A program made the position numbers and the translations under genes. From a virus: 33,595 nt of DNA. The notes beneath the pieces were generated by a model. The model was given only the letters and a program-made list of their open reading frames with translations. It ran no database searches and was not told the DNA's origin. The stretch spans positions 1 to 33,595 of IMG/VR virus record IMGVR_UViG_3300020021_000033; one strand, 5' to 3'. This document shows positions 1 through 33,595 of the stretch, one piece after another. Each line of letters opens with the position of its first letter. Positions within the stretch are counted from its first letter, which is position 1.

Positions 1-1
1 G

Positions 2-1108
2 GGCGGCGTCGGGACTGGTAAGTCACTCACCGCAGTGGTTTACTACATGGAGCAAGAAGCACCGAAAGATGTGTACGTCATCACCACTGCAAAGAAGCGG
101 GACTCTCTCGACTGGGAGACCGAGTTCGCGCGGTTCGGTGTTGGCAAGGAGAGGAATGCGACTGTAGCGGGCGTGCTCACGGTCGACTCGTGGAACAACA
201 TCGGGAAGTACGAAGACGTGAAGGACGCGTTCTTCATCTTCGACGAACAGCGGTTGGTCGGCGCTGGTGCATGGTCCAGTAAGTTCATCAAGATTGCCAA
301 GCACAACACCTGGATTTTGCTCAGCGCCACACCCGGTGATACATGGCTGGATTACATTCCGGTGTTCATCGCCAACGGGTTCTACACGAGTCGCACGCAG
401 TTCAAACGTGAGCACGTCATCTACAACACGTTCAGCAAGTTTCCAAAGGTTGACCGGTACGTCCAGACGGGGAAGCTGGTACGTCTCCGGAACTCGATCC
501 TGGTCGAGATGCCTTACCTCAGACACACCGTGAGGCGGTCTGTAAGCGTCCCTGTCGAGTACGACGAGGGATTGTTCAGCAAGGTCTTGAAAGAGCGCTG
601 GAACCCCTTTGAGGAGCGTCCTGTGAGGGACGTGGCTGAGTTGTTCATACTCATGCGGAAGGTGGCATACGGCGACCCCTCAAGGCTTGCTGCGGTAAGG
701 GAACTGATACGGAAACATCCACGGCTGATCATCTTCTACAACTTCGACTACGAGCTTGAGAGCCTCCGAACACTCACTGATCTAGTCCCTGTCGGTGAGT
801 GGAACGGGCACAAACACGAGGAGATTCCCGACACAGATCGATGGGTTTACTTGGTGCAGTACGTCGCTGGAGCTGAAGGATGGAACTGCATTACGACAGA
901 CGCAATGGTGTTCCACTCCATGACGTACTCGTACAAGAACTGGCACCAGGCGCACGGCCGGATCGATCGGCTCAATACGCCATTCACGGAGCTGTTCTAC
1001 TACACGTTGAAGAGCAAATCGGTGATCGATCAGGTTGTCGAAAGATCGTTGAAAGCCAAGAAAAGCTTCAATGAACAAGGTTTCGCGAGGAAAAAGCTCA
1101 GTCAATAA
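2..1108 (+). CDS. SF2 helicase, 5' truncated by window edge
   Basis: The reading frame is open from the first bases of the window, so the gene begins upstream. The first codons encode GGVGTGKS, a Walker A (motif I) sequence. Motif II appears as DEQR at 242-253, motif III as SATP at 323-334, and a motif VI-like QAHGRIDR at about 947-970. This set is typical of superfamily 2 DEAD/DEAH or SNF2-like phage helicases, which couple ATP hydrolysis to DNA unwinding or translocation during replication or recombination. An ATG at 50 lies inside the ATPase core, after Walker A, so it is not the start. The position next to nuclease genes and a repeat-rich region fits a replication module. The exact helicase subfamily cannot be fixed because the N-terminus is missing. 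Confidence 0.85.
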
Positions 1109-1158
1109 GTCCGGTTTGCGCTCTGTCGATTGGTCAAATCTGAACGCCGAAAAAACGG

Positions 1159-1179
1159 TCTGAAAAAAGTGTTTTCAGA
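1159..1179. repeat. Perfect 8-bp hairpin TCTGAAAA / TTTTCAGA
   Basis: TCTGAAAA (1159-1166) and TTTTCAGA (1172-1179) are exact inverted copies around a five-base loop. On the minus strand the stem is followed by CCGTTTTTTCGG, so it could end leftward transcripts. On the plus strand no T-run follows, so it is a poor terminator for the helicase gene. Confidence 0.5.
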
Positions 1180-1320
1180 TTTGGCAGATTTGGCAGAGCA
1201 AAACGGACACTTTGGACAGCGTTTCGCGACTCTTCGATCTTGAAGAACTGCAGCTCGCAGGCTATACCAGTCAAGAATGTCCGTTTTGTGTACATGCCTC
1301 GGTCAAATCTGCCAAATCTG
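1176..1320. repeat. 17-bp perfect inverted repeat made of tandem 9-mers
   Basis: CAGATTTGGCAGATTTG at 1176-1192 is the exact reverse complement of CAAATCTGCCAAATCTG at 1304-1320. Each arm holds two tandem copies of a 9-base unit. A further GGTCAAATCTG lies at 1132-1142 and again at 1301-1311. A second inverted pair, CAAAACGGACA (1199-1209) and TGTCCGTTTTG (1278-1288), is nested inside in the same order, so the two halves form an extended imperfect palindrome. The arrangement resembles iterons or operator half-sites. Confidence 0.7.
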
Positions 1321-1349
1321 GTGAGAAAACCTCCCCTTCCTGCAAACTT

Positions 1350-1365
1350 AATATCTATAGATATT
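1350..1365. repeat. Perfect 16-bp palindrome in an AT-rich island
   Basis: AATATCTATAGATATT reads identically on both strands and sits in the most AT-rich part of an otherwise GC-rich window. It is either a binding site for a dimeric protein or part of a DNA-unwinding element. Which of these applies cannot be decided from the sequence. Confidence 0.55.
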
Positions 1366-1494
1366 GGGATTGTAAAAAATAAAAGTTTTCTCGAGAATTT
1401 TCGCGTTTTTGACCGAGCGCCCGATACCTTGCAAAGTGTCGCAAAGTGTCTGGGATGTCCGTTCCACTGCAAGGAAAGTGTATGGTGCACCTGT

Positions 1495-1989
1495 ATGATC
1501 GAAGAATGGCGTCCAATACAAGGCTTCCCCGGTTACTCGGTGAGCGACGGCGGACACGTCCGTAATGACGAGTCCGGACAGACCATGAGCATGTTGGTGA
1601 ACCAAGGCGGCATCGTGAATGTCGGCCTCACCAAGAACCGTGTTCAGTACAAGCGGTCCGTCGCTCTCCTCGTAGCACATGCCTTCATCAAGACGGCGAG
1701 GAGCTTCGAGTTCAATACCCCGATCAACTTGGACGGGGACAGGTTCAACAATGTGGTGGCTAATCTTCTTTGGCGTCCACGATGGTTCGCGGTCCAGTAC
1801 GTCCAGCAATTCAAGCGCGAGCCTCCGGGCTTCGACGTCCCGATCGTTGACGTCGTCACGGGAGAGCAATTCAAGACCTCGTGGGATGCGGCAGTACAGT
1901 ACGGTCTACTCGATGTGGACATAGTCTTGGCCATCACGTGCAAGACATGGGTGTGGCCGACATACCAGAAATTTCAGTTGCTGGTGTGA
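1495..1989 (+). CDS. NUMOD4-type protein with degenerate HNH and NUMOD1-like C-terminus
   Basis: The 164-residue protein opens with EEWRPIQGFPGYSVSDGG (residues 3-20), the NUMOD4 signature of phage HNH homing endonucleases. Residues 56-100 align with the usual HNH region, but where the family normally reads HxDGxxxNN this protein has NLDGDRFNN, so the catalytic histidine is replaced by Asn78. The C-terminus from about residue 115 (DVVTGEQF, WDAAVQYGL) resembles the NUMOD1 DNA-binding module. The ATG at 1495 begins the NUMOD4 motif; an AAGGAAAG lies 16 bases upstream, rather far. The protein probably binds DNA but may no longer cut it. It could be a decayed homing endonuclease or a domesticated regulator, and it sits directly beside the repeat-rich region. 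Confidence 0.7.
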   Translation: MIEEWRPIQGFPGYSVSDGGHVRNDESGQTMSMLVNQGGIVNVGLTKNRVQYKRSVALLVAHAFIKTARSFEFNTPINLDGDRFNNVVANLLWRPRWFAVQYVQQFKREPPGFDVPIVDVVTGEQFKTSWDAAVQYGLLDVDIVLAITCKTWVWPTYQKFQLLV

Positions 1990-1999
1990 CACGCAGATA

Positions 2000-2035
2000 T
2001 TACATCGGAAGAAATACATGTGCTATAATAGAAGG
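2000..2035 (+). promoter_or_regulatory. Promoter candidate for the nuclease-polymerase operon
   Basis: A perfect -10 hexamer TATAAT lies at 2024-2029. It is preceded by AAATACATG, matching the conserved upstream part of the promoters found after 28300. A TTACAT at 2000-2005 could act as a -35 element with an 18-base spacer. The GAGACCCC block seen at the later promoters is absent. The site lies about 50 bases before the first gene of the 2079-5812 operon, in the only gap there. Confidence 0.6.
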
Positions 2036-2078
2036 GGTAAGATACGGCCTTCGTTATGGCACGTGACGGGAGTGAACT

Positions 2079-2399
2079 ATGCTGGAGCGAGACTATCAAG
2101 CAAGTCTCATCAAGACTCTCCGGCGTATGTTCCCCGGATGTTTCATCTTGAAGAACGACCCGAGCTATCTGCAGGGCATCCCAGACCTTGTGATCCTCTA
2201 CAAGCGTCAATGGGCCGTGCTCGAGGTGAAAGCCAGCGAGAGGGCGCCTCAGAGGCCGAATCAGGCCTACTACGTCGACTTGCTGGACAACATGTCGTTC
2301 GCTGCCTTCATCTACCCTTCGAACGAAGAGACCGTACTCAATGCGCTTCAACGAGCATTCGAGAATCACGGGCACTCACGCCTTCCTCAGCGCGAGTAA
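2079..2399 (+). CDS. VRR-NUC domain nuclease
   Basis: The 106-residue product has the compact VRR-NUC layout of the PD-(D/E)XK nuclease superfamily: GIPD at residues 33-36, then E49-V50-K51 after a short strand, followed by a glutamine-containing helix. Stand-alone VRR-NUC proteins are common in phage replication modules and in some families act as structure-specific endonucleases. The ATG at 2079 follows a GGGAGTG ribosome binding site and is the first gene after the promoter at 2024. It overlaps the next gene by 59 bases, indicating translational coupling. The substrate is not known for this protein. Confidence 0.85.
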   Translation: MLERDYQASLIKTLRRMFPGCFILKNDPSYLQGIPDLVILYKRQWAVLEVKASERAPQRPNQAYYVDLLDNMSFAAFIYPSNEETVLNALQRAFENHGHSRLPQRE

Positions 2400-2901
2400 C
2401 AACGCCTGGGTCAACTATGACGACGACAAGCTCGACGCTCGTTTCGTCACTGCCATGGCCGCACAACGGGGAACCGAACTCCACGCTTTGGCCAACGACC
2501 TCATTCGGTTGAAGGTCAAGCTGCCTGACGCCAAGAAAACGCTCAACCTCTATGTCAACGATGCCATCGGCTATCGCATGGAGCCCGAGCAGACTCTGTT
2601 CTACTCGCTCAACTGTTACGGCACGACCGATGCGATAGCGTTCCGGAATGACCTGCTGCGTATTCACGACCTGAAGACGGGAACCACCAAGACTTCCCTG
2701 ACTCAGCTCGAGATCTACGCAGCTTTGTTCTGCCTCGAATACGGACATCGTCCTGTCGACCTCGAGATCGAACTCAGGATCTACCAGAACAATGGTGTCA
2801 TCGTCGAGGTTGGCGATGCTGATGCGATCACTCACATCATGGCGAAGATCATCGCGTTCGACAAGCGGATCGAAGCACTCAGGCAGGAGGCGTCGGGTTG
2901 A
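2341..2901 (+). CDS. PD-(D/E)XK exonuclease, RecB/Cas4-like
   Basis: The 186-residue protein shows the motif set of RecB/Cas4-type phage nucleases: a helix with RGTELH (His48), then GTTD (Asp97), IHDLKTG (Asp110 and Lys112) and QLEIY (Gln122). Such enzymes resect DNA ends and work with helicases in replication and recombination. No strong ribosome binding site precedes the ATG at 2341, but it overlaps the upstream nuclease gene and the N-terminal residues read like the family start. The stop overlaps the TTG start of the next gene. The four cysteines of Fe-S Cas4 proteins are not visible, so a simple RecB-like nuclease is preferred. Confidence 0.8.
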   Translation: MRFNEHSRITGTHAFLSASNNAWVNYDDDKLDARFVTAMAAQRGTELHALANDLIRLKVKLPDAKKTLNLYVNDAIGYRMEPEQTLFYSLNCYGTTDAIAFRNDLLRIHDLKTGTTKTSLTQLEIYAALFCLEYGHRPVDLEIELRIYQNNGVIVEVGDADAITHIMAKIIAFDKRIEALRQEASG

Positions 2902-5564
2902 TCATCAATGAAGAAGACTACCTTGCGCACTACGGAATCCTTCGTAAGTCCGGACGCTACCCCTGGGGTTCGGGCAAGACGCAGGAAGCACGTAACCGCA
3001 CCTTCCTCGACACCGTTGAAGGCATGCGCAAAGAGGGCATGAGCGAATCCGAAGTTGCACGTGGTTTCGGAATGTCGACCACGCAGCTTCGTGCGCTCAA
3101 GTCCATCGCGAAGAACGCTCAGAAGCAGGCCGATATCAACATGGCCCAGCGACTGAAGGACAAGGGTTACTCCAACATTGCCATCGGCAAGCGTATGGAC
3201 ATGCCTGAGTCCACGGTTCGTACACTTCTTGCTCCCGGGCAGAAGGAACGAGCCGAGATCCTGGAATCCACGTCCAACATGCTCAAGCAGCAGGTTGACG
3301 AGAAGAAGTACGTCGACATCGGAAGTGGTGTCGAACAGCACCTCGCAATCAGCAATAACAAGCTGAAGATCGCCGTAGCCAAGCTTCAAGAAGAGGGCTA
3401 CACGATCCACTACATCCCGGTCGAACAACTCGGTACTGGACAGAAGACCACCATCAAGGTCCTCGCCAAGCCCGACGTTCCTTACACCGAGGTGTACAAG
3501 AACCGCGATCAGATCCGACAGATCACCAGTTACTCCGAGGATGGCGGTCGATCCTTCGACAGGATCCAAACGCCTCTCTCAGTGAGTTCCAAGCGCATTG
3601 CGGTCCGTTATGCCGAGCAAGGCGGTACGGCCGCTGACGGCGTCATCTACGTCCGTCCTGGGCGTACTGATCTGTCGCTCGGTGGTTCACGTTACGCCCA
3701 GGTTCGTGTTGCTGTTGATAACACGCACTACCTCAAGGGTATGGCGATGTACAAGGACGATCTGCCGCCCGGTGTCGACCTCATGTTCAACACGAACAAG
3801 AGCGACACCGGAAACAAGCTCGACGCCATGAAGAGCATGAAGGACGATCCGGACAACCCATTCGGTTCGGCCATTCGTCAGATCAAGGAAACTGGTCCTG
3901 ACGGACAGAAGCGCGTCACCTCTGCGATGAACCTTGTCAATGAGGAAGGCGACTGGGAACCTTGGGCTAGCACGCTGTCTTCGCAGATGTTGTCCAAGCA
4001 GAGTCCTGCTCTGGCCAAGGCGCAACTCGGAATGTCTCTCGAACGCAAGAAGAACGAGTTCGAAGAGATCAAGGTCGGTACCAATGCGGCCGTTAAGAAG
4101 AAATTGTTTGAGGCTTACGCCGATGACGCTGATTCCTCGGCTGTCCACCTCAAGGCTGCAGCTCTCCCGCGTCAGGGAACGCATGTCATACTTCCGCTCT
4201 CCTCGATCAGGGAAGGCGAAGTATACGCGCCCAACTACCGTGACGGAGAGCGCGTTGTCCTGATTCGCCACCCTCACGGTGGGATCTTCGAGATCCCTGA
4301 ACTAACCGTCAACAACCGGAATCCCGAAGGCAAGAAGCTTCTGGGTAATGCACCCGACGCTATCGGGATTCATCACAAGGTTGCGGAGAAGCTCTCAGGA
4401 GCCGACTTCGACGGCGATACAGTTCTCGTGATCCCGAACAACCAGGGCAAGGTCAAGACCAAGCCAGCACTTGAAGGTCTGAAGGGCTTCGATCCTCAGA
4501 AGTCGTACCGTGAGTACGATGGCATGACGCGCATGTCTCCTCGTACCAAGCAGATTCAGATGGGGATGATTTCAAACCTCATCACGGACATGACCATTCG
4601 TGGAGCTACCGACGCCGAACTCGCTCGAGCAGTCCGGCATTCCATGGTCGTGATCGACGCAGAGAAGCACAAGCTGGATTACAAGCAGTCAGCCATTGAC
4701 AACGGCATCTCGCAGTTGAAGGAGAAGTACCAGGGAAAGAAGAACGGTGGCGCGTCCACTCTGATCTCTAACTCTGGTACTACGTCGACTATCCGAATCG
4801 CCGAGCGCAAGGCCAGGTCCGTCACCAAGGGTGGACCAATCGATGAACATGGTCGAAAGGTCTACGAAGACACAGGCGAAGCGTACGTAGACAAGAAGAC
4901 AGGGAAGACGGTCTCTAAGACTGTCGAAGTTCCTCGACTCAGTAACGTCGATGACGCACACGTCTTCTCTTCAGGCACACCTATCGAGAAGATCTATGCG
5001 GATCACTCGAACAGTATGAAGGGATTGGCTAACGCTGCCCGAAAGGCGGCCGCATCCACTCGATCCCTTGCGTACTCACCTGAAGCCAAGGTTAAGTACG
5101 CCTCTGAGGTAGCCGCCCTCAATGCGAAGTTGAATCTCGCCTTGAGGAACAGCCCCCTCGAACGACAAGCGCAGATCCTAGCCAATGCCATCGTGTCCCA
5201 GAAGCGCCTTGCCAACCCTGACATGGAGCCGTCTGAGGTCAAGAAGCTGAAGGCACAAGCACTTGCCGAGTCGCGTGCACGAACAGGCGCAAAGAAGCAA
5301 CGCATCGAGATCAGTGACTCTGAGTGGGCAGCCATTCAGGCAGGCGCTATCAGTGGTAGCAAGCTGAACCAGATCCTGAACCACGCTGATCTCGATCAAG
5401 TCAAGAAGCTGGCCACACCTAAGCTGGCCCAGAAGATGAGTGACAGCAAGAAGTCTCAGGCTGTAACCATGCTTCGCAATGGACACACCCAAGCAGAGGT
5501 AGCAGATGCACTTGGTGTGTCTGTGTCTACACTCAAGCGAAGCATCAGTGGAGGTGATGGATGA
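2898..5564 (+). CDS. Putative single-polypeptide DFDGD-type RNA polymerase with N- and C-terminal helix-turn-helix segments
   Basis: This 888-residue protein contains LSGADFDGDTVLVIP with D503, D505 and D507, the metal-binding DxDGD signature of double-psi-barrel RNA polymerases (bacterial beta', YonO and QDE-1-like enzymes). About 45 residues earlier comes RHPHGG (R457-P459-H460), comparable to the beta' RxPxxH element. Residues about 277-301 (YLKGMAMYKDD, FNTNK) may form the first barrel, and residues about 550-600 may form bridge-helix or trigger-loop elements; both are inference. Before the core come LAHYG...YPWGSG (9-26), resembling the HHG-KWG tag at 8162-9052, then two helix-turn-helix-like segments (about 43-70 and 84-111). 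A third (about 858-884) ends the protein. The TTG start at 2898 follows AGGAGG at 2885-2890. The core looks conserved across phages, but transcription activity here is inferred. Confidence 0.72.
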   Translation: MIINEEDYLAHYGILRKSGRYPWGSGKTQEARNRTFLDTVEGMRKEGMSESEVARGFGMSTTQLRALKSIAKNAQKQADINMAQRLKDKGYSNIAIGKRMDMPESTVRTLLAPGQKERAEILESTSNMLKQQVDEKKYVDIGSGVEQHLAISNNKLKIAVAKLQEEGYTIHYIPVEQLGTGQKTTIKVLAKPDVPYTEVYKNRDQIRQITSYSEDGGRSFDRIQTPLSVSSKRIAVRYAEQGGTAADGVIYVRPGRTDLSLGGSRYAQVRVAVDNTHYLKGMAMYKDDLPPGVDLMFNTNKSDTGNKLDAMKSMKDDPDNPFGSAIRQIKETGPDGQKRVTSAMNLVNEEGDWEPWASTLSSQMLSKQSPALAKAQLGMSLERKKNEFEEIKVGTNAAVKKKLFEAYADDADSSAVHLKAAALPRQGTHVILPLSSIREGEVYAPNYRDGERVVLIRHPHGGIFEIPELTVNNRNPEGKKLLGNAPDAIGIHHKVAEKLSGADFDGDTVLVIPNNQGKVKTKPALEGLKGFDPQKSYREYDGMTRMSPRTKQIQMGMISNLITDMTIRGATDAELARAVRHSMVVIDAEKHKLDYKQSAIDNGISQLKEKYQGKKNGGASTLISNSGTTSTIRIAERKARSVTKGGPIDEHGRKVYEDTGEAYVDKKTGKTVSKTVEVPRLSNVDDAHVFSSGTPIEKIYADHSNSMKGLANAARKAAASTRSLAYSPEAKVKYASEVAALNAKLNLALRNSPLERQAQILANAIVSQKRLANPDMEPSEVKKLKAQALAESRARTGAKKQRIEISDSEWAAIQAGAISGSKLNQILNHADLDQVKKLATPKLAQKMSDSKKSQAVTMLRNGHTQAEVADALGVSVSTLKRSISGGDG

Positions 5565-5812
5565 TGGTTGAACACATGCTCACCACAGTGGACAACCCAT
5601 ACAGCCCTGTCACTGACTTCGATCAGTGGTATGCATGGGATCATCGTGCCGGTTATGACACACCATCATACCTAGCACGTGTAGTCAGGTCATCCGATGA
5701 ACTGTCGGAGGCTGACCAGAGTTCGGCTCAAGAGCAAGCGATCGATGACGTAGTTCGTGAGAATCCTGGATTCTACATCAAGGTTCCAGTTACGACGCAA
5801 CCGACAAGCTAG
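5561..5812 (+). CDS. Small conserved phage protein, function unknown
   Basis: An acidic 83-residue protein with LTTVDNPYSP near the start, FDQWYAWD, YLARVVRSSDELSEAD and a C-terminal AIDDVV. The pattern is familiar from small proteins next to the polymerase-like gene in other phages, but I know no function. Its ATG overlaps the stop of the upstream gene as ATGATG, with GGAGG seven bases before, so it is translationally coupled. An internal ATG at 5576 is a possible shorter start. The tight linkage suggests a partner or regulator of the polymerase-like protein, which is inference only. Confidence 0.75.
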   Translation: MMVEHMLTTVDNPYSPVTDFDQWYAWDHRAGYDTPSYLARVVRSSDELSEADQSSAQEQAIDDVVRENPGFYIKVPVTTQPTS

Positions 5813-5824
5813 CACACCATAGTC

Positions 5825-5905
5825 GTCGACGTCCGATCAGAACATAGACATGCAAGTCAGTTAGTCTGCTGCTGGCTTTCATTGACACTCTGATCGGACG
5901 TTGAC
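5825..5905. repeat. 17-base inverted repeat with 47-base spacer
   Basis: The arms at 5825-5841 and 5889-5905 match at 16 of 17 positions (GTCGACGTCCGATCAGA against TCTGATCGGACGTTGAC). The spacer contains a second short pair, AAGTCAG and CTGGCTT, so the RNA could fold into a nested stem. No T-run follows. It could be a transcript-end structure, a processing site or a protein-binding site at the start of the late region. Confidence 0.65.
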
Positions 5906-5929
5906 TTTGCTGTCTGCACATTCGATTCA

Positions 5930-5959
5930 TTGTCATGGTCGCATCGACTTGCCTATGGT
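5930..5959 (+). promoter_or_regulatory. Possible sigma70-like promoter for the late genes
   Basis: TTGTCA (5930-5935) and TATGGT (5954-5959) stand 18 bases apart, each close to consensus. The site would give a leader of about 210 bases before the first packaging gene. It does not resemble the conserved promoter family found after 28300. The match could be chance. Confidence 0.3.
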
Positions 5960-5996
5960 TGTGAGTAAGTTAAACCATGGCAACGTGTATGGGGGC

Positions 5997-6021
5997 GGGG
6001 GTCTCGTAAGTTCTGACCCCC
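5997..6021. repeat. GGGGGT / ACCCCC hairpin
   Basis: GGGGGT (5997-6002) and ACCCCC (6016-6021) are exact inverted copies around a 13-base loop. It stands between the inverted repeat and the terminase genes and may be part of a packaging recognition site. Confidence 0.4.
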
Positions 6022-6173
6022 TGCTGCATCGCCCATCCACCAAAAATAACCCCGGTGGGACTTTTGGCACAAACTTTTTGCTTTTGCGATCTTGGTTTGG
6101 CGTCTAAAACCTCCCCGCCCTTGCCCCACCCCACCAAAACCACATGAGTTCTCTACAGAAAGGAGTTGTATCT

Positions 6174-6527
6174 ATGCCGATCAAACGGATAACTGAGTCT
6201 GTTCCTCAGACAAGTAAGCGCCGACCGGCAACAACTCCTGAAGGTCGAGAGAATCAACTAGTTTCTCTGGCTGCAGATCTCGCCGAGAAGCAGATGCGAG
6301 ACGGTACGGCCTCCGCTCAGGTCATCACGCATTTCCTGAAGCTCGGTTCGTCAAGGGAGAAGCTCGAACAAGAGCGCATCGCCCACGAGAACCAGTTGCT
6401 TCAAGCGAAGTCGGATGCCATGGCGTCGCAGGAGAACACCGAGAAACTTTACAAGCTCGCACTGGATGCCATGCGCTCCTATGCGGGTCACGAGCCCTTC
6501 GATCACGGCGATGACGATGAGGACTAG
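6174..6527 (+). CDS. Probable terminase small subunit
   Basis: The 117-residue protein starts with a basic stretch (KRITES, TSKRRPATTPEGRENQL), followed by a helical region (LAADLAEKQMRDGTASAQVITHFLKLGSS) and a coiled-coil-like helix, then an acidic tail GDDDED. Proteins of this pattern sit just upstream of the packaging genes in many siphoviruses and are generally taken as the DNA-recognising small terminase subunit. I recognise the pattern but not a specific DNA-binding motif. The ATG at 6174 follows AAAGGAG at the right distance; an upstream ATG at 6144 would place that site inside the gene, so it is rejected. The end overlaps the HNH gene by 17 bases. Confidence 0.6.
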   Translation: MPIKRITESVPQTSKRRPATTPEGRENQLVSLAADLAEKQMRDGTASAQVITHFLKLGSSREKLEQERIAHENQLLQAKSDAMASQENTEKLYKLALDAMRSYAGHEPFDHGDDDED

Positions 6528-6927
6528 GACGTATTCCGAACTCCGTCGTCTAGGCACGCTGGAAGAGAGGTACAAGTACCTTGCCCTAAGCGGAGAGGTT
6601 GGCCGGTCGACTTTCGGGTTCGATCGCTACCTGAACCAGCAGTTCTACACGTCCAGAGAGTGGCGACATATTCGCGATCAGATCATTGTTCGCGACAACG
6701 GCTGCGACTTGGGTGTAGATGGCCACGAGATCCACTCGCGTCTCTACATTCATCACCTCAACCCGATGACGGTCGCTGAGATCGAGAACGCCGACCCGAC
6801 AATTCTCGATCCTGAAAATCTGATCACTACGTGCCATCAAACTCATAACGCCATTCATTACGGCGACGAGAGACTACTTCCCCGGCCCCTCGTCGAACGC
6901 AAACCTGGCGATACGAAGCTGTGGTAA
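6511..6927 (+). CDS. HNH endonuclease of the packaging module
   Basis: The 138-residue protein has a typical phage HNH fold: FYTSREWRHIRDQIIVRDNGCD, then IHHLNP, DPENLITTCHQTHNAIHYG. The first and last histidines of the motif are present, so it should be active, unlike the NUMOD4 protein at 1495. HNH enzymes beside the terminase are common in siphoviruses, and in HK97 the equivalent enzyme helps terminase cut DNA at packaging. ATG codons at 6511 and 6517 are both possible starts inside the end of the preceding gene, indicating translational coupling. A homing endonuclease is less likely, because the gene is compact and in tight register with the operon. Confidence 0.85.
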   Translation: MTMRTRTYSELRRLGTLEERYKYLALSGEVGRSTFGFDRYLNQQFYTSREWRHIRDQIIVRDNGCDLGVDGHEIHSRLYIHHLNPMTVAEIENADPTILDPENLITTCHQTHNAIHYGDERLLPRPLVERKPGDTKLW

Positions 6928-6941
6928 CGAAAGGACAACCA

Positions 6942-7784
6942 ATGGGCGCCATCGCCTACGACCGTTCCGTCAAGAACTTCATTCCCGAGCTCAGCGCCAC
7001 CGGCCACGTCACCCACAGCTCGTTCAAGAAGACCTCCGTCACCCTGCACCACAACGGCGGCCGCAACACCTTCGAGAGTCTGCTCTCCGTCTGGAAGACC
7101 CGTCCCGCTTCGGCCCACTTCGACGTGGACGCGGCCGGCAACGTCGCGCAGTTCGTGGACGTCCACGAGTACGCCTGGGCCGTCGGCAACACCGCGGGCA
7201 ACGAGAGCTCGATCTCCATCGAGATGTGCGACGAGACCGGCGCCCCCGGCTGGGTCGTCTCGGACACCACCCTGAACTCCGCCACTCGTCTGGCTGGTTG
7301 GCTCTTCGCGCACGTCGTCGGAGCCCGGCCCACCGCCGCGAACTTCTTCCCGCACAAGCACTGGTCGGCCACCGACTGCCCGGGCCCGTACGTCTCCGGC
7401 AAGTGGGCCACGCTCCTCGCCGAGACCCAGAAGGCCTACGACTCGTTCGCCGGTACTCACGTCGTCTCCCCGCCGTCGACCAACCACGAGACCAACGCTC
7501 AGGTGGCCGCCGAGGTCATCGCTGGCAAGTGGGGCAACAACCCCGGTCGTGCCGCCGCTCTGACCAAGGCCGGTTACAACGCCGCTGCGGTCCAGACTGC
7601 GGTGAACGACATCCTGTCCGGTCACTCGACTGCTCCGGCCCCTGCCAAGCCGTCGCTCTCTACCGTCGCCAAGGAGGTCATCGCCGGTAAGTTCGGCAAC
7701 GGCCCCGAGCGCGTCGCGGCGCTCAAGAAGGCCGGCTATGACGCCAATGCCGTCCAGGCCGAGGTCAACCGCGAGCTCGCCTAA
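6942..7784 (+). CDS. Endolysin: N-acetylmuramoyl-L-alanine amidase with two Cpl-7-type repeats
   Basis: The 280-residue protein begins with an Amidase_2 (T7-lysozyme/PGRP-like) domain. Expected zinc ligands are His36 in LHHNGG, His138 and Cys146 in HKHWSATDCPG. Two repeats at about 187-224 and 243-279 (EVIAGKxGNxxxR, AGYxxxxVQ) match the CW_7 wall-binding motif of Cpl-7-type lysins. It would cleave the peptidoglycan amide bond for host lysis. There is no signal peptide, so release must depend on a holin, which lies 20 kb away at 27935. The ATG at 6942 follows GAAAGGA; an upstream GTG at 6921 is rejected. Third codon positions are far richer in C/G than in neighbouring genes. The placement between HNH nuclease and neck protein is unusual. 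Confidence 0.9.
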   Translation: MGAIAYDRSVKNFIPELSATGHVTHSSFKKTSVTLHHNGGRNTFESLLSVWKTRPASAHFDVDAAGNVAQFVDVHEYAWAVGNTAGNESSISIEMCDETGAPGWVVSDTTLNSATRLAGWLFAHVVGARPTAANFFPHKHWSATDCPGPYVSGKWATLLAETQKAYDSFAGTHVVSPPSTNHETNAQVAAEVIAGKWGNNPGRAAALTKAGYNAAAVQTAVNDILSGHSTAPAPAKPSLSTVAKEVIAGKFGNGPERVAALKKAGYDANAVQAEVNRELA

Positions 7785-7823
7785 CCACGGGCAGCTCACA
7801 ATATTTCGGGGGAGGTGTCCCGC

Positions 7824-8186
7824 GTGATCACAAGCATTCTCACAAGCATCAAGAAGGTGCTCGGCGTCGATGAGAGTTACACGGCTTTCGACGAAGACAT
7901 TCTGATGCACATCAACTCAGTCTTCTCGACCCTCAACCAGTTGGGGATCGGTCCGACTGAAGGCTTCATGATCGAGGACAGCACGGCCACGTGGGACGCC
8001 TTCCTCGGAACTGACAAGCGTCTCAACGCCGTCAAGACGTACACCTATCTCAGTGTGCGTTTCTTGTTCGATCCCCCGACGACCTCCTTCGTCATCGATG
8101 CGATGCAGAAGCAGATCGGGGAACTCGCATGGCGGTTGAACATCGTAAAGGAGGGGGATTCATGGGCACCGCCAACGGTCGTGTGA
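7824..8186 (+). CDS. Head-tail connector protein, gp6-like
   Basis: The 120-residue helical protein (VITSILTSIKKVLG, HINSVFSTLNQLG, YTYLSVRFLFDPP, QIGELAWRLNIVKEG) has the pattern of the gp6-like connector family, which binds below the portal ring to extend the DNA channel and seal packaged heads. The GTG at 7824 stands nine bases after GGGGGAGG and is preferred over the GTG at 7815, which lies inside the ribosome binding site. In most siphoviruses this gene lies downstream of the capsid gene; here it precedes the large terminase. The 3' end overlaps the next gene by 25 bases. Confidence 0.75.
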   Translation: MITSILTSIKKVLGVDESYTAFDEDILMHINSVFSTLNQLGIGPTEGFMIEDSTATWDAFLGTDKRLNAVKTYTYLSVRFLFDPPTTSFVIDAMQKQIGELAWRLNIVKEGDSWAPPTVV

Positions 8187-9052
8187 AACTCGACATGGTT
8201 CTTGCCCATCACGGAATCAAGGGCATGAAGTGGGGCGTTCATGAATCCAAAAGTTCGGGGCCTTCTGCTCGCCAAGTAGCCAAAACTACTAAGGCGACCG
8301 GAAAGATCGATAGCAAGATCGCCAGGTCGGAAACAGCACGAGCCATGCATCAACATCGAGCTGAGAATCTGAAAACGCATCTCGATGACATAGAGGAAAA
8401 TGGCTTGAATTCCAAAGCCATGCGTCAGCATTACGGAAAATCGTTGGACCTGAACAACGCCGTCTTCTATGGCTTGCATGGAAAAACTAAGGCTTTGGCG
8501 TTGGCTCAAAAACATCACGAAGTTCGAAACATGCTTGCAAGTGAAGCATATCTCGAAAACCATCACGAAAAGAAGATCGAACGACTCAAGAACGAGCGAG
8601 GGAAGATGAACCACAGTGCGATCATGACACTGACATTCACCGAGGCTCGCACCCAAATCGGCGAACGCAACCTCGATGACGTTCTCGCGCACCACGGTGT
8701 GAAGGGCATGAAGTGGGGTTCGCGAAAGTCCGGTGGCAGTAGTTCACCGTCGAAGCCTCACGTCCCCGTTTCTGCTGACCACATGACCGTCGAAGCGCAC
8801 AAGGCGACCATCCGAGAGGGCGGCGTTAAAGCTCTTTCCAACCACCAGCTTCAGCAGGTCGTCACCCGGCAGAACCTCGAACAGCAGCATCGGAACCTGA
8901 ACTACCAGCACCCAACGAAGCTGGGCAAGGGCCACGATCATGTCCGGCAGGTTCTCAAGATCGCCAAGACCGCGCAGGAGATTCACGGTCTGATCGGCAG
9001 TCCCGCGGGCAAGGCGCTCAAGACGGTCATCAAGACCGCTGCTAACCGCTAG
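8162..9052 (+). CDS. Head-module protein with two HHGxKGMKWG tags
   Basis: This 296-residue basic protein carries LAHHGIKGMKWG at residues 14-25 and LAHHGVKGMKWG at 175-186. The HHG-KWG tag is known from many unrelated proteins in phage head regions, but its role is not established; a packaging or virion-association signal is a fair guess. Between the tags is a lysine- and histidine-rich helical stretch that is visibly more AT-rich in DNA than its surroundings. The C-terminal part contains HMTVEAHKATIREGGVKALSNHQLQQVVTRQNLEQQHR and ends in a helix. The layout looks like two tagged units fused or duplicated. The ATG at 8162 follows AAGGAGGGGG; an in-frame start at 8129 is rejected. It lies between the connector and the large terminase. 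Confidence 0.75.
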   Translation: MGTANGRVKLDMVLAHHGIKGMKWGVHESKSSGPSARQVAKTTKATGKIDSKIARSETARAMHQHRAENLKTHLDDIEENGLNSKAMRQHYGKSLDLNNAVFYGLHGKTKALALAQKHHEVRNMLASEAYLENHHEKKIERLKNERGKMNHSAIMTLTFTEARTQIGERNLDDVLAHHGVKGMKWGSRKSGGSSSPSKPHVPVSADHMTVEAHKATIREGGVKALSNHQLQQVVTRQNLEQQHRNLNYQHPTKLGKGHDHVRQVLKIAKTAQEIHGLIGSPAGKALKTVIKTAANR

Positions 9053-9063
9053 AGGGGTTGACG

Positions 9064-10806
9064 ATGGCTCTGTCGAATGCGGCGACCCCGACCTACTACG
9101 GTCAGTTCCGTGACGCGGTTGTTCGTGGCGAGATACCCGTTAATCGGGAGATCTCACTGGAGATGAACCGCATCGATGCACTCATCGCCAACCCGAATAT
9201 CTACTACGACGACGCTCCAGTCGAGGGCTTCATCCTCTACTGCGAGAACGAACTCACCTTGACCGACGGCAGTGATCTCCATCTGCTTCCAGCGTTCAAG
9301 GTGTGGGCGGAACAGATCTTCGGCTGGTACTACTTCGTTGAACGGAGTGTGTACGAGCCGAGCCAAGGCGACCATGGCGGGCGCTACGTCAACAAGACGA
9401 TCAAGAAGCGCTTGACGACAAAGCAGTATCTCATAGTAGCCCGAGGTGCCGCCAAGTCGATGTACGCCGAGTGCATACAGAGCTACTTCTTGAACGTCGA
9501 CACATCGACCACGCACCAGATCACGACGGCTCCGACGATGAAGCAGGCCGACGAGGTCATGTCTCCATTCCGGACGGCCATCACGCGCGCGCGTGGGCCT
9601 CTGTTCAAGTTCCTGACCGAAGGGTCTCTGCAGAATACCACCGGTTCCAGAGCGAACCGAGTGAAGTTGTCTTCGACAAAGAAGGGCATCGAGAACTTCC
9701 TCACGGGTTCGCTCCTCGAAGTGCGACCAATGGCCATCACCAAACTGCAGGGTCTTCGACCAAAGATCTCAACGATTGATGAGTGGCTTTCCGGAGACGT
9801 CCGAGAGGACATTGTCGGGGCGGTCGAACAGGGTGCCTCCAAACTGGACGACTACTTGATTGTGGCCATCAGTTCCGAGGGCACCGTTCGAAACGGCAGC
9901 GGCGACACAATCAAGCTGGAACTGGCCGATATTCTGAAGGGCGAGTACCTGGCTCCTCACGTGTCGATCTGGCATTACAAACTTGATGAACTGACTGAGG
10001 TAGAAAATCCTGCCACATGGCTCAAGGCCAATCCCAACCTCGGGAAGACCGTCACCTATGAGACTTACCAGCTCGATGTCGAACGCGCCGAGAAAGCCCC
10101 AGCGTCGCGGAATGATATTCTGGCTAAACGCTTTGGAATCCCTATGGAAGGGTACACGTACTTCTTCACATACGAGGAAACCCTGCCTCACCGTCACCGT
10201 GAATTCTGGGAAATGCCCTGTGCAATGGGTGCGGACCTCTCTCAGGGTGACGACTTCTGTGCCTTCACATTCCTGTTCCCATTGCGGGATGGGTTTGGCA
10301 TAAAGACCCGCAGTTACATCACTTCATTGACCCTGATGAAGCTTCCGAGTGCAATGCGTCAGAAGTACGACGAATTCATAAACGAAGGCAGTCTCCACGT
10401 GCTTGAGGGCACTGTTCTCGACATGATGGAGGTCTATGACGATCTCGATGCGCATATCTTGGAGTCTAGGTACGATATTCGTTCCTTCGGGTTCGACCCG
10501 TACAATGCCAAGGAATTCGTCACCCGCTGGGAAGCGGAGAATGGTCCTTTCGGCATCGAGAAGGTCATCCAGGGCGCTAAGACAGAATCGGTTCCTCTCG
10601 GTGAACTCAAGAAGCTAAGCGAGCAACGTTCGCTCATATTCGACGAATCACTGATGACGTTTGCCATGGGAAATGCGATAACCATGCAAGACACGAACGG
10701 GAACCGTAAACTTCTGAAGAAGCGCATGGACGCTAAGATCGACAACGTATCCGCTCTGATGGATGCGTATGTCGCATACAAAGCCCACAAAGAGGCCTTC
10801 GAGTAG
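9064..10806 (+). CDS. terL: Terminase large subunit
   Basis: The 580-residue protein has the two domains of large terminases. The ATPase part shows a Walker A-like VARGAAKS (R127 to S132), lacking the classic GxxxxGK glycine spacing as in many terminases, and a Walker B ISTIDEW with D239 and E240. The nuclease part begins with GADLSQGDD (Asp391, RNase H-like first acidic residue) and has further conserved acidic positions around GFDPYN. It drives DNA into the prohead and cuts it. The ATG at 9064 follows AGAGGGG; the TTG at 9058 is rejected for spacing. It belongs to the HK97/Terminase_1-like group by appearance. Confidence 0.93.
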   Translation: MALSNAATPTYYGQFRDAVVRGEIPVNREISLEMNRIDALIANPNIYYDDAPVEGFILYCENELTLTDGSDLHLLPAFKVWAEQIFGWYYFVERSVYEPSQGDHGGRYVNKTIKKRLTTKQYLIVARGAAKSMYAECIQSYFLNVDTSTTHQITTAPTMKQADEVMSPFRTAITRARGPLFKFLTEGSLQNTTGSRANRVKLSSTKKGIENFLTGSLLEVRPMAITKLQGLRPKISTIDEWLSGDVREDIVGAVEQGASKLDDYLIVAISSEGTVRNGSGDTIKLELADILKGEYLAPHVSIWHYKLDELTEVENPATWLKANPNLGKTVTYETYQLDVERAEKAPASRNDILAKRFGIPMEGYTYFFTYEETLPHRHREFWEMPCAMGADLSQGDDFCAFTFLFPLRDGFGIKTRSYITSLTLMKLPSAMRQKYDEFINEGSLHVLEGTVLDMMEVYDDLDAHILESRYDIRSFGFDPYNAKEFVTRWEAENGPFGIEKVIQGAKTESVPLGELKKLSEQRSLIFDESLMTFAMGNAITMQDTNGNRKLLKKRMDAKIDNVSALMDAYVAYKAHKEAFE

Positions 10807-10824
10807 CCAGAAAGGAGGTGACTC

Positions 10825-12111
10825 ATGGCATCAGGAATGTTTTCACGTATCAAGCATGCGTGGAATGCGTTCACGGGGGACAGGTTTGAAGATCCGATCT
10901 CATACGGCGGTGGCTATTCATACGGCGGCCGTCCTGATCGAGTACGAACCAGTTTCTCGAACGAGCGAACCATCATTCAGGCGATCCTTAACAAGATGGC
11001 CATGGATGTGGCGACGACGGACATTCGGCACGTTCGTCTGGATGAGAACGACCGCTACATGAAGGACATCGACAGCGGTCTGAACAACTGTCTCAAGATC
11101 GAAGCCAACCTCGACCAAGGCGCAACGCACTTCATGCAAAGTGCGGTTGAGATGCTCTTCGACAAGGGCGTTGTCGCTCTCGTTCCGGTCGACACCACCA
11201 CCGACCCGACCATCTCAAGTGCGTTCGATGTTGACACGATGCGTGTCGGCGAAGTCATCGCGTGGTTCCCGCAGCACGTTCGAGTCTGGGTCTACAATGA
11301 GGCTGCGGACAAGGGCTACCGCGAACAACTGACACTTCCCAAGTCGATGGTCGCGATCATTGAGAATCCGTTCTACTCAGTGATGAACGAGCCGAACTCA
11401 ACGCTCCAGCGCCTGGTTCGAAAGCTCGGAATGCTCGACGCGGTCGATGAGGCGTCAAGTTCCGGCAAACTCGACATGATCATCCAGTTGCCCTACGTGA
11501 TCAAGTCCGAAGCTCGACGCCAGCAGGCCGAACAGCGTCGGACAGACATCGAGTTCCAGCTCAAGGGCAGCAAGTACGGCATTGCTTACACCGACGGTAC
11601 TGAGAAGATCACACAGCTCAACCGACCGGCCGAGAACAACCTTCTCGCTCAGGTCGAGTACTTGACGGCCATGCTTTACTCACAACTCGGCATCACCGAC
11701 ACGATCATGAACGGAACGGCCAACGAAGAGACCATGCTGAACTACCTGAACCGCACGGTTCAGCCTGTTCTGGATGCGATCAAAGAGGCCATGATCCGAA
11801 CCTTCCTGAGTAAGACTGCTCGTGCTCAGAAGCAGACGATCATGTACTTCCGCAACCCGTTCCAGCTTGTTCCGCTCAGCGAGATGGCAAAGATCGCCGA
11901 CATGTTCTCCAGGAACGAGATCCTGACTCCGAACGAACTCAGAGGAGCGATGGGCATCAAGCCTTCCTCCGATCCCAAGGCTGACAAGCTGCAGAACAGC
12001 AACATGCCAGTCACTGTCACTCCGCCGCAGTCAAACAAGCCCATTCCTATCGAACCGGCGCATCGTCCAGTGCCGATAGGAGCAACACAGCCACTCTCGA
12101 TACAGAAGTAG
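10825..12111 (+). CDS. Portal protein
   Basis: The 428-residue protein has the phage portal pattern: an N-terminal GDRFEDPISYGG region, a wing and stem core, the helix LLAQVEYLTAMLYSQLGITDTIMNGTANEETMLNYLNRTVQPVLDAIKEAMIRTFL, a YFRNPFQLVPLSEMAKIADMFSRNEILTPNELRGAMGIKP segment and a flexible proline-rich tail. It would form the ring at one capsid vertex for DNA entry and exit and for terminase docking. It begins 18 bases after terL with AAAGGAGG at 10811-10818, one of the strongest ribosome binding sites here. Gene order (terL, portal, protease-capsid) supports the call. Confidence 0.9.
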   Translation: MASGMFSRIKHAWNAFTGDRFEDPISYGGGYSYGGRPDRVRTSFSNERTIIQAILNKMAMDVATTDIRHVRLDENDRYMKDIDSGLNNCLKIEANLDQGATHFMQSAVEMLFDKGVVALVPVDTTTDPTISSAFDVDTMRVGEVIAWFPQHVRVWVYNEAADKGYREQLTLPKSMVAIIENPFYSVMNEPNSTLQRLVRKLGMLDAVDEASSSGKLDMIIQLPYVIKSEARRQQAEQRRTDIEFQLKGSKYGIAYTDGTEKITQLNRPAENNLLAQVEYLTAMLYSQLGITDTIMNGTANEETMLNYLNRTVQPVLDAIKEAMIRTFLSKTARAQKQTIMYFRNPFQLVPLSEMAKIADMFSRNEILTPNELRGAMGIKPSSDPKADKLQNSNMPVTVTPPQSNKPIPIEPAHRPVPIGATQPLSIQK

Positions 12112-12126
12112 GAGGGAACAGTCAAA

Positions 12127-14181
12127 ATGGAACCTGACTTCAGTGGGTATGCCACGAAGGCTGGGCTCAAGTGCTCCGACGGTCGGACCATCACGCCCGA
12201 AGCGTTCAAGCACATGGACAAGATGCAGGTACCGCTGGTCTGGCAGCACGGGCACAGCGATCCGGCCAACGTTCTGGGTCACGCCATCCTCGAAGCCAAG
12301 ACTGACGGCGTCTACGCCTACGGCTTCTTCAACGGGACCGACTCCGGCAAGCGCGGTAAGGAGCTGGTCGAGCACAAGGACATCAAGGCCCTCTCGATCT
12401 TCGCCAATCAGCTGGTCGAGAAGTCCAAGCAGGTCCTTCACGGCGAGATCCGTGAGGTCAGTCTCGTTCTGGCCGGAGCGAATCCCGGCGCGAAGATCGA
12501 CTACGTCCGTATCGCTCACAGCGATGGCGAAATCGAGACGCTCGACGACGAGGCAGTCATCACCACCGGTCTCGAACTCGAGTTCGGTCACGCCATGGGT
12601 GATGCCGCTTCCATGACGCCATCCGAGCTCGAAACCCAGGACGCTGCCGCACCCGAGAAGTCCGTACAGGACATCTTCGACGGCATGTCGTCCGAACAGC
12701 AGGACGCAGTCGCCTACATCGTCGATTCGGCGGTCACGGCTGCGAAGGACCCCGATGGCGATGGAGACGACGACGCCGCCAAGGGTGTGGCCGACGACAA
12801 GGCCGAGGGCACCGACAACGCCGCCCATTCGGACGACACCAAGACCGGCGAGGTTGCCCTCGCTCACCAGGAAGGAACCGGCCAGATGCCGAACGTGTTC
12901 GAGACCAAGTCCGAAGCGCCCAAGGGCCACGAGATGACCCACGACGCCATGCAGGGCATCTTCGTCGAAGCCAAGAAGCCCGGCGCCACTCTGAAGAGCG
13001 CGGTCGGCGACTACGCCTTCGCCCACGGCATCACGCCGATGGACATCCTCTTCCCGAACGCCCAGAACATCAGCAACACCCCGCAGTTCAACACCCGGCG
13101 CATGGAGTGGGTGCCCGGCGTCCTCAACGGCTGCAACCACACCCCGTTCTCCCGGGTCAAGACCATCACGGCCGACCTGACCCAGGACCAGGCGCGGGCG
13201 CTCGGGTACATCAAGGGCAACTACAAGAAGGAGGAGTGGTTCACGGTCAACCGTCGCTCGACCGGCCCCTCCACCGTCTACAAGAAGCAGAAGCTCGACC
13301 GCGACGACATCCTCGACATCACCGACTTCAACGTCGTGTCGTGGATGCAGGGCGAGATGCGGCTCATGCTCGAGGAGGAGATCGCGCGCGCGATCCTCAT
13401 CGGTGACGGCCGGGCCGTGGACGACGACGACAAGATCTCCGACCCGATGGCCGCGGTCGACGGTGCCGGCATCCGTTCCATCCTGAACGAGCACGAGCTG
13501 TTCGCCACCCAGGTCTACGTAAACATCGACGACGCCAGCTCCAGCTACCTGGAGGTCGTCGAGGCCATCATGCGCTCGATGCGCTTCTACAAGGGCACCG
13601 GCACTCCCGTCTTCTACACCACGCTCCCCGTCCTGACCAGCATGCTGCTGACCAAGGACACCCTGAACCGTCGGCTGTACGCGAACAAGGCCGACCTGGC
13701 CTCTGCCATGATGGTCAGCGACATCGTCGCCGTCGAGGCGATGGAGTCCAACACCACCCTGCTCGGCATCGTCGTCAACCTGGGCGACTACAACATCGGC
13801 GCGGACAAGGGCGGCGAGGTCAGCCTCTTCGACTTCTTCGACATCGACTACAACCAGTACAAGTACCTGATCGAGACCCGGATCTCCGGTGCGCTCACCC
13901 GCATCAAGTCCGCCCTGGTCATCAACAAGACCGCGGCCGCCAACGTGATCGTCGTCCCGTCGACCCCGACCTTCGTGAAGTCCACCGGCGTCGTCACCAT
14001 CCCGACCAAGACCGGTGTCGTCTACAAGAACTCGGACACCGCCGCCACCCTGACCGCCGGTGCGCAGACTGCCCTGGCCGCGGGTGCCACCCTCAACGTC
14101 GTGGCCGTCCCGGCTTCCGGCTACTACTTCGAGACCGCCAGCACCACGGTCGAGTGGTCCTTCACCATGCCGGCCGCCTGA
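12127..14181 (+). CDS. Prohead protease-scaffold-major capsid fusion
   Basis: The 684-residue frame combines three parts. Residues 1 to about 130 resemble the HK97-type prohead protease (S78): VPLVWQHGHSDP holds the candidate catalytic histidine (41 or 43), and GEIREVSLVLAGANPGA holds Ser112. Residues about 155-250 are acidic and helical and could be a scaffold (delta) part. From Met254 follows an HK97-fold major capsid protein (HTPFSRVKTITADLTQDQARALGYIKG, KKEEWF, YKKQKLDRDDILDITDFNVVSWMQGEMRLMLEEEIARAILIGDG). Residues about 612-684 form an appended beta-rich domain. The ATG at 12127 follows AGGAGGGA. A strong internal start at 12886 suggests that capsid protein is also made alone. Confidence 0.9.
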   Translation: MEPDFSGYATKAGLKCSDGRTITPEAFKHMDKMQVPLVWQHGHSDPANVLGHAILEAKTDGVYAYGFFNGTDSGKRGKELVEHKDIKALSIFANQLVEKSKQVLHGEIREVSLVLAGANPGAKIDYVRIAHSDGEIETLDDEAVITTGLELEFGHAMGDAASMTPSELETQDAAAPEKSVQDIFDGMSSEQQDAVAYIVDSAVTAAKDPDGDGDDDAAKGVADDKAEGTDNAAHSDDTKTGEVALAHQEGTGQMPNVFETKSEAPKGHEMTHDAMQGIFVEAKKPGATLKSAVGDYAFAHGITPMDILFPNAQNISNTPQFNTRRMEWVPGVLNGCNHTPFSRVKTITADLTQDQARALGYIKGNYKKEEWFTVNRRSTGPSTVYKKQKLDRDDILDITDFNVVSWMQGEMRLMLEEEIARAILIGDGRAVDDDDKISDPMAAVDGAGIRSILNEHELFATQVYVNIDDASSSYLEVVEAIMRSMRFYKGTGTPVFYTTLPVLTSMLLTKDTLNRRLYANKADLASAMMVSDIVAVEAMESNTTLLGIVVNLGDYNIGADKGGEVSLFDFFDIDYNQYKYLIETRISGALTRIKSALVINKTAAANVIVVPSTPTFVKSTGVVTIPTKTGVVYKNSDTAATLTAGAQTALAAGATLNVVAVPASGYYFETASTTVEWSFTMPAA
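12869..12888 (+). promoter_or_regulatory. Internal ribosome binding site and start for the major capsid protein
   Basis: AGGAAGGA (12869-12876) lies nine bases before an in-frame ATG at 12886. Translation from here gives a 431-residue protein beginning MPNVFETKSE, which is where independent major capsid proteins of this type usually begin. Third-position C/G use rises sharply just downstream, as expected if this part is translated much more than the protease part. Confidence 0.6.
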
Positions 14182-14193
14182 GAGAGCTAGCTG

Positions 14194-14541
14194 ATGGCAA
14201 CGTCAAGGTTCTACGGGAAAGTCGGTTACGGCGAGACTGTGGAGACTGGGCCAGGCGTGTGGACCGACCAGATAACCGAGTTTCCATATTTCGGAACTGT
14301 GGTTCGGAACACACGCCTGCTCACTAACGGAGACAAAGTCAATGACGATCTCTCTGTGAACAACTCCATATCTGTCGTGGCTGATGCATACGCCAACGAA
14401 CACTTCTTTGCCATGCGCTACGTCGAGTGGGCGGGTGCACGCTGGATTGTGACTGACGTCGAAGTCCAGAGTCCCCGCCTACTCCTCCGGCTGGGAGGTG
14501 TCTACAATGGGCCAACGGCAAGCGCTCCAAGTGGTCCTTGA
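14194..14541 (+). CDS. Probable head closure (neck) protein
   Basis: A 115-residue protein that is beta-rich by eye (YFGTVVRNTRLL, SISVVADAYANEHFFAMRYVEWAGARWIVTDVEVQSPRLLLRLGGVYNGP). The pattern EWAGARWxVTxVEVQxPRLxLxLGGVYNG recurs in small proteins right after the capsid gene in many siphoviruses and is usually assigned to head closure. The ATG at 14194 has only a weak GAGAG before it. It overlaps the next gene by 35 bases. The assignment depends on position and pattern, not on a catalytic motif. Confidence 0.65.
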   Translation: MATSRFYGKVGYGETVETGPGVWTDQITEFPYFGTVVRNTRLLTNGDKVNDDLSVNNSISVVADAYANEHFFAMRYVEWAGARWIVTDVEVQSPRLLLRLGGVYNGPTASAPSGP

Positions 14542-14812
14542 GGGGCTCCTGGAAAGCTCTAATGTATATTTCCAGCCGCCGGCAAGCATTCAGATGCAGT
14601 ATCCGTGCATTGTCTACCAACGGTACACGGCACTGACTGGGTTTGCCGACGGAATCCCCTACGTGCACAACAAGCGTTACCAGGTGACGGTGATCGACCA
14701 GAATCCTGACAGTTTGATTCCGGACTTGATCGCCATGCTGCCGTTGTGTGTACACAACCGCTTCTTCGTGGTGAACAACCTCAACCACGACGTCTTCAAT
14801 CTCTACTACTGA
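14507..14812 (+). CDS. Probable tail terminator or tail completion protein
   Basis: A 101-residue protein with a helical start (QRQALQVVLEGLLE) then MQYPCIVYQRY, YVHNKRYQVTVIDQNPDSLIPDLIAML and VNNLNHDVFNLYY. YPxIVYxR, NKRYQVTxIDxxPDS and a C-terminal strand are typical of tail terminator-like neck proteins, which cap the tail tube and join it to the head. The ATG at 14507 stands eight bases after GGGAGG; the GTG at 14498 is rejected. It lies directly before the first tail tube gene, as expected. Confidence 0.65.
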   Translation: MGQRQALQVVLEGLLESSNVYFQPPASIQMQYPCIVYQRYTALTGFADGIPYVHNKRYQVTVIDQNPDSLIPDLIAMLPLCVHNRFFVVNNLNHDVFNLYY

Positions 14813-14824
14813 GGGAAAACCAAC

Positions 14825-15691
14825 ATGACAGCGCTCATCTGGGATGCGGCTGGGACCCGCCGGTACGAGACCGGCGTCAACCACGGTGTTCTGTACATCC
14901 CCAACGGCACGGGTGCCTACGACCACGGCTACGCGTGGAACGGCCTCACCAAGATCACCGAGAAGCCGACCGGTGCGACCGCCAACCCGCAGTACGCGGA
15001 CAACATCAAGTACCTGAACCTCATCTCGATCGAGCAGTTCGAGGCCGACATCGAGGCCCTGACCTACCCGGACGAGTTCGCCCAGTGCGACGGTTCGCAG
15101 GAGCCCGAGCCCGGTCTGGCCATCGGCCAGCAGAACCGCGTGCCCTTCGGTCTGTGCTACCGCACTCTGATCGGCAACGACCTGGTCGGCACCGACGACG
15201 GCTACAAGCTCCACCTCGTCTACAACGCTCTCGCGGCGCCTTCGCAGAAGGACTTCGCGACCGTCAACGACAACCCGGCCGCCATCGCGTTCAGCTGGTC
15301 CGTCACGACCACTCCGGTCGACGTGCCCGGCTACAAGCCCACCGCCACGCTCACCATCGACTCGACCAGGGTCGACGAGGACGCGCTGGCCACGCTGGAG
15401 GGCTTCCTCTACGGGACCACCGGCACCAACCCGTCCCTGCCGACTCCGGCCGCCGTCCTGGCGATCTTCTCGGGCAGCGTCGCTGTGGTCACCCCGACCG
15501 AGCCCGGCTTCGTCAGCGGTACCCACACCATCACCATCCCGACCGTCACCGGCGTGACCTACTGGATCAACGACGAGGTCGTCACCGGCACTGTCGTGAT
15601 CGCGGTCAACACGCTCGTCACGGCCACCCCGAACGACGGTTACAAGTTCCCGGTTCCGACCGACGACGACTGGCTGTTCACCTTCGTGTAG
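14825..15691 (+). CDS. Major tail (tube) protein, first copy
   Basis: A 288-residue protein whose first about 215 residues match the tail tube pattern also present at 16272 ([67 protein letters not shown]). Residues about 222-288 form an extra beta-rich domain resembling the one at the end of the capsid protein, likely exposed on the virion. Third codon positions are very rich in C/G, like the capsid part of the 12127 gene, which marks it as the abundant tube subunit. It begins after GAGGGAAAA with a short spacer. Confidence 0.85.
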
Positions 15692-15716
15692 CCAACCCAA
15701 GACAGGAGACCAGAGA

Positions 15717-16256
15717 GTGCTTACCATCATTGTTCCGATCACTGAAGGATTCGACGAAGCCACGAGTGAGTTCGTCACCTCAGAATCGTGCAGCTTGCAG
15801 ATGGAGCACTCTCTGGTTTCACTGTCAAAATGGGAGTCATTCTTCGAAAAGCCGTTCCTCAGTTCTGATGAGAAGACTGCCGAAGAGACACTCTGGTACA
15901 TCCGAGCGATGACTCTCACCCCTGATGTTCCTCCGGAGGTTTTCGACAAACTCTCTGAGGCGAATCTCGGGGCGATCAACAACTACATAAACGCCAAGAT
16001 GACTGCGACCTGGTTCCCTGACGAAAAGTCGGGGCCGAGTCACGAGATCATCACAGCGGAGATCATCTACTACTGGATGGTTGCGCTGAACATCCCATTC
16101 GAGTGTCAGAACTGGCACATGAACCGTCTTCTCACGCTTGTCCGGGTCTGCAACCAGAAGAACTCTCCGCCAAAGGAGATGAGTCGCGCTGAGATCGTGG
16201 CTCGGAACCGTGAACTCAACAAGAAGCGCAGAGCCGAGATGGGAACTTCTGGATGA
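15717..16256 (+). CDS. Tail assembly chaperone
   Basis: The 179-residue protein starts at a GTG preceded by CAGGAGA. Segments such as [87 protein letters not shown] and a basic end ([10 protein letters not shown]) match a phage family usually called tail assembly chaperone, located after the tail tube gene. Chaperones of this kind coat the tape measure protein before tube formation. In lambda-like phages a frameshift yields a longer form; I found no slippery heptamer or overlapping downstream frame here, so a single product is likely. Confidence 0.75.
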
Positions 16257-16271
16257 GAGGAGGATCGTAAC

Positions 16272-17060
16272 ATGCCAAAGATCGTTTGGGACGGCCTGGG
16301 TACTCGGTACTACGAAACTGGTATCGATCAGGGTGTCCTTTACGTCGACGGTCAGCCGGGTATTCCGTGGAACGGTCTCACATCTGTAACCAAGTCCCCA
16401 TCCGGAGGAGATGCGCAACCGTTCTACGTCGACGGTGTGAAGTACTCGAACAATTCCTCCGCGGAAGAATTCGAAGCATCAATCACGGCCATCACATACC
16501 CCGACGAGTTCGAGGCGTGTGACGGATCGGCGGAACCACGTCCGGGGATGTTTCTGACCGGGCAGAAGCGGAAGTCATTCGGTCTGGCCTATCGCAGCAC
16601 GGTCGGCAACGATCTGTCGTCCAAGGACTATCGGATCAACCTGGTCTACAACGCCACGGTGGCTCCGACGGCTCGCGACAACAAGACGCAGACCGACTCC
16701 GTAGACGTGATGGAGTTCTCGTGGAAGGTAACCACACTTCCACCGACCATCAACGGCTTCAAGAACAGTGCGCTGGTCATTCTGGATTCCCGCTTCATCG
16801 ACCCGGATGTACTCTCCGGGATTGAAGACATTCTCTGGGACGGAGACATGATAACGCCTCGACTTCCAGAATTCGCCGAACTTGTCGACCTTTATGACAC
16901 TGAGAATGTTCTCGTCGTGACTGACAACGGAGATGGAACGTACACCATGACGGCGCCGTTGTACGCCATGTACATGTTGGACGCGAACGTATTCCAGTTG
17001 ACTTGGGACACCGCGATCAATGTCGACGACAACACCATCACCGTCACTTCGGGATCATAG
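16272..17060 (+). CDS. Tail tube protein paralog, second copy
   Basis: A 262-residue paralog of the 14825 protein. Shared segments in order are VWDGLGTRYYETG, GVLYVDG, PWNGLTSVTKSPSGGDAQP, EEFEASITAITYPDEFEACDGSAEP, FGLAYRSTVGNDL, LVYNA and FSWKVTT. The C-terminal part (about 205-262) differs from the first copy but is also beta-rich (TYTMTAPLYAMYM). Codon use is ordinary, without the C/G bias of the first copy, suggesting lower expression. It has AGGAGGATCG before the ATG. It may be a minor tube subunit, a tail-end adaptor or a spare copy; the chaperone gene separates the two. Confidence 0.8.
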   Translation: MPKIVWDGLGTRYYETGIDQGVLYVDGQPGIPWNGLTSVTKSPSGGDAQPFYVDGVKYSNNSSAEEFEASITAITYPDEFEACDGSAEPRPGMFLTGQKRKSFGLAYRSTVGNDLSSKDYRINLVYNATVAPTARDNKTQTDSVDVMEFSWKVTTLPPTINGFKNSALVILDSRFIDPDVLSGIEDILWDGDMITPRLPEFAELVDLYDTENVLVVTDNGDGTYTMTAPLYAMYMLDANVFQLTWDTAINVDDNTITVTSGS

Positions 17061-17072
17061 AAAGGGGGTCGC

Positions 17073-18953
17073 ATGGCCACCGTAACAAGCTGGACCGCTG
17101 CTGCAATTCAGGCAGCAATGGACATCAAGGCCGATCTGGTTTCCGGGACTGTTCCGGATTCGCAGCTCGATTCCACCATCGTCAGGCATGTTGATTTGGC
17201 TGTGAAGGCCGATCTGGTTTCCGGTAAGGTTCCGGATTCACAGATGCCTGTCGACGCCTTCATGCAGGGCGATCTGGTCATCGACGTCAAAACTGCCGGT
17301 GCTCTAGGAAACGGCACGGCCGACGACACCACCATCATTCAGGCCACTCTGAATGCGGCACCTCCCGGAAGCACCGTGTTCATGTCTCCGGGAACCTACG
17401 TCATCAGTGCTCCACTGAAGATCCCCCCGCAGATCCGTCTTCTCGGTTCTCATGGCGGTCACATCGATGATGTCAACGGTTCGGTCATCAAGCCGAAGTC
17501 AACCTTCACTGGCGCCGCGGTGATCCTTCTGGTGGATCAGACCACTGGTGGATATTCCATCCCCAGTATGGAACAGCGGCTCGAACAGCTTTCAATCGAT
17601 GGTTCGAACCTCACGGGTTCTACGATCGATGGCATTCAGGCGCAAGGCTTGGTGCACGGCGTCTACATGACCGACGTGCAGATCCGCCATGTCCCCAACC
17701 ACGGTTTCACGGCTTCGGCCAATGGATCGGGAACACCGTATTCCTGGCACTGCAGTCGTCTGCATGTTTCTGCTTCCGGCGGAATTGGAATCAATGCGGC
17801 AATGACCGATTCCACCTGGATCGACTGCGAGGTCATCGGGGCACTGAACCATGGTTGGTTCGCTGGAGGATGTGGGAACTCTACGTTCATCGGCTGCCGG
17901 TCCGAGTGGAGTGCAGGAGACGGCTTCAACATCGCCAGCGGTACGGGTACTGGTTCTGGAAGTGGTGGACCGATATTCATCGGCTGCACGACCGACCGAA
18001 ACACGCACAACGGCGTCAACATCACGAGCGCTGCGAACGGGAATGCTCCGGTCACGTTCACCGGGTGCAATTTCCGTCGTGACGGCTCAAGTTCGGCGAG
18101 TGCCGGATACGCCGGCATCCAGGTTTCCGGATCCACTCAGCCCATCATCGTCACCGGATGCAGTTCTTATCCGGGAACCAACGATGACGGAACGGGAACT
18201 GCGTCACCGCAGTATGGTCTCGTCGCATCCAGTGCTCTCGTTCAGATCAACGGTGGCCTGTGGCACGCCATCACCGAGGGCATTCACGATGGTGGCTCAA
18301 ACACTCTTCTGTCCCGCAGTCCAAACGTCATGGAGCGAACCGGTCCGACCACCGCGCCGGTCACGGTCACGCGAGGCGTTCAGACCTACGGGAGTGCCGG
18401 TGACTCTCTGGACGTCCCCGCGTATCTCGCTGGCATTCAGCATCCCAGGCTCTACGGATACGCCGGTTGGACGTATCCCCCCGACAATGCCACTTCGGGT
18501 AAGGCTGGAATCGCGGGGACACTGTACCTCGCAGGGTTCTCCATTCCTCGTCCAGTCACGATCACGAAGCTTGCTTGGGGGAACAACACCGCTGGAGTTG
18601 CGCCGGTCACCAACGAGAACTGGATCGGTCTCTACTCCGCTTCAGGTGCGAAGCTCGCTGGTGTGAATGTGGATGCGCGCGTCACAACGCCAGGAGCCTG
18701 GAAGGAAACCGTCACTGCCGTGGCGTTGTCTCCGGGCACCTACTGGGTCGCATATCTGTTCAATGCGACCACGATGCCTCAGCCATTCCGTCTCGGAGAT
18801 GTAAGTGCCGGCCTGATGAACCTCGGGCTGTCCGCGAGCACGTTGAAGTATGCCATCAACGGCACGGGCCTGACTGCTCTCCCAAGCAGTATCACGCCTG
18901 GAAGTAATGTCTCAGCTCAATTCTCATACTGGGGTGCTGTCGCCGTATCCTAG
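17073..18953 (+). CDS. Tail fiber or tailspike with pectate-lyase-like beta-helix
   Basis: A 626-residue protein. The N-terminus has two copies of a short unit, KADLVSGTVPDSQ and KADLVSGKVPDSQ (about residues 19-60), a linker found in phage fibers. It continues with VKTAGALGNGTADDTTIIQATLNAA and PPGSTVFMSPGTYVIS, the entry sequence of the pectate-lyase superfamily right-handed beta-helix. Repeated xFIGCxxxx and xFTGCxF turns through about residue 360 fit helix rungs. The last about 190 residues form a separate beta-rich domain (ITKLAWGNNTAGVAPV, WIGLYSASGAKLAG, SPGTYWVAYLF). It probably binds or degrades a surface polysaccharide. It starts after AAAGGGGG. Its position ahead of the tape measure gene is unusual. 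Confidence 0.8.
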   Translation: MATVTSWTAAAIQAAMDIKADLVSGTVPDSQLDSTIVRHVDLAVKADLVSGKVPDSQMPVDAFMQGDLVIDVKTAGALGNGTADDTTIIQATLNAAPPGSTVFMSPGTYVISAPLKIPPQIRLLGSHGGHIDDVNGSVIKPKSTFTGAAVILLVDQTTGGYSIPSMEQRLEQLSIDGSNLTGSTIDGIQAQGLVHGVYMTDVQIRHVPNHGFTASANGSGTPYSWHCSRLHVSASGGIGINAAMTDSTWIDCEVIGALNHGWFAGGCGNSTFIGCRSEWSAGDGFNIASGTGTGSGSGGPIFIGCTTDRNTHNGVNITSAANGNAPVTFTGCNFRRDGSSSASAGYAGIQVSGSTQPIIVTGCSSYPGTNDDGTGTASPQYGLVASSALVQINGGLWHAITEGIHDGGSNTLLSRSPNVMERTGPTTAPVTVTRGVQTYGSAGDSLDVPAYLAGIQHPRLYGYAGWTYPPDNATSGKAGIAGTLYLAGFSIPRPVTITKLAWGNNTAGVAPVTNENWIGLYSASGAKLAGVNVDARVTTPGAWKETVTAVALSPGTYWVAYLFNATTMPQPFRLGDVSAGLMNLGLSASTLKYAINGTGLTALPSSITPGSNVSAQFSYWGAVAVS

Positions 18954-18981
18954 AATACCTGAAATGTCGAAAGGAGCCGTA

Positions 18982-19359
18982 ATGATCAGCATGACCGTTT
19001 CTGGCTCCTTCGCCAACATTCAGTCATTCCTGGATCGAGTGAGCAAGCTCGATATTCTCGCCGTCATGAACATCAGCGGTCAGGAAGGCGTCTCGGCACT
19101 AGCCAGCGCTACACCAACAGACACGGGCCTGGCTGCAAACTCCTGGGGCTACGAGACATCTATCTCCGGGGGAGTTTACGAAATCGTCTGGACCAACTCA
19201 GACGTAGAGAGTGGATTCCCCGTGGCCATCCGACTTCAGTACGGTTACGGAACCGGAACAGGCGGCTACGTGCAAGGCGTCGACTACATCAACCCAGCGA
19301 TGGCACCAGTCTTTGACAAGATCGCGAATGATATTTGGAAGGCGGTGACCTCCGCGTGA
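18982..19359 (+). CDS. Tail completion (HK97 gp10-like) protein
   Basis: A 125-residue protein: SGSFANIQSFLDRVSKLDILAVM, then GVSALASATPTDTGLAANSWGYE, YEIVWTNSDVESGFPVAIRLQYGYGTGTGGYVQGVDYINPAMAPVFDKIANDIWKAV. The ATPxDTGxxAxSW and QYGxGTxxGGxVQGxDYINPA patterns identify the HK97 gp10-like tail family. The ATG at 18982 follows AAAGGAG; an upstream start at 18907, overlapping the tailspike, lacks a site. The family usually maps between neck and tube genes; here it lies right before the tape measure. The stop overlaps the GTG start of that gene. Confidence 0.75.
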   Translation: MISMTVSGSFANIQSFLDRVSKLDILAVMNISGQEGVSALASATPTDTGLAANSWGYETSISGGVYEIVWTNSDVESGFPVAIRLQYGYGTGTGGYVQGVDYINPAMAPVFDKIANDIWKAVTSA

Positions 19360-22300
19360 GTGCTAGCGTTGACGAACGTGTCGTTAAGCTGACTTTCGAC
19401 AACAACACGTTCGAAAAGAACATCGCTCAGTCCCGCGATTCCCTGGGCAGGTTCACGCAGAGCCTTCAACTCACCGGAGCCACCAAGGGCCTGACCGATG
19501 TCAGTGCGGCAGCCAAGAGCGTTTCCCTCGGAAACATAGCCTCCGGTGTCGACAGCATCGCCAACAAGTTCAAGGCGATGTCGATCATAGGCATCACGGC
19601 GCTCTCCAACATTGCCAGTAAGGCAGTCGACGTAGGGCTTCGTGTTGTCAAAGCTCTGACTATCGACCCGGTCATGGCCGGTTTCCAGAACTATGAAACA
19701 CAGATCAACGCGACACAGACGATCCTCGCCAACACCGCTGCGGCGGGAACGAAGATCGGCGACGTCAACAAGGTTTTGGCCGAACTGAACAAGTACGCCA
19801 ACCAAACGGTGTACAACTTCAGCGACATGACCAAGAACATCGGCACCTTCACTGCTGCCGGTGTCGGGCTGCAAGCCTCGGTCAACTCGATCAAGGGCAT
19901 CGCGAACCTCGCAGCCATGTCCGGAGCAACCTCCGAGCAAGCCTCGACCGCGATGTACCAGTTGTCGCAGGCGATCGCTGCCGGTTCTGTGAAGCTGCAG
20001 GACTGGAACTCCGTCGTCAACGCAGGTCTGGGCGGTAAGACATTCCAGACGGCTCTGGTCAACACTGCTCGCGCCAGCGGTACGAACATCGACGCGATCA
20101 TCAAGAAGGCCGGCAGTTTCCGTGCAAGCCTTGAGAAGGGCTGGCTCACCTCCAATGTTCTGACGAAGACCCTTTCGCAGTTCACCGGAGACCTCAGCCT
20201 GGCTCAGATCAAGGCCATGGGCTATACGGATGACCAGGCCAAGAAGATCCTTGCCATGAGCAAGGTGGCTGTCGACTCAGCAACCAAGATCAAAACGGCA
20301 ACTCAACTCGCCGACGCACTCAAGGAGGAAGTGGCCACTGCGTGGGCTGCGATCTTCAAGACAGTCTTCGGCGGGATCGGTCAAGCGACCACGCTGTTCA
20401 GTAGCATCCACAATATCGCTGAGGCAGCACTGACCAACCCGATCTATGCGCTCAACACTCTGATCCAGGGTGTTGACAAGCTCGGTGGTCGTGCCCACAT
20501 CGTCGATACGGTCAAGAACGTCTTCGCTGCACTCGGTCGGATCATCACGCCGATCAGTCAGGCCTTCCACGAGATCTTCCCTCCGGCTACTGCCGCGGGG
20601 ATAGAGAAGATCATCGTCGCTGTGGACAACTTCTCCAAAAAGCTCAAAATAGGAGGAGATACCGCAGGAAATCTTGAGCGTACCTTCGCAGGCCTCTTTG
20701 CTGCGATAGGTATCGGCTGGGATGTGGTCAAGAAGGTTGCTGGCGTCATAGGCAGTCTCTTCTCTTCGGCCACTGCCGGCTCTGGAAGTATCCTGCTGTT
20801 CACTGCGCGCATCGGTGACTGGGTCGTCAAGCTCAAGACGGCGATCGAGGAGGGCACAGGGTTCAACAACTTCTTCGTTGGACTCACCAAGTATCTGCAG
20901 TTGCCGATCACGCTCCTCAAGACGGTTGCTAGCTACGTAGGATCGCTATTCGACAAACTCTCCGGCGCAAAAGTCGCGGGGGCAAAAGCCGAACAAGCAA
21001 TCGACGGCGTCACCAAGAAGCTCGGTCCTCTCGGGGTACTGGGCACGATCGTAGCCGGAGCATGGGCCAAGGTCCTTGCTGCATTCCCTGGTATCGAGAA
21101 GGCGTTCGAGCCCCTGGCGAAGAAGCTCACCACGTTCTTCAGCCAACTCGGTACGTCGATCACTTCTGCTCTTGGGCAGATGGACTTCCGTGATGTCCTG
21201 AACACGATCGACACAGGTCTGTTCGCTGGCGTTGTGCTGTTGTTCAAGAAGTTCGTAGGCAAGATTGGCGGTGGTGGAGGTAATGCCGCTGGCGGTTTGC
21301 TCCATGCAATAACCGAGTCCTTCGACGAGCTGACGAATACTCTGCACACCATGCAGGGAACTCTGAAGGCTGCGACGCTTCTCGAGATCGCCGCGGCCAT
21401 CGGAATCCTGACCATCTCGGTCTCGGTTCTGGCCCGGATTGACTCCGAGGGACTCAAGCGCTCCCTCACCGCAATGGCTGCCATGTTCACGGAACTTCTC
21501 GCGTCGATGGCCGTCTTCCAAAAGGTAGTCGGGACGGTGGGTTTCGCAAAGATCCCCATCATCACTGCTGCCATGATCCTCCTGGCCATTGCGGTTGACC
21601 TACTGACAATCGCTGTCACGAGGCTTGCCAAACTGGACTGGGCAGGTCTGTCCAAGGGTTTGGTCGGAGTCGCCGCACTTCTCGGCTCCATGGTCGTTGC
21701 TCTACGTCTCATGCCTCCGTCGGCCAGTGTTATATCTACGGCTGCCGGTTTGGTCATCCTCGCTGCTGCCATCAAGATCCTGGTAACGGCAGTCGCAGCT
21801 CTCTCTGGCTTCACCTGGACGGAACTGGCCAAGGGACTGACCGGAGTAGGCGCACTTCTCGTAGGTCTTGCGCTGTTCACCAAATTTGCTGCGGCGGATG
21901 CCGGTGGCATAGCTCAGGGTGCTGGGATCGTCCTGCTCGCAACGGGCATCAAGATTCTCGTAAGTTCAATGAAGGATTTCGGTTCCTTCTCCTGGACCGA
22001 AATAGCCAAGAGCCTGATTGTCCTCGCAGGCAGCCTGGTTCTCATCGGTGCGGCACTGGTCCTGATTCCGCCCAATGCGCCTCTCTCGGCCGCTGGTGTA
22101 GTTGTCATGGCAGGTGCTCTACTGATCATCGGCAAAGCTGTCCAGCAAATGGGCAGTATGAGTTGGATGACGATCGCCAAGGGTCTGGTCACCATGGCCG
22201 GCGCGATAGTGCTGATCGTCGCAGCTCTGATCTTGATTCCTCCGACATCCCTTCTCTCTGCAGCCGCAGTCGCGATCGTGGCTTCCGCTCTCGGTCTGAT

Positions 22301-24803
22301 TGCAGATGCTCTCGAGAAAATGGGTGGCTTCGGCTGGATCGAGATCGCTAAGAGCCTTATCGTTCTTGCGGGGTCATTGACGATCATCACGGTCGCCATG
22401 ATCCTCATGACCGAAGCTCTTCCGGGTGCTGCGGCTCTGCTCGTTGTCGCTGCGGCTCTCCAGGTTCTCGCGCCGGTCCTCAAGGCATTCGGGGATCTGT
22501 CCTGGACCGAAATGGGCAAGAGTCTTCTGATGCTCGCCGGAGTCTTCGTGATTCTCGGCGTCGCAGGGCTCGTGCTCACGCCACTGGTCCCGACCCTCAT
22601 CGGTCTGGGTATCGCGGTAACCTTGCTCGGTATCGGCATGATCGCAGCTGGCGCTGGCGTGCTTCTGTTCTCGACAGGCCTCACGGCTCTGGCGGTTTCG
22701 GGGGCTGCAGGTGCTGCGGCAATCGTGGGCATCGTATCGGCTCTGCTGGGCCTTCTCCCGGTCGTTGTGAAGCAACTGGGTGCAACGGTCATCGCATTCG
22801 CTACCGCCATTGGCGCGGCGGGTCCGGCGATCCTCAAGGCCATCACAACAGTTCTCGACGCACTCATCACCGCCATCGGCAAGTACGTTCCGAAGATCGT
22901 CAACACGCTCCTGAGTCTGCTCACACAGATGCTTCAGGCGCTGCAGAACTACGTTCCGAAAATGGTCGTGGCGGGTCTCCGTCTGATCACAGGCGTTCTC
23001 ACAGGTATCGGTGCCAACGAGGGCAAACTCATCACGGCGGCTGCCACTGTCGTAGTGAACTTCCTGAACGGCATATCTGCCAACCTGCCCCGAGTGATCG
23101 ACGCTGGCGTGAAGCTGGTCATCAGTTTCGTCAACGGTGTCGCAAACGCCATTCGTGGTAACTCGGCAGCAATGGGTGCCGCGGGTGAGAATCTCGGTTC
23201 GGCAGTTATCACCGGTATGATCGAGGGCATGGCTGGCGGTATCGGTCAGGTCTCGTCTGCCGCAGAGAATGTCGCCAAGTCTGCTATCAACGCAGCGAAG
23301 CGAATCCTGGACAGTCATTCTCCATCCAAGGTGTTCATCCAGATCGGTAAGGATGTCGTCGACGGCTTCGCAATCGGGCTCAAGGGTAACAAGGGCCAGG
23401 TCGACGCCGCATTCAACACTCTCAAGAGCCAGCTCTCAACCGCTGTCCAGGCTTCCAATAAGGACATCGCGGCCCTCGACAAGAGCATCGCACGACTCAC
23501 CAAGTCTCGTAACGCTGACACTGCTGAGATCGCCAAGCAGGAGAAGGAGCTGACTAAGGCAAGGGCAAGCGGCGATACCAAGAAGGTTGACAGTCTCGAA
23601 GCCAGCATCGCGAAGCTCACCAAGTCTCGTAATGCCGACACAACTGAGATCGCCAAGCTGAATGCTGCCGTAGTCAAGTACGAGAAGGAGATCAAGGCAG
23701 AGAACGCTGCATACAAGGACCTCACGGTTTCTCTGGCCAGTCACAAGGCTGCGCTGGACAAGCTCGGAACCCAGTACGACGCGCTCACCACAAAGGTCAC
23801 CAACGCCAAGACGGCGCTCACCAATGCCCAGAAGGTCCTGACCGACTACAACGCTCAGGTGACAGCCCAGTACGGAACGCTGACGGCGCCCACGGCCGAC
23901 TCCTCCGTATCGGACTATATCCAGGGCTTGAAGACTCAGGTCGAGCAGACCAAGGAATACGAGAACGTACTCCAGCGTCTTCGTACAATGGGTCTGAATG
24001 ATGAGACCTTCAAGCAGCTGACGGATGCCGGTATATCTGACCTTCCGTTTGCACAGGCTCTGCTTGCTGGGGGCAAGTCTGCCGTCGACCAAATCAACGG
24101 TCTCGGTACACAGCTCACCACTGCCGGCAAGACGTTCGGTAGCCAGGCCTCGACGGACCTGTACCAGGCTGCAGTCAATGCGGCTGCCGGTCTCGTCAAG
24201 GGGCTGGAGTCTCAGCAGGCTGCGATCCAGAAGGAAATGGACAAGATCGCTGATGCGATGGTCGCGTCCATCAAGAAGAAGCTGGGGATCAAGTCTCCGT
24301 CCACCGTGTTCGCCGAGGTTGGCGGATATTCTGCGCAGGGACTCGCTCAGGGTCTGACCGAAATGTCCGGGGTTGTGGAAGACGCAGCTGCGGTCGTAGG
24401 AGTCAAGGCCGTAGCATCTCTCAGCAAGTCTCTGTCGGGTATCTCCGACATGCTGACGACCAACATGAACATCCAGCCGACCATCACTCCGGTGCTGGAT
24501 CTGTCGGGTGTGAAGAAGGACGCCGGTCAGCTCGGAACCATGCTGCAAAGTCAGTCGCTAACAGTCCAGGCCTCATATGCCAAGGCTACGAATGCCTCCG
24601 CGGGATACATCAGCAACACCGCGGCGTCAGCGGCTGCCAACACGGCTGCACAGAGCACCAGCAAGGCGACCGCAGCAGGACCCACGTTCAATCAGTACAA
24701 CAACTCGCCGGCAGCCTTGTCTACGGCGGATATCTACCGCCAGACAAAGAATCAACTGTCCACAGCGAGAGGCTTCTATGTTTACCAAGGTGGAAGTCAG
24801 TAA
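19356..24803 (+). CDS. Tape measure protein
   Basis: The longest gene, 1815 residues from a GTG at 19356 that overlaps the previous stop (GTGA), with GGAAGG upstream. It starts with coiled-coil and tail-type segments (TQTILANTAAAGTKIGDVNKVLAELNKYANQTVYNF, SGATSEQASTAMYQLSQAIAAG). A hydrophobic middle (about 670-1150) holds six repeats of 56-59 residues, each opening with W-x-E-x-x-K; the tryptophan codons lie at 21639, 21816, 21993, 22164, 22335 and 22503. Two copies of the SPSxVFxxxG motif (about residues 1325 and 1648) flank a lysine/alanine coiled coil with repeats LTKSRNADTxEIAK. It sets tail length and is ejected ahead of the DNA. Confidence 0.93.
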   Translation: MSASVDERVVKLTFDNNTFEKNIAQSRDSLGRFTQSLQLTGATKGLTDVSAAAKSVSLGNIASGVDSIANKFKAMSIIGITALSNIASKAVDVGLRVVKALTIDPVMAGFQNYETQINATQTILANTAAAGTKIGDVNKVLAELNKYANQTVYNFSDMTKNIGTFTAAGVGLQASVNSIKGIANLAAMSGATSEQASTAMYQLSQAIAAGSVKLQDWNSVVNAGLGGKTFQTALVNTARASGTNIDAIIKKAGSFRASLEKGWLTSNVLTKTLSQFTGDLSLAQIKAMGYTDDQAKKILAMSKVAVDSATKIKTATQLADALKEEVATAWAAIFKTVFGGIGQATTLFSSIHNIAEAALTNPIYALNTLIQGVDKLGGRAHIVDTVKNVFAALGRIITPISQAFHEIFPPATAAGIEKIIVAVDNFSKKLKIGGDTAGNLERTFAGLFAAIGIGWDVVKKVAGVIGSLFSSATAGSGSILLFTARIGDWVVKLKTAIEEGTGFNNFFVGLTKYLQLPITLLKTVASYVGSLFDKLSGAKVAGAKAEQAIDGVTKKLGPLGVLGTIVAGAWAKVLAAFPGIEKAFEPLAKKLTTFFSQLGTSITSALGQMDFRDVLNTIDTGLFAGVVLLFKKFVGKIGGGGGNAAGGLLHAITESFDELTNTLHTMQGTLKAATLLEIAAAIGILTISVSVLARIDSEGLKRSLTAMAAMFTELLASMAVFQKVVGTVGFAKIPIITAAMILLAIAVDLLTIAVTRLAKLDWAGLSKGLVGVAALLGSMVVALRLMPPSASVISTAAGLVILAAAIKILVTAVAALSGFTWTELAKGLTGVGALLVGLALFTKFAAADAGGIAQGAGIVLLATGIKILVSSMKDFGSFSWTEIAKSLIVLAGSLVLIGAALVLIPPNAPLSAAGVVVMAGALLIIGKAVQQMGSMSWMTIAKGLVTMAGAIVLIVAALILIPPTSLLSAAAVAIVASALGLIADALEKMGGFGWIEIAKSLIVLAGSLTIITVAMILMTEALPGAAALLVVAAALQVLAPVLKAFGDLSWTEMGKSLLMLAGVFVILGVAGLVLTPLVPTLIGLGIAVTLLGIGMIAAGAGVLLFSTGLTALAVSGAAGAAAIVGIVSALLGLLPVVVKQLGATVIAFATAIGAAGPAILKAITTVLDALITAIGKYVPKIVNTLLSLLTQMLQALQNYVPKMVVAGLRLITGVLTGIGANEGKLITAAATVVVNFLNGISANLPRVIDAGVKLVISFVNGVANAIRGNSAAMGAAGENLGSAVITGMIEGMAGGIGQVSSAAENVAKSAINAAKRILDSHSPSKVFIQIGKDVVDGFAIGLKGNKGQVDAAFNTLKSQLSTAVQASNKDIAALDKSIARLTKSRNADTAEIAKQEKELTKARASGDTKKVDSLEASIAKLTKSRNADTTEIAKLNAAVVKYEKEIKAENAAYKDLTVSLASHKAALDKLGTQYDALTTKVTNAKTALTNAQKVLTDYNAQVTAQYGTLTAPTADSSVSDYIQGLKTQVEQTKEYENVLQRLRTMGLNDETFKQLTDAGISDLPFAQALLAGGKSAVDQINGLGTQLTTAGKTFGSQASTDLYQAAVNAAAGLVKGLESQQAAIQKEMDKIADAMVASIKKKLGIKSPSTVFAEVGGYSAQGLAQGLTEMSGVVEDAAAVVGVKAVASLSKSLSGISDMLTTNMNIQPTITPVLDLSGVKKDAGQLGTMLQSQSLTVQASYAKATNASAGYISNTAASAAANTAAQSTSKATAAGPTFNQYNNSPAALSTADIYRQTKNQLSTARGFYVYQGGSQ

Positions 24804-25617
24804 CTCTGGCGGAACCCTCACGCTCCAGCTCGGTGACACTTCTAGCGGAATTTTCGTTCAGGAGATCACCGGGCTGGACCCCGTGAAGGCTACTATCCAG
24901 TCATCATCATTCTCCAATCAGGATGGTGCGGTCTTCCAGAACAGTCGGCGCGACACTCGTAACATCACCATCCAACTCGGGCTGACCCCGGATCCGGCAA
25001 CCAGCACGGTCCGGACACTTCGTCAACAGCTCTACGCTTTCTTCATGCCGAAGTCGACAGTCACCATGAAGTTCTTCGTGGACGACGTCGATGATGCTTC
25101 GGAGGACGGTTACCAGATCGATGGTGTAGTCGAATCCTGCGACACAGCAATGTTCGCTCAGGAAGCGATTGTCAACATCTCGATCATCTGTTTCGATCCG
25201 GATTTCATTGACCCGATTCCAGTCATACTTACGGGAGCCACCGTCTCGACGACGGCCATGACTGACATTGCATACCCAGGAACTTCCGAAACGGGTATGC
25301 AATTGAGCGTTCAGTTCGACCGAGAAGTGGATAACTTCACCGTCTACTTCTCTTCTCCGGGATCAGCTGTACGAACTATGGACGTTGTGATGCCTGGCGG
25401 GTTTCTCGCTGGAGACATCATGAACATCAGCAGTGAGTATGGTCAGAAGGGCGCATATTTGGTTCGAGACGGAGGGGACAGTCAAGCCCTGTACGCAATC
25501 TCGCCTCAGTCTTTCTGGCCGAAACTCACACCAGGTGCGAACTCGATTCGAATCCAGGCATTCGGAGCGGCTGTTCCTACATCGATCAGCTACAGCGTAA
25601 GGTACGGAGCGCTATGA
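24778..25617 (+). CDS. Distal tail protein
   Basis: A 279-residue protein whose ATG at 24778 lies inside the end of the tape measure gene, with a GCGAGAGG-like site before it. It is beta-rich, beginning FTKVEVSNSGGTLTLQLGDTSSGIFVQEITGLDPVKATIQSS, then NSRRDTRNITIQLGL and FFMPKSTVTMKFFVDD. The GLxPVKA and RxITIxLGLxP patterns are those of siphovirus distal tail (Dit) family proteins, which form the hub that connects tube and baseplate. The next gene follows with an ATGATG overlap. An upstream in-frame start at 24577 would overlap the tape measure by more than 200 bases without support. Confidence 0.8.
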   Translation: MFTKVEVSNSGGTLTLQLGDTSSGIFVQEITGLDPVKATIQSSSFSNQDGAVFQNSRRDTRNITIQLGLTPDPATSTVRTLRQQLYAFFMPKSTVTMKFFVDDVDDASEDGYQIDGVVESCDTAMFAQEAIVNISIICFDPDFIDPIPVILTGATVSTTAMTDIAYPGTSETGMQLSVQFDREVDNFTVYFSSPGSAVRTMDVVMPGGFLAGDIMNISSEYGQKGAYLVRDGGDSQALYAISPQSFWPKLTPGANSIRIQAFGAAVPTSISYSVRYGAL

Positions 25618-26792
25618 TGGAGATCTACACACTGGACAACCTCCTTCGGCGGCAGTACGTCTTTGATCAGTATCTTTCCCTGATCTGGACTGAGCGATTC
25701 TCAGTCTTCGGTGACTTTCAGCTCGACATCTACTCGACGAATCAGAGTCGTTCTCTCTTGACGGCAGACACATGGCTCGCCATGAGTAACTCGAATTACG
25801 TCATGCGAATCGAATCGGTCGAGAACGACGTTGACGCTGAGGGAAACAAAATCCTGATTCTTAAGGGTCGATCGATCGAAGCCATTCTGTTGGACCGAGT
25901 AGCATTTCTGTCTTTGTCCGACACGACCACAATCCCGACGTGGACCATCACGGATGTGCCCGCAGAAGTGGCGAGGAAGGTCTTCCACGACATTTGCGTT
26001 ACGGGCACGCTCAACATTGGCGACGTGATACCCGGTGTCGTGGAAGGCACATTTCTTCCGGCTTCGACTATCCCCGAACCAGCTGATCCAGTAACCGTCG
26101 ACATCACGCCGACTACCGTCTATGACGTGTCTGCACAGATCTGTGCGACGTGGACTCTGGGGCTTCGACTGCTTCGCCAAGACAGTTCCGCCCAACTCTA
26201 CTTCGATATTTACGCAGGAAGTGATCGAACCACAGACCAGACAACCCTACCAGCGGTCATCTTTTCTCCGGACCTGGAGAACTTGCAGAACACCAAGGAA
26301 CTGACGACCATCGACGCGGCGAAAAATGTAGCTTACGTGTTCTCGCCTGCCGGATTTCAGATGGTCTACGCTCCAGGTGTCGATCCGTCAATTGCAGGGT
26401 TTCAGCGTCGTGTTCTGATGGTGGATGCAACGGACGTCACCAGTGACAATCCGGATATTCCCACGGCACTGATTCAGCGTGGGAATACAGCTCTTTCAGC
26501 TGCACGAACAACTCAATTGTTCGATGGTGAAATCGATCAGAACAGTTCATACCAGTATGGCCGGGACTACAATCTCGGCGACATGGTGGAGGTACGAAAC
26601 ACTGACGGTGTAACCAACGTCATGCGAGTAACAGAACAGATCTTTGTATCTGATGGTACGGGCCAACGTTCGTATCCAACTCTGACGTTGGAAACCTATA
26701 TCAGCACCGGCGCATGGCTGGACTGGATGAACAACAAGGAATGGGTCGATCTCGACCCCGACACAACCGACGTCTGGGACAACCAGCCGTAA
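25614..26792 (+). CDS. Gp37-like tail protein (Siphovirus ReqiPepy6 type)
   Basis: The 392-residue protein begins MMEIYTLDNLLRRQYVFDQYLSLIWTERFSVFGDFQLDIYST, continues YVMRIESVENDVDAEGNKILILKGRSIEAILLDRV and ends with YNLGDMVEVRNTDG, RVTEQIFVSDGTGQRSYPTLTLE. These are the features of the Gp37-like tail family found after the distal tail gene in actinobacteriophages. It is probably the tail-associated hub protein that contacts the host. ATG at 25614 and 25617 overlap the preceding stop. No lysozyme or peptidase motif is visible, so wall degradation by this protein is unsupported. Confidence 0.8.
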   Translation: MMEIYTLDNLLRRQYVFDQYLSLIWTERFSVFGDFQLDIYSTNQSRSLLTADTWLAMSNSNYVMRIESVENDVDAEGNKILILKGRSIEAILLDRVAFLSLSDTTTIPTWTITDVPAEVARKVFHDICVTGTLNIGDVIPGVVEGTFLPASTIPEPADPVTVDITPTTVYDVSAQICATWTLGLRLLRQDSSAQLYFDIYAGSDRTTDQTTLPAVIFSPDLENLQNTKELTTIDAAKNVAYVFSPAGFQMVYAPGVDPSIAGFQRRVLMVDATDVTSDNPDIPTALIQRGNTALSAARTTQLFDGEIDQNSSYQYGRDYNLGDMVEVRNTDGVTNVMRVTEQIFVSDGTGQRSYPTLTLETYISTGAWLDWMNNKEWVDLDPDTTDVWDNQP

Positions 26793-26810
26793 CGCGTAAG
26801 GAGATTCATC

Positions 26811-27050
26811 GTGGCAGTTGGAGACCAGGCATCCGAAGCTGGATACTCTCTCGTTCCGGGCAGCGGGGAAGACGGACGCGTTCGTTGGGGTGCACGGGAG
26901 ATCAACCGGACACGGGACTACATCGCTGCAGTACTCGGAATCGTGCCCACGACTCGTGCAGGTTTCCGCACTGCGGCGGGCATATCCTCAGGAACCGCGT
27001 CGCCCTCTGGGGGGTTCAACGGCGACATCTATTTCAAGATCATTTCATGA
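26811..27050 (+). CDS. Small tail-region protein, function unknown
   Basis: A 79-residue protein starting at GTG with AAGGAG eight bases before it. It contains GSGEDGRVRWGAREINRTRDYIAAVLG and a glycine-rich end with GGFNGDIYFKI, a segment seen at the C-terminus of short tail-fiber-associated proteins. Its stop overlaps the next start (ATGA). It may be a fiber tip or baseplate accessory component; no conserved function is known to me. Confidence 0.7.
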   Translation: MAVGDQASEAGYSLVPGSGEDGRVRWGAREINRTRDYIAAVLGIVPTTRAGFRTAAGISSGTASPSGGFNGDIYFKIIS

Positions 27051-27493
27051 CACGACCAAGCATCCCAGCAAAACCACTACTGGCGTCGCTTACTCAGGAC
27101 ACAGTGGATGTGTCATGGACTCCGCCTAACAACGGTGGAAAGACGATCATCGAGTACCAGATCGGCTACAGTACAAGTCCAGCCGCTCCGGTCGTGAATC
27201 TCCCTCACGTGATTTCACCGCATACGGTTACCGGTCTTACCCCAGGCGTGACGTATTTCTTCTTCGTACGCGCTCGTAATGCCGATGGCTTCAGTACTTC
27301 ATGGTCTGTGCCTTCGGGCGTTCGAACGGTCCCAGGAGCGTACATTGGGGTTCTCGGTAGAACCAACTCCGGAGCAATCGTCAATGGCGGGTTCTGGGGT
27401 AGCGGTGTTCCGTACGTCAATGTGGGTGGCGTTTGGAAAATGGCCGAAGTGTGGGTCAACAATCAGGGGACTTGGACACGAGTTACCACGTAA
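27047..27493 (+). CDS. FN3-domain tail protein
   Basis: A 148-residue protein. Residues 3 to about 95 form a fibronectin type III domain: PAKPLLASLTQDTVDVSWTPP, NGGKTIIEYQIGY, HTVTGLTPGVTYFFFVRARNADGFS, WSVPSGVRTVP. A C-terminal part with YVNVGGVWKMAEVWVNNQGTWTRV is typical of phage fiber ends. FN3 domains on tails are thought to help weak binding to cell-surface sugars. The ATG at 27047 overlaps the previous stop; a longer in-frame start at 26714 would overlap two genes and is rejected. It is the last gene of the tail operon. Confidence 0.85.
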   Translation: MTRPSIPAKPLLASLTQDTVDVSWTPPNNGGKTIIEYQIGYSTSPAAPVVNLPHVISPHTVTGLTPGVTYFFFVRARNADGFSTSWSVPSGVRTVPGAYIGVLGRTNSGAIVNGGFWGSGVPYVNVGGVWKMAEVWVNNQGTWTRVTT

Positions 27494-27501
27494 GTAAATC
27501 G

Positions 27502-27519
27502 GCGTCAGGGTAGTGACGC
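27502..27519. terminator. Possible terminator or operator hairpin after the tail operon
   Basis: GCGTCA (27502-27507) and TGACGC (27514-27519) are exact inverted copies around a six-base loop. The hairpin stands nine bases after the last tail gene, but a G-run rather than a T-run follows. It may be a T-less actinobacterial-style terminator or a protein-binding palindrome. Confidence 0.4.
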
Positions 27520-27552
27520 ACGGGGGGTCAACAATCTTAGCTAGTCTTATGA

Positions 27553-27571
27553 ATCTCTCCCAATGAGAGAT
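27553..27571 (+). promoter_or_regulatory. Hairpin at the ribosome binding site of the lysis genes
   Basis: ATCTCT (27553-27558) and AGAGAT (27566-27571) form a 6-bp stem with a seven-base loop, ending one base before AGGGGAGG, the ribosome binding site of the 27586 gene. A stem here could position or partly mask the site. A weak TATGAA just upstream may be a -10 element. Confidence 0.35.
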
Positions 27572-27585
27572 AGGGGAGGAAATTC

Positions 27586-27981
27586 ATGTCCGCTGTTTGG
27601 CTCCGGGCGATCCTAATCATCGCTTGTTCAGTCTTCGGTTCGGGAGGCCTCTGGGCCTACTTGCAGAGCAGAAGCACCCGTGGAAACGCCACGACTCGCC
27701 TCCTGATGGGCGTGGCCTACGACAAGATCACGTCTCTGGGGCTCACCTACATCACGCGTGGGTCGATCACCATGGACGAGTTCGAGGACTTCCGTAAGTA
27801 CTTCTACGACCCGTACGAGGCTCTCGGTGGGAATGGTGTCGCCAAGCGCATCATGAGGCAGGTCGAGACACTACCGATCCGACCGCACAGCGAGAACCCC
27901 GCCATCTTCCAGAACAACGAAAGGGTTATCTCAAATGTCCGTGTCACAGCCGGCCCCGTCCAAGAAGCCGCTGCTGAGTGA
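27586..27981 (+). CDS. Membrane protein beside the holin, possible lysis partner
   Basis: A 131-residue protein with one N-terminal membrane segment (AILIIACSVFGSGGLWAYL, about residues 8-26), followed by a soluble part: SRSTRGNATTRLLMGVAYDKITSLGLTYITRGSITMDEFEDFRKYFYDPYEALGGNGVAKRIM. The soluble pattern is common in phage proteins encoded next to holins. It overlaps the holin gene by 47 bases, so the two are coupled. It could be an antiholin, a second holin or another lysis helper. A strong AGGGGAGG precedes the ATG. Confidence 0.7.
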   Translation: MSAVWLRAILIIACSVFGSGGLWAYLQSRSTRGNATTRLLMGVAYDKITSLGLTYITRGSITMDEFEDFRKYFYDPYEALGGNGVAKRIMRQVETLPIRPHSENPAIFQNNERVISNVRVTAGPVQEAAAE

Positions 27982-28300
27982 TCTCAGCTACTCGGTAATC
28001 AAGCACGCCGCGGCCATCGCGCTGCCTGCAGCAGGAGCACTATATTTCGCGCTTGCACAGATCTGGCACTTGCCCAAGGCCCAGGACGTTCTCGGGTCCA
28101 TTGCGGCCGTCAACGTCTTCCTGGGTGGCGTCATGGGCCTGTCACAGGCCTCCTACAACGGCAGTGACGCCAAGTACGCCGGAGCGATCGAGGTAACCAA
28201 CGACGGGACCAAGAAGGTCTACTCACTGAACCTCAACACGGACCCCGAGGACCTCGACAAGATGAACGATGCGACGTTCAAGATCAATGGCGCCGGCTAG
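27935..28300 (+). CDS. Holin, r1t-type
   Basis: A 121-residue protein with two membrane segments, IKHAAAIALPAAGALYFALAQIW (about 22-44) and VLGSIAAVNVFLGGVMGLSQASY (about 53-75), separated by a short loop with LPKAQDV. The ALPAxGALYFALAQIW...G.I.AVxxFLG pattern matches r1t-like holins, which form membrane lesions that release a lysin without its own export signal. The soluble C-terminus ends DLDKMNDATFKINGAG. GAAAGG precedes the ATG inside the upstream gene. The amidase it would serve is 20 kb upstream. Confidence 0.85.
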   Translation: MSVSQPAPSKKPLLSDLSYSVIKHAAAIALPAAGALYFALAQIWHLPKAQDVLGSIAAVNVFLGGVMGLSQASYNGSDAKYAGAIEVTNDGTKKVYSLNLNTDPEDLDKMNDATFKINGAG

Positions 28301-28301
28301 G

Positions 28302-28338
28302 GTCGCACGAAATACATGGCCTATGATGAGACCCCTAC
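28302..28338 (+). promoter_or_regulatory. Conserved phage promoter, copy 1
   Basis: TCGCACGA, TACATGGC, a -10 TATGAT at 28322-28327 and GAGACCCCTA immediately after it match the family consensus; the -10 differs from TATAAT at one position. It starts directly after the holin gene and drives the 28354 gene. Confidence 0.75.
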
Positions 28339-28353
28339 ATCTAGGAGAACGCC

Positions 28354-28647
28354 ATGTTCGACTCGTTGAAGACCCAGACCTCGCCGACCAAGCTCGATGA
28401 GGTCATCGACGCGGCACTCACTCAGATGCTCAGCATCGACCCCACCACCGAAGAGTACTCCAAGGCGGCGGACCAGGTAACCAAGCTCTACAAGCTCAGG
28501 GAGGCAACAACTCCCAAGCGCGTAGGTGCGGACACCCTGGCCGTCGTCCTGGGCAACCTCGCCGGAATCGGGATGATCCTGAGCTACGAGCACGTGCACG
28601 TTGTGACCTCTAAGGCCCTCGGATTCGTTCTGCGACCCAGCAAGTAA
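28354..28647 (+). CDS. Conserved small membrane protein
   Basis: A 97-residue protein. The N-terminal two thirds are soluble and helical (KLDEVIDAALTQMLSIDPTTEEYSKAADQVTKLYKLREATTPKRVGADTL), followed by a membrane-type segment AVVLGNLAGIGMILSYEHV and a short end HVVTSKALGFVLRP. The order EVIDxAL, DPTxEEYxKxxDQxxKLYKL, NLAGI, HVVTSKAL recurs in actinobacteriophage proteins near the lysis genes, without known function. The ATG follows TAGGAGAA. Copy 1 of the promoter family is just upstream and a terminator follows at 28681. Confidence 0.75.
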   Translation: MFDSLKTQTSPTKLDEVIDAALTQMLSIDPTTEEYSKAADQVTKLYKLREATTPKRVGADTLAVVLGNLAGIGMILSYEHVHVVTSKALGFVLRPSK

Positions 28648-28680
28648 CACAGCCATATCCCAGCAGGAAATCTAAACATG

Positions 28681-28724
28681 AAGGACATGCGAGAGTTAAC
28701 CACTCTTACATGCCCTTTGTGTTT
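28681..28724 (+). terminator. Rho-independent terminator
   Basis: A 13-bp stem in three blocks: AAGG (28681-28684) with CCTT (28714-28717), CATG (28686-28689) with CATG (28709-28712), AGAGT (28692-28696) with ACTCT (28702-28706). TGTGTTTT follows. It ends the 28354 transcript and is of a different type from the later terminator family. Confidence 0.7.
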
Positions 28725-28735
28725 TGCCTTTCTGT

Positions 28736-28770
28736 TCGCAGATATTACATGGCCTATAGTGAGACCCCTA
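28736..28770 (+). promoter_or_regulatory. Conserved phage promoter, copy 2
   Basis: TCGCAGA, TTACATGGC, -10 TATAGT (28755-28760) and GAGACCCCTA match the family. It lies directly behind a terminator and 15 bases before the 28785 gene. Confidence 0.75.
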
Positions 28771-28784
28771 TCACTGGAGACCCC

Positions 28785-28997
28785 ATGATGAACATCATCC
28801 CCATCACACCCGCCACCATCGACCTCATCACGAAACTGAACAACGGTGTTCGCCCCACCCTCGAAGACGAAGAGACTTTCTACGTCTACCGAGGAGAGGA
28901 CGCATACTCCGCGATCATCACTCGTGAGGCGTTCGATAAGGACGGCGCGTACCCGGAGTGGATGACCGTAATCAAAATCCTCTTCATCGGAAGCTAA
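28785..28997 (+). CDS. Small soluble protein, function unknown
   Basis: A 70-residue acidic protein beginning MMNIIPITPATIDLITKLNNGVRPTLEDEETFYVYRGEDAYSAIITREAFDKDG and ending in a hydrophobic VIKILFIG. Start candidates are ATG at 28785 or 28788, after GGAGACCCC. It has its own promoter copy and terminator. Unlike its neighbours it lacks a clear membrane segment. I do not recognise a family; the FxVYRGEDAYSAIIT part reads like a real folded domain. Confidence 0.65.
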   Translation: MMNIIPITPATIDLITKLNNGVRPTLEDEETFYVYRGEDAYSAIITREAFDKDGAYPEWMTVIKILFIGS

Positions 28998-29005
28998 TCT
29001 CAAAG

Positions 29006-29037
29006 CCTAACAGCCCCTAACACGGGCTTTAGGTTTT
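29006..29037 (+). terminator. Terminator of the CTAACAC-loop family, copy 1
   Basis: Stem CCTAA (29006-29010) with TTAGG (29029-29033) and AGCCC (29012-29016) with GGGCT (29024-29028), with one bulged C and loop CTAACAC. TTTTACC follows. It ends the 28785 transcript. Confidence 0.85.
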
Positions 29038-29041
29038 ACCT

Positions 29042-29081
29042 TTCGCACGATTTACATGGCGTATAATGAGACCCCTACGAA
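29042..29081 (+). promoter_or_regulatory. Conserved phage promoter, copy 3
   Basis: TTCGCACGA, TTTACATGGC, a perfect TATAAT at 29062-29067, GAGACCCCTA and GAAAGG. It is identical to copy 4. No good -35 hexamer stands 16-18 bases upstream; the conserved CGCA block occupies about that place. Confidence 0.85.
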
Positions 29082-29092
29082 AGGCCAACCCC

Positions 29093-29269
29093 ATGAAGAA
29101 GATGCTCGACCCCACCAAGAAGTTTGTCCGCCGTAACAAGGTTGTGATTGCTGTGATAGTGACAGCCACCCCGCTGATCGCACTCAACATCCGCAACGTT
29201 GTTTTCGCCCACAAACTTTTCGCGGAGTACGAACGTGAACTAGACAAGTATGTCCCCAACGAAGACTAA
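29093..29269 (+). CDS. Small single-pass membrane protein
   Basis: A 58-residue protein: basic start KKMLDPTKKFVRRNK, membrane segment VVIAVIVTATPLIALNIRNVVFA (about 16-38), then an acidic tail EYERELDKYVPNED. The positive-inside rule suggests N-in, C-out. The ATG follows GAAAGGCCAACCCC, and the gene is enclosed by the two exact 88-bp repeats, so it is a self-contained expression cassette. No family is recognised; roles in host takeover, superinfection exclusion or lysis timing are possible. Confidence 0.7.
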   Translation: MKKMLDPTKKFVRRNKVVIAVIVTATPLIALNIRNVVFAHKLFAEYERELDKYVPNED

Positions 29270-29277
29270 CCTCAAAG

Positions 29278-29309
29278 CCTAACAGCCCCTAACACGGGCT
29301 TTAGGTTTT
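29278..29309 (+). terminator. Terminator of the CTAACAC-loop family, copy 2
   Basis: Same stem (CCTAA-AGCCC with GGGCT-TTAGG), loop CTAACAC and TTTT tail as copy 1, located inside the second 88-bp repeat. It ends the 29093 transcript. Confidence 0.85.
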
Positions 29310-29313
29310 ACCT

Positions 29314-29353
29314 TTCGCACGATTTACATGGCGTATAATGAGACCCCTACGAA
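29314..29353 (+). promoter_or_regulatory. Conserved phage promoter, copy 4
   Basis: Identical to copy 3, with TATAAT at 29334-29339 followed by GAGACCCCTA and GAAAGG. It drives the 29364 gene. Confidence 0.85.
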
Positions 29354-29363
29354 AGGCCGCGCC

Positions 29364-29603
29364 ATGTTCCTCAGGAACCGTGAACTCCGTATCAAGATGG
29401 TCAAGAACCCCAAGAACAACGAAATCATTTCTGACGAAATGGAAGAGAGCTTTCACATCGAGCCCGAGACGATCACCAAGATCGCGAAGGAAATTGTGAA
29501 GATCTCCGCCATAGCTGTCGTCGTGGTACTCGCTGTCGACAAGGTTCTGACCACTGCGAGCGAGATCGCCGTCAAGAAGACGAAAAGCGCCGACAAAGAG
29601 TAA
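29364..29603 (+). CDS. Small single-pass membrane protein
   Basis: A 79-residue protein with a basic start (FLRNRELRIKMVKNPKNN), an acidic middle (EIISDEMEESFHIEPETITK), a membrane-type segment IVKISAIAVVVVLAVDKVLTTA (about 47-68) and a lysine-rich end KKTKSADKE. An in-frame ATG at 29328 lies inside the promoter and is rejected; ATG 29364 follows GAAAGGCC. It stands in its own promoter-terminator cassette. No family is recognised. Confidence 0.7.
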   Translation: MFLRNRELRIKMVKNPKNNEIISDEMEESFHIEPETITKIAKEIVKISAIAVVVVLAVDKVLTTASEIAVKKTKSADKE

Positions 29604-29610
29604 CCTCAAA

Positions 29611-29644
29611 AACCGAAGTCCCTAACACGGACTTTAGGTTTTCG
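29611..29644 (+). terminator. Terminator of the CTAACAC-loop family, copy 3
   Basis: AAGTCC (29616-29621) pairs with GGACTT (29629-29634) around loop CTAACAC, with outer AACC/GGTT pairing and a TTTT tail. Compared with copies 1 and 2 the stem has A-U where they have G-C, with both sides changed, so pairing is kept. Confidence 0.85.
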
Positions 29645-29658
29645 TTCTGCGAAAAAAT

Positions 29659-29677
29659 CCCGGTGGGGCATTTTGGC
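29659..29677. repeat. Repeat of a motif also found at 6051-6068
   Basis: CCCGGTGGGGCATTTTGGC here and CCCGGTGGGACTTTTGGC at 6051-6068 differ by one substitution and one inserted base, and both follow an A-run. One copy lies ahead of the packaging genes, the other between a terminator and a promoter. The function is unknown. Confidence 0.55.
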
Positions 29678-29681
29678 GAGG

Positions 29682-29719
29682 GGTCGCAAGAAATACACGG
29701 GCTATAATGAGACCCCTAT
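29682..29719 (+). promoter_or_regulatory. Conserved phage promoter, copy 5
   Basis: GTCGCAAGA, AATACACGGGC, TATAAT (29703-29708), GAGACCCCTA and GAAAGG. It differs from copies 3 and 4 at a few upstream positions, which shows which bases are kept. Confidence 0.8.
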
Positions 29720-29733
29720 CGAAAGGTACCATC

Positions 29734-29952
29734 ATGTCCAACGTCAAGTCCGTCATCACCAATGCCATGGAGAACGTTCGCAACAGCGAGAAGGACGACA
29801 CCACCGAGATCGAGACCCGAACCCCCATGACCTCCGCCACCAAGCGGATCGCCATCGGAACGGGCTTGGCCCTCGGCGTTGTCGCCGGAATCGTGTTCAC
29901 GCGAACCTTCCTCACCAGCACTGAGAAGATCGAGACCCCCGAAGACGTGTAA
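29734..29952 (+). CDS. Small single-pass membrane protein
   Basis: A 72-residue protein: soluble start SNVKSVITNAMENVRNSEKDDTTEIETRTPMTSATKR, membrane segment IAIGTGLALGVVAGIVFTRTFL (about 39-60), short acidic end TSTEKIETPEDV. The ATG follows GAAAGGTACC, after promoter copy 5. The layout (charged start, basic residues, membrane helix, acidic tail) resembles the other small membrane proteins nearby, though their sequences do not align well. Confidence 0.7.
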   Translation: MSNVKSVITNAMENVRNSEKDDTTEIETRTPMTSATKRIAIGTGLALGVVAGIVFTRTFLTSTEKIETPEDV

Positions 29953-29974
29953 CACCCAACAACAGAACTCAAAG

Positions 29975-30006
29975 CCTTAAGACCCTAACACGGTCTTTAG
30001 GTTTTC
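29975..30006 (+). terminator. Terminator of the CTAACAC-loop family, copy 4
   Basis: AAGACC (29979-29984) pairs with GGTCTT (29992-29997) around loop CTAACAC; outer CCT (29975-29977) pairs with AGG (29999-30001); TTTTCATTTT follows. The stem again changes in pairs relative to the other copies. Confidence 0.85.
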
Positions 30007-30032
30007 ATTTTCGGACCCAACAAGGAGATCCA

Positions 30033-30491
30033 ATGCGGAAGCTCGTATGCGCACTCGTAGTTATTGCCGCTGCTCTGGTTGCTTTCGTCTGGATCGCTGA
30101 GTCCGGAAGCGCGCAGGGAGACAGTCGCTCGACCGTCATCACGCTGGACCCGACAACCTCGCAGAATCAAAGCAGTCTCGCCGGCACCTGGAAGCAGATC
30201 CCGGACGGCATGTCGGGCATCACCATGACTGCGGTTGTCTCCGTCGACTCCATCCAGATCAACATATTCATGAACGGAACATCCGGAATCTACTGGCTGG
30301 GCTCGTTCGACCCGAAGATCATCGCCGGCAGCACTCTCTCACAGGGCGACTCCGACGCGATGGATCTCGACATCTTCGCATCGCAGGACAAGACCAAGCT
30401 GTTCGCCTACACGAACGGCCTTCTCAGCTACCAGTTCTCCATGCTGGGAACCACAAGCACCGTCTACCTTTCCAGGGAAGCTCAGTCATGA
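30033..30491 (+). CDS. Exported protein with signal peptide
   Basis: A 152-residue protein. Residues 1-28 are a classic signal peptide: basic MRK, hydrophobic LVCALVVIAAALVAFVWIA, then a likely cleavage after GSA. No lipobox cysteine follows. The mature part is beta-rich (STVITLDP, SLAGTWKQIPDGMSGITMTAVVSVDSIQINIFMNGTSGIYWLGSFDP). AAGGAGATCC precedes the ATG. It lies only 27 bases after a strong terminator and no promoter of the family stands between, so it depends on read-through or an unrecognised start. It overlaps the next gene by ATGA. The function is unknown; an exported phage protein could act at the cell surface. Confidence 0.7.
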   Translation: MRKLVCALVVIAAALVAFVWIAESGSAQGDSRSTVITLDPTTSQNQSSLAGTWKQIPDGMSGITMTAVVSVDSIQINIFMNGTSGIYWLGSFDPKIIAGSTLSQGDSDAMDLDIFASQDKTKLFAYTNGLLSYQFSMLGTTSTVYLSREAQS

Positions 30492-31279
30492 ATCTCAGCG
30501 GCATCACGAGCCGAGCTCAGAAACTCATCGCCAACAACGCGCCGTTGATCATGACGACGCTCGGCGTAACCGGCACAGTCGCCACCGCGGTCCTCGTAGG
30601 AAAGGCATCGTTCAAGGCCGCCGAGATCATCCAGCAGGAAATCTCCACAATCGCTGCCAACGGTGAGGGTCTGGTAAACGTCGGGCCTGAAGAGTTGATG
30701 GACACTCGGTACAAGATCAACCTCGTATGGAAGGAGTACATCCCTGCCGTCGCAACGGGCATCTTCACGATCGCCGCCATAATCTGTGCCAACAGGGTCG
30801 GTTCTCGTCGTGCTGCCGCTCTGGCATCGGCATATTCCATCTCCGAGAAGGCTTTCAGCGAGTACAAGGAGAAGGTACTCGAAAAGGTCGGACCGAAGAA
30901 GGACGCCGAGATCCGCGAAGCCCTCGCCAAGGACCAGATCGCTAAGAACCCGCCCAACAAGGAAATCGTGATCGTGGGCGGTAACAACGTCCTCTGCCGC
31001 GATGCCTGGTCGGGGCGGTACTTCCAGGGGAACCTCGAGGACATCAAGGCCGCGATGAACTGGGTCAACTTCCAGCTCAACACGCACGGTTCGATGACCC
31101 TGTCCGAGTTCTACAGCCGAATCGGCCTCGACCCGACTGAGGAGTCTGAGGAGGTCGGATGGAGTTCTGACAACCAGCTCGACATCACGTTCGACTCCGT
31201 CCTGACCGAGGACAACCGGCCCTGCCTGTCCTTCAGCTTCCAGGCCCACCCGTACCGCAACTTCAACCCGTTCAGTTAG
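30488..31279 (+). CDS. DUF6353-like membrane protein
   Basis: A 263-residue protein with two membrane segments, PLIMTTLGVTGTVATAVLVG (about 19-38) and YIPAVATGIFTIAAIICANRVG (about 84-105). They are followed by SRRAAALASAYSISEKAFSEYKEKVLEKVGPKKDAEIREALAKDQI, a helical stretch, and a soluble C-terminal domain with NVLCRDAWSGRYFQGNLEDIKAAMNWVN and LSEFYSRIGLDPTEESEEVGWSSD. This order matches a conserved phage membrane family I recall as DUF6353, without known function. It is coupled to the exported protein by ATGA. Confidence 0.75.
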   Translation: MNLSGITSRAQKLIANNAPLIMTTLGVTGTVATAVLVGKASFKAAEIIQQEISTIAANGEGLVNVGPEELMDTRYKINLVWKEYIPAVATGIFTIAAIICANRVGSRRAAALASAYSISEKAFSEYKEKVLEKVGPKKDAEIREALAKDQIAKNPPNKEIVIVGGNNVLCRDAWSGRYFQGNLEDIKAAMNWVNFQLNTHGSMTLSEFYSRIGLDPTEESEEVGWSSDNQLDITFDSVLTEDNRPCLSFSFQAHPYRNFNPFS

Positions 31280-31400
31280 AAATATGGACATGTTTGCGCC
31301 GTACTGCGGCGACTGTCCTGACGTGAAATCCTGTCACAGTGGTTACCCCTGCGTTCTCGTTCGAGAACTCAACAATCTCCCACCGAAGGAAACATTCATC

Positions 31401-31697
31401 ATGACCAGCGCCAAGAACATCACCTCGTCCGCCAACACTGACAGCCACGAGAAGGTCGCCGACGTCACCCCGATCGTCCCCGAGCAGGACAAGGGCGAGA
31501 AGACCAACAACACCGAGGCCACCGACGTCGTCGCGGCGACCAGCAAGCTCGACAAGCTGAAGGCCTTCGCCAAGAAGAACCAGCGCGTCCTGATCGCCGC
31601 CGGCGTGACCACGATCACCACCCTGCTGGTCCTGAACTCGCGCCGGAACTACCTGGCGGCCGAGGTCGAGGAGACCGAGGAGCCCACGCAGGCCTGA
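31401..31697 (+). CDS. Small single-pass membrane protein with C/G-biased codons
   Basis: A 98-residue protein from the ATG at 31401, preceded by AAGGAAA. It has an acidic, threonine-rich start (SSANTDSHEKVADVTPIVPEQDKGEKTNNTEATDVV), a basic stretch KLDKLKAFAKKNQR, membrane segment VLIAAGVTTITTLLVLNS (about 68-85) and tail RRNYLAAEVEETEEPTQA. Third positions are nearly all C or G, like the capsid and tube genes, suggesting high expression. The frame stays open upstream to an ATG at 31284 and would add a four-cysteine segment (YCGDCPDVKSCHSGYPC); that segment may be an extension or a chance frame. Confidence 0.7.
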   Translation: MTSAKNITSSANTDSHEKVADVTPIVPEQDKGEKTNNTEATDVVAATSKLDKLKAFAKKNQRVLIAAGVTTITTLLVLNSRRNYLAAEVEETEEPTQA

Positions 31698-31737
31698 TCC
31701 TGCATTCTCAGCAACAAACACAGAAAAGGACGAGCTC

Positions 31738-32271
31738 ATGCTCAAGAGGCAGATAACGTACAACGACCTCGATGACCGATCGGTGACGGAGGAGTACTGG
31801 TTCGGGCTCAACAAGGCCGAGCTGGCTGAGATGGAACTCAGCGGAAGCAACGGCAGCCTGACCGACTACTTCAAGACCATCGTCGAGGCCAAGGACGGCC
31901 GGGCCATGGTCAACACTTTCAAGGAGATCATCCTGAGCACCGTCGGGGTGCGATCCGAGGACGGGAAGCGCTTCGTCAAGACCGACGAGATCCGTGAGAA
32001 CTTCGAGCTCGGGGGCGCCTATCCCGAGCTGTTCATGGAGCTGGTGACCGACCCCGACAAGGCCGCTGAGTTCTTCAACGGCATCATGCCGAAGGACCTT
32101 GCGGAGAAGGTGGCGGCACAGCAAGCCGCCGAGCAGAGCAAGTCCGTCGAGGAGCTTCTGGCCATGGACCAGGCCGACTTCGACAGGATCGCCGGCACCA
32201 ACCCGCAGGAGATGTCCAAGGAACACCTGATGGTGGCGTTCCAGCGGAAGAACAAGACCCAGGCCGCATAG
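31738..32271 (+). CDS. Conserved phage protein, possibly a tail assembly chaperone relative
   Basis: A 177-residue protein starting LKRQITYNDLDDRSVTEEYWFGLNKAELAEMELSGS, then LTDYFKTIVEAKDGRAMVNTFKEIILSTVGVRSEDGKRFVKTDEIRENFELGGAYPELFMELVTDPDKAAEFFNGIMPKDLAEKV, and a variable end. The pattern (ITYxDxxxxxxxExxxFxLxKxELxEME, DGKRFxKxxExRxxF, AYxELFMELxTDxxxAxxFxNGIxP) is common in phages, where I recall it near tail genes as a chaperone-like protein. Here it stands among the small membrane genes. AAAAGGA precedes the ATG. The function is unproven. Confidence 0.7.
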   Translation: MLKRQITYNDLDDRSVTEEYWFGLNKAELAEMELSGSNGSLTDYFKTIVEAKDGRAMVNTFKEIILSTVGVRSEDGKRFVKTDEIRENFELGGAYPELFMELVTDPDKAAEFFNGIMPKDLAEKVAAQQAAEQSKSVEELLAMDQADFDRIAGTNPQEMSKEHLMVAFQRKNKTQAA

Positions 32272-32296
32272 CGCGGAGCGATGAGGGGAATCAGCA

Positions 32297-32327
32297 GAGC
32301 CTTGGTGGGAGGGGTCTCCTAAGGCTC
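32297..32327 (+). terminator. Hairpin after the 31738 gene, possible terminator
   Basis: GAGCCTT (32297-32303) pairs exactly with AAGGCTC (32321-32327), and GGAG/CTCC can pair inside. ATTTTAAAC follows about 13 bases later, so it is not a classic terminator. It is the only strong structure before the next promoter. Confidence 0.45.
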
Positions 32328-32382
32328 GACCCGGAAGCTGATTTTAAACGACAGCCGGTTCCGTGAAACATGCGCCCGACTC

Positions 32383-32423
32383 ATCGCAGGATTTACATCG
32401 CCTATAATGAGACCCCTACGAAA
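32383..32423 (+). promoter_or_regulatory. Conserved phage promoter, copy 6
   Basis: ATCGCAGGA, TTTACATCGCC, TATAAT (32403-32408), GAGACCCCTA and GAAAGG. It stands about 2.7 kb after copy 5, showing that the promoter family serves separate gene groups. Confidence 0.85.
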
Positions 32424-32433
32424 GGCCAACCCC

Positions 32434-32580
32434 ATGAACCCCAAGCTTCTGAAGCCCGTTGTCAAGATTGCTCTCGCCCTCGCCACCTCTGTACTTGTCG
32501 GATCACTGATCAAGGCAGAGAAGTCGATGAACGAGCGAGTTGACGCGTACTTCGAGACCCAGGAAGACCCGGAAAACTGA
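32434..32580 (+). CDS. Very small membrane protein
   Basis: A 48-residue protein: NPKLLKP, membrane segment VVKIALALATSVLVGSLI (about 9-26), then charged KAEKSMNERVDAYFETQEDPEN. It starts after GAAAGGCCAACCCC, the same leader as the 29093 gene, with promoter copy 6 upstream and a terminator downstream. The fixed cassette format is the main evidence for a gene this short. Confidence 0.7.
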   Translation: MNPKLLKPVVKIALALATSVLVGSLIKAEKSMNERVDAYFETQEDPEN

Positions 32581-32595
32581 CCGTATCATCTCAAG

Positions 32596-32629
32596 ACTAC
32601 AAGACCATTTACACGGTCTTTTAGTTTTC
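32596..32629 (+). terminator. Terminator of the loop family, divergent copy 5
   Basis: AAGACC (32601-32606) pairs with GGTCTT (32615-32620), outer ACTA (32596-32599) with TAGT (32622-32625), loop ATTTACAC rather than CTAACAC, and a TTTTC tail. The outer pairs differ from the other copies yet still match each other. Confidence 0.8.
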
Positions 32630-32651
32630 GCCACCAGTGAGGTAGAGACAT

Positions 32652-33284
32652 ATGGATTTCCCCAGCAATAGCCACAATCCGCCTCCGAAAGACGGCGAGG
32701 ACGAGAAGGCCGACAAGGTCATCTTGAAGGTAGTCACCGGAGAGGTCGTTCGACGGAAGAAGCCCCTCGGGAACCGTTTCATGGAGACGTTCTTCGGTGG
32801 GGACGTCAAGGGAGTCGCCGACTACGTGATCAAGGACGTCCTTCTTCCCGCTGCCAAGGACATGATCGCCGATGCTGTGAACGAGGGCATACAGCGGATG
32901 ATCTTCGGTGGCGACAAGGGACCGACGAACCGCCGCGGAACCAACCGTTCGTCCAACGGGCCGATCAACTACAGCCGATATTCTCCGACCAGCAACACCA
33001 AGCGTGACGAGCCCCGCAACATCAGCCGTCGGGCACGGGCATCTCACGACTTCGATGAGATCATACTGGCCACGCGCACCGAGGCCACCGACGTCATTCA
33101 CAACCTCGACGACCTGATCGGCCGGTACGGCATCGCCTCAGTGGCGGAGCTCTACGAGCTGGTCGGAATCAGTTCCAGCCACACGGACGAGAAGTGGGGT
33201 TGGACCAGCATGGACCGGGCCGACATCACTCGTACCCGAAGTGGTTACCTGCTCAACCTGCCGGCCACCGAGCCCATCGACTAG
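32652..33284 (+). CDS. Conserved phage protein, function unknown
   Basis: A 210-residue protein in three parts: a charged start (PPPKDGEDEKADKVILKVVTGEVVRRKKPLGNRFMETFFGGDVKGVADYVIKDVLLPAAKDMIADAVNEGIQRMIFG), a basic low-complexity middle (about 92-125), and a compact end DFDEIILATRTEATDVIHNLDDLIGRYGIASVAELYELVGISSSHTDEKWGWTSMDRADITRTRSGYLLNLP. The end resembles a domain found in many phage proteins near the end of the late region. The middle suggests nucleic acid binding or a linker. GAGGTAGAG precedes the ATG. I know no experimental function. Confidence 0.75.
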   Translation: MDFPSNSHNPPPKDGEDEKADKVILKVVTGEVVRRKKPLGNRFMETFFGGDVKGVADYVIKDVLLPAAKDMIADAVNEGIQRMIFGGDKGPTNRRGTNRSSNGPINYSRYSPTSNTKRDEPRNISRRARASHDFDEIILATRTEATDVIHNLDDLIGRYGIASVAELYELVGISSSHTDEKWGWTSMDRADITRTRSGYLLNLPATEPID

Positions 33285-33296
33285 CACGAACATGTC

Positions 33297-33431
33297 ATGA
33301 TAGCCAACAGAGAGCTGGTCAAGCAGGCATATCCTTCAAAAACATGGGGCCTGAAGGTCGACAAGATGTCAGATACCCAGGTCTTCGCAGTCATGCTTCG
33401 TCTGAAACGACAAGGGAAAATAAGGGGTTAA
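33297..33431 (+). CDS. Very small conserved protein
   Basis: A 44-residue basic protein, MIANRELVKQAYP then WGLKVDKMSDTQVFAVMLRLKRQGKI. The NRELVxxAYPSxxWxxKVxKMxDxQVxAxxxRLKxQG pattern recurs as a tiny gene in other phages, which supports it despite its size and weak start context. It begins 13 bases after the 32652 gene and ends three bases before the next ATG, consistent with an operon. The function is unknown. Confidence 0.6.
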   Translation: MIANRELVKQAYPSKTWGLKVDKMSDTQVFAVMLRLKRQGKIRG

Positions 33432-33433
33432 CG

Positions 33434-33574
33434 ATGCGTCTCATTCTGACGCTCGGGGCGGGGGCCGTTGTCGGTTACCTGTTGAACGAGAACAAGGCTC
33501 AGTCCATCGAGTGGCTGATCGGGCATTCGTCCGACGTCGTTCGTGACTTCATCCACGGCTTCAAAATCAAGTAG
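33434..33574 (+). CDS. Very small membrane protein
   Basis: A 46-residue protein starting RLILTLGAGAVVGYLL (short membrane segment, about residues 2-17), then NENKAQSIEWLIGHSSDVVRDFIHGFKIK, probably an amphipathic helix. AAGGGG precedes the ATG. It continues the series of tiny membrane proteins but is read with the two genes before it rather than from its own promoter. The sequence after 33574 ends before any further gene can be defined. Confidence 0.6.
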   Translation: MRLILTLGAGAVVGYLLNENKAQSIEWLIGHSSDVVRDFIHGFKIK

Positions 33575-33595
33575 AGAAGGGCATATTCAGCATGC

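Follow-up and report, generated by a model that had tools for sequence, protein, structure and literature searches.

Several phages encode RNA polymerases that consist of one single chain built around two barrels. YonO of SPbeta (phrog_8308) has the motifs RxPH and DxDGD in about 100 kDa, and it was proven to be a strictly DNA-dependent RNA polymerase, with the way in which it finds its start sites left open (PMC5467207). Likewise phage-encoded, single-chain and two-barrel are the vRNAP gp96 and the nvRNAP gp64 of P23-45 and the virion RNA polymerase gp66 of crAss-like phages; the virion form of such enzymes transcribes early or pre-early genes from a lineage-specific motif (PMC10770324). The P23-45 and crAss-like virion polymerases are fused to giant virion proteins. 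By fold, the closest solved structures to the protein described here are QDE-1 and RDR2, eukaryotic RNA-silencing enzymes without the N-terminal tag discussed below and in which we know of no helix-turn-helix (HTH) parts.

The DNA analysed here is a viral stretch of 33,595 nucleotides, which we call the window at its full length. On balance we favour a reading in which it encodes a single-chain two-barrel DNA-dependent RNA polymerase that is packaged in the virion and fires the early genes from its own promoters. The gene family has already been catalogued and virion two-barrel polymerases are known; what is new is the hypothesis of a tag-based packaging, the connection of the tag with DUF7211 and with the capsid protease, the HTH parts within the chain and the array of putative promoters. 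The window polymerase resembles YonO in being a phage-encoded single chain of similar size with the same two motifs. It differs from the P23-45 and crAss-like enzymes by its HTH parts and by its packaging, which would use a 20-residue N-terminal tag in place of a fusion to a giant virion protein. The gene and its parts are the following:

2898..5564, + strand: gene of the predicted single-chain two-barrel RNA polymerase, 888 aa, TTG start
2916..2975, + strand: N-terminal tag, residues 7-26, DYLAHYGILRKSGRYPWGSG (near-invariant, predicted disordered)
3003..3233, + strand: two N-terminal HTH units, residues 36-112 (Pfam; model helices)
3597..3944, + strand: putative beta-type barrel DPBB-B, residues 234-349 (model strands; K280-G281 invariance)
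4176..4436, + strand: predicted catalytic barrel DPBB-A, residues 427-513, with RHPH 457-460 and DFDGD 503-507 (invariance; model; Foldseek)
4638..4670, + strand: HSMVVIDAEKH, residues 581-591, the most conserved helix (conservation)
5442..5546, + strand: C-terminal HTH, residues 849-883 (HTH_23 above cut-off; model)
5561..5812, + strand: small ORF adjoining the polymerase (ORF list; relatives' annotation)

All 888 codons of the frame 2898-5564 (+) are open, AGGAGG stands a few bases 5' of the TTG start, and the 5' end overlaps the stop codon of the exonuclease gene ahead. An earlier note, made from the letters alone, had placed DFDGD exactly, at residues 503-507; it also located the second motif correctly at 457-460, but gave it the form RxPxH when the residues are R457-H-P-H460, that is RxPH. 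D503-D507, R457, P459 and H460 are invariant among 81 aligned relatives, and so are R270 and K280-G281, candidates by sequence alone for the two basic residues that the second barrel places in the active site of two-barrel polymerases. The DPBB-B segment containing K280-G281 reads KGMAMYxDDLPxGVDLxFNTNK and, by inference, resembles the KG loop of the beta subunit, while the HSMVVIDAEKH helix is a possible equivalent of the bridge helix, which is also an inference. Two HTH segments before the core and one after it, as the note had described, were recovered both as Pfam matches and as helical units of the model (36-88, 93-136 and 849-883): HTH_23 at 849-881 and CENP-B_N at 80-112 exceed the Pfam gathering cut-offs, HTH_38 at 79-109 is slightly under its cut-off and HTH_Tnp_1 at 45-84 is a weaker match, also under. 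That the ORF, the motifs and the HTH segments are not due to chance follows from the match to PHROG 4291 ('RNA-dependent RNA polymerase'), which covers residues 3-885 with 1325 bits.

Structure prediction had been proposed in the note; an AlphaFold2 model was built with 81 related sequences (mean pLDDT 81) and compared with the PDB. The 18 Foldseek matches in the PDB at E<=1e-3 were all two-barrel RNA polymerases with prob 1.0, among them QDE-1 (E=6e-9), the P23-45-type gp64 (2e-7) and plant RDR2. In the model, DFDGD lies between helix 493-498 and strand 508-513, as required of a metal-binding loop on a barrel. The barrels were not individually superposed and the global TM-scores of the matches are low (~0.3), so the relative placement of domains in the model is unreliable. 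Of 15 diverse family members, 13 match the Pfam RdRP model, which gives the window polymerase 16.3 bits, below the gathering cut-off of 23.8; the YonO-family profile phrog_8308 matches residues 436-515 only, at E=1.5e-4. Alignment to YonO alone by hhalign was not significant (E=0.32), and phmmer of the protein against PDB sequences gave no matches. A profile search against the PDB returned HTH and designed repeat proteins together with a weak match (E=0.57) at the DxDGD region to a chain of 8h2n named 'Tape tail measure protein', which we take to be probably the P23-45 vRNAP. The computed fold, Pfam RdRP and phrog_8308 thus speak for the single-chain two-barrel polymerase with its own HTH parts that had been proposed; within the limits of a predicted model the polymerase fold is near certain, and we infer with high confidence that the protein is an active DNA-dependent RNA polymerase.

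PHROG and RefSeq names call it RNA-dependent instead, in line with QDE-1 and RDR2 as best fold matches and with the weak Pfam RdRP match. These are, however, dsDNA phages without an RNA stage, the protein has three HTH DNA-binding parts, DNA-template structures are found among the QDE-1 matches, and the phage relative YonO is strictly DNA-dependent (PMC5467207); this reading was rejected as the least likely and is very improbable.

A tblastn search found polymerase relatives at >=80% cover in 249 phage records, from phages of Arthrobacter, Gordonia, Streptomyces, Lactococcus, Curtobacterium, Rhodococcus, Microbacterium and Faecalibacterium. The PHROG 4291 proteins (e.g., RosaAsantewaa gp54 and Lactococcus 1706 orf75), named 'helix-turn-helix DNA-binding protein' in actinophages, are full-length orthologues with 39-64% identity to the window polymerase in the phage records listed; they were annotated by motif only, and the literature searched describes no activity, promoters, tag or packaging for them. 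The idea that such proteins usually remain hypothetical holds only in part: the labels are mostly 'HTH DNA-binding protein' or 'RNA-dependent RNA polymerase', with putative RNA polymerase among the names used. If our reading is true, about 250 phage genes under the first two labels would make up a large group of virion RNA polymerases that can be cultivated, present in phages of ordinary laboratory hosts such as Streptomyces, Arthrobacter, Gordonia and Lactococcus and provided with a testable promoter.

The orthologues share with the window the order helicase-(HNH)-VRR_NUC-exonuclease-polymerase, and a small ORF stands 3' of the polymerase gene in every annotated relative examined (1706 orf76 and others). 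In linear relatives, where the same genes precede it, the polymerase gene is the last but one at the right genome end. The polymerase block of the window runs directly into the late genes, and we infer that the 33.6 kb span what is the genome end in other phages. Such a position directly upstream of late genes could also suit a non-virion enzyme made during infection to transcribe the structural genes, with some other role for the tag; in SPbeta, YonO has this task for the late genes (PMC5467207). YonO has no tag, however, and the linear relatives hold the polymerase gene and the late genes at opposite genome ends; with the observations on promoters and virions given below, we regard a late polymerase of this kind as quite unlikely.

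The early region contains a repeat, TCGCA-N5-TACATGGC-N-TATAATGAGACCCC, present in 6 copies against 0 expected, at 28303-32416, each copy running up to the ribosome-binding site of the gene that follows. The elements (repeat; matrix scan) and the hairpins among them are:

28303..28335, + strand: promoter-like element 1
28736..28768, + strand: promoter-like element 2
29012..29028, + strand: terminator-like hairpin ahead of element 3
29043..29075, + strand: promoter-like element 3
29284..29300, + strand: terminator-like hairpin ahead of element 4
29315..29347, + strand: promoter-like element 4
29615..29635, + strand: terminator-like hairpin ahead of element 5
29684..29716, + strand: promoter-like element 5
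29979..29997, + strand: terminator-like hairpin
32384..32416, + strand: promoter-like element 6
32601..32620, + strand: terminator-like hairpin

A 33-bp matrix built without ReqiPoco6 detects 6 copies each in the window, RosaAsantewaa and Camille, 8 in Circum, 10 in OhMyWard and 12 in ReqiPoco6, with 0 matches in shuffles. By this matrix, none of the scanned genomes has an element in its structural half, and the restriction to the early region sets the window phage apart from YonO and speaks against a polymerase of the late genes. The same matrix, made from actinophages, has no matches in the Lactococcus or Faecalibacterium relatives, whose elements were found instead by reading upstream regions: Lactococcus P162 repeats TTTTACATACCCTATAATGA, which shares its core with the actinophage element, Lactococcus 1706 repeats TTTTACATAYRCTATAGTAGAA (8 copies, 0 expected), and Faecalibacterium oengus repeats CGCGAAAAATACAGNNTCCTTTATGG, only distantly similar. 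A blastn search with the element matches as many records as the polymerase does for Gordonia (55), Streptomyces (54) and Rhodococcus (4), but only 56 of 95 for Arthrobacter and 4 of 13 for Lactococcus. The polymerase is encoded in 40 of the 47 viral contigs bearing the 18-bp core; five of the other seven have DUF7211 and could thus stem from the same lineage with part of the genome missing. Bacterial genomes contain the core 14 times, no more often than estimated for chance (~30). What is expected of a virion RNA polymerase, a motif of its own before the early genes that co-occurs with the enzyme, is present, and the same kind of promoter argument was made for the P23-45 virion enzyme (PMC10770324). 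Recognition by the enzyme remains an inference, but we consider it likely that these elements are its promoters; part of the co-occurrence of the polymerase with tag and promoter could be due to a common phage lineage.

The elements could also be served by the host RNA polymerase acting on TATAAT, with a phage activator bound to TCGC..TACA, while the phage enzyme works on a different template or in replication. Most actinophage and Lactococcus copies have TATAAT or something close to it, and many hold a perfect host-like one. The element nevertheless has no -35 box at normal spacing, no TTGACA/TATAAT pair being found at such spacing in 27400-33595; the TATAAT part is degenerate in some phages (TTAAAT in RosaAsantewaa, TTTATGG in Faecalibacterium phage oengus), the core TACA-N5-TATAAT is common to Streptomyces/Gordonia/Arthrobacter and Lactococcus phages, and the element accompanies the polymerase. 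Transcription by the host enzyme therefore appears unlikely to us. As to the earlier inference that the phage polymerase may not need a sigma factor, this independence is not shown but has become more likely than before, because the early genes are preceded by a long promoter-like element specific to the lineage, in a region that has no -35/-10 pair.

The pattern HxG...SGRYx[WY]GSG stands at the N-terminus of 204 of 215 distinct complete family members. Mean entropy is 0.59 bits over residues 9-26, against 1.43 for the whole protein, and 0.29 bits over residues 16-26; the tag ranks 28 in conservation among 870 windows, alongside the catalytic segments, and model pLDDT is <50 over residues 1-32. 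An unstructured yet conserved terminus is the usual sign of a linear binding or targeting motif, and we read this one as a linear tag because it is conserved like the active site and yet predicted to be disordered.

A sister tag, the Pfam family PF23847 or DUF7211 (LAHYGVKGMKWG) of unknown function, is borne by several proteins from the virion region of these phages. In the window, two copies of it, LAHHG[IV]KGMKWG, are on the following protein:

8129..9052, + strand: late-region protein with two DUF7211 tags, LAHHGIKGMKWG and LAHHGVKGMKWG, cores at 8207-8236 and 8690-8719 (two PF23847 matches)

The two kinds of tag share the LxHxG[IV] start and the WG end; the core of DUF7211 is KGMKWG, that of the polymerase tag instead RxSGRYPWGSG. 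The likeness is short and Pfam keeps the two separate: among the matches listed, the polymerase has none to PF23847 at E<=1, and it does not qualify as a DUF7211 member. Searching with the DUF7211 motif found 244 phage records (Arthrobacter 95, Gordonia 55, Streptomyces 54, Lactococcus 13), whose numbers per genus equal those of the polymerase records, at about 4 places per genome, mostly in the late region among the places listed. Papers that mention the tag peptides, the promoter sequence or DUF7211 in this connection were not found, and tag and promoters seem not to have been described before; neither they nor the virion evidence appear in the earlier note. SGRYPWGSG was at one point thought to be common on other annotated phage proteins, which is wrong: nearly all annotated matches are this polymerase, and the few other carriers are in metagenomic contigs.

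The head genes of the window provide a protease that might act on these tags:

12127..14181, + strand: prohead protease (Peptidase_S78)-major capsid fusion, with a linker rich in hydrophobic-x-His (profile matches)
13009..13056, + strand: junction to the capsid domain, DYAFAHGITPMDILFP, proposed protease site like LAHYG of the tag (sequence pattern)

In the linkers of nine such fusions, Ala or a hydrophobic residue stands two positions ahead of 64 of the 67 His, whereas other ORFs show this for 460 of 1471 His (Fisher p=1e-27). Both tags open with [DE]xxLxHxG, in which L-x-H fits the hydrophobic-x-His of the linker sites. Judged from these patterns only, hydrophobic-x-His in the linker suggests a cleavage site of the head protease, and the prohead protease would trim the polymerase at H11; both inferences are untested. 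Internal proteins of T4 possess a capsid targeting sequence, a short signal at the N-terminus that the prohead protease cleaves; it is unrelated in sequence to the polymerase tag and offers a resemblance only. Evidence from virions is strong but second-hand: the polymerase orthologue orf75 of Lactococcus phage 1706 is a 'structural protein' in the depositors' GenBank record, a label applied as after mass spectrometry and repeated from 1706 in the notes of the ReqiPoco6 record, and the doubly tagged orf7 of 1706 has it in RefSeq. It is the depositor's word, and virion preparations can be contaminated; no virion proteomics was found in the Arthrobacter phage paper. The label nonetheless counts against a purely intracellular late polymerase, and we infer that packaging in the virion is probable.

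Whether the tag is what brings the polymerase there is less secure. It could be a docking or autoregulatory motif working inside infected cells, as we saw no direct packaging data and the function of DUF7211 is unknown, but its carriers cluster among the head genes, one family of them is annotated as virion structural, and its hydrophobic-x-His agrees with the protease-capsid linker sites. We find the docking role rather unlikely and lean slightly towards a head-targeting signal with a protease site, an inference that, if true, would propose for DUF7211 the function of a capsid cargo tag.

In the mechanism that we propose, the N-terminal tag (LxHxG...SGRYPWGSG, a variant of the DUF7211 tag) would draw the polymerase into the prohead during head assembly together with co-packaged DUF7211-tagged proteins, and the capsid-fused protease would probably trim it at L-x-H. 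The polymerase would then enter the cell together with the DNA, its own HTH parts would recognise the TCGC..TACA..(TATAAT)GAGACCCC repeat, and each early gene would be started at its element without host sigma factor. A compact single-chain enzyme with built-in promoter recognition would inform how minimal two-barrel polymerases find their start sites.

More tentatively, and with slightly less than even confidence, we propose a lineage-wide cargo code, in which a motif of 20-25 residues (DUF7211 and its SGRYPWGSG variant) with a site for the capsid-fused prohead protease would load into the head for injection a sigma-independent single-chain RNA polymerase, as well as enzymes such as acetyltransferases and 2H phosphoesterases. 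The polymerase would then transcribe a series of early units, each of one gene, from promoters of its own. From their sequences the two tag types look interchangeable on bodies of the same family: a phrog_7021-like body has the SGRYKWGSG form in L083 and the MKWG form in phage Circum, and GNAT acetyltransferases have the MKWG tag in OhMyWard and the SGRYPWGSG tag in L195. Finally, a 2H-phosphoesterase-like domain precedes DUF7211 in ReqiPoco6 gp15 and OhMyWard gp16, and in L165 such a domain, recognised by reading only, is fused in frame before the tagged polymerase.

The short motif proposed as a virion-cargo signal, of SGRYPWGSG type at the N-terminus of the polymerase and of MKWG type in the sister tag DUF7211 (PF23847), is also linked to other enzymes:

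L289:14111-15724 (ReqiPoco6), tag-linked 2H phosphoesterase (2'-5' RNA ligase-like) domain, Pfam
L292:8557-10275 (OhMyWard), the same domain, tag-linked, Pfam
L165:2107-5235, 2H phosphoesterase-like domain fused in frame ahead of a tagged polymerase, by reading of sequence only
L292:12070-13629 (OhMyWard), GNAT acetyltransferase with DUF7211 tag
L195:157-702 and 2773-3801, GNAT acetyltransferases with SGRYPWGSG tag

The tag-linked phosphoesterases are possibly injected enzymes, with host cyclic-nucleotide defence perhaps, speculatively, as their target, and the tagged acetyltransferases are candidates for virion-delivered enzymes. Lactococcus phage 1706 orf62 and orf71, small untagged early-region products yet deposited as 'structural protein', represent either additional cargo or contamination.

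The polymerase orthologue of Siphovirus contig89 (KF594185.1 gp106) is annotated 'tail fiber protein' and many others are named RNA-dependent RNA polymerase in RefSeq; both names are probably incorrect. Immediately 3' of the polymerase gene lies a small ORF (5561-5812), found at the same place in annotated relatives (1706 orf76 is similar by reading), whose product could be a partner protein or a transcription factor.

Early genes look like single-gene units, in which a terminator-like hairpin (AGCCC-CTAACAC-GGGCT, then T-rich) is followed by promoter element and gene (29000-30010 and 32384-32620).
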